From Streptococcus porcinus (GTDB taxonomy: Bacteria > Bacillota > Bacilli > Lactobacillales > Streptococcaceae): 64,000 nt of DNA. The stretch covers positions 186,001-250,000 of the forward strand of contig NZ_LR594036.1 in the NCBI RefSeq assembly GCF_901542335.1, written 5' to 3'. The number at the start of each line of letters is the position of its first letter. Position 1 is the stretch's first letter. This document shows, in pieces, positions 1 through 64,000 of this stretch. The notes below the pieces were generated by a model. That model did no database searches and had not been told where the DNA came from. It saw only the letters and a list, made by a program, of their open reading frames with translations. Made by a program: the position numbers and the translations under genes.

Positions 1-410
1 ACTCCTTGATAATCGTCTGCCATTACATAATATGTTTTTTTCTTAATCGGTATAAAGATACCTCTTTGCCGATTGGCTATTATATGGTGCTGGTTCATAT
101 AGCGAAAGATCTGCAAGCTTTCTTTTTTCTTGGTTTCATTGGCATATTTTAAGTGATTGTTATCATCGTAAATAGCATAGTAAGCCCAAATAAAAACACT
201 ATCTTGATCTTTTGAGAGATTATCAGGAATCGGTTTATGAGCGTTAATGCTGTCCAGAATGGTAAAATTGCTCTTCATAGTGTTTCTGGTCATGCTATGA
301 ACATAATCTTTTGCCACATAGTTGAGTGACATGTAAATCATACAAAAACCTAAAAAAAGCATCACACTGTTGATGATAAACATATGGTTTATAAGGCTTT
401 TTTGCTTCAT
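1..410 (-). CDS. Sensor histidine kinase, N-terminal part (cut by window edge)
   Basis: Reading the minus strand from 410 gives an open frame that runs off the window: Met-Lys-Gln-Lys-Ser start, one hydrophobic segment at about residues 10-32, then an extracytoplasmic region of at least 100 residues. Its ATG overlaps the stop codon of the upstream response-regulator gene (ATGA overlap), the usual coupling in streptococcal two-component operons. Only the membrane segment and part of the sensor region are present, so no H-box or ATPase domain can be seen. Calling it a kinase rests on position and topology. Confidence 0.75.
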   Translation of the reverse strand, partial: MKQKSLINHMFIINSVMLFLGFCMIYMSLNYVAKDYVHSMTRNTMKSNFTILDSINAHKPIPDNLSKDQDSVFIWAYYAIYDDNNHLKYANETKKKESLQIFRYMNQHHIIANRQRGIFIPIKKKTYYVMADDYQG

Positions 411-1096
411 GATTCTTTTTCACCTAATTTAAAACCATATCCCCAAACGGTTTCAAGAGCGACTCTACTATGATATTGATTTAATTTTTTGCGTAAACGC
501 TTAACCGTATCATCAACAGCTCGGCTCTCAATGTCTTCGAAACCCCAGATGCGGTTAAGCAGTTCTTCACGTGAAAAGGCAGTTTCTGGCTTTTCAATAA
601 GGACAAAAAGTAAATCAAATTCTGTTTTTGTTAATGGAACTTCATGTTCGCAAAGAGTTGCTAAGCGCTTTTCAGAGTCAAGAGTGAGTTCTCTATAGGT
701 AAAGGCTGACTTTTTATCTGAGCCAAAAATATGTGAACGCTTTAAAAGTGACTTGACATGAAGACTTAACTTTATGGGTGAAAATGGTTTTGTAAAATAG
801 TCGTCTGTTCCCAAGTTAAAGGCGGTAATAAAGTCTGCATCTGAGTCGCGTGCAGTTAACATAATAATAGGAAGATGTTGATCTTCACTTCTGATGAGTT
901 TCATAACCTCAAGGCCATCGGTTCCAGGCATCATAATATCTAAAATGATAAGGTCTGGTTTTTTAATGAGGAATTCTTGATAGAGGAGGTCTCCGTTTTC
1001 AAAAGCCTTTACAAGAAAGCCATCATGTTCTAAGAATGGTGTCAGCAGATCACGAATATTTTTCTCATCATCTGCCAGGTAAATGAGTTGAGTCAT
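407..1096 (-). CDS. OmpR/PhoB-family DNA-binding response regulator
   Basis: 229-residue regulator with a receiver domain (about 1-115: acidic ADDE near the N-terminus, phospho-acceptor Asp in the LIILDIMMPGTDG segment, Thr in MLTARD, Lys in FTKPFSP) and a C-terminal winged helix (about 130-225, ending in the typical ETVWGYGFKLGE). It is phosphorylated by its partner kinase and binds DNA. The kinase gene follows with a 4-nt overlap. Nothing in the sequence identifies the stimulus, and I cannot assign it to a named streptococcal system. Start ATG at 1096 has a GGAAGTG-type site just upstream. Confidence 0.92.
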   Translation of the reverse strand: MTQLIYLADDEKNIRDLLTPFLEHDGFLVKAFENGDLLYQEFLIKKPDLIILDIMMPGTDGLEVMKLIRSEDQHLPIIMLTARDSDADFITAFNLGTDDYFTKPFSPIKLSLHVKSLLKRSHIFGSDKKSAFTYRELTLDSEKRLATLCEHEVPLTKTEFDLLFVLIEKPETAFSREELLNRIWGFEDIESRAVDDTVKRLRKKLNQYHSRVALETVWGYGFKLGEKES

Positions 1097-1245
1097 TTTT
1101 AGTTCACTTCCTTTTTATCTCGGTGTGTAGTTAATAGTTATTCACCACCTCAAATATAACAAAAATTTTCTTTTTTGGCTTTAGAAATGTTAGGCAAATC
1201 TGTGGCAATATATTAATTTTTTTAACGATTTGTTTGCTTGCTATA

Positions 1246-1279
1246 GAAAAACCTTTAGCTCTGTAATTGCTAAAGGTTT
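1246..1279 (-). terminator. Rho-independent terminator after the CPBP protease gene
   Basis: Perfect 11-bp stem (AAACCTTTAGC / GCTAAAGGTTT) with a 9-nt loop. Read on the minus strand it is followed by TTTTTC and lies about 45 nt past the stop of the 1325-2020 gene. Confidence 0.7.
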
Positions 1280-1324
1280 GGGAAATTAGTAGATAGTGGC
1301 GAGATAGAAGCCTAAGAAAAAACA

Positions 1325-2020
1325 TTAATTAAAGAGATAAGTTAGTATTGATAGACCAAAAATATCGGCAAGCGCGTGACTTATAAAGAAGGGGAGTAAA
1401 TTTTGAGGTTTTACTTTACGGTATATGATAAAAAAGAGAATTCCTAAAATGAGACTAATTCCAACCGCACCAGCAATTCCTTGGTAGGTATGGAAGCTAA
1501 ATCGAATAAGTAACGAGTAGAGGAAAGCCCATTTAGTGGCCTCAGGTTTAACGGCTAAACAAAGGCCTAAGAAGAAAAATTCCTCATAAAAACCGTTTAA
1601 CATAGAATAGAGAATAAGTGATATATCAAACTGCGGCCAAATAGCAAGGACAGAAGGTGATAGGCTTTTGGGAATATTGTAAGTAATGATATTAAAAATA
1701 TCCATACTAAGCGCAATAAGAATAAATAATCCCAGTGCTTGAAGAAGAACAAAAGGTTTAAAATAAATTCTTTTTTTGAAATAGTCGAAGTCAAATCGTC
1801 GCCATTTTAGATAAAGAAAAGCTAACAGTAGCCAAATGCTTTGCATAGCTAAGCCCTTATAATTATCAAAGCTTGAAAAAGTTAAATTTTGCTCGAGGCT
1901 AATGGCCTGATTTTGGAGAGCCAAATACTTCAAGGTAGACTTAACAATTCCTTCTCCAAATAAGATAATAGTGAGACAGAGAAGATCGAACCATCTCAAA
2001 AAACGTTGTTTTTCCTGCAT
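1325..2020 (-). CDS. CPBP-family (Abi) intramembrane metalloprotease
   Basis: 231-residue polytopic membrane protein with about six hydrophobic segments. The CPBP signatures are present in order: a Glu-Glu motif (NGFYEEFFFLGLC, about residue 142), a Phe-His motif (RFSFHTYQG, about 172) and a C-terminal His with Asp (FFISHALADIFG, about 212). This family includes Rce1-like proteases and many bacteriocin-immunity proteins. No bacteriocin gene is adjacent, so the substrate is unknown. It is monocistronic, with its own terminator downstream on the minus strand. Confidence 0.85.
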   Translation of the reverse strand: MQEKQRFLRWFDLLCLTIILFGEGIVKSTLKYLALQNQAISLEQNLTFSSFDNYKGLAMQSIWLLLAFLYLKWRRFDFDYFKKRIYFKPFVLLQALGLFILIALSMDIFNIITYNIPKSLSPSVLAIWPQFDISLILYSMLNGFYEEFFFLGLCLAVKPEATKWAFLYSLLIRFSFHTYQGIAGAVGISLILGILFFIIYRKVKPQNLLPFFISHALADIFGLSILTYLFN

Positions 2021-2578
2021 AACGAATCCTTTCTTTTTGCAAATGAATGATTTTAATTATAGTAGTAGAAGTATATCCTATTATTGCTTAATCCTATTAA
2101 CATATAATATTGTAGTCTTTAAAAGCCCAGCTAATAACCGATCACAGTATTCTTTTATTTGAGCACTAGAAGAACAATCTAAATTAGTTTCCACTAAAAT
2201 AAATGTGATTAAAAACAAACCTGTTTTAGCTCGGCATCCTTTTAGGAATGGATATATAGAATAATTAAGCCTATTATAGAATCGCATGAAATAAATTAAG
2301 GATACCATAGAATTGTTAGGAATAAAAGACCATTATGTTGATATTTTGTTTGCTTTAAAATACCCGTCTCAGATTAAATACCTATTAAGTTGAATTACTG
2401 AGTGCCTTTATAGAAAAGATGATAAAGTATAACTTTCAAACTACTCTAAAAGTCTCATCTGGATGATCAAGTTTTCTAACGGTTTTGTTCTAATGCTAAG
2501 TTAGAAGCGCTATAGACTAACAACTCTTTATTACCCTACATATCACAAAGAGGAGACATAGTCTGTCTCCTCTCCTGC
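2021..2578. other. Intergenic region without a convincing gene
   Basis: 558 bp, AT-rich, with short frames on both strands that lack good ribosome-binding sites or recognisable content. The only clear element is the hairpin at 2547-2573 belonging to the gene that ends at 2579. Confidence 0.6.
2547..2573 (-). terminator. Probable terminator of the transglutaminase-like gene
   Basis: Stem AGAGGAGACA / TGTCTCCTCT (10 bp) with a 5-nt loop, beginning 6 nt after the stop codon on the minus strand. The following T-run is weak (CTTTG). Confidence 0.5.
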
Positions 2579-4171
2579 TTAGCTACCTGCATTCTTTGTA
2601 TCTTCTAGAAATTTTTTATATTCGTCACTATTTTCAAAATTTGTCGCAACTTGCCTATCTAACTGCCAGAAAAATGAGAGAACAGATTTCATAGAATTCT
2701 GAATCTGGTTATAGTTTTCTTGGGTAAGTTGAGAAGTGTCTTCAAGTTTTGCAATGTCATTTGTCGCAGTATTTAAAAGTGAGGTTAGAGCTCCTTGAGA
2801 TGGAGTTTTTTGAGAAGATGATTCTATCTCTGCTTTTAATTTTTTGTAGATTTGTGTGAGAGACTCTTTACGACTATTATCAACAGTTACTGGTGCAACA
2901 TAGGCAACATAATTTGAATTGACTAATGATTTATCTTTATTAATCATTAGTAAGTCTACTGTCGGTTGTTTTGGAGCCCATTCTTCAAAAACCTTATCAA
3001 TTTTCATATAGTTTTTATCAAAAGTGATAGATTCATCGTTAACATCAACTATATTATAGCTATCTTCGCCAATAGAATAAAAGTGATTTTCGCTATAAAT
3101 AGTAGAGCGAGAAGCTCGACCATTAATAAAACCAGTACCATCAATAGTATGCCATTTACCGTTATAGTAAGCGCGGGCAGTAGCATGATCTACACCTTGT
3201 GCATTTTTTCCAACAACAACGTAGGCAGGAATTCCTAACATATTAAAAGCTCGAGCTGCTGTAGTACTAAAACCAACACACATAGCTTTCTTACGCTCAG
3301 TAACTGCAAATAAATCAGAGCCAAGATAGTAGTTGACATCTGCTCTATTGCTTACGGCCTTATTAGCTGCCTCCCAATCATAGGTAGTGTGGTTAGCAAC
3401 ATACATAACAAAGGCTTTAACTTTATCTCGATTATCTCTCTGTTCCCTAGCCTTTGATGCAGTTATCAAGTTATGAATTAAATTGTCATTGGTAGTAAAG
3501 CGTTCCTTGGTAATATTTATACTACTTTTCTCATTAAAATGAGCATAATTCTCATAATACTTATTGTCAACCGTCAAGCCATGAGAGTAAATCGTAAAGT
3601 CATCAACCTTTGCTAACGTATTTTCTGCGGTTCCCAGTCCTGCAGCGTTAAGCAACTGTCGTTTATTGGAATCCAATCCGATTTCAAATAGCGCATGAAT
3701 CCTCTGCCTTTGCGCCTCAGGTTGATTACCAGCGAATTTCACCTCTCTCATTTGCTCATCATACTTTTCTTTACTAGGAACAATAACGTCTCCTTTGTTC
3801 ATGATAAAGATATGAGGAACATCATATTTCTTATGGCTAGCACGATTATTGACAAGAATAAAATCATGCTCAGTCGCTAAATTATTTAGTTCATTTATGT
3901 GTATTCCTTTTCTAAAATAAGCATCTATCCCCATGCCTAGCTTAAAAACGTGAAATGGTTTGTTTTCCGAAATTTCTTCCTTTAATTTTTTCGAAAACTC
4001 CTGAAAATCCACTGCTTTTATTTGTCTAGCTTCTGAATGTAATTGTCCCGAGTTACTATTTTCTCTTGCAAGAATAGCTGGTTGTGCTACATTCAGTGAT
4101 AATAATGCAAGGGTTGAAGTTGATACTGCGAGACTCCAAAAAAGTAAGCGTTTGCAATAATGTTTAAACAA
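2579..4171 (-). CDS. Secreted protein with transglutaminase-like (papain-fold) domain
   Basis: 530 residues. An N-terminal signal or anchor (hydrophobic residues about 11-30, possible cleavage near ILA-RE) is followed by an uncharacterised region to about 240. A transglutaminase/protease-like core has a putative Cys-His-Asp triad at C298 (AMCVGFS), H329 (GVDHATARAYY) and D344 (WHTIDGTG). The C-terminal ~130 residues are helical and charged, without an LPXTG motif or membrane anchor, so the protein is probably released or loosely held. The fold can support transglutaminase, peptidase or deamidase activity, and which applies cannot be read from sequence. It is monocistronic and divergent from the PrsW-like pseudogene. 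Start ATG 4171 has a GAGGAAAC-type site. Confidence 0.85.
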   Translation of the reverse strand: MFKHYCKRLLFWSLAVSTSTLALLSLNVAQPAILARENSNSGQLHSEARQIKAVDFQEFSKKLKEEISENKPFHVFKLGMGIDAYFRKGIHINELNNLATEHDFILVNNRASHKKYDVPHIFIMNKGDVIVPSKEKYDEQMREVKFAGNQPEAQRQRIHALFEIGLDSNKRQLLNAAGLGTAENTLAKVDDFTIYSHGLTVDNKYYENYAHFNEKSSINITKERFTTNDNLIHNLITASKAREQRDNRDKVKAFVMYVANHTTYDWEAANKAVSNRADVNYYLGSDLFAVTERKKAMCVGFSTTAARAFNMLGIPAYVVVGKNAQGVDHATARAYYNGKWHTIDGTGFINGRASRSTIYSENHFYSIGEDSYNIVDVNDESITFDKNYMKIDKVFEEWAPKQPTVDLLMINKDKSLVNSNYVAYVAPVTVDNSRKESLTQIYKKLKAEIESSSQKTPSQGALTSLLNTATNDIAKLEDTSQLTQENYNQIQNSMKSVLSFFWQLDRQVATNFENSDEYKKFLEDTKNAGS

Positions 4172-4600
4172 TTCCTTGTTTCCTCCTTATATTTATTACT
4201 AATCCGAAGTCAATAAAAGACTATCTGTAAGGGTAACTTATTTTGTAACTTAATTTTAATGTTTGGCGCTATTTATTGTGGGGTATCTATTATATTAGAA
4301 TATTATGTTAATTGGGGACTCATTTTTGCACACATTATATGATTGGTTGAGTATCATACTTTACTAAAAGTGGTATTAGTTCCTTAAATCAAGTTACTAT
4401 TATTCTATCATATACTGTTAGAAAAAGATAATAGTATGATAAGATATTTGCTCATTTAGTGTAATCTTTTTTTAAACATATAGACAAAAAAATGATTTTG
4501 TTGTATTATTGAAAAGGTACAGAGATTGGTTTTTAGGTTTAAAGAAAGATAGGAACTAATATATTGTCCCATTTCATTAATAAAGTGAGAAAGGAAACAC
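4172..4600. promoter_or_regulatory. Divergent intergenic region, promoters only
   Basis: 429 bp between two divergently read genes. A TATAAT-like hexamer on the minus strand near 4295-4300 could serve the secreted transglutaminase-like gene. No clear operator, RNA or ORF was found. Confidence 0.35.
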
Positions 4601-5436
4601 ATGAAAACATTTTTACAAACACACAAGCAATCCATAGCGATCCTAATAGCCCTTATATTAGCTTTTCACGGAACTGCGCTACATTTTCAAAGTTTTGGTA
4701 AACCAGAACATCACTTAGATAAGTATCCTTTATTTTTTGGTACGATTTTGTTAATAGCCATTTATGCCATCCCTTTAATTGCTTTTATCCGCTATTTAAC
4801 AAAGCGTTTTGCGATTAACTCGCAAGTAGTTGTTTTAAGTTGGTTAGCTGGTATCTTTGTGGCAACTTCTTTATCGATGAATTTTCATATAGTAATCGGC
4901 TATACTCTTCGTAATATTCTACATCCTAGCGAAGCATTTATAGCCTTTTGGGGAGCATCAATATCTGCACTTTGGCAGAAGAGTTTGGAAAAGGTTTAGC
5001 TGCGCTCCTAGTGCTATTTATTTGTCGTAAGTTTGATATTAAAACAGCTTTAGTTAGTGGTATGATTGTTGGTCTAGGTTTTCAAATGATAGAAGACTGT
5101 GTTTATACTTTTCAAGCAATTTTTGCGTCAGGAAAATCTCCGTTCCCTACGCTGATTGAGAGAGTTGTATGGGCTAGTTGTACACACTGGTTATTTACTG
5201 CATTATTTGTTGTGGGATTTGTCATTCTTCTAGGTAAATGTGATGGATTTAGTAAGAGTAAAGGTTTGTTTTGGATGTCGGCTGCGATGTTTGTTCACTT
5301 CTTGTTTAACATTCCAATGAATTCTGAGATTTATGATGTTGCAACGGCTACTTTGAATGCAAGTCTTTATCTATTGCTATTGAAATCAATTACAGACACA
5401 GAAAATCTTTCGATGAATGCCTCAAGCGTACAATAA
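4601..5436 (+). pseudogene. PrsW-like intramembrane protease, frameshifted
   Basis: Two overlapping frames together encode one membrane protein: residues 1 to ~123 from 4601 and the rest from about 4970 to 5436. The first frame stops at 4999. The second carries the Glu-Glu motif (LAEEFGKG), a GFQMIEDCVY segment and the His motif AMFVHFLFNIP typical of PrsW/CPBP-like proteases. The break falls at about 4968-4972 (CTGCACTTTGG), where one extra base would restore a Pro/Leu-Leu-Ala-Glu-Glu reading. A one-base deletion just before the active-site motif therefore probably inactivates the gene. Ribosome-binding site AGAAAGGA precedes ATG 4601. A sequencing error is the alternative explanation. Confidence 0.78.
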
Positions 5437-5478
5437 AGATTATAGACTAATAAGGATAAAGCTAAATTCCAATATTAT

Positions 5479-5525
5479 AAAAGGTCATTAAGTAGTAGCA
5501 ACTGTTACTACTTAATGACCTTTTT
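5479..5525. terminator. Bidirectional terminator
   Basis: Long near-perfect hairpin (AAAAGGTCATTAAGTAGTA arm and its complement) with A- and T-runs on both sides. It lies between convergent genes: the PrsW-like pseudogene on plus and the CPBP protease on minus. Confidence 0.85.
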
Positions 5526-5589
5526 CTATTTTTACATTTTAAAGTTTATTCTAAACCAAATTTTAACCAATATCCTATTTCTTACTATA

Positions 5590-6303
5590 CTAAGAGGCAC
5601 TCCGTAATTTACTGAATTTTAGCAAAAGTATAATTGAGATAACTATCTCTAACACAGAAATTGAGAAAATAAGAATTAGAGCAAAAGGGAAGTCAGCGAT
5701 GCTATTACTTAGTATCAGATAGTCCCATAGTGAATGGAATATAATAGGGAAGATAATATTTTTAGTATCTATGTAGATACACCCTAAGAACAACCCCATA
5801 ATAAAGGTTGATAGCATCTGATTAAGAACATCTGAGAAGGTGACCCCTCCAAGAATATTGAGCAGATGCAATAGTGAAAAGAAGATGCTCGAAAGAATAA
5901 TAGCCTTAACAGGGCTAAATTTCTTTTCCAAAGAGCCTAATAATAAACCTCTAAACATGCCTTCTTCAGCAATACCAATTAAGGTAACATCAACGAGAAG
6001 AATTAAAAAATGACTTGTTAGAGAAAAATTTTTTGCAAAAGAAAGGATACTTAAACCTAAAATGGGTAAAAAGGCGAGAATAAAGAAGATGTAACTCGGT
6101 TGATTGGTGGTTGAAAGGATGACATGTTTTTTATTCTTAATCCCAAAAAATAAGACCAAAAGAGCAAGTAAGGTCATAAAGGGTAAAAATGTCTCGCTAA
6201 AATGAGATGAGTCATAGGCTGTGTTAAGAAACTCTTTGCAATAAAAAAGTCCAAACCCCATAAGACAGAAGTAAAAGGCTAAAATTGAGTAATATTTTTT
6301 CAT
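5590..6303 (-). CDS. CPBP-family (Abi) intramembrane metalloprotease
   Basis: 237-residue membrane protein with seven or so hydrophobic segments and the full CPBP set: IAEEGMFRGLLLG (about residue 110), SLLHLLNILGG (about 143) and IIFHSLWDYL (about 190). The AEExxFRG form is the canonical Glu-Glu-Arg motif. It stands alone on the minus strand and shares a bidirectional terminator with the PrsW-like pseudogene. The substrate is unknown; self-immunity and membrane-protein processing are both known roles in the family. Confidence 0.88.
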   Translation of the reverse strand: MKKYYSILAFYFCLMGFGLFYCKEFLNTAYDSSHFSETFLPFMTLLALLVLFFGIKNKKHVILSTTNQPSYIFFILAFLPILGLSILSFAKNFSLTSHFLILLVDVTLIGIAEEGMFRGLLLGSLEKKFSPVKAIILSSIFFSLLHLLNILGGVTFSDVLNQMLSTFIMGLFLGCIYIDTKNIIFPIIFHSLWDYLILSNSIADFPFALILIFSISVLEIVISIILLLKFSKLRSAS

Positions 6304-6490
6304 TGAAAAACTCCTCTATAATCCACTTAGGTGGCGAATGTTATTTCTTCAATTATATCAACTTAGTCCAAACTATTCAAATAGTGATTGGCCTCAAAGG
6401 TGGTAATGTAGTTAAGAGCCGTTTTTCATTGAGAAATAAGATGTAATGTGATATGCTACTAATTAGTAATATAAACAGAGGAGGTTCAAT

Positions 6491-7447
6491 ATGGGGTTAC
6501 TAGTTGATGGTAATTGGCAAGATAAATGGTATGACACAAAGTCAACAGGAGGCCATTTTGTTAGAAGTCAAACACAGTTTCGTAATTGGATTACTAATGA
6601 TGGCAGTCTAGGATCAACGGATGACAAAGGTTTTAAAGCAGAGTCAGGACGTTACCATTTATATGTTTCTCTAGCTTGCCCTTGGGCTAGCCGTACTTTA
6701 ATGATGCGTAAACTCAAAGGCTTAGAAGACCATATCTCCCTCTCAATTGTAAATCCCTATATGTTAGAGCATGGGTGGACATTTGATGATTACCCTGGCG
6801 TTGTTTTTGACCCTGAATTCGGCAGTGATTATCTATATGAGCTTTACCTAAAAGCTGATCCTCACTATAGCGGTCGCGTGACAGTCCCAGTTCTATGGGA
6901 TAAAAAAACCAAGACAATTGTAAATAATGAATCCGAAGATATTATTCGAATCTTTAACCATGCTTTTGATGATATTACTGGAAATAGAGATGATTATTAT
7001 CCAAAAAATCTACAAGGTAAGATTAATGAAGTCAATGATTTTGTTTACCGCAACATTAATAATGGGGTTTACAAGGTTGGCTTTGCTACAAAACAAGAGG
7101 TTTATGACAAAGAAGTTCAGAAGCTTTTCCAAGCCCTTGAAAAAGTTGAACATGAATTGGAAGGTCATCATTGGTTAGTTGAAAATCAAATGACAGAGGC
7201 TGATATTCGATTATTTACAACATTAGTGAGGTTTGATTCTGTCTACTATGGCCATTTTAAATGTAATCTAAACCGTCTGGTTGATTATCCAAATCTTTGG
7301 AATTATACAAAAAGAATTTATAATCTAGATGGTATTGCAAGTACAGTCAATATGGATCATATCAAAACACACTATTATGGTAGTCATAAAACAATCAATC
7401 CTAATGGAATCATCCCAAAGGGGCCAATTATCGATTGGAGCTTGTAG
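6491..7447 (+). CDS. Glutathione S-transferase family, glutathionyl-hydroquinone reductase-like (YqjG/ECM4 type)
   Basis: 318 residues, the usual length for the xi-class GSTs that reduce glutathionyl-hydroquinones with glutathione. The catalytic Cys-Pro-Trp motif is at C63-P64-W65 (LACPWASRTL), followed by the thioredoxin-like N-terminal domain (to ~165) with TVPVLWD and NNESEDIIR, then the helical C-terminal domain. Cytosolic, single gene with GGAGG site and its own terminator. Streptococci commonly import glutathione, so the cofactor is plausible, but the physiological substrate is inferred from the family. Confidence 0.88.
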   Translation: MGLLVDGNWQDKWYDTKSTGGHFVRSQTQFRNWITNDGSLGSTDDKGFKAESGRYHLYVSLACPWASRTLMMRKLKGLEDHISLSIVNPYMLEHGWTFDDYPGVVFDPEFGSDYLYELYLKADPHYSGRVTVPVLWDKKTKTIVNNESEDIIRIFNHAFDDITGNRDDYYPKNLQGKINEVNDFVYRNINNGVYKVGFATKQEVYDKEVQKLFQALEKVEHELEGHHWLVENQMTEADIRLFTTLVRFDSVYYGHFKCNLNRLVDYPNLWNYTKRIYNLDGIASTVNMDHIKTHYYGSHKTINPNGIIPKGPIIDWSL

Positions 7448-7465
7448 CAACAGAGTCAACAGATT

Positions 7466-7504
7466 AAAAAGAACCATTCCGCATCAGGAGTGGTTCTTTT
7501 TTTT
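7466..7504 (+). terminator. Rho-independent terminator
   Basis: Stem AAAAAGAACCA / TGGTTCTTTTT with a T-run, 19 nt after the stop of the GST-family gene. Confidence 0.8.
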
Positions 7505-7545
7505 ATGAAAAATCATCAAAATAAGACTGGTAAATAAGGAGTACA

Positions 7546-9030
7546 TTAAAAAGAATTTTTCCTAGATTTTATTAATAGTGACTTTTTATTTTTAATAGCT
7601 CGTTCAGCCATTTTTTGAATTTTAATCGTTGAGTTATTTTGAAAAATAGTGCCATTAATTAAAGCCCCATGTGCAAACAAGGTTGGTAGTACGCCATATT
7701 TTGGGGAAAGTATCTGTGATGTTTCTGGTAGAATTGATAAACCTCCAAAAGTATCAATTTGACAGAGCTTGCTTTCAATTAGATTTTGAAGCAGGGAACT
7801 TGCATTTTGAAGATTGCTTTCCACTAAATGATAGCCGGTAGCGTTTATGGCAGTTTTTACACGAGTTTCCACTTTTTCTTCGCTTTTTAAAACCAAGTCT
7901 TCTTCAAGGCTAACAATGTCGCTAATGTTTTGGGCCACCGTCAGTCTCTTTTCTTTAACAGCTTTTAAAAGTACACGTGCAGACTCTTCTGGCATAGGAT
8001 TACGTAAATTGATAATAGCCTTACCGTAAGTTTTTTGAAAAGCTTCGCGATCAGCAGTAGGCATCAGTGGCCACAGGTCTGTAAAGCAGTCTGTCACTCT
8101 AGACGCTAATTGTTGCAAGGCGTAGAGCTGTTCTGGGTAGTTTAGAGATAGTTGAATTCCCTCAATGCCAACTGCCAGGAATTGCTCTTCAACTTGTTCC
8201 CAGCCTGAAAATCCAAGACTTTGTAATTCACCTAAAAAGAGTTTTTCAAATTGAGCCAAATCAAAGCTGGGCTTTACTTCTTTTAAGACTTTATCTAGAA
8301 ACTGTTCTGTGAAAAATTGCCACTTAATAGATGGACCTTTGATAATTCTTACTGTTGGAAAGTAATTGGAGCGAGAAAAAGCTATTATTGAGGCTGAGCT
8401 TTTTTGGAGTAGCCATTTGATAACATCAACTGCAGCTAGTCCTGTTCCGATAACGCTAATTACTGGCCTTGCCATTTCTTCTAAGGATAAGTTCAAACTT
8501 TTAAGTGGATAGGGGTTGGCGATATAGTTGGGCTCACCTTGTAGTTTATAGGGATCTAAGACAGGTAGTTGGCCACAAGCTAGGTGGATCTCTGTGAAGA
8601 GGTCAGGAAATGTTTGGCCGTTGACCACTAGTTGCCATTCATGGCTATCAGGAAAGTAGGAAACATGATCCACTTTGTGGTAGACGCGGGTAATAGGAAG
8701 TTTTTTCATTAGAGTCTCAGCTCTATCAGACATATACTGTCCATAGAGTGAACGAGAGACGTAGGGATGATTGGTGTCTAATTTATTTTCTGTTAGCCAT
8801 TTGACGAAGTCATCCATGTGGCGGTAATCAAAAGAAATATCATCTATGGGAGAGTTAATTAGGGCAGAAGTGTCATCTTTTTGGAAAGGGATGCCACGCC
8901 CAAAGGGTTGAGTGTCATCAAAGCAAACAAGTTCCAAAGTGGCTAGTTCTTCTTGAGATAAGTGAGAGAAGGCTAACAAAACAGCTAAACCACTAACTCC
9001 CATTCCGATGATTGCAATTTTTTTCTTCAA
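7546..9030 (-). CDS. FAD/NAD(P)-binding protein
   Basis: 494 residues. The N-terminus has a glycine-rich dinucleotide fold (KIAIIGMGVSGLAVL) followed by PFGRGIPF, and a second Rossmann-type motif appears near 195 (SVIGTGLAAVDVIKWLL). This two-motif layout matches the FAD-NAD(P)-binding family seen in YdhS-like proteins. No transmembrane segment or known substrate motif was found. It is a single minus-strand gene, and the region upstream (9031-9274) holds only its promoter. Likely an oxidoreductase or flavoprotein monooxygenase-like enzyme; the reaction is unknown. Confidence 0.8.
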   Translation of the reverse strand: MKKKIAIIGMGVSGLAVLLAFSHLSQEELATLELVCFDDTQPFGRGIPFQKDDTSALINSPIDDISFDYRHMDDFVKWLTENKLDTNHPYVSRSLYGQYMSDRAETLMKKLPITRVYHKVDHVSYFPDSHEWQLVVNGQTFPDLFTEIHLACGQLPVLDPYKLQGEPNYIANPYPLKSLNLSLEEMARPVISVIGTGLAAVDVIKWLLQKSSASIIAFSRSNYFPTVRIIKGPSIKWQFFTEQFLDKVLKEVKPSFDLAQFEKLFLGELQSLGFSGWEQVEEQFLAVGIEGIQLSLNYPEQLYALQQLASRVTDCFTDLWPLMPTADREAFQKTYGKAIINLRNPMPEESARVLLKAVKEKRLTVAQNISDIVSLEEDLVLKSEEKVETRVKTAINATGYHLVESNLQNASSLLQNLIESKLCQIDTFGGLSILPETSQILSPKYGVLPTLFAHGALINGTIFQNNSTIKIQKMAERAIKNKKSLLIKSRKNSF

Positions 9031-9274
9031 TACGTATTACTCCTTATAACTACCCTATATCATAGCATAAATTTGTTTTCTTAGGGCGTGAAAATATGTT
9101 CCTTTAGGACAAGAATTTTGTCTAAAAGCTGTGCGGAGATCAACTAGAAATACCTCTGTGTTCTATTTTTTTGATTAATATGTGAAGTCGTGATTAAAAT
9201 TCTCTACTTTTAATGAATGAATCAAAGGAAAAATTAGACAATCTCATTTTTTCTTAAAATGCGATAGCTTTTAG

Positions 9275-9303
9275 TTGACAAAGAGAGTACTAGGTGCTAT
9301 GGT
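9275..9303 (+). promoter_or_regulatory. Promoter of the pilus operon
   Basis: Consensus -35 TTGACA (9275-9280), 17-bp spacer and -10 TATGGT (9298-9303). Transcription would start near 9310, at the remnant ATG of the decayed leader gene, and run into the signal peptidase and pilin genes. Confidence 0.6.
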
Positions 9304-9309
9304 TTTAGT

Positions 9310-9614
9310 ATGGGATATTATGTGAAAAAAGGGGAAGAGAGATTAAAGATTTAAAAAAACTGAGCAGAAAAGAGCTGTTGGAACTCCTGTTAGAACAGCA
9401 ACTTTTAATCGAAAAGCAAGAAAAAGAGCTCAAATAAATTAAAGTTAAATTAAACAATCAAAAAATTGAAATAGAAGACTCGGGAACTCTTGCTGAAGCA
9501 TCCTTAAGATTGAGTGGTATTTTTGAGGCGGCGCAGGAAGCTGCTGATATTTATTTGAAAAATATCAAGCGACAGTCTGATGCAATGAGGACAGATGATG
9601 AAAAAAGAATTTGA
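9310..9614 (+). pseudogene. Decayed coiled-coil gene at the head of the pilus operon
   Basis: ATG 9310 opens a frame that breaks after about 14 codons near 9335-9350. A second frame then encodes a Lys/Glu/Leu-rich helix (KDLKKLSRKELLELLLEQQ) that is stopped by an in-frame TAA at about 9435. Past the stop the same frame continues with GTLAEASLRLSGIFEAAQEA and IYLKNIKR to TGA 9612-9614. The pieces match a family of short cytosolic coiled-coil proteins that precede pilus signal-peptidase genes in streptococci. There are two lesions, one frameshift and one nonsense. Its end overlaps the signal-peptidase start by about 20 nt, suggesting former translational coupling. Confidence 0.65.
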
Positions 9615-10167
9615 TTCAAATGCTATAGCTAAGGAATTGGACCGTGTAACTTATCAGAAGAGTTTTTTTACTGCTGTCAAAAACACCGTCTATGTTCTAT
9701 TGGCTGTTGCTTCCACTGCCATATTGATAGCTGTTTTATGGCTGCCCGTGCTACGGATATATGGACATTCAATGAATAAGACATTAGTTGCAGGAGATGT
9801 AGTTCTTACGGCCAAAGGTTCTGATTTTAAAACGGGAGATGTGATTGCCTTTTACTATAATAATAAAGTAATTGTTAAGCGGGTGATTGCTGAATCTGGG
9901 GATTGGGTTAATATTGACTCAAAAGGTGATGTTTATGTTAATCAAACAAAACTAAAAGAACCCTATGTTATCCATAAGGCAAGGGGGAATACCAATATAA
10001 AATACCCTTACCAGGTTCCCGATAAAAAAATTTTTGTCTTAGGCGATAATCGTAAAACCTCTATTGATTCTCGAAATACCTCTTTAGGGGATGTTTCCGA
10101 AGAACAGATTGTAGGTAAGATTTTTCTTAGAATTTGGCCTTTAAACAGGGTTAGTTCCGTTAATTAG
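9595..10167 (+). CDS. lepA: Type I signal peptidase of the pilus locus (LepA/SipA-like)
   Basis: 190 residues. A basic N-terminus is followed by one transmembrane helix (about 28-50), then signal-peptidase boxes: the Ser nucleophile in YGHSMNKTL (about residue 59), the general-base Lys in VIVKRVIAESGD (about 103), and the GDNRKTSIDSR box (about 148-158). Membrane-bound with an extracytoplasmic active site. Pilus loci of this type carry a dedicated signal peptidase that assists pilin secretion or assembly. Two adjacent ATGs (9595, 9598) are possible; both overlap the decayed leader gene. Next gene starts 20 nt downstream. Confidence 0.9.
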   Translation: MMKKEFDSNAIAKELDRVTYQKSFFTAVKNTVYVLLAVASTAILIAVLWLPVLRIYGHSMNKTLVAGDVVLTAKGSDFKTGDVIAFYYNNKVIVKRVIAESGDWVNIDSKGDVYVNQTKLKEPYVIHKARGNTNIKYPYQVPDKKIFVLGDNRKTSIDSRNTSLGDVSEEQIVGKIFLRIWPLNRVSSVN

Positions 10168-10187
10168 TATTAGAGGGGAGAGAGATA

Positions 10188-13100
10188 ATGCTAAAAAAAA
10201 GGCGGCTGTTAATAATGGGGTTGGTAACGCGCAATAAACAAAGAAAATACTCAAAGATCGTTAGTTGGTTGGGGCTTCTTGCAACTATTATCTTGACTGT
10301 TTGTTTTTTGATTTTACCTGCCGTTACTGTTGAAGAAAATAAAGTGGGTGATGTAGGGATTTCTGTTGGGAGTCAGTCAGAAAGTAGTCAAGAAATAAAA
10401 AAGACTGATTTTTCATTAGCAACAAGCAGCAGTCCCTCGCTTGATGCATCTAAAGACTCTGAAAGGACTGCAACGACTGTACCAGAAATCCAGTTTCGCG
10501 AGACTCCTTTAACCTGTAGAGGGACAGGTTATACGATGACTCTAAGTATGACCAAAGAAGCAAAAATACCGATGAATGCCCAGTTACAAGTTGGAGAAGT
10601 TACTAGTAACGAAAGTATCTATCATGAGTATAAAGAAAAAGCACTCGATCAGGTTGCAAAAAAAGCTGATGAAGTCAAAAACTTTAAGCTTTATGATATT
10701 AAGATAGTAGCTGAAGGTAAGGAAATTGAACCAGCCTCTTCAGTTAAAGTTGAGGTCGCTTATGATCAGCCTATCGCAGTTGTTGATGAAGACATGAAAA
10801 TTGTCCATTTTAAAGATAATGGTCAAACAGAAGTTTTAAAATCAAAAGATACCGAAGAAACTAAAAATACAGACAGTGACATTGCTTTTAAGACAGCTTC
10901 TTTCTCGATTTATGCCATTGTTCAAGCTGATAATACAGTAGTCCCTCGTTTAACGTATCATTTTCAAAATACTGATGGAACTGATTATACTTTCTTGACT
11001 AATTCAGGCTTGTCTACTTCGCGTCAAATCCTTAAAGACGGAGATTCTCTTGCAGAGGTTGGTATACCAACCATTAAGCCGGGAGAACATTTTCAAGGGT
11101 GGTATCTCTATGATCCTACCACGGGAAAATATGGCGATCCGATTACCTTTGGCGAACCAGTCAAAGTCACAGAGACCAAGGAAGTCTATGTGCGGCCTGT
11201 TATGAGCAATGTAGCAACCATAACTTTATTTGACGATGCAGCAGGAACCCATGTTTATGAGCGTTATGAGGTCCCTTTAGATAATACTGGCAATGGTACA
11301 GCTGACTTAAGTGATTTCAAAGTAGATCCACCGACATCAACGCTTTTATTTGTAGGTTGGTCGAAAACGTCTAATGGAACTGCTTTATCAAGTAGTGAGA
11401 TGAAAGCATTGCCTGTTTCGGGTAATATAAACTTGTACCCTGTCTTTAAAGAATCTTACAAAATTGATTTTGAAACAGGTGATTTATCAACAGGAGTTAC
11501 CTATGTAGCCCCAAAACGTTTAGTTACTGACCAGTTGGCTTCAACAGTTAAGCCTGAGGATCCAACTAGAAAAGGCTTTGCCTTTGCAGGTTGGTATACT
11601 GCAGAAACGGGTGGCAATCTCTTTGATTTCAATCAAGTTTTGACCAGCGACATTACACTCTATGCTCATTGGACACCGGCACAAACCACCTATACTATTA
11701 ACTACTGGCAGCAGTCAGCTAGTGATAGCAAGGATGCTACAGATGCGCAAAAAACCTATGAATATGCTGGTCAAATGACAAAAGCTGGACTCTCTAATAG
11801 TATTGCAACATTAGCAGATGCTGATATTACTGCAAAGTTGCCAAAAGGCTTTAAAGTTAATAACACAAAGACGCAAACAACTGTCTTAATCAAAGACGAT
11901 GGCTCAAGCGTGGTCAATGTCTATTATGATCGTGAGTTGGTTACTCTTTTATTTGCCAAAAGTGGATATGCTGAAGGCTACTATTTAAGTTCAAGTTTCC
12001 CTTGGAATGATCCGAGCGTTACTGAAACCTATACCGGTCTTTATGGCACGACTCTAGCAGCAAATGGTTACCAGTGGAAAACAGGCTCTTGGCGACTTGT
12101 GACTAATTCGGGAAGCACGGGAATGAGTTATCTGGGAGAATTTGTGGTCCCTGATAACGTGCTTGGCAGTAATACTTATGTGATGAAGCTGTATCCAACA
12201 GGACAAAGGATTCAAACTTACTGGTTTTATAAACAAGGTCTAGATGGCAAATATACCCTATCCGATACCGGTGGTGGAGCTGGTGCTGATGTCTTTACAT
12301 TTACTGAAAAGTATATTGGTTTTAACGTGAAGTACTATCAGCGCTTCTACCAAAATAACAATTTATTCGACCAGAAATCTCAACAGACGAGTGTAGGTAC
12401 AACTGTACCAGTTTCTACACAATATTATGATGCTTATGGTTACTATCATAAGGATTATCTCAATCTATCAATCGGCTATGAACGGATGCGGTTCAAGCTT
12501 CAATATCTAGATCCTTTAGATAATACGGAATTACCAAATTTCCCACAAGCTGATGTTTTGTATGAGCAAAATTTGCAAACATATAAGCCGGATACAACTA
12601 CAATCCAACCTAAGCCTTCCTTACCGGGTTATGTTTGGGACGGTAAGTGGTACAAGGACCAGGCCCAAACACAGGAATTTGATTTTAATACAACAATGCC
12701 AGCGCACGATACGAAGGTCTATGCTGGTTGGACAAAAATTAAATACAAAGTTAACATTGATCCTAATGGCGGGCAACTGGCTTCAACAGATGAGACTTAT
12801 ATTGATCTCTACTATGGGGATAAAATTCCTGAGTACACGACTATTAGTAGGGATTATATCGCAGACTCTGCAGGAACCTTCTATTACAAGTATGACTCTC
12901 GGGGTAATGACCCTAGTAACACTAAAAAAGCTTTCTATACTCAGGATACAAGCCTCGCCAACGTAGACACAAGTACCAAGTATAAGTATGAAAAAGATGC
13001 TTATAAACTGATTGGTTGGTATTATGTTAATCCTGATGGCAGTATCCGTCCCTATAACTTCACAGGAGCTGTAACGCAAGATATTACTATAAGAGCCATG

Positions 13101-14501
13101 TGGAGAAGGGCCGGCGACTATCATGTTATTTATAGTAATAATGCTCTTGGCCTAGACGGGAAACCCATTAATGATGCCACAGGACAGCAAATCACAACAA
13201 GTGATGAGCCTACAGATCCCGATACTTACGCAGATGGTTCTCACTCGGCTCTTCTCAGAAGACCGACCATACCAGATGGTTATCGCTTCCGAGGCTGGTG
13301 GTACAATGGAAAAGTGTATAACCCTTATGACTCCATATTAATAGATGCTCACTTGGCTGACGCGAATAAGAATATTACCATCTACCCAGTCATTATACCG
13401 GTAGGGAATATCGCCTTAGCTGATACGTCAATTACCTATGATGGGAACGGCGGTAGTAAGGTATCAGCAGATGGTTCGACTGTTACGCAAGTCAAGTCGG
13501 CACCTTTAGATGTGAATAGTACAACCACGATACCAGAAAACCAATACTTTACAAGAGAAGGCTATAACCTTGTTGGTTGGCATCATGATAAGGAATTGGC
13601 TAGTGCTGGACATATTGAGTTCAGAGCAGGACAAGAGATTGGGATTGATAATAACCCAGATAGTACAAATACTCTATATGCTGTTTGGCAACCTAAAACT
13701 TACACGGTAAAAATTAGCAAAAATGTTGTGGGGATAGACGAAGATAAAACAAGGGACTTTATTTTCGAGCTTAGTGACACGCTTCAACAAGATAATTTAG
13801 CCTTAAAAGATGGGGAATCTAAAGATTTTCTTAACGTGCCTTATGGAACAGTTATCACTGTCAAAGAACAGCCTAATGCTGACTTTAAGGCAAGCGAGCA
13901 AGTTACCGAACGAAATCTAGTCAGTGGAGAAGCTGATAAAACTTACAATGTGGATGGGGATATTAATTTAACTGTCCAAGGTGATGTAACGATTGCCTAC
14001 ACTAATACTCGAGTTAAACAAAAAGTACGACTTGATAAAGTAAATGTTGAAAATATGGACGAACATTTGGCAGGTGCTAGCTTTAACATTTACGCGACAG
14101 ATGCGGCAGGAAATAAAAATCCTACCCCCCTCTATAGCAATGTAACTACAAACCAAGAAGGTTTCTTAATTGTAGCTAACGAAAATTATCTTGATTTACC
14201 TTTAGGGAAGTACTATTTTACAGAAACAGCTGCTCCTCCAGGGTATAATCTGCCAAAAAATGATTTGGCAACCTTAGTTATTTCAACTGGTGTTACTCTT
14301 GAACAAAATGGGAATAATGCCACACCAACAAAAGAAACACTATCTGATGGTTCAATCATCTATAGCTTTAAGGTTACTAATAGTAAAGGAACGGAACTAC
14401 CAACTACAGGTGGTATGGGGGCCCATGTCTTTATACTTATTGGGTTGACCTTGGCGGTACCAGCTGGAATAGTCTTATATCGCCGGAAAAATAGTCATTA
14501 A
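10188..14501 (+). CDS. Large LPXTG ancillary pilin/adhesin with InlB B-repeats
   Basis: 1437 residues. An N-terminal signal has a long basic lead and hydrophobic core (about 22-46), followed by a Ser/Thr-rich segment. Several Listeria-Bacteroides/InlB B-type repeats follow, recognised by recurring GWY or GWxxxxN segments with LYAxW (about 410-520, 830-870, 990-1020, 1080-1190). A Cna_B/SpaA-type domain (about 1290-1390, with FTETAAPPGYNL E-box) leads to the sorting signal LPTTGG, a hydrophobic tail and the basic end RRKNSH. It is probably the tip or accessory subunit joined to the pilus by the downstream class C sortase. I see no von Willebrand A domain, which some comparable adhesins have. 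Second gene of the operon. Confidence 0.88.
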   Translation: MLKKRRLLIMGLVTRNKQRKYSKIVSWLGLLATIILTVCFLILPAVTVEENKVGDVGISVGSQSESSQEIKKTDFSLATSSSPSLDASKDSERTATTVPEIQFRETPLTCRGTGYTMTLSMTKEAKIPMNAQLQVGEVTSNESIYHEYKEKALDQVAKKADEVKNFKLYDIKIVAEGKEIEPASSVKVEVAYDQPIAVVDEDMKIVHFKDNGQTEVLKSKDTEETKNTDSDIAFKTASFSIYAIVQADNTVVPRLTYHFQNTDGTDYTFLTNSGLSTSRQILKDGDSLAEVGIPTIKPGEHFQGWYLYDPTTGKYGDPITFGEPVKVTETKEVYVRPVMSNVATITLFDDAAGTHVYERYEVPLDNTGNGTADLSDFKVDPPTSTLLFVGWSKTSNGTALSSSEMKALPVSGNINLYPVFKESYKIDFETGDLSTGVTYVAPKRLVTDQLASTVKPEDPTRKGFAFAGWYTAETGGNLFDFNQVLTSDITLYAHWTPAQTTYTINYWQQSASDSKDATDAQKTYEYAGQMTKAGLSNSIATLADADITAKLPKGFKVNNTKTQTTVLIKDDGSSVVNVYYDRELVTLLFAKSGYAEGYYLSSSFPWNDPSVTETYTGLYGTTLAANGYQWKTGSWRLVTNSGSTGMSYLGEFVVPDNVLGSNTYVMKLYPTGQRIQTYWFYKQGLDGKYTLSDTGGGAGADVFTFTEKYIGFNVKYYQRFYQNNNLFDQKSQQTSVGTTVPVSTQYYDAYGYYHKDYLNLSIGYERMRFKLQYLDPLDNTELPNFPQADVLYEQNLQTYKPDTTTIQPKPSLPGYVWDGKWYKDQAQTQEFDFNTTMPAHDTKVYAGWTKIKYKVNIDPNGGQLASTDETYIDLYYGDKIPEYTTISRDYIADSAGTFYYKYDSRGNDPSNTKKAFYTQDTSLANVDTSTKYKYEKDAYKLIGWYYVNPDGSIRPYNFTGAVTQDITIRAMWRRAGDYHVIYSNNALGLDGKPINDATGQQITTSDEPTDPDTYADGSHSALLRRPTIPDGYRFRGWWYNGKVYNPYDSILIDAHLADANKNITIYPVIIPVGNIALADTSITYDGNGGSKVSADGSTVTQVKSAPLDVNSTTTIPENQYFTREGYNLVGWHHDKELASAGHIEFRAGQEIGIDNNPDSTNTLYAVWQPKTYTVKISKNVVGIDEDKTRDFIFELSDTLQQDNLALKDGESKDFLNVPYGTVITVKEQPNADFKASEQVTERNLVSGEADKTYNVDGDINLTVQGDVTIAYTNTRVKQKVRLDKVNVENMDEHLAGASFNIYATDAAGNKNPTPLYSNVTTNQEGFLIVANENYLDLPLGKYYFTETAAPPGYNLPKNDLATLVISTGVTLEQNGNNATPTKETLSDGSIIYSFKVTNSKGTELPTTGGMGAHVFILIGLTLAVPAGIVLYRRKNSH

Positions 14502-14539
14502 AAAGATTTCCAGTAATGGATTTAGGAGAGAGGTTTTAA

Positions 14540-16048
14540 ATGAAGAACAAATTAATAAGGCTATTTCTGACACTTAGTCTTGTGTTAGGAGTAGTTACGG
14601 GGGCTAATATTCCCGCTGCTTTTGCAGCAGGACCGGGTACGATTACTGTAACAGATACCCAAAATGGTGCAACTTATCAAGCCTATAAAGTTTTTGATGC
14701 AGAGGTAGCTGATACCAGTGCGCCAGATGCTAATAAAGATGGTGTCGCTTACCTGATTCCAGCTGGAAAAGAAAGTGATTATCAGAATTCTACAAATTTC
14801 ACCAATTTATTTACGACTTCAAGTAATGGAGGCAGGACTTATGTAACAAAGAAAGATACTGCCTCTGCAGCTGATATTGCCGCTTGGGCAAAGCAAATTT
14901 CTTCCACCTTAACATCACCTGTGTCAGTTACTGAAACAGGAACTGATGGGACAGAAGTGATAAATGTTTCGGATTATGGTTACTACTATGTTTCGAGCAG
15001 TGTTAATAATGGTGCCGTAGTGATGGTAACGTCAGTCAGTCCAAATGCCACCATCCACGAAAAAAACACTGGTGCTAATTGGGGTGATGGCGGTGGCAAA
15101 ACCGCTGATAAAAAATCATACTCAGTTGGAGATACTATTACTTATACTATTAACTATAATAATGCTGTCAACTATGATGGCTCTGAAAAAGTTTATCAAT
15201 ACGTGCTCCGTGATGATATGCCAAATAGTAATGTTGTAGCCTTGAATCCTAGTTCTATTAAGGTAACGGTTACAGATGCCTCTGGTCAAGAGACCGTTTT
15301 GACTCAAAATAATAATAAGGCTAAGGGGACCTATTCATACAATGAGTCAAATAATGATTTTGATATTACGATTCCTTGGAGTGCTACTCAGACTCAAAGC
15401 ACAGATAGTGCCAATGGAGCAATTGATGACTTTTACTACAAAGGAATTAGTAAAATAACAGTCACTTATACTGGTGTACTAAAAAGTGAAGCTAAACCAG
15501 GTTCTGGGGACATTGCTGACAATACCAATACAGCGACAATCAATCCTAATACTCAAACTGATGACAGTGGAAAAAAAGCTACTGTCTATGATGGACAAAT
15601 CACGATAAAAAAAGTTGACGGTTCAGATAAGGCAAAAACCTTAGATGGTGCGACATTTGTCTTGAAAAATGACCAAAATCAATACCTTAACTTTAGTGAT
15701 CCACAAGCAGTTAAATGGACGTCAGATCAAAAAGAAGCCACAGAATACACAACTGCAAATGGTGGGCTTGTGACCATTAAAGGACTTGCCGAAGGAACTT
15801 ATAAGTTAGTTGAAACAAAAGCTCCCGCTGGTTATAATTTAATGACACAAGAAACAACGGTTGTGCTTAAGGAAGGTCTAGACAATGGTCAAGATACTTT
15901 GTTGGTAACACCAACGATTGAAAATAATAAAGGAGCAGAACTTCCATCAACTGGTAGTATCGGTACAATTATCCTATATACAATAGGTGCTCTTTTAGCA
16001 CTTGGTGCAGGAGTTGTTCTTGTTGCTCGTCGTCGTTTACAGTCTTAG
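14540..16048 (+). CDS. Major pilin backbone subunit (PI-2b-like), LPXTG
   Basis: 502 residues: signal peptide (cleavage near AFA-AG, about residue 29), an N-terminal domain, a fimbrial isopeptide-forming D2-like domain (about 175-340), then a Cna_B domain with the E-box (YKLVETKAPAGYNL, about 430). The sorting signal LPSTGS lies near 468, followed by a hydrophobic helix and ARRRLQS. Lysines around KTADKKSYSVGDT are candidate pilin-motif nucleophiles. From memory, length and order match the backbone of group B streptococcal pilus island 2b. Start ATG 14540 follows AGGAGAGAGG. Confidence 0.88.
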   Translation: MKNKLIRLFLTLSLVLGVVTGANIPAAFAAGPGTITVTDTQNGATYQAYKVFDAEVADTSAPDANKDGVAYLIPAGKESDYQNSTNFTNLFTTSSNGGRTYVTKKDTASAADIAAWAKQISSTLTSPVSVTETGTDGTEVINVSDYGYYYVSSSVNNGAVVMVTSVSPNATIHEKNTGANWGDGGGKTADKKSYSVGDTITYTINYNNAVNYDGSEKVYQYVLRDDMPNSNVVALNPSSIKVTVTDASGQETVLTQNNNKAKGTYSYNESNNDFDITIPWSATQTQSTDSANGAIDDFYYKGISKITVTYTGVLKSEAKPGSGDIADNTNTATINPNTQTDDSGKKATVYDGQITIKKVDGSDKAKTLDGATFVLKNDQNQYLNFSDPQAVKWTSDQKEATEYTTANGGLVTIKGLAEGTYKLVETKAPAGYNLMTQETTVVLKEGLDNGQDTLLVTPTIENNKGAELPSTGSIGTIILYTIGALLALGAGVVLVARRRLQS

Positions 16049-16088
16049 TAGCAGAAATCACTAGCAAACTGGGGCAGATAAGAGGTTT

Positions 16089-16958
16089 ATGAATAAAAAG
16101 AAACAAGATATTGTAACCATTTTGCTTGTCACAATAATTGCAATCGGGGTGGGTTTAATAGCCTACCCTTCAATTGCAAATTATTGGAATTCATTTCATC
16201 AGTCAAGTGCGATTATGGATTACCAAGAGCGTGTGACACAGATGGGGACTCAAGATTACGAGAAAATTTTACAAAGGGCCAGGCAATATAATACACAGTT
16301 TGAAAAAAGTGGTATGAAGTGGCGACTAACTGAAGAAGAGCGTCAAGACTATAATTCACAACTTGCCATCGATAAGACGACAAATATGGGTTATATTAGC
16401 ATTCCAAAGATTAATGTCAAGTTGCCCCTTTATCATGGGACCTCTGACAAAGTGTTACAGACTTCAATTGGGCATTTGGAGGGCAGTAGCTTGCCAATAG
16501 GTGGCAGGTCGACCCACTCCATCTTATCTGGCCATCGTGGACTCCCCTCTTCAAAGTTATTTTCTGACTTGGACAAATTAAGGGTTGGTGATCGTTGGAC
16601 AGTTAGTATACTTAACGAGACTTTTAGTTACGAAGTTGACCAAATCAGGACAGTTGAGCCAGATGATTTGAGAGATTTGCAGATTGTTAAAGGAAAGGAC
16701 TACCAAACTCTCGTTACGTGTACTCCTTATGGGGTAAATACACACCGTTTATTGGTCCGAGGCCACAGAGTAAGCAATGCTAACGGAAATGCTTTAATAG
16801 TTGCTGAAGCTATTCAAATTGATCCTATTTATATTGCCCCATTCTTTGGGTTCTTATTAATTATCTTACTTCTCCTTCTCTTTTTAGAAATCACACGACG
16901 AAGTCAAAAACGCAAAGCTATTTTGAAAAATGCTTTGAAGAAAGAGTCGAAACATTAA
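16089..16958 (+). CDS. srtC: Class C (pilin) sortase
   Basis: 289 residues with an N-terminal transmembrane segment (about 9-30), a sortase beta-barrel, and a C-terminal hydrophobic helix (about 245-265) followed by basic residues, the two-helix topology of pilin polymerases. Catalytic residues are visible: His in ILSGHRGLPSS, Cys in TLVTCTPYG and Arg in HRLLVRGHR. I do not see the DPW/DPF lid motif common in class C sortases before the barrel, a trait also reported for PI-2b-type enzymes. It should link the backbone and ancillary pilins through their LPXTG motifs. Only one sortase gene is present. Confidence 0.92.
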   Translation: MNKKKQDIVTILLVTIIAIGVGLIAYPSIANYWNSFHQSSAIMDYQERVTQMGTQDYEKILQRARQYNTQFEKSGMKWRLTEEERQDYNSQLAIDKTTNMGYISIPKINVKLPLYHGTSDKVLQTSIGHLEGSSLPIGGRSTHSILSGHRGLPSSKLFSDLDKLRVGDRWTVSILNETFSYEVDQIRTVEPDDLRDLQIVKGKDYQTLVTCTPYGVNTHRLLVRGHRVSNANGNALIVAEAIQIDPIYIAPFFGFLLIILLLLLFLEITRRSQKRKAILKNALKKESKH

Positions 16959-17068
16959 GTTAAAAATAGATTGAAACTTGTTATTTTAGAAAAAAATATC
17001 AGAAAAATTCCTAAAGAGTTCTTACTGTTTTGTGACTCTGTTTTCGGAAAAATAGTTTAAATCAAATG

Positions 17069-17094
17069 GAGCGGCCTTAGAGTCGCTTTTTTCT
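17069..17094 (+). terminator. Possible terminator of the pilus operon
   Basis: Imperfect stem AGCGGC..GTCGCT followed by TTTTTTC, about 110 nt past the sortase stop. The stem is short with a mismatch. Confidence 0.35.
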
Positions 17095-17219
17095 TATGAG
17101 ATGAGGTCTCCTTGATTTAAAAAAATCCATATTTTTCAGACTATCTCAGAAAGTTCAGAAATTTGTGGTATACTAAATTTGAAAAAATCCATTTTTAAAA
17201 TGGTTAGAGGAGGTCAAAA

Positions 17220-17696
17220 TTGATTTTACAATATGCAGAGGTAAGCATTCCTTATGTCATTGTTAGTATCAATTTACCTGAAGACAGCGTCAGACATCTT
17301 TCGAATCTAGGTTTAAAAATAGGCAGTCGTCTTTCATTAGTCTCAAAGACTAAGAATAGTGCCATTATTATGCTAAAATCAAGTCGACTAGCTTTTGATG
17401 CCTCTATTTTAAGTAAGATTGATGTCATTGAAAGCCAACAATCGGTTACAACTCTACCCTTATCTAACTTAGCTGTCGGGGAATTCGCCTATATTGATAA
17501 TATATGTGCACATGCTGAAATCAAGCGTCGCCTCATGGATATGGGCTTGACACGTCACACTAAAATTTTTTTGCGAAAAGTAGCTCCTTTGGGAGATCCG
17601 ATAGAGATTACTCTCCGTGGCTATGAACTGACCTTGAGGAAATCTGAAGCGCAAATGATCAGTGTCATTAAGATAGACAGCGAGGAAACAAAATGA
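17220..17696 (+). CDS. feoA: FeoA-type ferrous iron transport protein, tandem domain
   Basis: 158 residues, about twice the normal FeoA length. Two SH3-like FeoA domains are visible (about 1-75 and 80-155), the second with the clear family signature LMDMGLTRHTKIFLRKVAPLGDPIEI. FeoA is a small cytosolic partner of the FeoB transporter. The start is TTG 17220, chosen because AGAGGAGG ends about 6 nt upstream and no ATG fits. A TATACT -10-like box with an extended TG lies at 17169-17174. It overlaps feoB by 4 nt (ATGA), so the two are translationally coupled. Confidence 0.9.
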   Translation: MILQYAEVSIPYVIVSINLPEDSVRHLSNLGLKIGSRLSLVSKTKNSAIIMLKSSRLAFDASILSKIDVIESQQSVTTLPLSNLAVGEFAYIDNICAHAEIKRRLMDMGLTRHTKIFLRKVAPLGDPIEITLRGYELTLRKSEAQMISVIKIDSEETK

Positions 17697-19855
17697 CAGA
17701 AATTGCACTGATAGGGAATCCCAATAGTGGAAAGACAAGTTTATTTAATCTTTTAACGGGGACAAAGCAACATGTTGGGAATTGGCCTGGTGTAACAGTT
17801 GAGCGTAAAAGTGGCATTGCCAAAAATCATAAAAATATTAAAGTTGAAGATTTACCAGGAATCTATTCGATGTCACCTTATAGCCCTGAGGAAAAAGTTG
17901 CACGTGATTATTTACTTAGTTATCATGCGGATGCTATTTTAAATGTCATTGATGCTACAAATTTAGAACGCAATCTATATTTAACGACACAGTTAATTGA
18001 GACAGGACTTCCGGTTACAATTGCCCTGAATATGAGTGATGTCTTAAAAAGTCAAGGAAAAACGATTAACAGTGATAAGTTAGCTTACCAGATGGGAGTG
18101 CCAGTTGTTGTGACTAGCGCTTTAAGAAATAAAGGTATTGATCAGGCTATAAAAAAGGCTAGTCAGACGACAAAGGATAAGATTGACAGAATCCAGTTTC
18201 CTAATTATGATTCGAGGTTTGAAGCTGCAATTTCCCAGATTATTGACCTGCTTGGTGGTACGGTCCCTAGCCGATCTAGTCGTTTTTATGCTATAAAGCT
18301 ATTTGAACGGGATCAATTGGTGGAAGAAGAGTTGAACTTATCTACTCCTCAAAAACAAGAGATAAGGGATATTATTCAAATAATCGAAGAAATCTTTACT
18401 GAGGATTCAGAATCAATCGTCATTAACCAACGCTACAAGTTTATCGAAAATGTTAGTCATATGGTTCAACATCAGAACCATGATTTTAAAATGTCGATGT
18501 CAGATAAAATTGACAGGTTAATAACCAGTCGCATCCTAGCTTTGCCAATTTTTGCCACGGTCATGTTTTTAGTTTATTACTTATCTATACAAACGGTAGG
18601 GACGATAGGAACAAATTGGGTTAATGACGTGCTGTTTGGGGAGTATGTCCCTGAAGCGGTTTTAGCTATTTTAAAAGGATTGAACGTACAAACTTGGTTG
18701 CAATCTCTTATTATAGATGGGATTGTTGCCGGGCTGGGGGCAGTTCTTGGTTTCTTACCTCAAATCTTTGTTCTTTTTGTTTGTTTAGGGGTTTTGGAAG
18801 ATATTGGGTATATGAGCCGAATAGCTTTTGTCATGGATCGCCTTTTCCGACGCTTTGGTCTCTCTGGTAAATCCTTTATCCCTATGTTAATTTCAACAAG
18901 TTGTGGTGTGCCAGGAATTATGGCCAGTCGAACGATTGAAAATGAACGGGATCGTCGAATTACGATTATGACGACAACTTTTATGCCCTGCTCAGCCAAA
19001 TTGGCTATTATTGCTGTCATTGCAGGAGCCTTTTTCCCACACAACCCTTGGATCGCCCCAAGTGCCTATTTGCTTGGGATGGTTGCTATTATTTTATCCG
19101 GAATTGCTCTTAAGAAAACGAGCTTTTTAAGTGGTTATACCAGTCCTTTTATCATGGAACTACCAAGTTATCATTTGCCAAGTGCTAAGACTGTTTTGCG
19201 ATATGCATTTAGTAAGGCGATGAGTTTTGTTCAACGTGCAGGAACAATTATTTTTAGTTTGACAGTCTTAATCTGGTTTATGAGTTCTTACAATTTCAAT
19301 CTACAAGCAGTGAGTACTCAAGAAAGTATTTTAGCTAGTTTAGGACGGTTCTTTGCTTGGATTTTTACACCACTAGGCTTTGGAAATTGGAAAGCGACGG
19401 TTGCTACTATTACGGGACTTGTTGCTAAAGAAACGGTTGTCGCGACCTTAGGGATTCTTTATAACAATCCTGACACTACGGAGAAGACGCATTCCTTATG
19501 GACTAGTCTTCAAGGAAATTACACAGCTTTAGCTGCTTATTCTTTTTTAATCTTTAATCTGCTCTGCGCTCCTTGCTTTGCTTCTATTGGTGCTATCAAA
19601 CGTGAAATGGGAAATAGGAAGTGGACTTTGGTGGCTATTGGCTACCAAACAGGACTTGCCTATCTTGTTAGTCTTGTTTTTTACCAACTTGGCTTAGTGA
19701 TTTTCTATAGTAAATCCGTGACCCTTTGGACTGTTTTAGCTCTTGTTACAACTTTGGTGATGTCTTATTTTGTTATAAGAAAACCAAAGCAAGCTAAAAC
19801 ACAAATCATTAGTTTAGATGATTTGAACTCTCTTCATAACTATGGAAAGGAATAG
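17693..19855 (+). CDS. feoB: FeoB ferrous iron transporter (GTPase-permease)
   Basis: 720 residues. The N-terminal G-domain has G1 GNPNSGKTS (8-16), G3 DLPGIYS and G4 NMSD. A helical linker is followed by a membrane domain from about 280 with the two Gate motifs, including IPMLISTSCGVPGIMASR (the conserved Cys region) and CAPCFASIGAIKRE near the C-terminus. It imports Fe2+ across the cytoplasmic membrane, powered or gated by nucleotide hydrolysis. It lies between FeoA and a Cys-rich FeoB-associated peptide, a complete feo unit for iron uptake under low oxygen. Confidence 0.96.
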   Translation: MTEIALIGNPNSGKTSLFNLLTGTKQHVGNWPGVTVERKSGIAKNHKNIKVEDLPGIYSMSPYSPEEKVARDYLLSYHADAILNVIDATNLERNLYLTTQLIETGLPVTIALNMSDVLKSQGKTINSDKLAYQMGVPVVVTSALRNKGIDQAIKKASQTTKDKIDRIQFPNYDSRFEAAISQIIDLLGGTVPSRSSRFYAIKLFERDQLVEEELNLSTPQKQEIRDIIQIIEEIFTEDSESIVINQRYKFIENVSHMVQHQNHDFKMSMSDKIDRLITSRILALPIFATVMFLVYYLSIQTVGTIGTNWVNDVLFGEYVPEAVLAILKGLNVQTWLQSLIIDGIVAGLGAVLGFLPQIFVLFVCLGVLEDIGYMSRIAFVMDRLFRRFGLSGKSFIPMLISTSCGVPGIMASRTIENERDRRITIMTTTFMPCSAKLAIIAVIAGAFFPHNPWIAPSAYLLGMVAIILSGIALKKTSFLSGYTSPFIMELPSYHLPSAKTVLRYAFSKAMSFVQRAGTIIFSLTVLIWFMSSYNFNLQAVSTQESILASLGRFFAWIFTPLGFGNWKATVATITGLVAKETVVATLGILYNNPDTTEKTHSLWTSLQGNYTALAAYSFLIFNLLCAPCFASIGAIKREMGNRKWTLVAIGYQTGLAYLVSLVFYQLGLVIFYSKSVTLWTVLALVTTLVMSYFVIRKPKQAKTQIISLDDLNSLHNYGKE

Positions 19856-19858
19856 GTA

Positions 19859-19990
19859 ATGTCAACGTTTATTATTACGGTTTTAATTGTAGGTGGAGTT
19901 ATTTGGGGTATTTATCATTACCTTAAGGGAGAAGGTTCTTGTGGAGATTGTGACTGTTCTTGTCCCGTTAAAGATGAGATGGAAAAATAA
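19859..19990 (+). CDS. FeoB-associated Cys-rich membrane peptide
   Basis: 43-residue ORF starting 4 nt after feoB: a single N-terminal hydrophobic helix (about residues 4-18), then a Cys cluster C28-x2-C31-x-C33-x-C35 and a charged tail. This is the pattern of the FeoB-associated Cys-rich membrane protein family found at the end of Firmicutes feo operons. It probably binds metal or assists FeoB in place of FeoC; the exact role is unproven. A weak GGAAAGGAATAG site overlaps the feoB end. Confidence 0.8.
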   Translation: MSTFIITVLIVGGVIWGIYHYLKGEGSCGDCDCSCPVKDEMEK

Positions 19991-20045
19991 TTAAAAGTAT
20001 TTTAGAAAAATTCTTTTCAGGAAGCTTATAGTGCTAAAACATAGG

Positions 20046-20077
20046 AAAAAGGTGAGCAGTCGATTGCTCACCTTTTT
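20046..20077. terminator. Bidirectional terminator between feo and mntH
   Basis: Stem AAAAAGGTGAGCA / TGCTCACCTTTTT with a 6-nt loop, flanked by A-run and T-run. It lies between convergent transcription units. Confidence 0.9.
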
Positions 20078-20166
20078 AGTGTAATGGTTGATAAGAAGTA
20101 AAGAAAGCATCTATTTGAAGCAATTTTATAGATGGAATAGCTTTTAGAATAATTATTAGTTTACTT

Positions 20167-21744
20167 CTAAAGGGAAGCTTTTCTCTGTGAAAAGTGATAT
20201 TTATCATTACCTTTATAAAGTTCATAAATAGTCCAAATGAGAAGAAGAATCATAGAAAGCATAACCACGTAAGCAATAGAGTCAGCTACCATAATTTGGT
20301 GATGACTTGGGTGATCACCCCAAAATCCCTCAATTTGATCTGGTAACCCTTTCATATTGAGATAAATTAAAGCAATGACAGAAATCCATCCTAGTACTTT
20401 AATAAGGAAAGTATTTTTAAAATCATCTTTCATTTCAATTTTGCTATTGGTGAAAATTAGAAGTGGCAACATTGAAAAAGGGAGTGCAAAGGCTAGAAAA
20501 ACTTGTGAATTGTTCATTAAGTTGTTAATAGCAATATGCTCTGCTATGGCACTTTTGCCACTGGTTAGGAAAACACAAATCAGAACAGGGATAACAGATA
20601 TAAGGCGAGTAACTAATCGTCGAACCCAAGTAGGCACTTTCATGTGAATAAAGCCTTCCATGATAATCTGGCCGGTCAAGGTACCAGTTATGGTAGAGTT
20701 TTGTCCGGAAGCTAATAGAGCAACTGCAAATAATAAGGACAGCATACCTGAACTAGCTACATGAGCTAAAATAGAATTACTCATAATACTGGGGTTAGAA
20801 AGTGCTCTAAATAATCCAAAAAAGGAGGGATCAGCAACACTTCCTGTTTTAAAAACTGCCACTCCCATGATAAGAAGTAAGGAATTAACAAAAAAAGCAA
20901 CAGTTAATTGAATATTGGAATCGAAAGTAGAAAAACGAATGGCCCTAGCAATGTCCTTTTTGTTATGATGATCTAGTTTCCGACTTTGAACAACAGAAGA
21001 GTGTAAATATAAATTGTGTGGCATAACAGTGGCCCCAATGATGCCTAAAGTTCCGGCGAGAGGTGTCTGTCCGTTTACTGTATGGGTTGTTGAAAATGCC
21101 TCAGCACTAGGTACAATTCCCTTAATAACATCACTCCATATAGGATGGGAAAGGGCTACCTGATAAGCGAATACAAAAAATATCACTAGGATTAAAGCGA
21201 CAACCAAAGCTTCAATTTTCCGAAAGCCTACCTTTGTTAATAGTAATAAGAGTAAAACGTCAAATACTGTTATAAAGACAGCGATTTCTAAAGGAATATG
21301 AAATAAGAGGTAAAGTGCAACAGCCCCACCTATGACTTCAGCAATATCTGTTGCCATAATAGCTAATTCTGTTAAAATCCATAACACAATACCTAATTGT
21401 TTACTAGTACGAGCTCTAATGGCTTGAGCAAGATCCATTTGAGAAACAATACCTAGTTTAGCAGCCATATATTGTAATAGCATTGCAATCAAACTAGACA
21501 TTAAGATAATTGAGATAAGTAAGTATTGGAAATTTTGTCCACCAGTTATGGATGTTGACCAATTGCCAGGATCCATATAACCGACAGCAACAAGGGCACC
21601 TGGGCCTGAATAAGCGAGTAAGGTTTTAAAAAAGCTCATTCCTTTAGGAACATCAATGGTCCCGTTTATTTCTTGTAGTGAAGGGCCATTTGCGTAATTA
21701 ATAAAACGATTCTTTGAACTTTTGTCATGATCTTGTGAATTCAT
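20167..21744 (-). CDS. mntH: NRAMP-family Mn2+/divalent metal transporter
   Basis: 525 residues with about 11-12 hydrophobic segments. It carries the NRAMP metal-site motifs: YMDPGNWSTS in the first helix (DPGN, about residue 57) and the TM6 motif VMPHNLYLHSS (about 240). The family imports Mn2+ (and Fe2+) with protons across the cytoplasmic membrane. Here it stands alone on the minus strand after the feo genes. A putative DtxR-family (MtsR/SloR-like) box lies upstream at 21781-21806, which would fit manganese-dependent repression. Confidence 0.93.
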   Translation of the reverse strand: MNSQDHDKSSKNRFINYANGPSLQEINGTIDVPKGMSFFKTLLAYSGPGALVAVGYMDPGNWSTSITGGQNFQYLLISIILMSSLIAMLLQYMAAKLGIVSQMDLAQAIRARTSKQLGIVLWILTELAIMATDIAEVIGGAVALYLLFHIPLEIAVFITVFDVLLLLLLTKVGFRKIEALVVALILVIFFVFAYQVALSHPIWSDVIKGIVPSAEAFSTTHTVNGQTPLAGTLGIIGATVMPHNLYLHSSVVQSRKLDHHNKKDIARAIRFSTFDSNIQLTVAFFVNSLLLIMGVAVFKTGSVADPSFFGLFRALSNPSIMSNSILAHVASSGMLSLLFAVALLASGQNSTITGTLTGQIIMEGFIHMKVPTWVRRLVTRLISVIPVLICVFLTSGKSAIAEHIAINNLMNNSQVFLAFALPFSMLPLLIFTNSKIEMKDDFKNTFLIKVLGWISVIALIYLNMKGLPDQIEGFWGDHPSHHQIMVADSIAYVVMLSMILLLIWTIYELYKGNDKYHFSQRKASL

Positions 21745-21780
21745 AGCAGAGTAAACCTTCCTAAAAATAGCAAACCTAAC

Positions 21781-21806
21781 TAATAGATTAAGTAAACCTA
21801 ATTTTA
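21781..21806 (-). promoter_or_regulatory. Candidate MtsR/SloR-type metal-regulator box upstream of mntH
   Basis: On the minus strand this reads TAAAATTAGGTTTACTTAAT, close to the streptococcal DtxR-family consensus as I recall it (AAAATTAACTTGACTTAATT). It lies about 40-60 bp upstream of the mntH ATG. GGTTT-containing copies repeat nearby (21745-21780). The match is by eye. Confidence 0.45.
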
Positions 21807-21874
21807 CCTCAAAAATAAAAAATATTCAATATTTAATTTTTAGTCTTATCTATCTTGAGGATTTTAAAGAAACA

Positions 21875-21965
21875 AAAAAATAACCCTAAATTTGGACTGC
21901 ACCCCAATTGTTAGATTTTGTGTCTAACTTTTGGGATGCGGTTCATTCATTGTAGGGTTATTTTT
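21875..21965 (-). terminator. Terminator of the flavoprotein gene carrying an IS-end palindrome in its loop
   Basis: Outer arms AAAAATAACCCTA (21875-21888) and TAGGGTTATTTTT (21953-21965) form a terminator stem with U-tracts on both strands. The loop is filled by the 53-bp palindrome 21893-21945. It lies between the starts of mntH transcription and the end of the flavoprotein gene, 18 nt past the latter's stop. Confidence 0.7.
21893..21945. mobile_element. Miniature IS-end palindrome, copy 1
   Basis: Imperfect inverted repeat: TGGACTGCACCCCAATTG.. on the left and ..CTTTTGGGATGCGGTTCA on the right, with a short central AT loop. It has TG...CA outer ends as in IS3/IS150-group elements and no coding capacity. 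It is closely related to 49335-49386. Confidence 0.6.
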
Positions 21966-21983
21966 GGATAGTCATAAGTTTCT

Positions 21984-23306
21984 TTAAAAATTAAAGACAT
22001 CATTTAGATTTTCGGCCATTGTCGGATGTGTGAAGATTTGTTTTTGTAAGTAGGTATATGGAATCTTGTTATCGATGGCCATTTTAATGAGATTTATTAA
22101 TTCTGGAGACGCTGCGCTTAATAAGGTTGCACCTAATATAAGGTTTGAGTCTGCATCCACGACTACTTTAAAGAAGCCTCTTAAGTCACTATTAACATGA
22201 CCTCTCGGCATATTTGCGACCATTAAACTATTTGATTTATAATTCAGTCCTTGCTCTTTTGCCTGGGTTTCATCGATTCCAACTCGGGATAATGGAGGAT
22301 TTAAAAAGATGGTGTAAGGAATGTTTTGACGCTCCTTAGTTGAATAATCAGTACTCCCATTTAAATAATTCCACACAATTCGTGAATCATCTAAGGAAAC
22401 ATATGTAAATTGTAAGCCACCATTAACATCACCAACTGCGAAAACATTCGGGACAGAGGTTTGTAAGAATTCATCTACCTGAATTGCTCCACGCTCTGTT
22501 AATTTAATATCGGTATTTTCAAGTCCAAGACCTTCAGTGTTAGGTTTTCTACCTGTCGCATGGAGAACAGCATCGAACGTATAATCCCCATTTTCAGTTG
22601 TTATAATGACATTGTCACCATCATTTTTGACTTCAGAAATTTTTGATTGTAATTCAAATTGAACCCCGTTGTCCGCCATATACTCAGCTACTTTATTTGA
22701 AACAAACTCTTCTTCTCTACCTAAGATACGTACTTGTGGATCAAAAATTTGAACATGTGTTCCCATTTGGCTGAATAGGCTTGCAAACTCAAGTCCAATA
22801 TTTCCGGCTCCAATAATTCCTAATCGTTTAGGTTGAGTTTCAAGATTTTGGATACTTGTTGAGTCATAGACATAGTTTGATTCCGCTAATCCTTTAATTG
22901 GTAGACTATTTGGTACTGCTCCAGTATTAATAATGATAATTTCGGCAGTGAGTTCTTCAGCCTCGCCATTGGCTGAAGTGATTTTAATGACTTTGTTAGA
23001 AATAAATGTGGCATCAGCATTAAAAACATCAACTGTTTTGGCGTCATCAAGCATTTTAAAATTTTTAGCCCTTAAACGACTAACAACAGTATGTTTTTCA
23101 GTCATGGCTTCATCAAAACCATGACCAGTTTCAATAGAATGAATCAGCACTTTAGTAGGTATACATCCTATATTAATGCATGTACCTCCGTACATTGTTT
23201 CATCTTTTTCAATGATGGCCACTTTTTTACCATCAGCTCCAAACTTTGAAGCAAGGGTCTTACCAGCTTTACCAAAGCCAATAATGATTAAATCGTATGA
23301 TCTCAT
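21984..23306 (-). CDS. har: Pyridine nucleotide-disulfide oxidoreductase, hypothiocyanous acid reductase (Har)/RclA-like
   Basis: 440 residues. The N-terminal FAD motif is IIIGFGKAGKTLA, the redox-active disulfide is C43-x4-C48 (TCINIGCIP), the NAD(P) motif is LGIIGAGNIGLEFA (about 170), the FAD-binding VFAVGDV lies near 290, and the dimer-interface end is FTHPTMAEN. Layout and length match the RclA/Har subgroup, which in S. pneumoniae reduces hypothiocyanous acid and gives resistance to host lactoperoxidase products; mercuric reductase or lipoamide dehydrogenase is less likely. Monocistronic with GGAGGA site. Assignment to Har rather than a general flavoprotein disulfide reductase is from family memory. 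Confidence 0.82.
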   Translation of the reverse strand: MRSYDLIIIGFGKAGKTLASKFGADGKKVAIIEKDETMYGGTCINIGCIPTKVLIHSIETGHGFDEAMTEKHTVVSRLRAKNFKMLDDAKTVDVFNADATFISNKVIKITSANGEAEELTAEIIIINTGAVPNSLPIKGLAESNYVYDSTSIQNLETQPKRLGIIGAGNIGLEFASLFSQMGTHVQIFDPQVRILGREEEFVSNKVAEYMADNGVQFELQSKISEVKNDGDNVIITTENGDYTFDAVLHATGRKPNTEGLGLENTDIKLTERGAIQVDEFLQTSVPNVFAVGDVNGGLQFTYVSLDDSRIVWNYLNGSTDYSTKERQNIPYTIFLNPPLSRVGIDETQAKEQGLNYKSNSLMVANMPRGHVNSDLRGFFKVVVDADSNLILGATLLSAASPELINLIKMAIDNKIPYTYLQKQIFTHPTMAENLNDVFNF

Positions 23307-23536
23307 CAGTTGTCCTCCTAAGTATTAATTTTAGTTAAATTATAGCACGATAGTACTTAAGTGTCTTAATTCTGAAATGGTAGGCCCAAAGAATGATGAC
23401 GCTCCCGACTTTAATAAGTTAGGTATCAATTAGGGAGAGCTATAACCCTTTCGAAGAGGGGCCTCTATATTACCTTCTAAAAATAATTGATTTTATATTT
23501 TCCTAAGAATGACTTAAGAATTATTTTATATTTGGT

Positions 23537-23568
23537 TTAACTTTAGTTTAACACTGACTGTTATACTT
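23537..23568 (+). promoter_or_regulatory. Promoter with OmpR-type direct repeats before the secreted repeat protein
   Basis: Two TTTAAC hexamers spaced by 11 bp (23537-23542 and 23548-23553) sit 10 bp upstream of a TATACT -10 (23563-23568). Eleven-bp-spaced direct repeats replacing the -35 are typical sites for OmpR/PhoB-family activators. An OmpR-family regulator gene starts 750 bp downstream, but the true regulator is unknown. Confidence 0.45.
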
Positions 23569-23609
23569 AGTTCATAAAACAAATAACCCAAAAGAAAGAG
23601 GTAAATGAA

Positions 23610-24065
23610 ATGAAAAACAATAAGCAAACTATTCCAGCTATTGCTACTAACTATTTAAAAGCAGGACTTGTTTCAGCTCTGTTTGCGGGAGGAGTGTTTG
23701 TAGCCCTCGGATCAACTCCATCTGTTTCAGCTGCTAGCTATACTGGCAATAAAACGTCTGAAAAATTAACGGACACAGAACTTTACGAACGTGCAAAAAC
23801 ACTCAAGTTGCCAAAATATATTAGAGGTTCGCTTTACGGTAATCTTAACCATAATTCCAGTGTTACTTATCCAAAGGATGAGGATGGTATAGACGAACCA
23901 GAAGCACCAAAAGCGCCAAAAGAAACAAGACAATTAACGGACACAGAACTTTACGAACGTGCAAAAACCCTCAAGTTGCCAAAATACATCAGGGGTTCTC
24001 TCTATGGCATTCTTAACCAAAATTCCAGCGTTACATATCCAAAAGATGAGGATGGTTTAGAATAA
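23610..24065 (+). CDS. Small secreted protein with two near-identical 50-residue repeats
   Basis: 151 residues. A signal peptide (basic start, hydrophobic about 15-40, cleavage likely after VSA-AS) is followed by two copies of a Lys/Tyr-rich unit beginning LTDTELYERAKTLKLPKYIR and ending VTYPKDEDG, joined by a Pro/Ala linker (EAPKAPKETRQ). The repeats are about 90% identical in DNA, a recent duplication. There is no LPXTG or Cys, so it is probably released or cell-associated by charge. I do not recognise a function. The following two-component system and the promoter with OmpR-type repeats suggest regulated expression. Start ATG 23610 follows AAAGAGG. Confidence 0.82.
   Translation: MKNNKQTIPAIATNYLKAGLVSALFAGGVFVALGSTPSVSAASYTGNKTSEKLTDTELYERAKTLKLPKYIRGSLYGNLNHNSSVTYPKDEDGIDEPEAPKAPKETRQLTDTELYERAKTLKLPKYIRGSLYGILNQNSSVTYPKDEDGLE
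23763..24062 (+). repeat. Tandem coding repeat of about 125 bp (two copies)
   Basis: Copy A about 23766-23890 and copy B about 23935-24060 share long identical runs (for example the 32-nt stretch beginning TTAACGGACACAGAAC) and differ mostly at third codon positions. Confidence 0.85.
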
Positions 24066-24257
24066 AGAATAAGCTGAAGCATCTATGGGGAAGACCTAGT
24101 AGGTCATAAGTTCTAAAACCTTTATAAGTAAGATTCAAGAATTTATATTTGGAAAACGATTAAGTGCCAATGCTTGTGGTTAAAGAGTGATGTAACACTG
24201 AAAAGCATCATCATTAATGACTAAAAAACTTATTTAAAAGAGATATTTGGTTCAAAC

Positions 24258-24301
24258 AAAAGTTAGTGTTATACTGGAAAAAGTATAACACTAACTTTTT
24301 T
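24258..24301 (+). terminator. Strong terminator/attenuator hairpin directly before the Irr-like gene
   Basis: Perfect stem AAAAGTTAGTGTTATACT / AGTATAACACTAACTTTTT with a 6-nt loop and a T-run. It ends only 16 nt before ATG 24317 and abuts the AAGGAG ribosome-binding site. It should end the transcript of the secreted repeat gene and may gate read-through into the two-component genes. Confidence 0.8.
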
Positions 24302-24316
24302 AATCAAGGAGAATGT

Positions 24317-25003
24317 ATGACCTACAAAATTTTATTAGTGGACGATGAAGTATCAATCACTGATATTAATCAACGTTACTTACAACAAGCTGGCCATCTT
24401 GTCACTGTTGCAAGTGATGGCTCTCAAGCATTGGAGAAATTTCGTCAGAATCAGTATGATTTAATTATTAGCGATATTATGATGCCCAATATGGATGGTT
24501 ATGATTTTATTGGAGAAGTTCTGTTAGAAAAACCTAATCAACCCTTCCTATTTATTACAGCTAAAATTTCGGAGCCAGATAAAATTTATTCATTAAGTTT
24601 AGGGGCAGATGACTTCATTTCCAAACCTTTTAGTCCACGAGAACTAGTCCTGCGGGTCAAAAATATTCTTAATCGAATCTATGGAAAGGCTACTGAGTCT
24701 GAGTACTTGGTAATTGGAGATTTAAGCATAGATTATAATACTCGAGTAGTTAAGGTAGCAAATCAGAGCCTTAACCTGACCAACAAGGCTTTTGATTTAC
24801 TATGGATTTTAGCTAATCACTTAAATCATGTTTTTTCAAAAACAGAACTTTATGAGCGCGTGTGGGAAGAAGAGTACTTAGATGATACCAACACTTTGAA
24901 TGTACACATTCATTCTTTACGCAACGATTTGGCAAAATACAGTACTGATCAGCCACCAACTATTAAGACGGTTTGGGGATTAGGATACAAGTTAGAGGAA
25001 TAA
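24317..25003 (+). CDS. irr: OmpR-family response regulator (Irr-like)
   Basis: Receiver domain with acidic DDE, phospho-acceptor Asp in LIISDIMMPNMDGYD, and Lys in FISKPFSPRE, followed by a winged-helix domain ending KTVWGLGYKLEE. 228 residues from ATG 24317, chosen over an upstream frame because AAGGAG lies 8 nt before it. The kinase gene follows 1 nt after the stop. Sequence and kinase pairing resemble the Ihk/Irr system of S. pyogenes, which responds to neutrophil components, and in that species it also lies near speB. The name is from memory and should be treated as likely, not proven. Confidence 0.85.
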   Translation: MTYKILLVDDEVSITDINQRYLQQAGHLVTVASDGSQALEKFRQNQYDLIISDIMMPNMDGYDFIGEVLLEKPNQPFLFITAKISEPDKIYSLSLGADDFISKPFSPRELVLRVKNILNRIYGKATESEYLVIGDLSIDYNTRVVKVANQSLNLTNKAFDLLWILANHLNHVFSKTELYERVWEEEYLDDTNTLNVHIHSLRNDLAKYSTDQPPTIKTVWGLGYKLEE

Positions 25004-25004
25004 A

Positions 25005-26033
25005 ATGAAACTAAGAACATATATTGTTATCGGCTATTTAGTATCTATGTTGATTACTATTGCTGGATTAATCGTTGGTTTAAAGCAAATGTTTATCACA
25101 ACCAAGGATATTTCATATATCTTATTGATAGCACTAATAGCCTCTTTGGCGGGGGGGATAGTGAATATGTTGCTCTTGACCAATGTTTTTTCATCCTTAA
25201 AAAAACTAAAAGAAAAAATGCAAGCTATCTCTCAAAAAAATTTTAACCGTGACCATCTTATTAAATCTCCTTTGGAATTTAAAGATCTTGAAGGAACTTT
25301 TAATCAGATGTCATCAGAATTAGAAGCTAGCTTTGAATCACTGAATGAGAGTGAGCGAGAGAAATCCATGATGATTGCTCAATTATCCCATGATATTAAA
25401 ACACCGCTAACTTCAATTCAAGCAACTGTAGAAGGTATTCTAGACGGAGTTATTTCCAAAGAAGAGGAAAGAGCTTATTTGAATACTATTTCACGCCAAA
25501 CCAATCGTTTAAATCAATTAGTTGAAGAATTGCAAGTGGTCAGTTTAAATGACCAAAAACACGAAGTCAAACAAGCTTCCCAAGTTATTTACCTTGAAAA
25601 ATTACTCATTGAAATTTTGTCAGAGTTTCAATTAACTTTAGAGCGGGAAAATCGAACAGTCAACATTCAAGTGGCACCTGATGTTGTTAAAATAAAAAGC
25701 CAATATGACGCATTGTCTCGTATTATCTTAAACTTAGTTAGCAATGCTATTAAATATTCAGAAGTTAATACAGCTTTGACCATTCGGGCCTATCGACAAA
25801 GTCAAAAAATCCGAATTGACGTGATTGATCAAGGACAAGGTATAAAAGAAAAAGATATGTCCTTAATTTTTAAACGCCTATATCGTGTGGAGACATCTCG
25901 CAATATGAAAACCGGAGGACATGGACTAGGTCTCTATATTGCTAAGCAATTGGCCCATCAACTAGATGGAGATATTTCTGTTGAAAGTCAGCTTGGGAAG
26001 GGCAGTGCTTTCTCATTGTTCTTACCCGCCTAG
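25005..26033 (+). CDS. ihk: Sensor histidine kinase (Ihk-like)
   Basis: 342 residues with two N-terminal transmembrane helices (about 7-28 and 38-60) and almost no extracytoplasmic loop. A HAMP-like linker precedes the H-box QLSHDIKTPLTSIQ (His about 128), the N-box LNLVSNAIKYSEVN, and the G-boxes DQGQGIKEKD and TGGHGLGLYIAKQ. The short loop suggests sensing within the membrane. It lies 1 nt after the regulator gene and forms a two-gene operon with it. Confidence 0.88.
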   Translation: MKLRTYIVIGYLVSMLITIAGLIVGLKQMFITTKDISYILLIALIASLAGGIVNMLLLTNVFSSLKKLKEKMQAISQKNFNRDHLIKSPLEFKDLEGTFNQMSSELEASFESLNESEREKSMMIAQLSHDIKTPLTSIQATVEGILDGVISKEEERAYLNTISRQTNRLNQLVEELQVVSLNDQKHEVKQASQVIYLEKLLIEILSEFQLTLERENRTVNIQVAPDVVKIKSQYDALSRIILNLVSNAIKYSEVNTALTIRAYRQSQKIRIDVIDQGQGIKEKDMSLIFKRLYRVETSRNMKTGGHGLGLYIAKQLAHQLDGDISVESQLGKGSAFSLFLPA

Positions 26034-26279
26034 TTAAAGTGATGTTTTTTGACTTGGTTTTAAAGAAAAAGAAGTTAATATAGTCTGTCCTAGGAAATGA
26101 GATCTGGTCCTTGCTTACAAAATGAGTTGAGAAGTACCTCTTTGGAAGCTGCAAAGGGGGTACGCCTAAACAAAAACTGGAATTATTTATCATTTTTAAA
26201 AAAAATATAGGTTAAGAATAAAAGTTAAGTTATAATAATAAACAGAGAAAACATTACAAGTTTAAGGAGAACTTTTGAA

Positions 26280-27539
26280 TTGTCAATATCAGTAGTAAAT
26301 GTAGGAAAAGATAAGACGGACTTTGATTTATTTGTGGAACAACATCCTTATGGAAATCTTTTACAATCGAGCTCATGGGCACAGGTGAAGAATAATTGGC
26401 AGTCTTGTCAGCTTGCGTTTTATCAGGATCAAGAATTAGTAGCATGTGCTTCTATTTTGATAAAAAAGGTGATTAAAAATATTAAAGTTGCATACATACC
26501 AAGAGGTCCTATAGTTGATTATAAGAATCCGGAGCTTGTAAAGTCTGTTTTTAAAGCATTAAAAGAATATAGTCACAAAGAAAAGTTCCTCTTATTAAAA
26601 TGTGATCCTAATTTTCTATTTGACAGAGAAAATCTTAAGCAAACAGACTATTGTCAACAGATGATTGAAGAGATGGAAAAAATGGGTTATTCGTGGACTG
26701 GTTTGACTTTCAATTTGAGTGACACTATCCAACCTCGTTTTCAGGCTAATAAATATCTAAAACAGGATTCTTTCAACGATTATCAAAAGCATGTTAACCG
26801 CCTGACTAAGACGGCCACTAAAAAAGGTGTAGAAATTATTAAGGGCTCTGAAGACGAAGTTAGACTTTTTTCAGAACTTGTTGTTCGAACAGAACAAAGA
26901 AAAAATATCCATTTACGAAATTATGATTATTTTAAAAAGATAAAGGATACCTACAAGAACAAAGCAGAGTTTTACTTTGCTACAATTAACATTGATAAGC
27001 AATTGGCAAAACAAAAGGAACGCTTGTTGCAATTAGAGAATGATTTAGCAGAAACACCAGGACATCAAAAAAATCGCTTGAAAGAACTTAAGCAACAAAA
27101 AGCTTCGGTACTTAAACAAGTTGATGAATTGACAGCTCTGGCCGAAAATAATCCTAGTCAATTAGTTGTTGCAGGTGTGTTAGGAATACGCTTTGCTACG
27201 GGGATAGAGTTACTCTATGCGAGTATGGATGAACGATTTAAACACTATTATCCTCAATACCTTCTAGATACGGAAATTTTCAAGAGATGTCACCAAGAAG
27301 GTCTAAGTTGGGCAAATATGGGTGGTGTGGAAGGAAACCTTGAAGGTGGTTTATCTGTTTTCAAGTTATCATTTAAACCAACTATTGAGGAATATATTGG
27401 AGAGTTTAATTTATCACCTAATCAGCAACTCTATCGATTAGGTAAAGATGCCTACAGGATTTACAAAAAAATAGCTAAAACTATAACGGTTAAAGCATCA
27501 AAAAAATTATCACTAAAAAAAGATCAAGGTAAACATTAA
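26280..27539 (+). CDS. FemX/FemAB-type peptidoglycan branching aminoacyltransferase (MurM/MurN-like)
   Basis: 419 residues, the usual FemABX length. Two GNAT-like subdomains are visible (about 1-160 with NLLQSSSWAQVKNNW and AYIPRGPIVDY; about 160-240 and 290-400 with GGVEGNLEGGLSVFKLSF), with a coiled-coil arm (about 238-288) between. It adds amino acids from aminoacyl-tRNA to the lipid II stem Lys to form the peptidoglycan cross-bridge. The TTG start at 26280 follows AAGGAG. It stands alone; the amino acid added cannot be told from sequence. Confidence 0.88.
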   Translation: MSISVVNVGKDKTDFDLFVEQHPYGNLLQSSSWAQVKNNWQSCQLAFYQDQELVACASILIKKVIKNIKVAYIPRGPIVDYKNPELVKSVFKALKEYSHKEKFLLLKCDPNFLFDRENLKQTDYCQQMIEEMEKMGYSWTGLTFNLSDTIQPRFQANKYLKQDSFNDYQKHVNRLTKTATKKGVEIIKGSEDEVRLFSELVVRTEQRKNIHLRNYDYFKKIKDTYKNKAEFYFATINIDKQLAKQKERLLQLENDLAETPGHQKNRLKELKQQKASVLKQVDELTALAENNPSQLVVAGVLGIRFATGIELLYASMDERFKHYYPQYLLDTEIFKRCHQEGLSWANMGGVEGNLEGGLSVFKLSFKPTIEEYIGEFNLSPNQQLYRLGKDAYRIYKKIAKTITVKASKKLSLKKDQGKH

Positions 27540-27627
27540 AAATCTGAATAGCAGCCTAGCTTTATCGAAAATAGGTAAAAAGTACTATTAACGGCAAAAA
27601 AATGTACCTTCTATTATAAAGAACGCT

Positions 27628-27664
27628 AAAAGAACCGAGCTCTCTATAGAGAACTCGGTTCTTT
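27628..27664. terminator. Bidirectional terminator between the Fem-type gene and spi
   Basis: Stem AAAAGAACCGAG / CTCGGTTCTTT with an inner CTCTATAGAG palindrome. Convergent genes lie on both sides. The rest of 27540-27857 holds no supported gene. Confidence 0.85.
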
Positions 27665-27857
27665 GTTTGGCAATAGCCTGGAGGCAATATTGAGAAAGTT
27701 ATAACGACTTACTCAACTTGTGACTATTTTGATTTTAGCAGTTGTCTCCGCAGTGATAGTAATCAGTTGGGTCAGTGTAATACATCGAAAATAGCGATTT
27801 TTAGGATTTGGCTTCAAATGATGGTTAAACGATAGTTAGTACTAGACAATAAACGTC

Positions 27858-28163
27858 TTAATCCAGAGATTTAATTTGTTCTTGATAAGCTTCTATCATG
27901 CTCCATACATTTTTTTGGTTGATGTCAAGTTCGTTGTCAAAAGAATACCCTAAAATTGTATGTGCTCTTGTATCTCCGGATACGAGAATAAAGCCTGTTG
28001 GAAAGAGAGAATAGATGTATACTTCACTACTTGTATGATTACTATCCAAAGGATAAATTAACTGCTGTATGCGCACGTTACCTTTATGTTGTGTATGTTC
28101 TTGACAGAATATCTCAGCCTCGTGACGCGCTTGCGCTTCTGTTCTAACAAAATCAATGCCCAT
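27858..28163 (-). CDS. spi: Spi, propeptide-like inhibitor of SpeB
   Basis: 101 residues, without a signal peptide, starting at ATG 28163 one nt after the speB stop. A longer upstream frame would overlap speB and is less likely. It resembles the SpeB propeptide itself: EAEIFCQEH, VYIYSLFPTGFILVSGDTRA and ILGYSFDNELD align with [30 protein letters not shown] and [11 protein letters not shown] in SpeB. In S. pyogenes, Spi is a cytoplasmic inhibitor that protects the cell from prematurely active protease. Translation is probably coupled to speB, since no separate ribosome-binding site is seen. No prsA gene follows. Confidence 0.9.
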   Translation of the reverse strand: MGIDFVRTEAQARHEAEIFCQEHTQHKGNVRIQQLIYPLDSNHTSSEVYIYSLFPTGFILVSGDTRAHTILGYSFDNELDINQKNVWSMIEAYQEQIKSLD

Positions 28164-28164
28164 A

Positions 28165-29358
28165 CTAAGGTTTGATTCCGACAACAGCGCTTTGATAGTG
28201 ATTAAAGCCACCAGAGCCTCCACCAGTACCAAGAGAAGAAGGGTTTAGAGCATCTAATCTGAAGAAACCATCAGCGACTCCGCCCCAGCCCCAGTTAACA
28301 TGGTAGAAGTCATTTCCGTCAGAACCATCGATAACGAATGCATGGCCACCTAAGTCACCAACACCTTGGTAGTATACTGGTTGGTTTTGAGTCAATTCGT
28401 TATCAATTTGTGTTTCCCAATCTTCTTTACTGTAACTATCGCGTGAAATTTGGTGAACAGATTGAGCGTAGCCGAAGTTTTCTTTCAAGGCTTTTTGTAC
28501 GAGAGGACTACCTGCTGAACCACTGGATGGGCCGTAGTCCATTCTTACTGTAATACCAACGTCAGACATTAGTTGTGCAACAGCTGTTTTTTGAACATCA
28601 GATTCGTTTCCATTGTAAGAAGGTAAAATGTTATTCCAGTTGTACACTCTAGTAGAAATAGGTGCAGTTAATGTTATAGGGCTCTTAAAGTATTTATTAC
28701 TAAAGGTATAAGTGAAGTCTTTTAATCCTTTATTAGGGTAATTATGATATTTCATAATTTGAGCAGTTGCAGTAGCAACACATCCAGTTGCTGCATCTTG
28801 TCCTATATATTTTTCTTCTCCAGGTCCTGCTTGTTCTATAATAGGTGTTAACAGATTGTAAGGGTAACCTTGGTTATAGTGAATACCTTTAGCATCTAGT
28901 AGAGAGTTAACTACTGGTTGTTTAATATTAGTAGTATCTGTGTATGGGGTATCTATTTTTTTATTTTCTGTAATTTGTTTGGCATAGCTTTCAATAAAGG
29001 AAGCAATATTTTCCTTACCACTGGCATCGAATGAACCTTTTGTAGAATAGCCTAAAATCTCTGGAGAACGTTTATCTGCAGAAACAATAACGAAACCACC
29101 GGTAGAAATATTGTAGACATACATGTTAGAGTCGGAAAGTTTATCCCCTAATGTTACTTTGTCCAATTTAATGTTTTGGGCATCTCCCCCAGCTTTAGCT
29201 TTGATAGAGTCATTTTTTTCAATAAATGTGATAGCTGAATTTTTGGCTTCTTGTTCGTTACGACCAAAGTTTTCAGAAGCAAAAACTGGATTAGAAAGGA
29301 TAAATCCACTTAACGTTAAAATACTTAATAGCTTAATACCTAATTTCTTTTTATTCAT
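28165..29358 (-). CDS. speB: Streptopain-family cysteine protease (SpeB)
   Basis: 397-residue zymogen of family C10: signal peptide (about 1-27, ending VFA-SE), propeptide to about K146, then the mature protease. Catalytic Cys193 lies in [11 protein letters not shown] and His339 in [10 protein letters not shown], with the Trp motif HVNWGWGG and the glycine-rich C-terminal loop GTGGGSGG. The propeptide-mature junction (NIK-QPVV) matches the S. pyogenes one. It is secreted and self-activated, degrading host and bacterial surface proteins. The sequence is clearly homologous to but diverged from S. pyogenes SpeB. Regulated by the adjacent RopB and the SIP peptide encoded in its long leader region; forms an operon with spi. 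Confidence 0.95.
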
Positions 29359-29380
29359 GATTAATACCTCCGTAAAATAA

Positions 29381-29996
29381 ATGAGTCTAATAAGTTCATT
29401 TCTAACAGTACATTGGACACACCTCCAAACTTAAAATGAGGCCGTCTAATATTTTCGTCTCTAGCTGAAAATATCTTTTGGCTTATAAATGAAAGCACTA
29501 TTAACAATGATGGTTTCTCCTTACTATTTAGGGGTTCTTGAATACCTCAGTGTCACTCTACTGGTGATTGGCAAGTTACACAGGGCTGAATAATAAGAAA
29601 GTGAGTAAATAGTTTTTTTTTAAGAATCACCCTTTTCAAGGCTTGTTTTATTGCTAACATAATTTGGCATGGAATAAATCTATAACTCCTTGAAAGGGAA
29701 AGTTTTTGAAACTATGGCTTAGAGATTAGGTAACCGGTTTCGTAACTACATCTTAACCTTCTGAAGATGAACTTCTTTTTATTATTATCAATAGTTAAAA
29801 AACTTAACTTTTTAGTAGTTTTCTCATTCCATCAACTAGAAATCGCAACGTTTTAATGCTGATTTCGGACAATAATGACCTCTTATAGTTGACAAGGAGG
29901 TTGAAAATACTGATAATAATAAGTAAGCCAATTAATATATCAGTCAATGCTTTTAGTTGATTCTTTACTCTTAACCACCATCATTTTCCACTGTAC
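29381..29996 (-). promoter_or_regulatory. Long leader region of speB
   Basis: About 615 bp between the sip stop and the speB ribosome-binding site (GGAGG at about 29370). No other ORF with a good start site was seen. A hairpin is predicted between ACCCTTTTCAAGG (29628-29642) and CCTTGAAAGG (29688-29697), and a shorter one around 29448-29475. An unusually long 5' leader is also known for S. pyogenes speB. Confidence 0.5.
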
Positions 29997-30023
29997 CTAT
30001 AGAAATAGCAATAACAACCACAT
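29997..30023 (-). CDS. sip: SIP pheromone (SpeB-inducing peptide), MWLLLLFL
   Basis: Nine-codon minus-strand ORF: ATG TGG TTG TTA TTG CTA TTT CTA TAG, giving the leaderless octapeptide MWLLLLFL. It is preceded by a strong Shine-Dalgarno AAAGGAGG 8 nt before the ATG. The peptide equals the S. pyogenes SIP as I remember it, which is exported, re-imported and bound by RopB to activate speB at high density. Its position, between ropB and speB and in the speB direction, is the same as in S. pyogenes. About 124 bp separates it from the divergent ropB start and should hold its promoter. Far too short for ordinary gene finding. Confidence 0.93.
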   Translation of the reverse strand: MWLLLLFL

Positions 30024-30081
30024 AACACGTACCTCCTTTTAAATTCCTTTTGGCTATATATTAAAACAGAATGGGATTGAA

Positions 30082-30110
30082 TAGACAATTTGTTGCGCAT
30101 TATGTACAAT
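30082..30110 (+). promoter_or_regulatory. Candidate ropB promoter
   Basis: TAGACA (30082-30087), 17-bp spacer, TACAAT (30105-30110), about 38 bp before the ropB ATG. The same 124-bp segment must hold the oppositely directed sip/speB promoter (a TTGTCT-like -35 on the minus strand overlaps here). Confidence 0.4.
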
Positions 30111-30147
30111 AGTAACGTATTTTTGACATAAATTAAGGAGGCTTAAA

Positions 30148-30996
30148 ATGGAACTTGGCGAAACTGTCGAATTTATTAGGCATTCGAAAAATATTCCCAT
30201 TAAACAAGTTTGCGGTGATTACTTAACTAGACAGACTTATCACCGCTTTATAAAGAATAATCTTGACATTTCTTCTACAAAGCTACTTTATATCTTAGAT
30301 AATCTAAACGTAAATGTTGATGAATTTCTCTTTATTAGTAATAACTTTAAAAGATATCAAGAATTTATCGACATGGATACGGCTAAACATTACTTTGAAA
30401 ACCAAGATACAACAGGACTACATCAGATTCTAACTTCATATAAAGATAGTAAGTCGACAAAAGAAAAGAACCTCTTTGCTTTAGTAAAGGTTTTATTAGC
30501 TATGTTAACTAATGAAGATTGCCTTAAAGAGCGACTTTACCTATCAAACTATCTTGTTAATATTGAAACCTGGAGTCACTATGAAACGGTACTGTTTAAT
30601 AACTGTATGTTTATTTTTGATTCTAACTTCATCGAAATTATTTTTTCAAAAGTTATCCTAAACCTTGATAAGTACAATACACTTAGGTGCTATGGAAATG
30701 AATCTATTAGAATGTTCGTTAATATGCTTATCTTATTCATTCAAAGGCAAGAGTACCAAAAAGCTGCCGAAATTCTAGCGCAGATTAAAAATTATAGCCT
30801 AAATGAAGATTGCTTATATGAGAGGTGTTGTATCACCTTTTTTGAAGGTATCATTGATATCATACATGGCAAAGAAGGAGCCGAGCGAAAATGCGAAAAA
30901 ATATTACAAGTTTTTGAACTATTGAATTGTAAAACAATCCATAAAATGTTTAAGGCATATTTAAAAGATATAAAAAATAAAGTTAAATATGCTTAA
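30148..30996 (+). CDS. ropB: RopB (Rgg-family), peptide-responsive activator of speB
   Basis: 282 residues: an N-terminal helix-turn-helix (about 5-60, VEFIRHSKNIPIKQVCGDYL) and C-terminal TPR-like repeats that bind peptide. Residues reported for S. pyogenes RopB, as I recall them, are present at the same numbers: N152, N192, C222, Y224 and R226 for SIP binding, and H144, Y176, Y182 and E185 for pH sensing. It is divergent from sip-speB-spi, with AAGGAGG 4 nt before ATG. It should be a cytosolic SIP receptor that binds the shared promoter region and activates speB. Confidence 0.93.
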   Translation: MELGETVEFIRHSKNIPIKQVCGDYLTRQTYHRFIKNNLDISSTKLLYILDNLNVNVDEFLFISNNFKRYQEFIDMDTAKHYFENQDTTGLHQILTSYKDSKSTKEKNLFALVKVLLAMLTNEDCLKERLYLSNYLVNIETWSHYETVLFNNCMFIFDSNFIEIIFSKVILNLDKYNTLRCYGNESIRMFVNMLILFIQRQEYQKAAEILAQIKNYSLNEDCLYERCCITFFEGIIDIIHGKEGAERKCEKILQVFELLNCKTIHKMFKAYLKDIKNKVKYA

Positions 30997-31157
30997 ATAT
31001 CGATTTAAACACTAAAAGATAAAGCATTCTTTTATAGAAAATACAAGCCACCTTTTTAACAAGTTATCAGCCACTATTAAATTGTTAGTATGTTTCAGAG
31101 TAGCTCAACTTGGAGTTGCTAAAGCATTTTATAGTTTTGGAAGAGACATCAAGATAC

Positions 31158-31184
31158 AAAAAAGCCTTTATAAAAGGCTTTTTT
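31158..31184 (+). terminator. Terminator downstream of ropB
   Basis: Stem AAAAAAGCC / GGCTTTTTT with a T-run, about 160 nt past the ropB stop. The rest of 30997-31287 holds nothing recognisable. Confidence 0.8.
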
Positions 31185-31287
31185 GCATGACTTGGTAAAC
31201 TAAACTGATTTAGTGAAGGTGACTATTAAAATTCAAGGAAATTATGAATATTATGAAGAAGTTTTTTAATTAAATCATTATAAAATG

Positions 31288-31349
31288 TTGACAATTAGAT
31301 TAATTAGCGTTAATATTAACTGGTTAACAACCGGTTAATAACTAGTTAA
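31288..31349 (+). promoter_or_regulatory. lmb promoter with three AdcR-type zinc-repressor boxes
   Basis: Consensus promoter TTGACA (31288-31293), 17-bp spacer, TAATAT (31311-31316). Three palindromes follow at 11-bp spacing: a perfect TTAACTGGTTAA (31316-31327), AACCGGTTAA (31329-31338) and TAACTAGTTA (31339-31348). These match the streptococcal AdcR consensus TTAACYRGTTAA, and their overlap with -10 and the start point implies zinc-dependent repression. Confidence 0.85.
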
Positions 31350-31369
31350 AAATTTTATGAAGGAGTCTT

Positions 31370-32290
31370 ATGAAAAAAATATTTTTGACTTTTTTTCTGT
31401 TAGTTATTTTGTTTGCAACTTCTGCTTGTCAGAAGGCAGTAAAGCCTAGTTCTAGTCAGCATGGACTATCTATTGTGACAAGTTTCTACCCGATATATGC
31501 TATGACAAAAGAGGTTTCAGGTGACTTAAATGATGTGAGGATGATTCAGTCTGGTGCTGGGATTCATTCCTTTGAACCCTCAGCTAATGATGTAGCAGCT
31601 ATATACGATGCAGATTTATTTATTTATCATTCACATACTTTGGAATCTTGGGCAGATGATCTGGATTTTAATCTGAAGAAAACGAAAGCTACTGCGTTTG
31701 AAGCTTCAAAATCATTAACTTTAGATAGAGTTAATGGATTAGAGGATGTTGAAGTCAAAGAGGGAATTGACCCAGCAACCTTATATGACCCTCATACTTG
31801 GACAGACCCTGTTTTAGCTGGAGAAGAAGCACTGAATATTGGAAAAAAATTGAGTCAAATAGATCCGGATAATTCAGAATACTATACTAAAAATGCTAAG
31901 TCATTTAAGCAGAAAGCAGATCAATTAGCTGAGGAGTATCATAAGAAATTCAAATCAGTAAAGGCTAAGAATTTTGTAACTCAGCATACAGCCTTCTCTT
32001 ATTTAGCAAAACGTTTTGGATTAAAACAATTAGGCATTTCAGGGATTTCCCCAGATCAAGAGCCATCACCACGTCAACTAACTGAGATTCAAGCATTTAT
32101 TAAAGAGTATAAGGTGAAGACTATTTTTGCTGAGGACAATGTTAGTCCGAAGATTGCTCATACTATTGCTAAAGCAACTAAAGCTAAAGTTAAAACTTTG
32201 AGTCCGTTGGAGTCTGCACCACGTGGTGATAAATCGTATCTAGAAAATCTTAGGAAAAATATGGAAGTTCTTTATCAAAATTTAAAATAA
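31370..32290 (+). CDS. lmb: Zinc-binding laminin-binding lipoprotein Lmb/Lsp (AdcAII)
   Basis: 306 residues. The lipoprotein signal with lipobox TSAC-Q (Cys about 19) is followed by a cluster A-I/ZnuA-type solute-binding protein. Zinc ligands expected for the family are visible: His in GIHSFEPS, His in DPHTWTDP, His in TQHTAFSYL and the acidic FAEDNVS. It captures zinc outside the membrane for an ABC importer encoded elsewhere, and homologues are laminin adhesins. It is the first gene of a bicistron with the histidine-triad gene 13 nt downstream, behind a triple AdcR box. Confidence 0.95.
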   Translation: MKKIFLTFFLLVILFATSACQKAVKPSSSQHGLSIVTSFYPIYAMTKEVSGDLNDVRMIQSGAGIHSFEPSANDVAAIYDADLFIYHSHTLESWADDLDFNLKKTKATAFEASKSLTLDRVNGLEDVEVKEGIDPATLYDPHTWTDPVLAGEEALNIGKKLSQIDPDNSEYYTKNAKSFKQKADQLAEEYHKKFKSVKAKNFVTQHTAFSYLAKRFGLKQLGISGISPDQEPSPRQLTEIQAFIKEYKVKTIFAEDNVSPKIAHTIAKATKAKVKTLSPLESAPRGDKSYLENLRKNMEVLYQNLK

Positions 32291-32303
32291 AAGGAGATAG
32301 GAT

Positions 32304-34886
32304 TTGAAAAAGAAATATATCTACACTAGTTCAGCAGTTGCTATTTTACTAGCTAGCCATATAGGGCTTTATCAATTAGGTAAGCTTCAGGCTGATACAA
32401 ACCATAAGGATAACAAAATTGCATATGTCAATGATATCAAAAAAAGCACGCAAGCGTCTAAAAAAGATAAAACCATGGATCAGATTAGCGCTGAAGAAGG
32501 TATCACTGCAGAACAAATAGTAGTTAAAATTACCGACCAAGGCTATGTTACATCACACGGAGATCATTTCCACTTTTACAATGGTAAAGTGCCTTATGAT
32601 GCGATTCTTAGTGAAGAATTAGTAATGACTGACCCTAATTATCAGTTTAAACAATCTGACGTTGTTAATGAAGTTTTGGACGGCTATATTATTAAAGTAG
32701 ATGGGAAATACTACGTTTATCTCAAGCCAGGAAGTAAGCGTAAAAATATTCGTAGTAAACAGGAAATAGCTGAGCAGGCTGCCAAAGGAACAAAGGAAGC
32801 AAAAGAAAAGGGTCTAGCTAAGGTATCTCATCTTAGTAAAGCAGAAGTTGTAGCGGTTAATAAAGCTAAAAGCCAAGGGCGTTACACAACTGATGATGGT
32901 TATATCTTTAGTCCAACTGATGTGATTGATGATTTTGGTGATGCCTATTTAGTTCCGCATGGCAACCATTTCCATTATATTCCCAAAAAAGATTTATCTC
33001 CAAGTGAATTAGCAGCCGCTCAGGCCTACTGGAATCAGAAAAACGGTAGAGGCTCGCATCAGACTGATTACCAGCCATTCCCGTTCCCAAATCCAGCTCC
33101 TCATAGAGGCTCAACTTGGCATAACTCTCCAAATCATGGTCCTCATAACGGTAATCATGGCTCCTCTTCACATAGACCAAATGGAAACTCGTCTTCTGAT
33201 AAACACAATAATAAAGATTTTGAGGGCAAATCATTTAAAGAGCTTTTAGATTTATTGCATAGTATGGATTTAAAAGATCGTCATGTTGAATCAGATGGAC
33301 TGATATTTGAACCAACACAAGTAGTAAGAGCTAATGATTTTGGTTATGTTATTCCTCACGGGGATCACTATCATATTATTCCTCGTAATCAATTGTCAGC
33401 TTTGGAAATCTTGTTAGCTGACCGCTATTTAGCAGGACAAACGCACGACACTCCAAAACCACATCAACCAGATAAAGATAAAACTAAAAAAGTTATTCAT
33501 ACATTTTTAGGACCTTCTATTATAGCTTACGGTAAAGGGCTTGATGGTAAGCCTTATGACACTAGTGATAACTATGTCTTTAGTAAGAACTCTATTTATT
33601 CTGTTGATAAATCCGGAGTAACTGCTAAACACGGTTCTCATTTTCACTATGTGGGATTTGGTGAATTAGAACAAAATGAACTGGATCAAGTTGCAGAATG
33701 GTTGAAAGCCAAGGGTCAAGATAAGGAATTAGCAAAAGCTTTGGGGCAATCAGAAGGAGAAGAGAAGTTCCCGTTTGATGCTAAAAAAGTCAGTCTTAAA
33801 GTAGTTAATAATGGTAAAGTTGGTTATATGATGACTAAAGATGGTAGAGACTATTTTTATGATCGTGAACATCTTGATTTAACACAGATTGCTTTTGCAG
33901 AGCAAGAACTGATGCTCAAAGATAAAAATAACTATAAATATGATATTAAAAATGATGGTATTGAGCCAGCACTACTGGTAAATCTTGATAGTTTACCAAT
34001 GCATGTTGGTAATGCCTCTTATGATACAGGAACTGAATTTATTATTCCTCATATTGACCATATCCACGTGGTTAGGTATAGTAATTTATCAAAAGAACAG
34101 ATTGCTACAATCAAGTATTTAATGAGTCATCCAGAAGTTCGACCAGAACCATGGACTCAGCCACATGGTAAAGGGGAGAAGAAAACACATACAGAACAAC
34201 CTAAGTATATTGTTAATGTCACACCAGTGGAAAAACGTCAAGGTCTGCCAAACTGGATGGTTATCCATTCAGTAGAAGAAGTTCAACAAGCACTTAAAGA
34301 AGGCCGCTACGCTACGACGGATGGTTACATTTTCAATCCTCACGATATCCTTGATCCAAAGACATTTGTTTGGAGAGATGGCTCCTTCAGTATTCCTAGA
34401 GCAGAAGGTGGCTCTTTAAGGGCTATCAGGAAAAATGACCTATCTGAGTCTGAGTGGCAAAAAGCTCAAGAATTCGTTGCTCAGAGAAGAGCTTCAGATG
34501 CTGCACGTGAGAAAAAAACAGATAAGAAATCACCGGTTGAAAAATCACCCGAAAAATCATCTGAAAAACCAGTTGCTCCAAGCGTGAATCCGGCCCCTAA
34601 CGAAGATAAAAGTAATGAAGTAAGGACGACCGTTCCATTGCCAAAAGAGGAAGAGAGGAATCTTCCGGAAGCGAGCAAACCAGAGAAGGTCCAACCTTCA
34701 GAAAGTAATAGTTCAACCAATTATGGGTTGGATAGTGGCACCCTGCAAACTCGTATCGCACAAATAGCCCAAAAAGAAGGAGTTGATCCTAAACAGATGA
34801 CTCTCCTACCAACTGGTGTTCAATTTACTGATAAAACTGGTCATCTCGTTCTATATGATATTAAAACCCTACAAAAAATCGGTTAA
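32304..34886 (+). CDS. htpA: Histidine-triad surface protein (HtpA/PhtD-like)
   Basis: 860 residues with an N-terminal signal or anchor segment. Five HxxHxH zinc-binding triads are visible: HGDHFHFY (~87), HGNHFHYI (~220), HGDHYHII (~350), HGSHFHYV (~446) and HIDHIHVV (~592). A His/Pro/Asn-rich linker lies at about 255-310, and the tail rich in Lys/Pro/Glu from about 730 ends in a short domain. No LPXTG. These proteins hand zinc to Lmb/AdcAII and bind complement factors in relatives. TTG start 32304 follows AAAGGAGATA. Same operon as lmb and probably under the same AdcR control. Confidence 0.92.
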   Translation: MKKKYIYTSSAVAILLASHIGLYQLGKLQADTNHKDNKIAYVNDIKKSTQASKKDKTMDQISAEEGITAEQIVVKITDQGYVTSHGDHFHFYNGKVPYDAILSEELVMTDPNYQFKQSDVVNEVLDGYIIKVDGKYYVYLKPGSKRKNIRSKQEIAEQAAKGTKEAKEKGLAKVSHLSKAEVVAVNKAKSQGRYTTDDGYIFSPTDVIDDFGDAYLVPHGNHFHYIPKKDLSPSELAAAQAYWNQKNGRGSHQTDYQPFPFPNPAPHRGSTWHNSPNHGPHNGNHGSSSHRPNGNSSSDKHNNKDFEGKSFKELLDLLHSMDLKDRHVESDGLIFEPTQVVRANDFGYVIPHGDHYHIIPRNQLSALEILLADRYLAGQTHDTPKPHQPDKDKTKKVIHTFLGPSIIAYGKGLDGKPYDTSDNYVFSKNSIYSVDKSGVTAKHGSHFHYVGFGELEQNELDQVAEWLKAKGQDKELAKALGQSEGEEKFPFDAKKVSLKVVNNGKVGYMMTKDGRDYFYDREHLDLTQIAFAEQELMLKDKNNYKYDIKNDGIEPALLVNLDSLPMHVGNASYDTGTEFIIPHIDHIHVVRYSNLSKEQIATIKYLMSHPEVRPEPWTQPHGKGEKKTHTEQPKYIVNVTPVEKRQGLPNWMVIHSVEEVQQALKEGRYATTDGYIFNPHDILDPKTFVWRDGSFSIPRAEGGSLRAIRKNDLSESEWQKAQEFVAQRRASDAAREKKTDKKSPVEKSPEKSSEKPVAPSVNPAPNEDKSNEVRTTVPLPKEEERNLPEASKPEKVQPSESNSSTNYGLDSGTLQTRIAQIAQKEGVDPKQMTLLPTGVQFTDKTGHLVLYDIKTLQKIG

Positions 34887-35058
34887 TCTGGCTATTTTTG
34901 AAAGAAGGTGACCTGATAAAAGAGATTATGTTAAAAAGCTTTTTCAAGTTGCTAGGACAAATAAGTCAAAAAATGGATACTATACCTATGAGAAAATAAA
35001 TAATAGTTTATATTTAATAATGCAGTGTATAACTTTCGACATAAGGCTATGGCATCAT

Positions 35059-35091
35059 AAAAGCAGGAATTAATTTTGAATTCCTGCTTTT
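35059..35091 (+). terminator. Terminator of the lmb-htpA operon
   Basis: Perfect stem AAAAGCAGGAATT / AATTCCTGCTTTT, about 175 nt past the htpA stop. Confidence 0.8.
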
Positions 35092-35235
35092 GTTATAAAG
35101 TATTTCAAAAAATATCAGTAACCAGATGTATGAGCTAACTTAGGAGTTATCTAGTTCAGTAGTGTTTTATTACCTGTTCAGAACGCACATTAATTCTAGT
35201 TAGTGTGATAAAATGAAACCAGGAGAATAAGCCAT

Positions 35236-35349
35236 ATGAGAAGTGAACAAGTGATAATTAATTTAATACGGAGCATAGCTCAATTGGATGATAGAATTGA
35301 GGTAGATAAAATAGCTAGCAAAACCAACTCAACTAGAAAAGCAATATAA
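35236..35349 (+). pseudogene. Possible N-terminal relic of an aminoglycoside 6-adenylyltransferase-like gene
   Basis: The 37-codon ORF begins MRSEQVIINLIRSIAQLDDR, resembling the conserved start (MRSExxxxxLxxxxAxxDxRI) of ANT(6)/AadE-type nucleotidyltransferases. It has a GGAGAA site upstream and then diverges and stops. No catalytic GSR motif remains. It could be chance resemblance over about 20 residues. Confidence 0.4.
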
Positions 35350-35451
35350 GGCTTAACCATGGTAACTATCAGTCAGCGATGATTCTTATGAAAAGTTATC
35401 AAAAACTAGTTAAAGAAAAGCCTTTTAATATTTTTTGATAAAAGGAGTTCT

Positions 35452-35752
35452 ATGACCACACCATTATATTTTATCCGCCATGCTGAACCGAATTATGGTA
35501 ACCATAATGATCGACTAAGAAAATTGAGTGATAGAGGGGTAAAACTTTAGTGGACAAATTCTCTGCAATTTCGATTAATCAATTCTATGGTAGTCCTTTG
35601 TCATTGGTACAAACGGCACTGCACTTTCAACAATTTATAAACCAGAGTTTAGTTTTATAGCATTTGATGCCATCAAGCATCTATTTCCGGGGATAGTTAA
35701 GCTTGAATTTAATGGCATAGAGCTAGAGAAAATAAGCACTGTAGGCGAATAG
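35452..35752 (+). pseudogene. Decayed histidine phosphatase (phosphoglycerate mutase-like)
   Basis: ATG 35452, after AAAGGAG, opens with the catalytic RHG-type motif LYFIRHAEPNYGNHNDRLRK and LSDRG, then stops at 35548-35550. A following frame holds FYGSPLSLVQTAL, which fits the FYSSPxxRxxxTA motif of the family, and another carries a C-terminal-like FDAIKHLFPGIVKLEFNGIELEKI. Most of the central domain is missing. Multiple lesions, so non-functional. Confidence 0.7.
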
Positions 35753-35804
35753 GTCTAAAAAATATCCAGCATATTGGAAATTAAGAACTAAATAAGCTCA
35801 ATGT

Positions 35805-35838
35805 AAAAAGTCGCTTAGGTTTATTTCTAAGCGACTTT
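35805..35838 (-). terminator. Terminator of the nuclease gene
   Basis: Stem AAAGTCGCTTAG / CTAAGCGACTTTTT, read on the minus strand 9 nt after the stop codon. Confidence 0.85.
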
Positions 35839-35846
35839 CTGTTGGG

Positions 35847-36605
35847 TTAGTTTTTAGGAGTTGCAGTACCAGTCAAGTAATCAAGATTAACGTTAGGAGC
35901 AGAATTTTCTAAAACTACTGTTATAACACCATTTTCATCGATACGTTCTTTATCGCTGTTTAATCTTATAGGTAGTAACTTACCAGATGCATCAATACCA
36001 ACATATTGCAATTCGATTTGACGAGGAAGGAGTTCATTACCTTGATATATTGGGGTTACTTTATAGTCTAACCAAAAATCAGGATGCAATGCAAGCCAAG
36101 AGTCTAAACGATTTTCGTAGTATAGCATACCATCAGGATTACTGTCATTTGTTCCTGTATAAGCTCCAGTATTTAGCCAAGCAGTCATGGTTACTAGGTT
36201 TCTGGGCTCATCATTTAAGCCACAGAATTGATAGCCAACTAAATGACCACGATTCATTACCCATGCTTTTTTTGTGCCATCTCCATATGGGAATTGATAA
36301 TTATGCCACCCTACAGGGTCATAATTTATTTTAGTACGTTTATCTTTGGTTTCATGTCTATCTTGAAGTTGTATATGCGAAGAAGTAGCGCGGTGGAGGT
36401 TATCTAATTCGTTAAGCTGTAGTTGATACTGACCTGTAAATGGAAGTATTTTGTTCGATATAGGACTCGGAGAATGCGAGTTTGCATGCGCGACATTTGG
36501 ATAGGTCAGTATTCTATCGGCGTCAACGCTTGTCGTCGTTATAGAAAGGGAAAGTAATAATAAAACAACAGTAAGCAAACTTGTCTTTTGTTTAGATAAT
36601 TTCAT
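35847..36605 (-). CDS. Secreted DNA/RNA non-specific endonuclease (streptodornase-like DNase)
   Basis: 252 residues: signal peptide (about 1-29, cleavage near VDA-DR), then a beta-beta-alpha metal nuclease. The catalytic motif reads MNRGHLVGYQ (His about 120), a DRGH-type site, followed by MTAWLNTGAYTGTN and MLYYENRLDSWL (Asn/Glu positions that hold the metal water). Homologous to streptococcal extracellular DNases, which degrade neutrophil traps. No anchor, so released. Single gene; neighbours are relics and the LRR protein. It is distinct from the S. pyogenes DNase B/SpeF that usually lies beside ropB. Confidence 0.9.
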   Translation of the reverse strand: MKLSKQKTSLLTVVLLLLSLSITTTSVDADRILTYPNVAHANSHSPSPISNKILPFTGQYQLQLNELDNLHRATSSHIQLQDRHETKDKRTKINYDPVGWHNYQFPYGDGTKKAWVMNRGHLVGYQFCGLNDEPRNLVTMTAWLNTGAYTGTNDSNPDGMLYYENRLDSWLALHPDFWLDYKVTPIYQGNELLPRQIELQYVGIDASGKLLPIRLNSDKERIDENGVITVVLENSAPNVNLDYLTGTATPKN

Positions 36606-36998
36606 GATAACACCTAAACCTTTCCGATTTTAGCTTTTAGAGTGGATCAATTATTGCACTTTACTAGTTAAGTATACCACTTTTAATTAAAAAAACATGA
36701 TATTAATAAAATTAATTTAACACAAATGTTGCTCTAAATGTTCTTTTATTTTAATTTTTCGCTCCAAAAAACGCTTCCATATAACATATTTTTATAATAA
36801 TCTCTTTTTTTAATAAATTTTTCCGTCATCAATGAAGAAATTTTCGGAAACAAATCGTCATACTCCACTTACTATAATTTTTCTTGCTTTTTCCATCTGC
36901 TTTAGTAAAGAGTTTAATATAGGTTGATAAAATTAAGTGAAGTTAATTTTTATATTACACAATACAAAATAAAATAATTCGAAACGTCGAAATTTTTC
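36606..36998. other. Intergenic AT-rich region
   Basis: About 390 bp upstream of both the nuclease (minus) and the LRR gene (plus). No supported ORF or RNA. The nuclease promoter must lie here. Confidence 0.4.
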
Positions 36999-37052
36999 TT
37001 GAAACCTTAAAAACTTTGTGTTACTATACTTACTAAGCGGAACCTTAGTAAG
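36999..37052 (+). promoter_or_regulatory. Promoter with a palindrome at the start site, upstream of the LRR gene
   Basis: TTGAAA (36999-37004), 17-bp spacer, TACTAT (37022-37027), directly followed by the perfect palindrome CTTACTAAG-6 nt-CTTAGTAAG (37029-37052). The palindrome spans the expected start point: an operator or a 5'-end RNA hairpin. The leader to ATG 37391 would be about 355 nt. Confidence 0.45.
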
Positions 37053-37390
37053 TTCCACTCGATTCAAGAAAGTTATGTTTAACTTTATAAAACAGTGGTG
37101 GTGAAGTAGGAGATGACTTCTCCCCAGAAAACAGAAGAGATTACCAGAAATATCCCAATTGTGGTCGGATTTTTGATAAATCACTGTCCCTATTGGGAGG
37201 CTTTTTTGGTGCTCGAAATCGTGTCATTTTCTTATAGATTAAAAAAGAAACTAAGTTGCATGATTGATGATGAAGGGAAAGATGCTATGGAATCAAGCAC
37301 AAAAAAGTATCAGTCTGGAATAGTTTAAGGATGCTATTATCAGTCAATTAATGAGTGGAAAAAATTGGCTTTTAGAAAGGTTTTACCACA

Positions 37391-40300
37391 ATGAAAAAAC
37401 ATATTAAAACGATTGCCTTGACTCTTACTACAGTATCTGTAGTTGTTCATTGCCAAGAGGTTTATGGCTTGGAAAAAGAAGAAGTGCCAAAGCATGCGCA
37501 GACTCCACCAACGTCGCATGATGATTGGTTTGAAGAAACTGACCTCAGAGACAACCTAGGTGGCAATAAAGAATTATCTTCTCTTGATTCAACTGTTACC
37601 GATTTATTTTCTGATGAGAGTAGTTCGCATCCTCAGGCAAAAGCAGATGCTACCACCAAATCAACTGAAGAAGATTCTGAAAGAATAAAAGAGGAGAAAG
37701 ATCAGTCAGCAGCAAAAAGCCAAGCTGAAGTCAAAGCCGAACAAGACAAAGGAGCAGATGTTCCTGATAAGAAGGATACTTCGACATCTACTTGGGAAGT
37801 AGCAGACTTTATCACTAAGGGGGACACTCTTGTTGGTTTTTCAAAATCAGGAATTGAGAAATTATCTCATACCAGCCATCTCATTTTGCCTAGTCAAGCA
37901 GCAGATGGCACGCCCTTAACTCAAGTAGCTAGTTTTGCATTTACCCCAGATAAAAAAACAGCAATTGCAGAGTATACAAGTAGAGTGGGAGAAAATGGAG
38001 AGACTAGTCATTTGGACGTTTCTAAGAGAGAAATCATTAATGAAGGTGAAATTTTTAATGCTTATCTGATAACGAAGGTCACGATTCCAAGCGGCTATAA
38101 GCATATCGGCTCAGATGCTTTTGTAGATAATAAAAATATTTCCGAAATTAACTTGCCAGATAGCCTTGAAAGCATTTCTGACTATGCTTTTGCCCATATG
38201 TCTTTAAAACACGTAACCTTACCAGATAACCTAAAAACCATTGGAGAGTTAGCGTTCTTTGATAATCAGATTACAGGTAAACTTTATTTGCCTATGAGGT
38301 TAACTCGCTTAGCAGAACGGGCCTTCAAATCTAACCACATTCAAACAATTGAGTTTGGTGGAGACAAACTAAAAAGCATAGGAGAAGCTTGCTTCCAAGA
38401 TAATGCTTTGACAAATGTGACCTTACCTGACGGTTTGGAAAAAATAGAATCAGAAGCTTTTACAGGTAACCCAGGGGATGACGATTATAACAATTATGTT
38501 GTTTTATGGACAAAGTCAGGTCAAAATCCTCATCAACTGGCGACAGAAAATGCTTATATCAATCCAGATAAGTCTTTACGGCATGAGAATCAGGACCTTG
38601 ATTATAGTAAATGGTTGGAAGAAGATTTCACCTACCAAAAGAATGTGGTTACTGGCTTCTCCACTAAGGGCTTGCAAAAAGTGAGACACAATAAGTCTTT
38701 AGAAATTCCCAAGCAGCATAAGGGAATAATCATTACCGAGATTGGGGATAATGCCTTTCGCAATGTTGATTTTTACAATAAGACCTTACGGAAGTATGAT
38801 TTAGAAGAAGTGAAATTACCACCTACTATTAGAAAAATTGGAGCTTTTGCTTTTCAATCTAATAGTCTCAAATCATTTGAAGCTAGTAAAGATTTAGAAG
38901 AAATCAAAGACGGGGCCTTTATGAATAATCGTCTGGAGATTTTGGATCTCAATGAAAAGCTCACAACAATTGGTGATGCAGCTTTCCATATTAATCACAT
39001 TTATGCCATTGTTATTCCTGAATCGGTGCAGAAAATAGGGCGTTCAGCCTTTCGGCAAAATGGTGCACAGAACCTGATTTTTATGGGAGATAAGGTTGAG
39101 TCTCTTGGCGAGATGGCCTTCCTCTCAAATGCTCTTGAGCGTTTGGACCTTTCTGCGCAAAAGCAACTAAGAGAAATTCCTGTTCAAGCTTTTTCAGACA
39201 ATGCACTAAGGGAAGTCATTTTGCCTCCAGCTCTTCAATCAATCCGCGAGGAAGCATTTAAAAAGAATCATCTGAAAGAATTGAATGCTTCATCTACACT
39301 ATCGTATGTTGCCTTTAATGCCTTAGATGAAAATGATGGTGATGATTACTTTGGTAAAAAAGTGGTGGTTAAAACGGTTGATAATTCACACCCCTTAGCA
39401 GATGGAGATCATTTTATTGTTGACCCGACAAAATTATCAAAAACCACAACAGATATTGAAAAAATATTAAAAAGAATTGATCAGTTACCTTATCAAGAGC
39501 TTCGTCAAACAACCCAAACTCAGTTTAAAGAAATGGCTGCTGCAGGCAGAATATTACAGACCAAAAAGAACCTTAGTCAAGGAGAAAAACAGAAGTTTAT
39601 TCAGGAAGCTCAGTTCTTCCTTGATCGTCTTTTGCTAGACAAACTCTTAGCCAAAGCAGAGAAAATCCTAGTGTCTAAAAAAGGAGTGGAGAATACTCGC
39701 CTTCTTGAGAGAGCTGCTGACAAGGCTAGATTAGCATATAATAACAGTGCTGTTGAGAAGTCTAAACTTAGACGTTTAGAAAAAGAGTTGGATTTATTGA
39801 CAGGTTTAGTTGAAGGGAAGGGGCCTTTAGCTCATGCGAAAATGGTTCAAGGTGTTTACTTGTTAAAAACTCCCTTACCTTTACCTGAATATTATATTGG
39901 TTTAAATGTCTATTTTGATCAATCGGGAAAGATAATTTATGTGCTTGACATGAGTGATACAATCGGTGAGGGTCAAAAAGATGATTATGGTAATCCGATT
40001 GTGAATGTAGATGAAGATAATGAAGGCTATCACGCACTAGCGATAGCAACTTTGACAGATTATGAAGGGCTTAATATTAAAGATATTTTGAAGAATAATC
40101 TTGATCAGTTTAAAACTATTCGCCAAGTTCCACTGGCAAGTCATCATAGAGCTGGAATTTTTCAAGCTATTCGTAATGCGGCTTCAGATGCAGAACAATT
40201 AATACCTAAAGCGGATAAGGACCATCAGCAATCAAAATCAATTCATCCGGAGATAGCAAAAGATGGCGAATCTCAAGTTCATTCTGACAGGACTGACTTA

Positions 40301-40498
40301 CAATCCAGCCTACAACTCATTAAGTCGCCTCTTTCAGGACTACTACCTAAAACAGCTTCTGAAAAGAATCTGATTTATAGCGTTTTAGGTTATCTCAGTC
40401 TAGCTCTGCTTTTTCTAATAACCCTAGGGAGAAAAGGAAGGGTTGAAAAAATGCTTAACACTAGTGATAGAACCCAAAAAGAAGTCCAAGGTGAATGA
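37391..40498 (+). CDS. BspA-like leucine-rich-repeat cell-wall protein
   Basis: 1035 residues. A signal peptide (about 1-26) is followed by a charged, low-complexity Asp/Glu/Lys/Ser region (30-135). Two blocks of BspA/TpLRR (LRR_5) repeats follow (about 225-370 and 440-660), with recurring IGxxAFxxN and LPxxLxxI patterns. A helical C-terminal domain (about 690-960) leads to the sorting signal LPKTA, a hydrophobic helix and a basic tail. The LPKTA form is a less common sortase A motif. It resembles the LRR surface protein known as Spy0843 in S. pyogenes. Role: probable adhesin; ligand unknown. Monocistronic, terminator downstream. Confidence 0.88.
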   Translation: MKKHIKTIALTLTTVSVVVHCQEVYGLEKEEVPKHAQTPPTSHDDWFEETDLRDNLGGNKELSSLDSTVTDLFSDESSSHPQAKADATTKSTEEDSERIKEEKDQSAAKSQAEVKAEQDKGADVPDKKDTSTSTWEVADFITKGDTLVGFSKSGIEKLSHTSHLILPSQAADGTPLTQVASFAFTPDKKTAIAEYTSRVGENGETSHLDVSKREIINEGEIFNAYLITKVTIPSGYKHIGSDAFVDNKNISEINLPDSLESISDYAFAHMSLKHVTLPDNLKTIGELAFFDNQITGKLYLPMRLTRLAERAFKSNHIQTIEFGGDKLKSIGEACFQDNALTNVTLPDGLEKIESEAFTGNPGDDDYNNYVVLWTKSGQNPHQLATENAYINPDKSLRHENQDLDYSKWLEEDFTYQKNVVTGFSTKGLQKVRHNKSLEIPKQHKGIIITEIGDNAFRNVDFYNKTLRKYDLEEVKLPPTIRKIGAFAFQSNSLKSFEASKDLEEIKDGAFMNNRLEILDLNEKLTTIGDAAFHINHIYAIVIPESVQKIGRSAFRQNGAQNLIFMGDKVESLGEMAFLSNALERLDLSAQKQLREIPVQAFSDNALREVILPPALQSIREEAFKKNHLKELNASSTLSYVAFNALDENDGDDYFGKKVVVKTVDNSHPLADGDHFIVDPTKLSKTTTDIEKILKRIDQLPYQELRQTTQTQFKEMAAAGRILQTKKNLSQGEKQKFIQEAQFFLDRLLLDKLLAKAEKILVSKKGVENTRLLERAADKARLAYNNSAVEKSKLRRLEKELDLLTGLVEGKGPLAHAKMVQGVYLLKTPLPLPEYYIGLNVYFDQSGKIIYVLDMSDTIGEGQKDDYGNPIVNVDEDNEGYHALAIATLTDYEGLNIKDILKNNLDQFKTIRQVPLASHHRAGIFQAIRNAASDAEQLIPKADKDHQQSKSIHPEIAKDGESQVHSDRTDLQSSLQLIKSPLSGLLPKTASEKNLIYSVLGYLSLALLFLITLGRKGRVEKMLNTSDRTQKEVQGE

Positions 40499-40537
40499 TC
40501 GTAGGTAATGATTGGACAAACTGTAAATAGATATTTT

Positions 40538-40567
40538 AAAAAGCCTTATACACTCTAAGGCTTTTTA
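40538..40567 (+). terminator. Terminator of the LRR gene
   Basis: Stem AAAAAGCCTTA / TAAGGCTTTTTA, about 40 nt past the stop codon. Confidence 0.85.
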
Positions 40568-40806
40568 GAATTCTCTCTGCGAAAGAGATTGAACAATTTC
40601 TTTAAGTGGACTGCTCACATTTTTCTCATTTATTATTAAAAAATCAGAACTAATAAGTATTAATAAGATTACTATTTTCACCTTAGTAATCTCACGCTAA
40701 GTCAATACTGGCTTATGTTTTATCTAATAAGGATAGTTCAGTATCTAAATTAAGTGAGATAAGCATTAATTTACTTCTATGTTTTCACTCATATCAAAGG
40801 AAAGGG

Positions 40807-40835
40807 TTTACATTTTAATCTTTTTTTACTATAAT
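40807..40835 (+). promoter_or_regulatory. sag operon promoter
   Basis: TTTACA (40807-40812), 17-bp spacer, consensus TATAAT (40830-40835). Transcription from about 40842 gives a leader of roughly 140 nt before sagA; in S. pyogenes the sagA transcript is also the reported pel regulatory RNA. The remaining part of 40568-40806 shows no gene. Confidence 0.75.
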
Positions 40836-40979
40836 TAAGTGATAAGAGTTGGGTGCTTGTCACGTTACAATAGTACAAGAGCTAGCCTTGTCGTGTAATA
40901 ACTCTTTTTAAGAGGTTTTAAAGACAAGTTAATTGGACTCTTATCAGTTGTTTATTTGTCAAATAAGGGGGTAAGCGTT

Positions 40980-41144
40980 ATGTTAAAATTTACTTCAAAT
41001 ATTTTAGCTACTAGTGTAGCCGAAACAACTCAAGTTGCTCCTGGGGGCTGCTGTTGCTGCTGTTGCTGTACTTGTTGCTGGGCAACTAATGTTGGAACTG
41101 GTACTGCTCAAGGTGGTAGCGGAAGCCTTACACCAGGTAAATAA
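40980..41144 (+). CDS. sagA: SagA, streptolysin S precursor peptide
   Basis: 54 residues. The leader (1-23) carries the FTSNI recognition motif and ends in VAPGG. The 31-residue core begins with seven consecutive Cys, then T-C-C-W, and runs to GGSGSLTPGK. SagBCD convert core Cys/Ser/Thr into azoles to give the membrane-lytic toxin. From memory, the S. pyogenes core has six Cys followed by TCCFS, so this core is one residue longer and carries a Trp. ATG 40980 is chosen over an upstream in-frame ATG at 40956 because GGGGGTAAG lies just before it and the leader begins MLKFTSN. Confidence 0.96.
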   Translation: MLKFTSNILATSVAETTQVAPGGCCCCCCCTCCWATNVGTGTAQGGSGSLTPGK

Positions 41145-41153
41145 TTGATTTTG

Positions 41154-41249
41154 CATCTCTATGGGGTAATGATATCAGAGTAATTAGTTTGCTAGCGACT
41201 ACGTTACTATTAGTAATACCTCTGTTGATTGTGATTTGCCATAGAGATG
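41154..41249 (+). terminator. Partial terminator/attenuator between sagA and sagB
   Basis: CATCTCTATGG (41154-41164) pairs perfectly with CCATAGAGATG (41239-41249) around a 74-nt internal segment that itself contains smaller repeats. A stem-loop in this place is known in S. pyogenes and explains abundant sagA-only transcripts with read-through into sagB-I. It has no T-run. Confidence 0.55.
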
Positions 41250-41366
41250 TGAGGACATATGAGGCAGGATAATCATTTTGGTTATAGTGTCTCTAGGTAG
41301 TTAGCAGGTACGGGACAGTACCTGCTGATTACCAATGTTTTATAGAATGAGATAGGAAAGATAGAT

Positions 41367-42317
41367 ATGCCATTTTTTGCGAAAGAAAAAAATTTTTCGA
41401 ACAATCGTTCTTCATTAACTCCAGAAAAGGCAAGGCAATTATTTGAATTTAACACCAACCACTTATCTTTTTCAGGCTATCATCATCAGACGGTACTAAA
41501 AACGTCGAAGCAATTGGTTGCTCAACATTTGATGCCTAATGAGACCGATAATCTTAGTCAACGCTTTTTGATGAATTACAAGACTAATAATAATTACCTG
41601 GGATTTGAAGCTAGTGTGGTTGACTTCTTTACAGATTCTGCTGTTGCAACCTTTTCAAGTAGTGAGTTTTTTGAAAGTCAGGATAATATTATCCCTTTGC
41701 CAAAACCTACTAAGCTGGCAGCAGCCTTATCAACTTGTATCACAAAAAGAAGAAGTTATCGTCAGTTCTCAGATAAAGAGATGCCCTTACAGGATCTAGC
41801 CAATTTACTTTACTATGCTTGCGGAGTAAGTTCAGAATCATCTGTTAAAGAAGGAAATACAGAAGAGGTAACCCTTAGAAATTGTGCTTCTGGTGGTGGA
41901 TTATATCCTATTAGTTTACTTTTCTTTGCTAGGAATGTCACTAACCTTAAGGACGGATTTTATGAATACTTACCTTATCAACATGCTTTAAGGTGCCATC
42001 AGATTAATCCTGAGGAAGATATCAGAGCCTTTGCTGAGTATGGCGCTGTGAAAGCCGAAAATTGTAATCTTATTATTATCTATGTGTATCACTACATCAA
42101 AAATACGCGTAAATACGGCAACCAGGCTACAGCTTACGCTTTTATTGAATCAGGGGAGATTGCGCAAAATATTCAATTAACAGCAACGGCCTTGGTTTAT
42201 GGCAGTATTGATATTGGAGGTTATAATAAGGAATACCTCCAAGAAAAGTTAGGTTTAGATGGAATAGGTCAACATGTGATTCACATGACACTTGTAGGAA
42301 ATAAGGAGTCTCAATGA
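41367..42317 (+). CDS. sagB: SagB, FMN-dependent azoline dehydrogenase
   Basis: 316 residues of the nitroreductase-like thiazole/oxazole synthase family. An N-terminal helical part is followed by the FMN domain with KRRSYRQFSD (about 128), CASGGGLYPISLLF, and the C-terminal IESGEIAQNIQLTATAL and GSIDIGGYN. It oxidises the azolines formed by SagCD on SagA to aromatic azoles. Cytosolic complex with SagC and SagD. Nearly colinear with the S. pyogenes enzyme in length. Overlaps sagC by 4 nt. Confidence 0.95.
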   Translation: MPFFAKEKNFSNNRSSLTPEKARQLFEFNTNHLSFSGYHHQTVLKTSKQLVAQHLMPNETDNLSQRFLMNYKTNNNYLGFEASVVDFFTDSAVATFSSSEFFESQDNIIPLPKPTKLAAALSTCITKRRSYRQFSDKEMPLQDLANLLYYACGVSSESSVKEGNTEEVTLRNCASGGGLYPISLLFFARNVTNLKDGFYEYLPYQHALRCHQINPEEDIRAFAEYGAVKAENCNLIIIYVYHYIKNTRKYGNQATAYAFIESGEIAQNIQLTATALVYGSIDIGGYNKEYLQEKLGLDGIGQHVIHMTLVGNKESQ

Positions 42318-43378
42318 AATATCAACTTAACAGTAATGTTCGTATTGTCCAATTTCAGGACACCTTTTGCTTTAGAAAAGGTATCTGGGATTTTAATGAA
42401 GCGGTTCTAGACATTGCGCAAGAACCTCAAGAATTGCAAGATGCTTATCGGGAAATAGTAACGCAGTTTATTAAAGGGGTAGCAGTTGATACTGATCATT
42501 ATGAAAGTCAATTAGCCCCTGAGCAGTTTGCGAAACTAACGGAAGTTATGACAGCTTTGTACTATAATGATGTTATCATGCATGAAGATGATTATGCCCT
42601 TGAAGAAAATGTTATGAAAGTCTTTATGGGAAATTATCACTTTATGGCTCAGTCAGGACACACTATAGACACAAGCCCAGTTTTATTTATCAGTGATTCG
42701 ACCTATGTTAACGAATCAGCATTATTACTAGCTGGTCAGCTGCAGTTGAACTTGCAAACGGCCAGTGACGAGCTAAAAATGCTTATCCAAGAAATGGATG
42801 TCTGCTCTCGTTTGGATGCTTTGGCACATCATCGTCATATGAAGTGCTTGTCAGAAGCATTAGAGGGATATCAGAGTATTGTTGTTTGCCAAGAGAGATT
42901 AAATATTATGATGTTGCGTCATCTTAATGAGATTAGTGTGTCTCTTGGAAAACAACTCGTATTAGGTTTTGTGGATGGTCCATTTTTACATGTTTGTACC
43001 TTGAATCCTCCTCATAGTGCTGATTTTGACAGTTTAGAACGAAGGGTTTTAGCACGTTTGCAAGACCACGCTCTCTACCAACATTTTGCTAATCAAGTAT
43101 TACCAGCGACGCAAACCGTTAGCCAAGCTTATTTACCTCTATTGAATGTTTTAATGAATTTAGTTGTTAGCGAAGCTTTCATTATCGCTCACACAGGAAG
43201 CTCAAAATTTGAAGGTCGTTTGCTAAGTATTTATATACCAACCCTTGAAATTCAAGTTCAAGATATCTTAAAAATGTCTAATTCCCAATCTCAAGGGGCT
43301 CTAGCTAAATTAAAATATGAGGATCAGCAAATTTCAACCCGTGAGATGATTAAAGCACTCCTTAATGAAGAGGCGTAA
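42314..43378 (+). CDS. sagC: SagC, leader-binding cyclodehydratase partner
   Basis: 354 residues of the E1-like/ocin-ThiF-type partner found in thiazole/oxazole-modified microcin systems. The N-terminal part resembles the winged-helix peptide-binding domain that recognises the precursor leader; no clear ATP site is seen, as usual. It forms the cyclodehydratase with SagD, bringing SagA to the YcaO enzyme. ATG overlaps the sagB stop. Confidence 0.93.
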   Translation: MKYQLNSNVRIVQFQDTFCFRKGIWDFNEAVLDIAQEPQELQDAYREIVTQFIKGVAVDTDHYESQLAPEQFAKLTEVMTALYYNDVIMHEDDYALEENVMKVFMGNYHFMAQSGHTIDTSPVLFISDSTYVNESALLLAGQLQLNLQTASDELKMLIQEMDVCSRLDALAHHRHMKCLSEALEGYQSIVVCQERLNIMMLRHLNEISVSLGKQLVLGFVDGPFLHVCTLNPPHSADFDSLERRVLARLQDHALYQHFANQVLPATQTVSQAYLPLLNVLMNLVVSEAFIIAHTGSSKFEGRLLSIYIPTLEIQVQDILKMSNSQSQGALAKLKYEDQQISTREMIKALLNEEA

Positions 43379-43391
43379 GGAGGTAAGTGTT

Positions 43392-44750
43392 ATGTTACAA
43401 TATTATCCTTCCTTTAACCATATTTTCGATAAACTCAAGTTTTTAAGTGGAAACCGCACAGGAATTTTAAACCAATCTCAGGCTCCGGTTTGTAATCACC
43501 CCCACGATGTTTACTTAAAAAGTGTCACAGGCCAAATGCCGAATTATCATAAACAGTTTATTGGAGAATTGAGCCAAGTCAGTTACCATATCATTGGTTA
43601 TGGTAGTCATTATGAAGAAGCGCTTATTAAGTACTTAGGGGAAAGTATTGAACGTTATGCTAGTGTGATTTCTGGTGATTTACTATCAGAACGCATTGTC
43701 TACGCTTCTTATAAAGAATTGAGCCGGACAGATCGGGTTATGCCTCTAGAGTATTTGCAAGTTTTTACCCAAGAACAGATTGACCGTTTTAATGAGTTAC
43801 ACATAACTATGTGTGATAAGATGGTAACTGAAGATGATGTTTTGGGCTGGGTAAAATGTCCGATGTTTTTTGAAGATAAGGAAATGTATGTTCCTGCCCA
43901 GATGCTTTGTGTTGGCTATAAACCTAATGATGCTGCTGGGGAGAGACATATTATTCCAGGATTTTCAACAGGAACAGCTTCTCATACGACTTTGGAAGCA
44001 GCTATGTGTAATAGCTTGATTGAGTACATTCAAATTGATTCTATGATGCTTAGCTGGCATACGAAAAAGCCTTGTCCTAAGGTAATTATTGATGATCCAG
44101 AGATTGAGGCTATTTTAGAAGAAGCTAGACTCGGAAAAGACAGTTTGTATGAGATTATTCCCATTGATATGACCGTAGGAGAAGATAATCCTCTTTATAC
44201 CTTTGGAATTATCCTAAAAAATAAATACGATGAAGGTCCCTATCTTTTATTTGGTGTGCAGGGTGGTCTAGACCCTAAACATACCTTGCTAAGGGGTATT
44301 ATGGAAGCTTCAGCTATTAGTTACAGTTACTACTATAGTCTTTTGTATAGGGAAGATTCTCTTCAAACTATTGAGAGTGACGAACCACTATTTTTAGACT
44401 TGGATAGCAATGTTTTCTATTATGCGCATCCAAAGGACAGAGATCATAAATGGCAAGCTTTTGAACCTTTGATTTCAGGAGAAGTTCGTTTAAGCGAGCT
44501 AGAAAATCATTCTGGACAAAATAAGAAAGAGGATTTGAAAATCTTATTAGCTTATACCAAGAAGGTTAGTCCTAATGCAGTCTTTTTGGATATTACTCCG
44601 CCTGAAACTTCAGAAAAAGGTTGGTATGTAACACGTGTTTTAACGCCCGAACTACTTGAAATGTGTATTCCATCATTTCCTTTTGCTAATCATCCACGAA
44701 TGAAACAGTTTGGAGGTGTTACTAATGCCTTTATCCATCCAATGCCTTAG
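43392..44750 (+). CDS. sagD: SagD, YcaO-type cyclodehydratase
   Basis: 452 residues from ATG 43392, which follows AAGGAGG by 8 nt; an in-frame ATG at 43365 inside sagC is less likely. YcaO features: GYGSHYEEALIKYLGESIERYA, then STGTASHTTLEAAMCNSLIEYIQID with the ATP/Mg-binding Glu residues, a Pro-rich C-terminus (FANHPRMKQFGG) and final HPMP. It activates the amide with ATP to cyclise Cys/Ser/Thr of SagA. Overlaps sagE by 26 nt. Confidence 0.95.
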   Translation: MLQYYPSFNHIFDKLKFLSGNRTGILNQSQAPVCNHPHDVYLKSVTGQMPNYHKQFIGELSQVSYHIIGYGSHYEEALIKYLGESIERYASVISGDLLSERIVYASYKELSRTDRVMPLEYLQVFTQEQIDRFNELHITMCDKMVTEDDVLGWVKCPMFFEDKEMYVPAQMLCVGYKPNDAAGERHIIPGFSTGTASHTTLEAAMCNSLIEYIQIDSMMLSWHTKKPCPKVIIDDPEIEAILEEARLGKDSLYEIIPIDMTVGEDNPLYTFGIILKNKYDEGPYLLFGVQGGLDPKHTLLRGIMEASAISYSYYYSLLYREDSLQTIESDEPLFLDLDSNVFYYAHPKDRDHKWQAFEPLISGEVRLSELENHSGQNKKEDLKILLAYTKKVSPNAVFLDITPPETSEKGWYVTRVLTPELLEMCIPSFPFANHPRMKQFGGVTNAFIHPMP

Positions 44751-45396
44751 TTTTTGCTTTTTGCTGGTAACCTGTTGTCCTTTAATTCCTATGCAAGCTA
44801 TTTTTGGAAAAGGAATGGGGAAATATCATTTTAATTTAGTCCCATTTCTAAGAGCAACGCTTATTTACTATATTTTCGCTTTAGGAGGTATCTTCCTTCT
44901 TTCACCTCAACTAAAGTTACCTTTGGAAGATATTAAGGGGAAGACTCTTCTTATAGGGTTGATTTTAAGTATGTTAGTATTGCTGATTGAAGTGGCTTTC
45001 TTGCATGGGTTACATTGTTGGCAAAAACGGCAGTGGATTCCTCTGAATCTATCATTTGTGGGAACAACCCAAAAGTGGTCAGAAATTTTTTATCCACTAC
45101 TTATAGCTTTTTGTGAAGAAATGACCTATCGATTTTTATGGTTTCAGATCCTGTTGTTCCAATGGCACATGCCTATACTGGTAGTTTTGTTGATATCAAG
45201 TTTTTGCTACGCTTTAAATCATTTATTAATGGGTAAGTCCATCTTTTATGCGAAATTACTAACAGGTCTCATTTATGGTAGTATTTACTATATCACTGGA
45301 CAGTTATGGCTTGTCGTAATGGCACATGTTGGAGGTAATCTCTTAGTTGAATGCCTTAGCCGTCTTCAAACAAAAGTTAAGAAGGTGGTAGAATGA
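44725..45396 (+). CDS. sagE: SagE, CPBP-type membrane protease
   Basis: 223 residues, start ATG 44725 after GGAGGTG (an upstream ATG at 44710 lacks spacing). Six or so membrane segments with CPBP motifs: FCEEMTYRFLW (about 132), CYALNHLLMG (about 165) and MAHVGGNLLVE (about 202). It is proposed to cut the SagA leader or give self-immunity. Part of the overlapping sagD-E-F gene train. Confidence 0.92.
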   Translation: MPLSIQCLSFCFLLVTCCPLIPMQAIFGKGMGKYHFNLVPFLRATLIYYIFALGGIFLLSPQLKLPLEDIKGKTLLIGLILSMLVLLIEVAFLHGLHCWQKRQWIPLNLSFVGTTQKWSEIFYPLLIAFCEEMTYRFLWFQILLFQWHMPILVVLLISSFCYALNHLLMGKSIFYAKLLTGLIYGSIYYITGQLWLVVMAHVGGNLLVECLSRLQTKVKKVVE

Positions 45397-46082
45397 TTAT
45401 AAACATAGCTTTGCTGTTATTTTTAAGTCTCGTCACTCTTTGGCTAACCAGTTATCGAAGACGCTCTTTGCGTAGATGGCATCTTCAGTGGTTAGGTAAT
45501 ATACCTTATCAGAATTTATTAGATATCTTTTTGAGTCTGATTCAGTTAGGTATGATATTAGTTCTACCGCTGTGTTGCCCTACAGTTCCTAGTCCGGCAA
45601 AGATACTAACCTTTTTAGGACAAGCTGATTGGCAATGGCAAATTGCTTGTTATTTACTGTTATACCTTATGGTAGTGATAGAAATGACACTCATAATCTT
45701 AATTCTTGTTGTTGACTTGGGTTTTCAAAGGGATAGTCGTTTACTCTTTAAAAAAATGACTTGGTTACCCTTTCGGAAAGATAGACCAATGGCAAGCATG
45801 TTCTTACTAGGTTTCGTTACTTTGGCTGACAGTCTCTTTTACTTAGGCTTACTTCTCTTGTTAGGAAAAAATGAAATGCTAAGTTTAGCGGTGCTTATTT
45901 TAGGTTATGGAGCGGTCAAAGCTTGTCGTTATTCAGATGGCTTAAATCAACTAGTGGCCTTCGGTCTCTTTACAGTGATTGGATTATGGGCGGTGACTGC
46001 AACCTTATTATACGGTTGGTTGGTAGGTCTTTTGTTAATGACTTTGACTTATCTAATGATTAGTTTTAAAGAGCAAGAGTAA
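45393..46082 (+). CDS. sagF: SagF, membrane protein of the streptolysin S operon
   Basis: 229 residues, six or so hydrophobic segments, no enzymatic motif seen. It overlaps the sagE stop by 4 nt. Its counterpart is needed for toxin production in S. pyogenes, but its biochemical role is unknown. Identified by operon position, topology and length. Confidence 0.88.
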   Translation: MIINIALLLFLSLVTLWLTSYRRRSLRRWHLQWLGNIPYQNLLDIFLSLIQLGMILVLPLCCPTVPSPAKILTFLGQADWQWQIACYLLLYLMVVIEMTLIILILVVDLGFQRDSRLLFKKMTWLPFRKDRPMASMFLLGFVTLADSLFYLGLLLLLGKNEMLSLAVLILGYGAVKACRYSDGLNQLVAFGLFTVIGLWAVTATLLYGWLVGLLLMTLTYLMISFKEQE

Positions 46083-46102
46083 TGGAGGAGAAGGAGTAAG
46101 AT

Positions 46103-47035
46103 ATGAGTTTTATTGAGTTAACAGATGTTGTCAAAGTCTATAAAGGTGGTAAAAAAGCTGTTGATAATGTTTCACTGACTATTGAAGAAGGACGTATTTA
46201 CGGTTTGCTAGGTCCAAATGGTGCTGGTAAGTCGACTTTAATTAACTTGATTTTGGGATTAATTCCTTTAAATACTGGTGAAATTACTATTTTACAACAA
46301 TCTCAAAAAGCAATTCGAAAAATTAGTTCACAGATTGGATATGTTCCTCAAGATATTGCTGTTTATCCTGATTTGACTGCCTACGAAAATGTGGAACTTT
46401 TCGGTGCTCTGTACGGCTTGAAAGGAGAGCAGTTAAAGGAACGAGTTCTAAAGAGCTTGGACTTTGTAGGGTTACAAGCACAAGCTAAGCAATTCCCTAG
46501 TCAATTCTCAGGAGGAATGAAAAGACGTTTGAATATTGCTTGTGCCTTGGTGCATTCACCTAAATTAATTATTTTTGATGAACCTACCGTAGGTATTGAT
46601 CCTCAATCGCGTAACCATATTTTAGAATCGATACGTTTGCTAAATGAAGAAGGTGCCACTGTTATCTATACGACTCATTATATGGAAGAAGTAGAAGCTC
46701 TTTGTGATTATATTTTTATCATGGATCATGGTCAAATCATTGAAGCAGGCAATAAAGTTGAGCTAGAAAAACGCTATGCTGCTGATCTTACAAATCAAAT
46801 TATGGTAACTTTGATAGATTCTAAACAATTGGATTTGTTGGATTGGGAACAAAAACCTGGTTGGTCCTTGCTAACTAATGACGACCAATCAATCTTAATG
46901 ATTGAAAACGGAGATATCGCAACTGTTGTTCAGCAATTAAGGGAGTCTAATATCAGTTTTAGTGAGATTAAACATAACCACTTGAATTTAGAAGAAATCT
47001 TCTTACATTTAACAGGTAAGAAGCTAAGAGATTAG
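46103..47035 (+). CDS. sagG: SagG, ABC transporter ATPase for streptolysin S
   Basis: 310 residues: Walker A GPNGAGKST (about 36), Q-loop GYVPQD, signature FSGGMKRRL, Walker B LIIFDEPTVGID and the switch His in YTTHYMEE. The C-terminal extension (about 225-310) is typical of DrrA-like multidrug/antibiotic exporters. Pairs with the permeases SagH and SagI to export the toxin. Start follows GGAGGAGAAGGAG. Confidence 0.95.
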   Translation: MSFIELTDVVKVYKGGKKAVDNVSLTIEEGRIYGLLGPNGAGKSTLINLILGLIPLNTGEITILQQSQKAIRKISSQIGYVPQDIAVYPDLTAYENVELFGALYGLKGEQLKERVLKSLDFVGLQAQAKQFPSQFSGGMKRRLNIACALVHSPKLIIFDEPTVGIDPQSRNHILESIRLLNEEGATVIYTTHYMEEVEALCDYIFIMDHGQIIEAGNKVELEKRYAADLTNQIMVTLIDSKQLDLLDWEQKPGWSLLTNDDQSILMIENGDIATVVQQLRESNISFSEIKHNHLNLEEIFLHLTGKKLRD

Positions 47036-47043
47036 AGGTCATT

Positions 47044-48171
47044 ATGGTTTTATTTCATTTAATCAAAAAAGAAAGTCTACAGATTTTTCGAAATCGAACA
47101 GCCTTTTTAATGATGGTAATCTTTCCAATTCTGATGATTATGATTTTAAGTTTTGCCTTTAAATCAAGCTTTAATACGACAACAACAGTTCCTAAGTTAA
47201 CCGTTCGTTATCAATTAGAGGGGAAGAAAACAGCCTATCAGGAAAATTTTCTTGCCTTTTTAAAGACTTTAAATCAAGAATTGAGGTTGGAAGCTAAACC
47301 GAGCAAAGATATCGCGGCAGATAAAAAGAAGGTTAGCGAGGGTGCCTTGACAGCTACTTTGGAAGTGAAGGATAACCAAACAATTAAGGTGACAACCAAT
47401 AATATTAACCAGCAGAATGCTGACTTGATCAATATGTTGGTAACAAACTATGTTGACAATGCCAAAACTTTTGATTCTATAAGTGAACTCTATCCTCAAG
47501 GGCTAGCTCAAATTAAGAAACGAAAAGTGGATTTTGTCCAAGTCAGTTCTGTTCAGACCGGTAAAGGAATGACGTCAGCTGATTATTACGCCATCTCCAT
47601 GTTTACCATGATTACCTTTTATAGCATTATGTCCGCAATGAACCTTGTCTTGTCCGATCGCCAACAAGGGATAACCAGTCGCCTCCACTTAACAGGAGTT
47701 TCTTCTGGTCTCTTGGTTTTTGGTAAACTAATTGGAGCCATGTTGGCAACCACCGTTCAATTGGGGATTCTTTATGTTTTCACAAGATTTGTTTTACGAG
47801 TTAGTTGGGGAAGCAATGATTGGCAAATTATTGGAGTCACGGCTTCAATGATTTACCTCTCTGTGGCAATCGGGATTGGAATGGCCATTAGCATTAAAAA
47901 TGAAGCTTTCTTGACAGTTGCTTCTAATGTTGTTATCCCTATTTTTGCCTTTTTGGGAGGGAGCTATATTCCTTTGTCAACACTAAATAGTCCTTTTATT
48001 AACCAGCTATCCAATATTTCACCAATCAAATGGGTTAATGATAGTTTGTTTTACCTCATTTTTGGTGGTCAACACAATCCAATTCCTGTGGCTTTGATGG
48101 TTAATATTGGGATCGGGACAGCCTTTATAATCCTAGCTTTGATAGGAATGAGAAAGCAGGTGACCACATGA
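47044..48171 (+). CDS. sagH: SagH, ABC exporter permease
   Basis: 375 residues of the ABC-2 type: one helix near the N-terminus (about 20-40), a large extracytoplasmic loop (40-170), then five helices with FGKLIGAMLATTVQ and an FLGGSYIPLSTLNS region. Lies 8 nt after sagG and overlaps sagI by 4 nt. Confidence 0.92.
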   Translation: MVLFHLIKKESLQIFRNRTAFLMMVIFPILMIMILSFAFKSSFNTTTTVPKLTVRYQLEGKKTAYQENFLAFLKTLNQELRLEAKPSKDIAADKKKVSEGALTATLEVKDNQTIKVTTNNINQQNADLINMLVTNYVDNAKTFDSISELYPQGLAQIKKRKVDFVQVSSVQTGKGMTSADYYAISMFTMITFYSIMSAMNLVLSDRQQGITSRLHLTGVSSGLLVFGKLIGAMLATTVQLGILYVFTRFVLRVSWGSNDWQIIGVTASMIYLSVAIGIGMAISIKNEAFLTVASNVVIPIFAFLGGSYIPLSTLNSPFINQLSNISPIKWVNDSLFYLIFGGQHNPIPVALMVNIGIGTAFIILALIGMRKQVTT

Positions 48172-49286
48172 TTTATTTTATAAAAACTTTATTTGTCAAA
48201 ATACGACGAAAAAAGACTAGCTATGTGACCTTCCTTTTATTGCCTATCTTAACGACCCTCCTAGCCCTATCTTTAAGTTTTTCTGGGAATAGCCAAGCTA
48301 AAATTGGTATTTTAGATAAGGACCATAGCCAGATTTCTAAACAATTTATTGCGCAACTGAAACAAAATAAAAAGTATGACATCTTTACCAAAATAGAAGA
48401 AAATCACATAGATGACTACTTTCAATCCAAAACCCTAGAGGCTGTGCTTACCATTGATAAAGGTTTTTCAGAGAAGGTATTAAAAGGAGAAGCTCAACAA
48501 CTGAAACTCCGTTCGATTGCTAATAGTGAGATTACAGAATGGTTTAAAGCACAAGTTAATTACCTTTTGGAAAATTATAATATCATGGGAGATGTAGCTG
48601 CTGGTCATCAAAAAACCTTTGATAAGATTTTGCAGAAAAATAAAGAGTTAGATTATCACGTCAAACAGGTGACTCTAGCAGACCGCTCACGTAGCAAGTC
48701 GGTATCATCAACCACAACAGGTTTTTTGCTTATCTTGATGCTGGGGAGTACAAGTGTCATTTATGGAGGCATTTTGACTGATAAGTCGAGTCAGATTTAT
48801 AATCGCTTAATCCTATCAAAACTGTCTCGTTTCCAATATATGTTTAGCTATGTTTGTGTAGGGCTTGTCGCCTTTGCTATCCAAATTGTGATTATGCTTA
48901 GTCTACTAAGGGTGTTTAATATTAGTTTTTATATCCCGACGCCAATGCTTTTGCTTATTTTCTTCCTCTTTAGTCTACTGGCGATAGGATTTGGTTTGTT
49001 AATTGGAGCTGTAACACAGAATTCTCAGCAAAGTAGTCAGTTAGCTAATCTCATTGTTATGCCAACTTCAATGTTAGCAGGCTGTTTGTGGCCTTTGTCA
49101 ATTACACCTTCTTATATGCAGGCCATCGGGAAATTATTGCCACAAAACTGGGTCTTGTCAGCTGTAGCCACGTTTCAAAGTGGCGGAGGTTTATCACAAG
49201 CCTGGCCATATCTGTTAACCTTATTCGTAACAGCAACAGCTTTCATTACCCTTTCAAGTTTATTACTAAAACCTTCTCACTTATAG
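48168..49286 (+). CDS. sagI: SagI, ABC exporter permease
   Basis: 372 residues with the same ABC-2 layout as SagH: N-terminal helix (about 18-38), extracytoplasmic loop to about 170, then five helices with AVTQNSQQSSQLANL and SMLAGCLWPLSITP. Last gene of the operon; a terminator carrying an IS-end palindrome follows. Confidence 0.92.
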   Translation: MIYFIKTLFVKIRRKKTSYVTFLLLPILTTLLALSLSFSGNSQAKIGILDKDHSQISKQFIAQLKQNKKYDIFTKIEENHIDDYFQSKTLEAVLTIDKGFSEKVLKGEAQQLKLRSIANSEITEWFKAQVNYLLENYNIMGDVAAGHQKTFDKILQKNKELDYHVKQVTLADRSRSKSVSSTTTGFLLILMLGSTSVIYGGILTDKSSQIYNRLILSKLSRFQYMFSYVCVGLVAFAIQIVIMLSLLRVFNISFYIPTPMLLLIFFLFSLLAIGFGLLIGAVTQNSQQSSQLANLIVMPTSMLAGCLWPLSITPSYMQAIGKLLPQNWVLSAVATFQSGGGLSQAWPYLLTLFVTATAFITLSSLLLKPSHL

Positions 49287-49313
49287 TTGAGGGAAGCTAG
49301 TAAAGAAAAATAT

Positions 49314-49410
49314 TAAAAAGTCCAAAGTCTTATATGTACTGACCCCCAAATGTTAGATTTTTTGTCTAACTTTTGGGGTGCAGTACAATATTACTCTGAG
49401 ACTTTTTTTA
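49314..49410 (+). terminator. sag operon terminator with an IS-end palindrome in its loop
   Basis: Outer arms AAAAAGTC (about 49316-49323) and GACTTTTTTT (about 49399-49408) enclose the palindrome 49335-49386. The outer pairing is imperfect beyond the first 8 bp. Confidence 0.6.
49335..49386. mobile_element. Miniature IS-end palindrome, copy 2
   Basis: Inverted repeat TGTACTGACCCCCAAATG.. and ..CTTTTGGGGTGCAGTACA around a central T-rich loop; arms about 23 nt with few mismatches, TG...CA outer ends as in IS3/IS150-group termini, no coding capacity. Closely similar to 21893-21945. Confidence 0.65.
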
Positions 49411-49483
49411 TTCACAGTTTTTTAGTACTATGCTAGTTTTTTACGGGAACCTTAACCTTTAGGTATAAAATTAAGGCATGACT

Positions 49484-50050
49484 TTATAGCTCTCCGTAAA
49501 CAGGTGTGGGCGATTGATAGTTTAAGATGAACTTTTCAATTTTTGAAATATCCTGGGAGAAAAGGATGTTATCGCGGTCGCTTTGACTTAAAAAGCCCTC
49601 GGTAACCATGTGGTCAAACATCTTTTTTAGTTGGTTAAAATAACCATTGATATTAAAGAGAATACAGGGCTTATCATTTTGTCCTATTCGTGACCAAGAA
49701 ATAACTTCGGAGATTTCTTCTAAAGTTCCAGGCCCACCTGGTAAAGCAATAAATGCTTCACCCAGAGCCATCATTTTAGCTTTACGCTTTGGCATATCAT
49801 CAACAACAATGAATTCTGATAAGTTAGCATGAGCGATTTCTTTATTCTTTAGAAAAGTCGGCATAACACCAATTGCATGTCCCTTATTTTCAATAATGGT
49901 ATTTGCCATTATCCCCATTAGGCCAATTTTTCCACCGCCGTAGACTAGACCGTGATTATTTTGAGCCATCCATAAAGCTAGTTCTCTTGTCTTTTCGCTA
50001 TAAATGGGATTAGAGCCAGTACTTGCACCACAAAAAATTGTTATTTTCAC
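49484..50050 (-). CDS. LOG-family protein (nucleoside 5'-monophosphate phosphoribohydrolase-like)
   Basis: 188 residues. The N-terminus is FCGASTGSNP, followed by YGGGKIGLMG and the hallmark ALPGGPGTLEEISE (PGGxGTxxE, about residue 105) of LOG/lysine-decarboxylase-like proteins, which release adenine-type bases from nucleoside monophosphates. The start is GTG 50050, since AAAGGAGA lies 11 nt upstream. Cytosolic, single gene, minus strand. The bacterial physiological substrate is unclear. Confidence 0.9.
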   Translation of the reverse strand: MKITIFCGASTGSNPIYSEKTRELALWMAQNNHGLVYGGGKIGLMGIMANTIIENKGHAIGVMPTFLKNKEIAHANLSEFIVVDDMPKRKAKMMALGEAFIALPGGPGTLEEISEVISWSRIGQNDKPCILFNINGYFNQLKKMFDHMVTEGFLSQSDRDNILFSQDISKIEKFILNYQSPTPVYGEL

Positions 50051-50322
50051 TTTATTAATCTCCTTTTTAGTTTATTGTTATGCGTAAGGAAACTATCTTT
50101 TAAGGCAATGTTATCGTCCTTACAATGAAAAATAGCGTTCTATTGCTGATGAGGAGGTTACCTATCTAAGTCATCAACATGACTTCTTTAAAAATTGTAA
50201 CAAATAATCAGAGGAAATAGCAATATTAAGTGATATCATTTTTAGCTTGGAGATAAAAGTAGGATAGGGCCTATCTGGAAGTGCACCACTGAAATTATTC
50301 TAAAAGATATCGAAAATTCTAA

Positions 50323-50367
50323 TTAACCAGTTAAGTAATTGATATCCAATTTGTTTATTGTTATAAT
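50323..50367 (+). promoter_or_regulatory. AdcR-type zinc box and consensus promoter of the Nik/Cnt-like importer operon
   Basis: Perfect palindrome TTAACCAGTTAA (50323-50334) lies 4 bp upstream of TTGATA (50339-50344), a 17-bp spacer and TATAAT (50362-50367). The box fits the AdcR consensus TTAACYRGTTAA at every position and is the same type as at 31316. Confidence 0.75.
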
Positions 50368-50428
50368 GAAATCGAGTCGTTAAATTTATGATATATCAAT
50401 TATCAATTAGAAATAAGGAGATTTGACA

Positions 50429-52057
50429 GTGTCAAAACATCTGAAATACTTATCTATTATCACTCTGTTTTTAGCTAGTCTCTTTTTAGTAGCGTGTCAA
50501 AATCAAAAATCGCAGACAAAGGAACGTAACCGAAAGCAGCGTCCAAAAGATGAATTAGTTGTGTCTATGGGAGCAAAGCTTCCTCATGAATTTGATCCTA
50601 AGGATCGTTATGGTATTCATAATGAAGCTAATATTACTCATAGTACATTACTAAAGCGGATGCCTAACTTAGACATTAAGGGTGAACTTGCTAAAAAATA
50701 TACCATTGCAAAAGATGGTCTGACTTGGTCTTTTGACTTAAACGATGATTTTAAATTCTCTAATGGTAAGCCTGTTACTGCTGAGGATGTCAAATTTACT
50801 TATGACATGTTGAAAGAGGATGGTAAAGCTTGGGATTTATCTTTCTTGAAGGATATAGAGGTTGAAGGCAAAGACAAAGTCAGCTTCCACCTTACCAAGG
50901 CTCATTCAACTTTTACAGCCCAGTTAACGGAAATTCCGATTGTCCCTAAAAATGATTATAAAGAAAATTATAAGTCTAATCCTATAGGATCTGGTCCGTA
51001 CATGGTAAAAGAATATAAGCCTGGTGAGCAAGCCATCTTTGTTCGTAACCCATATTGGCATGGAAAAAAGCCTTATTTCAAAAAATGGACATGGGTCTTA
51101 CTAGATGAAAATACGGCCTTAGCAGCTTTAGAATCTGGTGATGTTGATATGATTTATGCGACACCAGAACTTGCTGATAAAAAAGTCAAAGGAACGCGTC
51201 TTCTGGATATTCCCTCAAATGACGTCCGAGGTTTATCTTTACCTTACGTGAAAAAAGGGGTGGTCAAAGACTCACCAGATGGATATCCTGTTGGGAATGA
51301 TGTGACGAGTGACCCAGCTATCCGAAAAGCCTTAACTATTGGTTTAAATCGAAAAAAAGTTCTCGAAACTGTTTTAAACGGTTATGGTAAGCCTGCTTAT
51401 TCGATTATTGACCAGACACCATTTTGGGAGGCGAAAACGGTAATTAAGGATAATAAGGTAGCAAAAGCCAAAGAGATTTTAAGCAAAGCCGGCTGGAAAG
51501 AACAAGCAGATGGCAGTCGCAAAAAGGATAATCTTAACGCAGAGTTTGATCTTTATTATCCTACTAATGATCAATTGCGAGCTAATCTAGCTGTTGAAAT
51601 AGCAGATCAAGCAAAAGCCTTAGGAATTACTATCAAACTGAAGGCCAGCAACTGGGACGAAATGGCAACTAAATCACATGATTCAGCATTGCTTTATGCT
51701 GGTGGACGCCACCATGCTCAACAGTTCTATGAATCACATCATCCAAGCCTAGCAGGCAAAGGTTGGACTAATATTACTTTCTACAATAATCCGACCGTAA
51801 CACAGTACCTTGACAAAGCCATGGCCTCTTCTGATCTCGAAAAAGCTAACCACTACTGGAAATTAGCACAATGGGATGGAAAAACTGGCGCTTCAACACT
51901 TGGAGATTTGCCAAATGTTTGGTTGGTAAGCCTCAATCATACCTATATTGGTGATAAGCGCATCAATGTGGGGGAACAAGGGATTCATAGCCATGGACAT
52001 GACTGGTCATTATTGACCAATATTGCCGAGTGGACCTGGGATGAATCACCTAAGTAA
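50429..52057 (+). CDS. Nickel/metallophore-type ABC transporter substrate-binding lipoprotein (SBP family 5)
   Basis: 542 residues from GTG 50429 (AAGGAG 8 nt upstream; a TTG 6 nt earlier is too close). The lipoprotein signal has lipobox LVAC-Q. It has the family-5 fold (NikA/OppA/CntA) with TWSFDLNDDFKFSNG, PIGSGPYMVKEY and AIRKALTIGLNRKKV. Two His-rich stretches, GRHHAQQFYESHH (about 426) and GIHSHGHDW (about 515), favour metal or metal-chelate binding over peptide. First gene of a five-gene operon with an AdcR box, so zinc or a zinc-chelator is the likeliest cargo. Confidence 0.88.
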   Translation: MSKHLKYLSIITLFLASLFLVACQNQKSQTKERNRKQRPKDELVVSMGAKLPHEFDPKDRYGIHNEANITHSTLLKRMPNLDIKGELAKKYTIAKDGLTWSFDLNDDFKFSNGKPVTAEDVKFTYDMLKEDGKAWDLSFLKDIEVEGKDKVSFHLTKAHSTFTAQLTEIPIVPKNDYKENYKSNPIGSGPYMVKEYKPGEQAIFVRNPYWHGKKPYFKKWTWVLLDENTALAALESGDVDMIYATPELADKKVKGTRLLDIPSNDVRGLSLPYVKKGVVKDSPDGYPVGNDVTSDPAIRKALTIGLNRKKVLETVLNGYGKPAYSIIDQTPFWEAKTVIKDNKVAKAKEILSKAGWKEQADGSRKKDNLNAEFDLYYPTNDQLRANLAVEIADQAKALGITIKLKASNWDEMATKSHDSALLYAGGRHHAQQFYESHHPSLAGKGWTNITFYNNPTVTQYLDKAMASSDLEKANHYWKLAQWDGKTGASTLGDLPNVWLVSLNHTYIGDKRINVGEQGIHSHGHDWSLLTNIAEWTWDESPK

Positions 52058-52169
52058 CTATTCTAGTTAATACAGCGACTTTAAGTTTGGAGTCAGAGAA
52101 AACAGGACACACAGGATTGTGCTGATTGTTTCCTCGGCTCCTTTTCTTATCGATTAAGGAGATTTCTCT

Positions 52170-53147
52170 GTGAAACATATTACTACTGTTGTCATCTGGA
52201 AAAATATCAGATACTTCACACTAATTTTGGGGGTATCTGTTTTTACTTTTATTTTGTTAAAACAATCTCCAGTTGACCCTGTCATGGCAAGTGTTAATTA
52301 TGACACGTCATTGACCCCTCTTCAATACAAAGCGATTGCTCACCATTATGGCTTAGACAAGCCAGCTCCGGTTCAGTATTTGCTCTGGCTAAAAAACTTT
52401 TTGCAAGGTCATTTAGGTCACTCACTTGTTTATCGTCAACCAGTCATTGATATTATCAAATCACGCGCAGGAGCTTCTTTTGTACTTATGGGACTATCTT
52501 GGCTTCTATCAGGACTTATTGGTTTTACTTTAGGAGCTTTATCAGCTTTTCGCCAAGGCAGGTTACTTGACCGAATCATTAGAGGGTTTTCCTACCTTCA
52601 GATTTCTGTGCCAACTTTTTGGATTGGACTCCTTTTCTTATTAATCTTCTCTGTACAATTAGGTTGGTTTCCAATAGGCATTTCGTCGCCAATTGGGACT
52701 TTAAGCCAAGATATTACAGTGATTGATCGCATTAGGCATCTCATTTTGCCTGTTTTCACACTTAGTATTTTAGGAATAGCCAATGTTACTCTTCATACTA
52801 GGGGGAAGATGCTAGCTGTGCTTTCCAGTGAGTATGTTTTATTTGCGAAAGCGCGTGGAGAAACTGATTGGCAAATTTTTAAATACCATTGCTTAAGGAA
52901 CGCTATTGTACCAGCAATTACCCTTCATTTTTCATATTTTGGAGAGCTATTTGGTGGCTCTGTACTTGCTGAGCAAGTTTTTTCATACCCTGGCTTGGGA
53001 ACAACCCTTACTGAAGCAGGACTTAAGAGTGATACGCCACTTCTTCTTGCTATTGTAATGGTAGGGACAATTTTTGTTTTTACGGGTAATCTCATTGCTG
53101 ATATTTTAACCAGTTTAATCAATCCACAGTTGAGGAGAAAAGTATGA
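52170..53147 (+). CDS. ABC transporter permease (NikB/DppB type)
   Basis: 325 residues. The N-terminal helix is followed by the domain pattern of OppB/NikB (HYGLDKPAPVQYLLWLKN, then GHLGHSLVYRQPV). The inner-membrane permease core has six helices with the EAA-like loop ARGETDWQIFKYHCLRNAIVPA. GTG start 52170 follows AAGGAG. Overlaps the next permease by 4 nt. Confidence 0.92.
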   Translation: MKHITTVVIWKNIRYFTLILGVSVFTFILLKQSPVDPVMASVNYDTSLTPLQYKAIAHHYGLDKPAPVQYLLWLKNFLQGHLGHSLVYRQPVIDIIKSRAGASFVLMGLSWLLSGLIGFTLGALSAFRQGRLLDRIIRGFSYLQISVPTFWIGLLFLLIFSVQLGWFPIGISSPIGTLSQDITVIDRIRHLILPVFTLSILGIANVTLHTRGKMLAVLSSEYVLFAKARGETDWQIFKYHCLRNAIVPAITLHFSYFGELFGGSVLAEQVFSYPGLGTTLTEAGLKSDTPLLLAIVMVGTIFVFTGNLIADILTSLINPQLRRKV

Positions 53148-53965
53148 CAATAGAACGTCGGACTCTTGTTTTATGGCAGCTATGTCTAGCCATTTCCCTT
53201 ATTCTTAGTATCTTGGCCTTAAATCTTTATTTTTCTCGGACCCCCTTACAAACTAATGCAACGTTACGAAATCTTGCTCCTTCTTTAGATTACCTTTTCG
53301 GGACAGACGGCTTAGGACGAGACATGTTTGTTAGAACAATAAAAGGACTCTATTTTTCTTTGCAAGTTGGTTTGTTAGGTGCTTTAATGGGGGTTTTTCT
53401 AGCAACGGTTTTTGGCATACTTGCTGGTCTAGGAAGTAAGTTAGTTGATAAAGGTATTGCCTGGCTAATTGACTTATTTATCGGGATGCCTCATTTAATT
53501 TTTATGATTCTCATTTCTTTTGTTGTTGGGAAAGGCGCACAAGGTGTTGTCATTGCAACGGCTGTTACCCATTGGCCTTCACTAGCAAGGCTTATTCGAA
53601 ATGAAGTATATCACTTTAAGAATAAGGAATTTGTGCAACTCTCTAAAGGAATGGGAAAAACACCTTATTATATTGTTTGGAACCATATCTTACCCTTAAT
53701 TGCTTCCCAAATATTTATTGGTTTTATCCTTTTGTTTCCCCATGTAATCCTTCATGAAGCATCAATGACTTTCTTAGGGTTTGGTCTTTCTGCGGAACAA
53801 CCTTCGGTAGGTATTATTCTTTCAGAAGCAGCTAAACACATTTCGTTGGGAAACTGGTGGCTAGTTATTTTTCCGGGACTGTATTTGATTCTCCTTGTCA
53901 ATGCTTTTGATACTATTGGAGAGTCATTGAAGAAGCTCTTTTACCCTCAAACGGATTACTTTTAG
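53144..53965 (+). CDS. ABC transporter permease (NikC/DppC type)
   Basis: 273 residues with the short N-terminal helix and the five-helix core of OppC/NikC permeases: FGTDGLGRDMFVRTIKG, then the EAA loop SKGMGKTPYYIVWNHILP and FLGFGLSAEQPSVGIIL. Pairs with the preceding permease. Next gene starts 11 nt downstream. Confidence 0.92.
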   Translation: MTIERRTLVLWQLCLAISLILSILALNLYFSRTPLQTNATLRNLAPSLDYLFGTDGLGRDMFVRTIKGLYFSLQVGLLGALMGVFLATVFGILAGLGSKLVDKGIAWLIDLFIGMPHLIFMILISFVVGKGAQGVVIATAVTHWPSLARLIRNEVYHFKNKEFVQLSKGMGKTPYYIVWNHILPLIASQIFIGFILLFPHVILHEASMTFLGFGLSAEQPSVGIILSEAAKHISLGNWWLVIFPGLYLILLVNAFDTIGESLKKLFYPQTDYF

Positions 53966-53976
53966 GAGAAAAGGAT

Positions 53977-54762
53977 ATGACAGATATATTACTACGTATT
54001 AAGAACTTATCCATCACTTTTACTCAGTATGGAGCCTATTTAAAGCCATTTCGCTCAACACCGATAGAATCCTTAAATTTGGATATCAAAAAGGGAGAAC
54101 TTTTAGCTATTATTGGAGCTAGTGGTTCAGGAAAAAGTTTATTGGCACACGCTATCATGGATATTCTTCCTAAAAATGCAGAAGTTACAGGCGACATTAT
54201 CTACCGTGACCAACCATTGACTGCTCGACGTATCAGGCAGTTACGTGGAAAAGATATTACCTTGATTCCGCAGTCGGTGAATTATTTAGATCCATCAATG
54301 AAAGTCAAGCACCAGGTGCGATTGGGTATTTCAGAAAGATCTAAGGAAAAGCAAATCGAATTATTTCAACAATTTGGCTTGAAAAAAAGCGATGGTGACC
54401 TATATCCTTTCCAACTCTCTGGTGGTATGTTGCGACGTGTTTTGTTTACAACATGTGTGAGTGACTCAGTTTCTTTGATTATAGCAGATGAGCCAACGCC
54501 CGGCCTTCATCCAGATGCTCTACAAATGGTTTTAAAACAATTACGCGCTTTTGCAGACCAAGGTATTAGTGTCATATTTATTACTCATGATATTGTAGCG
54601 GCTACACAAATTGCTGATCGTGTCACTGTTTTTAAAGAGGGGAAGGCTATTGAAACAGCTCCAGCTAATTTTTTTAGTGGCAATGGGGACCAGCTCCAAA
54701 CAGAATTTGCCAGAAGTCTGTGGCGATCACTTCCTCAGCAAGATTTTTTGAAAGGAGTATAG
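53977..54762 (+). CDS. ABC transporter ATPase (NikD/DppD type)
   Basis: 261 residues: Walker A GASGSGKSL (about 43), Q-loop TLIPQSVNYLDPS, signature LSGGMLRRV, Walker B LIIADEPTPGLH, switch His in FITHD. This is the form used by dipeptide/nickel importers. The LSGGMLRR signature is slightly unusual against the common LSGGMxQR. Followed 1 nt later by the second ATPase. Confidence 0.92.
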   Translation: MTDILLRIKNLSITFTQYGAYLKPFRSTPIESLNLDIKKGELLAIIGASGSGKSLLAHAIMDILPKNAEVTGDIIYRDQPLTARRIRQLRGKDITLIPQSVNYLDPSMKVKHQVRLGISERSKEKQIELFQQFGLKKSDGDLYPFQLSGGMLRRVLFTTCVSDSVSLIIADEPTPGLHPDALQMVLKQLRAFADQGISVIFITHDIVAATQIADRVTVFKEGKAIETAPANFFSGNGDQLQTEFARSLWRSLPQQDFLKGV

Positions 54763-54763
54763 C

Positions 54764-55408
54764 ATGAGCTTAGAAGCTAGAGACCTTGGCTTTTATCATG
54801 ACAATGAGCCGTGGCTTTTTAAGGACATCGATTTGATAGTAGAGCCTGGTCAAATATTAGGGATTTTTGGCCAAAGTGGTTGTGGTAAAACAAGTTTATC
54901 AAGGGTGTTAGCAGGTTTTTTGCAATCTAAAGCAGGTTATATTTTAGTTGATGGCCAACCTTTACCGCAAAAAGGATTTAGGCCAGTTCAACTTATTCAA
55001 CAACATCCAGAAAAAACGCTAAATCCATTATGGACAATGAAAAAGAGTTTAGAGGAAGCATATAAGCCTCAACGACCCTTACTAGAGGCTTTTGGAATCC
55101 AAGAGCAATGGCTTAATCGTCGACCTAGTGAACTTTCAGGAGGAGAACTTCAGCGTTTTTCTATTGTGCGTTCCCTACATCCCGATACAAAATACCTGAT
55201 TGCCGATGAAATGACTACTATGCTAGATAGTATTACACAAGCTAGCGTATGGAAAAACTTGCTAGACATTGTTAAAGAGCGAAACATGGGGCTCATCATT
55301 ATTAGTCATGATTTTGCCATGCTAGAAAAGCTTTGTGATCAGTGCTATTTGATTGAAGAAGATCGGTTTATATACGATATGGCCAATCAAGACGTAGCGC
55401 AAAGATAA
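54764..55408 (+). CDS. ABC transporter ATPase (NikE/DppF type)
   Basis: 214 residues, shorter than most DppF-like subunits (about 250 or more): Walker A GQSGCGKTS, Q-loop QLIQQHPEKTLNP, signature LSGGELQRF, Walker B YLIADEMTTML, switch His in ISHDFA. The missing part is the C-terminal extension. It ends the five-gene importer operon. Confidence 0.9.
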   Translation: MSLEARDLGFYHDNEPWLFKDIDLIVEPGQILGIFGQSGCGKTSLSRVLAGFLQSKAGYILVDGQPLPQKGFRPVQLIQQHPEKTLNPLWTMKKSLEEAYKPQRPLLEAFGIQEQWLNRRPSELSGGELQRFSIVRSLHPDTKYLIADEMTTMLDSITQASVWKNLLDIVKERNMGLIIISHDFAMLEKLCDQCYLIEEDRFIYDMANQDVAQR

Positions 55409-55412
55409 ATAA

Positions 55413-55442
55413 TAAAGGCTAGACAGAGTTCGTCTAGCTTTT
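55413..55442 (+). terminator. Terminator of the importer operon
   Basis: Stem AAGGCTAGAC / GTCTAGCTTTT with T-rich tail, a few nt after the last stop. Confidence 0.85.
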
Positions 55443-55602
55443 ATTTAGAATTTATTTTTTACTTTAAAATATAACCTCGACTCAAAATAAAATCCACAAA
55501 ACTTATTATCTGAATATGTTATACTAAACTAAATAGCTAATATTTGGTGGGTACTAACCTCACTACTCGTTACATTCATGTATATAACAAATGGGGAAAA
55601 AG

Positions 55603-56289
55603 ATGACATTTAAGATTTGTATCGTTGAAGATGACCTAGATTTAGCCAATTTAATAAAAGAACATTTACTAAAATATAACTTTGAAGTTGTAACCTGTAA
55701 AGACTTTAAAGATATCGAAAAATTTATCGAGGAAAATTGTCCGTCACTCATCCTATTAGATATCAATATACCTTATTATGATGGATTTTACTGGTGTAAT
55801 GAGATTAGAAAAAGTACGTTATCACCGATTATCTTTATGTCAGCAAGGATAGAAGATTATGATCAGATCAGAGCCATAGTGAGTGGCGGTGATGATTATT
55901 TAACGAAACCCTTCTCTTTCGATTTATTAGTGGCCAAGATAAATTCACAATTAAGACGAGCTTATGGAGAATATTCAAATAACGAGAAAGTATTTCAGTG
56001 TGGAGATTGTCATTTTAATAAATTAAGATTTACACTGACTAGTAAAGGGAAACAAATAGAACTTTCAAAGAATGAATCTATTTTAATAGGAATACTATTT
56101 GAGAATTTTCCTAACATCGTTAACCGTGAGTTGATTTTATCAGAAATTTGGGATAATGATCTTTTTGTAGAAGAAAATACTTTAAATGTTACTGTCAGTA
56201 GAGTGAGAAAGAAGTTAAAAGATTTGGACTCAAAGCTAAGAGTTGTAACTGTCAGAGGTACAGGGTATAAGGTGGCGTATGAAGAATAA
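55603..56289 (+). CDS. Response regulator, BceR-like
   Basis: 228 residues from ATG 55603, chosen because GGGGAAAAAG lies just before it (an ATG at 55591 overlaps that site). Receiver domain with EDD, Asp in LILLDINIPYYDG and Lys in YLTKPFSFDL; winged helix ending RGTGYKVAYEE. It pairs with an intramembrane-sensing kinase and a BceAB-type transporter, the layout of bacitracin/lantibiotic resistance modules. Overlaps the kinase gene by 11 nt. Confidence 0.9.
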   Translation: MTFKICIVEDDLDLANLIKEHLLKYNFEVVTCKDFKDIEKFIEENCPSLILLDINIPYYDGFYWCNEIRKSTLSPIIFMSARIEDYDQIRAIVSGGDDYLTKPFSFDLLVAKINSQLRRAYGEYSNNEKVFQCGDCHFNKLRFTLTSKGKQIELSKNESILIGILFENFPNIVNRELILSEIWDNDLFVEENTLNVTVSRVRKKLKDLDSKLRVVTVRGTGYKVAYEE

Positions 56290-57268
56290 AGAAGCTTTAA
56301 CATTATATATTTGGGATAATATAACCTTATTTATCACAGTTATTTCAACACAATTATTTTTCTTTGGAGTTCTTTTTTATATCAAGGGAATCCAGTTTAA
56401 AGAAACCTTATATTTTTCGTGCTTGGTGTTTATAACTCTAATTGTGTATTTAACCATCAGGTATTATAAAATGGGACGACTATATCATAAGTTATTGCTT
56501 AGAGGTCAAATCCTTAACGATTATTTTATAGAAGAACCAAGAAGTCGGGTTGAAGAGCAATATAATTCTATGATAGAGAGTCTTATAGCCCAACAGAATA
56601 AGACACAATTAAACTATAATAGGGATAAAAAGTTACAAAAAATGCTGGTATATAGATTTATCCATCAGATGAAAACTCCTGTCTCCGTTTTAAATCTGAT
56701 TTGTGAAAATCATAGAAGTAATCAAGATTTTGAAAAAATTAGTAGAAATCTGATGTCGATTCAGTATAACTTGAATCAGATGCTAGATGCTTATAAGATA
56801 GAAGAATTTAAAAATGATTTTGTTACGGAAAAGGTTCTACTAAATGACATTTGTAAAGAAAGCATTAATAACTTAAAAGATTATTTTATTAATTTTGGTG
56901 TCTACCCTAAATTATCTATCAAGGAAGGAACATATGTCTATTCAGATTCTAAATGGATAAAATTAGTTCTCAATCAATTACTAACAAATGCAATTAAATA
57001 TAGTCATAGAGGGCAAACGGTTTTAATAGAAGTTACAAGGGTAGATGGAAATATTCAACTATCTATAAAAGATAGGGGAATAGGGATTAAAAGTGCAGAA
57101 CTTAAGAAGATATTTGACCTTTTCTACGTAGGAGAAAATGGAAGAAACAATGCGGATTCAAGTGGTATCGGGCTCTATATAGTAAAAAAAGTTATCAACT
57201 ATCTAGGACATGATTTGCAGGTTGAGTCAAAACTTAATGAAGGGTCATCTTTCACAATTAAATTCTAG
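56279..57268 (+). CDS. Intramembrane-sensing histidine kinase, BceS-like
   Basis: 329 residues, two transmembrane helices close together (about 15-35 and 42-60) with a very short outer loop, then H-box RFIHQMKTPVSVLNL, N-box LLTNAIKYSHRG and G-boxes KDRGIGIKS and SSGIGLYIVKK. BceS-type kinases do not sense the antibiotic directly but the flux through the BceAB transporter. Confidence 0.9.
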   Translation: MKNKEALTLYIWDNITLFITVISTQLFFFGVLFYIKGIQFKETLYFSCLVFITLIVYLTIRYYKMGRLYHKLLLRGQILNDYFIEEPRSRVEEQYNSMIESLIAQQNKTQLNYNRDKKLQKMLVYRFIHQMKTPVSVLNLICENHRSNQDFEKISRNLMSIQYNLNQMLDAYKIEEFKNDFVTEKVLLNDICKESINNLKDYFINFGVYPKLSIKEGTYVYSDSKWIKLVLNQLLTNAIKYSHRGQTVLIEVTRVDGNIQLSIKDRGIGIKSAELKKIFDLFYVGENGRNNADSSGIGLYIVKKVINYLGHDLQVESKLNEGSSFTIKF

Positions 57269-57286
57269 TGATAAAATCTGAGAAGG

Positions 57287-57300
57287 TTACAAAACTGTAA
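57287..57300 (+). promoter_or_regulatory. Candidate BceR-type operator before the transporter genes
   Basis: Perfect inverted repeat TTACA-AAAC-TGTAA in the 242-bp gap between the kinase and the ATPase gene, about 210 bp before the ATG and upstream of AT-rich promoter-like sequence. Position suits activation of the transporter genes by the adjacent regulator. Confidence 0.45.
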
Positions 57301-57510
57301 GTTTGCGTAATATTCTTAGATTTTTCTTGTATCTAGCTTTTGCTAAACTGTTAATAATGGTAAGAAGAGGAGTGTTTTAATAAAAGGCATTCTTCTATGA
57401 ACAAAGTTCTCTAAAAGGTTACTTGTTTACTTGTAGTTGCTACAATAAGGCAAATTCTGAAGGTAATGTTGTTCTAAAAGTCGATTTTATAAAAAAGGAA
57501 GTGTATAGAA

Positions 57511-58266
57511 ATGCTATTAAAAGTTTCACATTTAGAAAAAACATATAAAGGAAAGGTTCCATTTAAAGCACTTGATGATATCACTATGGAAGTGGAAAAA
57601 GGAGAATTTGTATCCATTATGGGGCCAAGCGGTAGTGGGAAAAGCACATTTTTAAATGTTATTTCGACTATTGATAAGCCTACAGCAGGAAGAGTATTCA
57701 TCTCTGGCATAAACCCTCATGAAATGAAGGATGATGAATTATCAAAATTTAGAAGGCAGCAGCTCGGATTTGTTTTTCAACAGTTTAATTTAATAAACAC
57801 ACTAACGGTTAAAGAAAATATTATTTTACCACTTACGCTTGATAATGTTGCTGTTGATGAAATGAACGTCAGCTTAGCTAAGGTAACAGGATTACTGGGG
57901 ATAGATCAATTATTAGATAAAAGAATATACGAAATCTCTGGAGGACAAGCGCAAAGAGTAGCAATAGCAAGAGCAGTTATTAACAATCCCTCTGTGTTGC
58001 TAGCTGATGAGCCGACTGGCAATTTAGATTCAAAGGCGGCAAAAGATGTGATGAAGTTATTTAAAAAATTAAATGATACTCTGAAGGTCACAATTATAAT
58101 GGTAACACACGATCCTAATATAGCCTCATATTCTGATAAAACATATATCATAAAAGATGGGAATATTTACCAAGAAATCATAAATAAAGATAATAAAGAA
58201 GAGTATCGAAAAAGAATATTAAATACGATGACTTTGCTTGGAGGTGAGGACGTTGACTTTATTTGA
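57511..58266 (+). CDS. ABC transporter ATPase, BceA-like
   Basis: 251 residues of the MacB/BceA group: Walker A GPSGSGKST (about 38), Q-loop GFVFQQFNLINTLT, signature ISGGQAQRVAIARA, Walker B VLLADEPTGNLD and MVTHDPNIASYSD. Provides energy for the large permease encoded next. GGAAGTG site upstream. Confidence 0.93.
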   Translation: MLLKVSHLEKTYKGKVPFKALDDITMEVEKGEFVSIMGPSGSGKSTFLNVISTIDKPTAGRVFISGINPHEMKDDELSKFRRQQLGFVFQQFNLINTLTVKENIILPLTLDNVAVDEMNVSLAKVTGLLGIDQLLDKRIYEISGGQAQRVAIARAVINNPSVLLADEPTGNLDSKAAKDVMKLFKKLNDTLKVTIIMVTHDPNIASYSDKTYIIKDGNIYQEIINKDNKEEYRKRILNTMTLLGGEDVDFI

Positions 58267-60106
58267 TTTTGCATATAAAAACATAAGCAGAGATTTTAAA
58301 ACTTACATTTATCATTTTTTAAGTTGCTCATTTTCAGTTTTTGTATTTTTTATATTCACAAATTTAGCTTTTCATCCAGCCTTAAAAACTGTAGATGAAA
58401 ATAGTAGTTTAGGTCTGGTTTTATCCTTGGGACTTACTGTATCAATTATATTTTCTTTTGTTTTCATATTATATTCAATAAGTAATTTTTTAAAGCAGAG
58501 AAGTAAGCAATTTGCAATATTGAATATTATTGGTGCCAGTAATAAGCAGTTTAAGAGAATTGTTTTTTATGAAAATGTCATAATTTCTGTATTAGCGTTG
58601 TTAGCAGGGAGCTTTCTAGGTCTAGTTTTTTCAAAGTTCTTCTTGATGATTGCAGAAAGCGTTATTGGAGATTTAAACTTATATTTTTATATTCCAATAA
58701 AATCATTTATGGTAACACTCGTTTTAATGGGGGGACTGTTCACCCTTGTTTCTTTAGTTGCACCAATAATTTTAAGAAAGAAGAAGATTATAGAGCTTTT
58801 AAACAAGGAAGATGAGGCAGAAAAAAGCTATATCCTAATAGTTTCAATGGTATTAGTGATAGTATTGCCTATCACAGTATATCTTCATATAAAATTAGAT
58901 AGTTATGTTTACCCTATGTATCTTGTTACAGCAATATTGCTCATTTACTTTCTGTTTAATACTATTTTTGTCCTTTATAGTTTCATTATGAATGTAACAA
59001 ACAAAAGATTCAGAGGTAATGGACTAGTAAAGGTTACAAATTTTAAATACAATATTCATACCAATTTAAAGACAATGACAATAAATATGATCTTATTTAG
59101 TATTGTATTGTCATCTTTAGTCATAATTGTTGGAGCTCCTAATAATGTTAGCGAAGTTACCGAGAAGATTATGCCTTATTCTTATATGTATACCGCTTGG
59201 GATAAAAAGGTAGAGGAAAGTAAACAAGTACAAGCTATTAGTGGCGTCTTAAAAACTAAGAAGGACTATCAGAGTTTAAAAATAGAATTCAGTAATTTAA
59301 ATGCTATTACTAGGGATGTTATCTTATCTCATTCGACTTACAATGAAATTGCCAAATTTTTGGGAAGAAAGAGTGTTAAATTAAACAATAACCAATATTT
59401 TTTAGTAGGTGTAGACGGAAAACATACCCCAAAATTGGGTAAATTACTCAGAAAAGAGTTACGAAAAGAAGGACTAGTCAAAAATAAAGGAACAGATAAA
59501 AGAGTAATAGCTTTATCAGGTTATTTTACGAGTGTCACTGTTGTATCCGATGTCACCTATAAAAAGATGTCTCAGAACTTAAAAAAAGAAACCATTTATG
59601 CTTTTAATATAGATGACTGGAAAAATGCTAAAAAAGAAGAAAAAGAATTAAAAAAACTGGTCAAACTTGATGGAAAAACTGAATCACTTAGTTCAGCATA
59701 TGCTTATTATCAAACAGAAAAACTTCAGAGGAGTATTCTTTCCTATGTGGGCAGTATATTGTGCATTTCTTTCTTGATAGGGGTTGCCAGTATAACCTAT
59801 TCAAGGCTATATTTATCATCTGATATTGATATAAAAAAATATAAAATGATGTCTAAGTTAGGAATCGAGACAAAATTTATTAAAAAATCACTTTCAGCTA
59901 CATTAATATGGGTATTTGTTTTACCATTTGTCTTATCTTTGTTCGTCGCATGGTATTTTATTTATTCATTAGATCAGTTTACTTTAGTTTCCTACATTGG
60001 TGTATTGAAAAAGTGTAGCATAATCTATTGTATCGTAGAACTTTTGCTTTACTTTTTAATTAATAGAAAATATCAAAAGATGATCTTGGATGGGGTTTTT
60101 GAATAG
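58253..60106 (+). CDS. ABC transporter permease, BceB-like
   Basis: About 617 residues from TTG 58253, chosen because GGAGGTGAGG lies just before it; it overlaps the ATPase gene by 14 nt. FtsX/BceB topology: helix near the N-terminus (17-37), FtsX-type domain with three helices (50-175), a large extracytoplasmic domain (about 290-490), then a C-terminal helix bundle. The extracellular domain is the drug-sensing part in the family. The module is expected to protect against cell-wall-active peptides; which peptide is unknown. Confidence 0.9.
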   Translation: MTLFDFAYKNISRDFKTYIYHFLSCSFSVFVFFIFTNLAFHPALKTVDENSSLGLVLSLGLTVSIIFSFVFILYSISNFLKQRSKQFAILNIIGASNKQFKRIVFYENVIISVLALLAGSFLGLVFSKFFLMIAESVIGDLNLYFYIPIKSFMVTLVLMGGLFTLVSLVAPIILRKKKIIELLNKEDEAEKSYILIVSMVLVIVLPITVYLHIKLDSYVYPMYLVTAILLIYFLFNTIFVLYSFIMNVTNKRFRGNGLVKVTNFKYNIHTNLKTMTINMILFSIVLSSLVIIVGAPNNVSEVTEKIMPYSYMYTAWDKKVEESKQVQAISGVLKTKKDYQSLKIEFSNLNAITRDVILSHSTYNEIAKFLGRKSVKLNNNQYFLVGVDGKHTPKLGKLLRKELRKEGLVKNKGTDKRVIALSGYFTSVTVVSDVTYKKMSQNLKKETIYAFNIDDWKNAKKEEKELKKLVKLDGKTESLSSAYAYYQTEKLQRSILSYVGSILCISFLIGVASITYSRLYLSSDIDIKKYKMMSKLGIETKFIKKSLSATLIWVFVLPFVLSLFVAWYFIYSLDQFTLVSYIGVLKKCSIIYCIVELLLYFLINRKYQKMILDGVFE

Positions 60107-60274
60107 CTCTATATGAAATCTTAAATAGTGATTAGTATTGGTAGAATCAACAATTTAATTTATTGAAACTATCGGTGTCCTATTATGTGAGTGGAAAGTA
60201 TAACGTATAATATCAGAATCGCATACTTTTAAATGGTGTGAGTAATTAAAGAAAACTTTAAAATAGGAGAGATT

Positions 60275-61060
60275 ATGAAGAAAATGACAGCTCTGCACAT
60301 AAAAATAGTAGCCCTTATTTTTATGTTAATTGATCATATTAATACATTCTTTGGGCATCAATTGGGATTTCCACAATGGTTTCATTGGTTAGGAAGGTTT
60401 GTAGCTCCAGTATTTTTATATTTACTGATGGAAGGATTTAAGTATACCAAAAGTAGAAAACAATATTTAAAGAGGTTATTTATAGCTTCCATGATTATGC
60501 ATATGATAAATATTGTTAGAAGTGTCTTAACTAAAGGTTATATTAATTCTTATACCAAGGAATTTGATGCCTTTGGGCTCATAGCTGGAAACAATATATT
60601 TTGGACCCTTTTTTTAATGCTAAGTCTATTTATCCTGTTGGATAAGGTAAAAAATGGAGAAGGTCTAAGAGGAAAAAAATGGATAGTGGCAATAATATTA
60701 ATGCTACCGTTAATCTTATTTGCAGAAGGTGGTTTTTATTTGCTACCAATAGCATTTGCTTGTTTTTTCTTTAACAATAACGCAAAAAAAGTAAGTGTAT
60801 CAGTATTTATATGGTCGATGATATTACTTAGCAAAACCCTCTTTAACTATGTAGATGGAGGAAATCAAGTCATGTCATTATATCAACAATTAACTTATTC
60901 AAGTGAATTTTTGATGATGACATCAATTCCATTTATCCTAGCTTATAACGGGAAAAGGGGAGGAAGTGGGAAAAAATGGGAAAAGAATCTATTTTATGTA
61001 TTTTATCCTCTTCATCTAGTAATAATCTATTCACTATCCATTATTTTTAACCTTTTTTAA
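60275..61060 (+). CDS. TraX-family membrane protein
   Basis: 261 residues, seven or so hydrophobic segments, beginning KIVALIFMLIDHINTFFG and continuing HWLGRFVAPVFLYLLMEG, the TraX (PF05857) start pattern, named for F-pilin acetylation. In Firmicutes the family is chromosomal and of unknown substrate, probably an acyltransferase-like membrane enzyme. AGGAGA site upstream. Single gene or first of a pair with the HAD phosphatase. Confidence 0.85.
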   Translation: MKKMTALHIKIVALIFMLIDHINTFFGHQLGFPQWFHWLGRFVAPVFLYLLMEGFKYTKSRKQYLKRLFIASMIMHMINIVRSVLTKGYINSYTKEFDAFGLIAGNNIFWTLFLMLSLFILLDKVKNGEGLRGKKWIVAIILMLPLILFAEGGFYLLPIAFACFFFNNNAKKVSVSVFIWSMILLSKTLFNYVDGGNQVMSLYQQLTYSSEFLMMTSIPFILAYNGKRGGSGKKWEKNLFYVFYPLHLVIIYSLSIIFNLF

Positions 61061-61103
61061 AAAAATAGTATACTCATGTTATATGCTTTATAGGAGGAAC
61101 TCT

Positions 61104-61874
61104 ATGCAGATATATGATAATGACGGAAATGAAGCAAATTATAAAAGGATATTGGTTTTCGATTTAGACGGAACAATTGTCTATGATGGAACAACTATTG
61201 AACCAATGATATTAGAATTTTTATTAAGTATTCAAGATAGCTATGAGATCATCTTTGCTTCAGCAAGGCCTATCCGAGATATGCTTCCTCTATTAATTGA
61301 TTTTCAAAAGAATCAATTAATTGGTGGAAATGGAAGTATGATACGTAAGGATAATAAGATAAGTCTAGTTGCTAGAATACCAGAAGAAGCCATGATAACT
61401 ATTCTAACTTTAATCCATAAGTTAGACCTTGATTACATTGTGGATTATAGTTGGGATTATTCTGCTAGAATAAGAGATATTAATAATACGATTTTAGAAA
61501 AATTGGATAGTGGTAGGTTAGCAGAGAATGTCAATTTGACACCATCAAATGTTAGCAAAGTTATCTTGTTTAATATTTCAAGAGACATGGCAGCGAATTT
61601 TGAAGAAATGGATGGTATTAACGCTTTATATCATGAAGATGTTCATGAACTCGTAATAATAAGTAAAGGTATAGATAAGTACTCAGCGTTAACTTTGCTA
61701 ATTAACAACAAGCCATATTATGCTTTTGGAAATGATAAAAATGATATTGCGCTATTGAATAACTCTGAGAAAGGATACGCTATTGAATACTCTTTTAGCC
61801 ATTTAGGAAATGTTCAAGATATAACAAAGAATCAGATGATAGACTCTCTCTCTAAACTTGACATATTTAAATAA
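61104..61874 (+). CDS. HAD-superfamily (Cof-type) phosphatase
   Basis: 256 residues from ATG 61104, preceded by AGGAGG. HAD motif I VFDLDGTIVYDG (Asp nucleophile about residue 20), motif II FASARP, motif III Lys in IISKGIDKYSAL, and motif IV FGNDKNDIALL. The cap is of C2 type as in Cof/YidA sugar-phosphate phosphatases. Cytosolic; substrate not readable. Starts 44 nt after the TraX-like gene. Confidence 0.88.
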   Translation: MQIYDNDGNEANYKRILVFDLDGTIVYDGTTIEPMILEFLLSIQDSYEIIFASARPIRDMLPLLIDFQKNQLIGGNGSMIRKDNKISLVARIPEEAMITILTLIHKLDLDYIVDYSWDYSARIRDINNTILEKLDSGRLAENVNLTPSNVSKVILFNISRDMAANFEEMDGINALYHEDVHELVIISKGIDKYSALTLLINNKPYYAFGNDKNDIALLNNSEKGYAIEYSFSHLGNVQDITKNQMIDSLSKLDIFK

Positions 61875-62330
61875 CTGTAGACACTATTACTGACATCAAA
61901 AAGTATCAACTTTTTGATATTGCTAGTGTCAAATCAATTCCTATCCTATGCTTAGAAAAAGAATCTTATATCTATGACTATAGATTTAACTAACTGTAAA
62001 GTTAATAAGTTTACATGTATATCATCAGCGTTTAAATATGAGTTAGTTTGAATTTTTTAGAAATTTTTATGCTATACTAGTTGTATTAGTGAAACGATAC
62101 TAATTCTAGGAGTGTTAAGGTTTATAAAGAAAGACTTAATCTTTACCGAGTTATTAGTGTTTATTTGAGTTGTGGTATTTTTATAGTTCAGATGTAAAAA
62201 TGGCAGTGGCATGATAAGTTATGGAGTTGAAGGCAATGATTTGTTTTGTAATAGATGATGTCTCGTAGGCAGATCAAAGAAAAATACAAAAAGTTATGAC
62301 AATAATTTATGGAGATAGGGAGAAAATAAA
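61875..62330. other. Intergenic region with hairpin and promoter-like sequence
   Basis: 456 bp without a supported gene. A nested hairpin (61880-61930: GACACTA..TAGTGTC outside, ATCAAAAAGT..ACTTTTTGAT inside) may end the HAD transcript, though it lacks a T-run. A promoter-like ATGCTATACTAG lies near 62071-62082. The rest, about 62100-62300, has stops in all frames. Confidence 0.45.
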
Positions 62331-63005
62331 TTGAGGGCCATAATTAATAAATCGGATTTTAGTTGGGCTTTAATAGGTTTTATGGCGTTATTTTTAGGAG
62401 CGTTTTTTTGGGGAATAGTCATAGGTCTAATTTTTAGAACTTCAGAGGCGATTACCCTATCTGTAATGATTGGCGGAGGTTTGACTAGTTTTTTAACTCT
62501 ATGGTATGGGTATTGCTATAAAAACAAATGGACTTTAGCAGATCTAGGCTTTCACAAAGGTGAGCATTCTTTATGGAACTTGATTTGGTGGGTTCCGATA
62601 ACTTTTATTTTTTCAATTAGTGGCTCAGTCTTATTGTCATTTCTTTTAGGCGTTTCTCATGACACTGTCGAAGGTGGGGTAAATAGCGGAACAATGCATC
62701 TAGGGTGGGGAGCAGTTGTGGCGATGGAGCTAACTGTAGGAATTTTAATCCCCTTTGTTGAAGAAATCATTTTTAGACGATTTTTATTTGATTGGTTCAA
62801 ATTATATTTTCCCACATGGCTTGCTGCTAGTGCCGTAGTTATACTATTTGCAGGGATGCATGTTATTTCGGCAGTAGTAATTTACGTTTTGTTTTTAGGG
62901 ATTTCACTAATGCTTTCTCGTATTTGGTTTCAAAATCTGACTGCGCCGTGGATTATTCACATGATAAATAATTCAATAGTAGTTTTATTCGCAACGCTTA
63001 GATAA
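62331..63005 (+). CDS. CPBP-family (Abi) intramembrane metalloprotease
   Basis: 224 residues from TTG 62331 (GATAGGGAG upstream). About seven hydrophobic segments with CPBP motifs PFVEEIIFRRFLFDW (about 140), FAGMHVISA (about 180) and WIIHMINNSIVV (about 207). Single gene. Substrate unknown; some members act in bacteriocin immunity. Confidence 0.87.
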   Translation: MRAIINKSDFSWALIGFMALFLGAFFWGIVIGLIFRTSEAITLSVMIGGGLTSFLTLWYGYCYKNKWTLADLGFHKGEHSLWNLIWWVPITFIFSISGSVLLSFLLGVSHDTVEGGVNSGTMHLGWGAVVAMELTVGILIPFVEEIIFRRFLFDWFKLYFPTWLAASAVVILFAGMHVISAVVIYVLFLGISLMLSRIWFQNLTAPWIIHMINNSIVVLFATLR

Positions 63006-63155
63006 ACGAATTATATTTTAATTACAATCAAAGCTTTTTATAAAATAGATTCGGAATAAAATGTATTGCGGTGACTCCCTTTCTTTATAAGTTACCAAGT
63101 GAATAAAACTTAAAAGAAGTCAAAAAAGAAAGATTGAAGCTTTAAGGAGTATCTT

Positions 63156-63295
63156 ATGAAAATTTTGAAGGAAGACAATTGTTATTGGGAAATATGGGAG
63201 AGTGCTATCAGCAATAATAAATTATTATCAATACTATTTTGAATCTGGTTTTGAGAAAAAAGAGGTGTATGAATGTCAATTAAACTAAAAGAAGT
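63156..63295 (+). pseudogene. Short broken coding fragment before the GNAT gene
   Basis: ATG 63156 after TTAAGGAG starts a 28-codon frame (MKILKEDNCYWEIWESAISN..) that stops at 63239-63241. A shifted frame continues with YYFESGFEKKEVYECQLN to about 63288. It may be a decayed small gene; parent family not recognised. Confidence 0.35.
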
Positions 63296-63785
63296 GAACC
63301 TTAAATCTAGTCAATATTGTATTAATCAGGCTTGTGAACTTATTAAAAAATTTTGGAAAGAGCATAGTGATAGTGTTCAAACGGATGAAGAATCTATGGA
63401 TGACTTCAAAGAATGGCAAAGTAAAGGAAACTTTTTTAACTTAGTTCAATTTCAAAATCAGTACATTGGTTTTGCGAGATTAGGAAATAGAGGTGCTAAA
63501 ATTGATTGGCTAGAAGATTTGTTTATAGATGAAAAATTTCAAAATAGAGGCCTAGGTACACAAGTCATCACTATATTAGAAAATAAGGTAAAACAATACT
63601 CGGAATCTTTGTATCTAGAAGTGGCTTCAAGAAATTTGAAAGCAATGAAATTATATAGAGAGTTAGGCTTTGATTGTCTAAACTCGATTACTATTCGTAA
63701 AGATTTTCAAAAAGAAAATTTTGAAGTAATTGAACGTCAGAAAATTTCAGATTTTCAATTTGACATCAAAAAGTATAACAAGTAA
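63273..63785 (+). CDS. GNAT-family N-acetyltransferase
   Basis: 170 residues. The acetyl-CoA site is visible as DLFIDEKFQNRGLGTQVITILE (motif A, Q/RxxGxG/A), followed by LEVASRNLKAMKLYRELGF (motif B), similar in layout to aminoglycoside 6'- and related small-molecule acetyltransferases. The substrate is unknown. AAGAGGTG site upstream; terminator follows. Confidence 0.85.
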   Translation: MSIKLKEVNLKSSQYCINQACELIKKFWKEHSDSVQTDEESMDDFKEWQSKGNFFNLVQFQNQYIGFARLGNRGAKIDWLEDLFIDEKFQNRGLGTQVITILENKVKQYSESLYLEVASRNLKAMKLYRELGFDCLNSITIRKDFQKENFEVIERQKISDFQFDIKKYNK

Positions 63786-63813
63786 TTCAAAGACAAATTT
63801 TCTATAGATAAGC

Positions 63814-63840
63814 AAAAAAGCCTTTGATCAAAGGCTTTTC
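63814..63840 (+). terminator. Terminator of the GNAT gene
   Basis: Stem AAAAAAGCCTTTGATCAAAGGCTTTTC, about 30 nt after the stop codon. Confidence 0.85.
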
Positions 63841-64000
63841 TATGTATAGTATGATGCCCCCTACAACGATTTCCTACAAATTTTTGTGATAAAAATAGTC
63901 AAGAATACTGATTTTAAAGGCTTTTTATTTTGCTAGATTCTTGAAAAATTATTGTTTGAAAAATAATGTGGGACAAAAAGGGGACAAGACTATAGTGGCG

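Follow-up and report, generated by a model that had tools for sequence, protein, structure and literature searches.

Does the eight-codon open reading frame that lies between ropB and speB in Streptococcus porcinus encode a working pheromone of the kind known from S. pyogenes, where SIP, the SpeB-inducing peptide, is a secreted signal (PMC6565748)? We examined it in a 64,000-nucleotide stretch of the S. porcinus genome, hereafter the window, and in related genomes. That S. porcinus has a SIP-type peptide is already known. Aggarwal et al. (2023, PMC10518010) described an S. porcinus leaderless communication peptide (LCP) identical to SIP between divergent ropB and speB, reported that the synthetic LCP induced speB early while a scrambled peptide had no effect, and named S. 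pseudoporcinus among the species with an LCP system; a 2026 review lists MWLLLLFL for RopBsp of S. porcinus (PMC13361665). The initial annotation, which took a sip gene outside S. pyogenes as a surprise, thus over-read its novelty, since peptide, layout and speB induction were all in print in 2023. The window matches the published RopBsp-LCPsp-speBsp system in peptide, divergent ropB and downstream speB, and differs from it in strain.

An intact sip gene between divergent ropB and speB

The sip gene occupies 29997..30023 on the minus strand (ATGTGGTTGTTATTGCTATTTCTATAG). Its codons, read from 30023 to 29997, are ATG TGG TTG TTA TTG CTA TTT CTA TAG, eight codons and a stop with the product MWLLLLFL, and its assignment draws on the sequence, on its uniqueness and on a pattern search of the genus. 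A Shine-Dalgarno sequence, AAAAGGAGG, read directly from the DNA, lies at 30032..30040 (minus), 8 nt before the ATG, and is present with variation across six aligned speB-type loci. Upstream, an in-frame TAA occurs at six codons with no start codon between, so the ATG is the only possible start of sip; a GTG start in a different frame was read by eye ahead of the gene. The 27-mer is the sole exact copy in the whole genome. Our re-reading agreed to the base with the coordinates, strand, sequence and ribosome-binding site initially annotated, and the accompanying claim that an intact sip here encodes the S. pyogenes SIP was likewise borne out by the peptide tabulated in the review (PMC13361665).

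SIP-type LCP systems are characterized by an ultrasmall ORF (about 8-10 aa, hydrophobic, leaderless, with a strong ribosome-binding site) and an adjacent RopB-clan Rgg receptor gene that is usually divergent, and both are present at this locus. ropB, encoding an Rgg-family receptor and regulator of 282 aa (Pfam Rgg_C), runs on the plus strand at 30148..30996, divergent from sip, and 124 nt separate the two starts. On the strand of sip, 638 nt downstream, begins a speB homologue of 397 aa (28165..29358, minus; Pfam Peptidase_C10 and Inhibitor_I69), a C10 cysteine protease with propeptide and the presumed target gene. Its end is overlapped by spi (27858..28232, minus; 124 aa, TTG start; Pfam Inhibitor_I69), which encodes a SpeB-propeptide-like inhibitor. 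No RopB match was found in plasmid records at E<=1e-40, and no Rfam match at the gathering score in window 20000-40000.

For comparison with S. pyogenes we used genome G211, whose RopB is identical over residues 56-280 to the solved chain 5dl2. We take 5dl2 to be the S. pyogenes protein, and G211 is treated as S. pyogenes because of this match. RopB of the window is 82% identical to that of G211, and SpeB 74% identical over 286 aligned positions (residues 1-284, where the fetched G211 locus ends). The earlier statement that SpeB has diverged from S. pyogenes therefore holds. The ropB-sip start spacing also differs, 124 nt in the window versus 268 nt in G211. Close to the window is genome G033, with identities of 99% for RopB, 92% for SpeB and 97% for Spi, and its DNA is 95% identical over the 16-kb window stretch 8000-24000. 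S. pseudoporcinus (G210) has a RopB 90% identical to that of the window, and its DNA is 80% identical over the main 13.9-kb match within that stretch. These identities put the window in the porcinus group.

Distribution of the octapeptide in the genus

We searched 284 genomes of the genus with a degenerate pattern for MWLLLLFL plus stop. It matched in eight, at a single place each, and the reversed control gave no match among those listed. In all eight, a RopB-clan gene lies divergent from the ORF, 110-268 nt away. A reverse search, started from RopB-clan genes at E<=1e-45 in the same 284 genomes and so avoiding the bias of a peptide-first search, returned nine: the same eight with MWLLLLFL, and S. 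halichoeri (G100) with MWLLLMFL. A looser sip pattern, run on seven genomes (G307, G308 and G309 repeat G210, G100 and G086 and were counted once), matched a single place in 7/7, while its reversed control matched once, in G211. G210 is taken as S. pseudoporcinus and G100 as S. halichoeri in part from the position of sip, which agrees with that in the genomes of the named loci L039 (G307) and L040. By base composition, the window should hold about 1e-6 sip-like ORFs and the whole genome about 4e-5.

The S. halichoeri peptide (L051 / L057) is a natural SIP variant, altered only at a position reported to be tolerant in S. pyogenes, and SpeB is listed for this species (PMC7049441). Among named records, the RopB search returned S. 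pseudoporcinus, S. halichoeri, S. didelphis and a Lactiplantibacillus plantarum strain (41% RopB); S. pyogenes and S. porcinus were not among the matches of that search, which may omit near records. A peptide of S. didelphis or S. halichoeri was not found in the literature listings searched; the figures and supplements of PMC10518010 may give them.

The peptide is held constant while its codons change

Nine sip ORFs have eight distinct DNA spellings, and all encode one peptide but for one residue. Over four tree shapes, we counted 18-19 codon changes (stop codons included) and a single amino-acid change; the receptor tree has two weakly supported branches (0.42, 0.64). The chance of so few amino-acid changes is 1.5e-12 to 5.1e-8 under a simple binomial, which is not a codon model. 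By codon position, the changes across the nine genomes number 6, 0 and 13.

Among the six speB-type loci, sip has 15 changes in its 27 bases, four at codon positions 1-2 and 11 at position 3. It is this placement, not the total, that sets sip apart from its neighbours. Even by placement, one overlapping in-frame stretch has an equal score, and stretches about 220 nt upstream, over ropB, score nearly as high; G211 aligns poorly there because its spacer is longer. The sole replacement among the nine ORFs is L6M. In S. pyogenes, RopB is not contacted directly by the side chain of L6, and changing this residue to alanine weakened binding about 2.7-fold (PMC6565748). Selection on the pheromone, which the initial annotation had proposed, is supported by the synonymous bias of these changes.

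The RopB pocket and pH switch are conserved

We examined 15 RopB residues (H144, N152, F155, Y176, Y182, E185, R188, V191, N192, I195, Q199, M267, F268, Y271 and K278) that Do et al. (2019, PMC6565748) assign to the SIP pocket or to the pH switch at His144. All 15 agree between RopB of the window and that of G211, as does H12, and the window receptor thus has both the pocket and the switch residues (H144, Y176, Y182, E185) of a SIP-type system. At a C-terminal domain identity of 178/225, the chance of 15/15 identity is about 0.03, modestly above background. The more distant receptors of G109, G283 and G274 (51-54% to the window) keep 12 of the 15, with the exceptions V191I, Q199D and K278N, and RopB of S. 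didelphis has G278 at that pocket position.

Given the exact gene, the divergent RopB-clan genes, the synonymous changes and the matching pocket, we conclude that this locus is very probably a functional-looking SIP-type LCP gene of a porcinus-group Streptococcus, feeding RopB, the sip promoter and speB.

Promoter and operator-like sequences

By eye, a TATATA hexamer resembling the -10 element of a presumed sip promoter was picked out at 30055..30060 (minus); a sigma-70 scan found no promoter-like site at this position. Upstream of it, on the side where SIP-type LCP systems carry a RopB operator, lies an operator-like site, ATACGTTAC-N4-GTACATAATGCGCAAC (30092..30120, minus), a presumed RopB site recognized through alignment of the loci and a genome pattern search. 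Its position and outer sequence are conserved among the speB-type loci. The pattern ATACGTTAC-N4-RTACMTAATRCGYAAC occurs ahead of sip in six of nine genomes, the speB-type ones, and is absent at up to 2 mismatches from the three others. Since it was built from these loci, its matches ahead of sip are by construction, and the informative part is the lack of a second match anywhere in the window's genome (G000), whether of the pattern at up to 2 mismatches or of a shorter core at up to 3. G211 (L059) has two copies ahead of sip, where the five remaining speB-type genomes have a single one each. Compared by eye with the half site of GAS given in PMC10518010, GTTACGTNT, each arm of the window site departs at 2 of 8 specified bases.

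The scan of 29300-30250 gave three matches, two on the plus strand and one on the minus, versus 3.9 expected, no more than chance would give. One lies at 29889-29917 (plus); another, at 30082-30110 (plus), shares bases with the operator-like site and may be the promoter of ropB; and a weak one between sip and speB, at 29943-29916 (minus), would allow speB a promoter separate from that of sip. No terminator-like site was found in the same interval, and because only 0.3 are expected there by chance, this is weak evidence for read-through from sip into speB.

Weighing other explanations

An ORF this short could have arisen by chance, or could be untranslated sequence kept merely because it belongs to the promoter region or the 5' leader, and there is something to be said for such a reading: promoter and leader elements are packed around sip, and its 15 changes in six loci are inside the range of 12-41 for neighbouring 27-base tiles. 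Yet mere position would not account for the 6, 0 and 13 changes by codon position or for eight spellings that preserve one peptide but for one residue, and the synthetic peptide is reported to be active in S. porcinus (PMC10518010), so we consider this explanation highly improbable. A translated leader that tunes speB in cis, rather than a secreted signal, would fit a gene that precedes speB by 638 nt on one strand and the weak evidence from the lack of a terminator-like site between 29300 and 30250. Against this, peptide added from outside is active in S. porcinus (PMC10518010), a relative differing by one residue is active in S. pyogenes (PMC10847043), and the RopB pocket is conserved; the cis-acting leader is barely more credible than the untranslated sequence.

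The identity of the peptide to the S. pyogenes SIP might also point to recent horizontal gain of the locus from that species, which we judge very unlikely. RopB and the compared part of SpeB are only 82% and 74% identical to G211, sip is spelled unlike that of G211, and RopB diverges from G033 (99%) and S. pseudoporcinus (90%) in step with the neighbouring DNA (95% and 80%). A SIP-type signal, presumably secreted, is the most probable explanation of the locus.

A proposed circuit

The gene, its divergent layout, the constraint on its peptide, the conserved pocket and the operator-like site belong to this genome, and its circuit would probably run as follows. The octapeptide would be made directly, with neither leader nor processing, then exported and re-imported. 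At high density and low pH, it would bind the C-terminal pocket of RopB, acid pH favouring the binding through His144. RopB with its peptide would bind the operator and lift a promoter that has no recognisable -35, and activation of the sip promoter would create positive feedback. The raised sip transcription would carry into speB, most likely by read-through.

This circuit resembles RopB-SIP-SpeB of S. pyogenes (PMC6565748) in octapeptide, layout, pocket residues, pH-switch histidine and operator-like site. It differs in its diverged RopB (82%) and SpeB (74%, part), and in having one operator-like site where G211 has two.

The same peptide in other settings

MWLLLLFL also stands beside receptors about 51-54% identical to the window's RopB, in G274 (L055:13068-13737), G109 (L053) and G283 (L054). 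In G274, only 7 nt separate the sip stop from the start of a radical-SAM ORF of 211 aa; further on come an ABC ATPase ORF and a membrane ORF (below the Pfam cut-off). G109 has such an ABC ATPase ORF and no radical-SAM ORF, and the ORF list of G283 gives the same arrangement. No speB match at E<=1e-3 was found in the 14-17 kb stretches of these three genomes.

Two more known systems are close to that of the window. NrpR-NIP / LCPss of S. salivarius (PMC10847043, PMC10518010) likewise has a leaderless octapeptide, a RopB-like receptor and crosstalk with SIP; it differs in its peptide, MWLILLFL, and in driving an antibiotic gene cluster, not speB. For LCP/RopB Sthermo_2 of S. thermophilus (PMC12445099), MWLLLLFL is listed, with printed counts of 10 versus 13 for the cluster, whereas its RopB is 54% identical to the bait and the text consulted gives it no link to speB.

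In S. pseudoporcinus, a second operator-like match with 1 mismatch occurs at C1:1722450-1722478 (L058:3700-4870). A ropB fragment there aligns to residues 3-60, with 54/58 identical, and is cut after the DNA-binding part; the ORF after the operator-like site reads MRLLLLGFVW, no longer the SIP octapeptide. To judge by its sequence, this second locus is a decayed ropB-sip remnant, a single case of a peptide that decayed beside a truncated receptor.

Other features of the window

Two further features lie some kilobases from sip. Between two genes, at 21880-21960, stands a strong hairpin whose fold spans 81 nt (z about -9.3). Each of the five relatives searched carries about 46 nt of this sequence at another 2-6 places. 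It may be an IS end or a small MITE, which it resembles. The ORF list also holds a small secreted-looking ORF of 151 aa at 23610-24065, in which a unit of roughly 40 residues (TELYERAKTLKLPKYIRGSLYG...) is present twice in tandem, almost unchanged.

Meaning for signalling among streptococci

The initial annotation also raised a cross-species signal. As an idea it stands, having been demonstrated in 2024 for a related pair: NIP of S. salivarius, one residue off SIP, switches on speB in S. pyogenes, and the S. salivarius cluster responds to added SIP. When the two were co-cultured, though, LCP signalling went one way only, from S. salivarius to S. pyogenes (PMC10847043). It is possible, if somewhat short of probable, that the same octapeptide, unchanged, is a word common to streptococci with receptors as little as about 51% identical and with different genes alongside (a protease in one group, radical-SAM and ABC-transporter genes in the other). 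Species that bear speB and those of the other group would then hear each other; the six speB-type loci seen vary only at L6, which RopB barely reads.

Our analysis confirms independently, from genomes, that species keep the SIP word unchanged even as their receptors and proteases diverge. It adds two natural tests: a variant at the single position reported as tolerant, and a copy that has decayed next to a truncated receptor. Signalling across species is a sensible idea, and one already demonstrated for a related pair, where it ran in one direction in co-culture.
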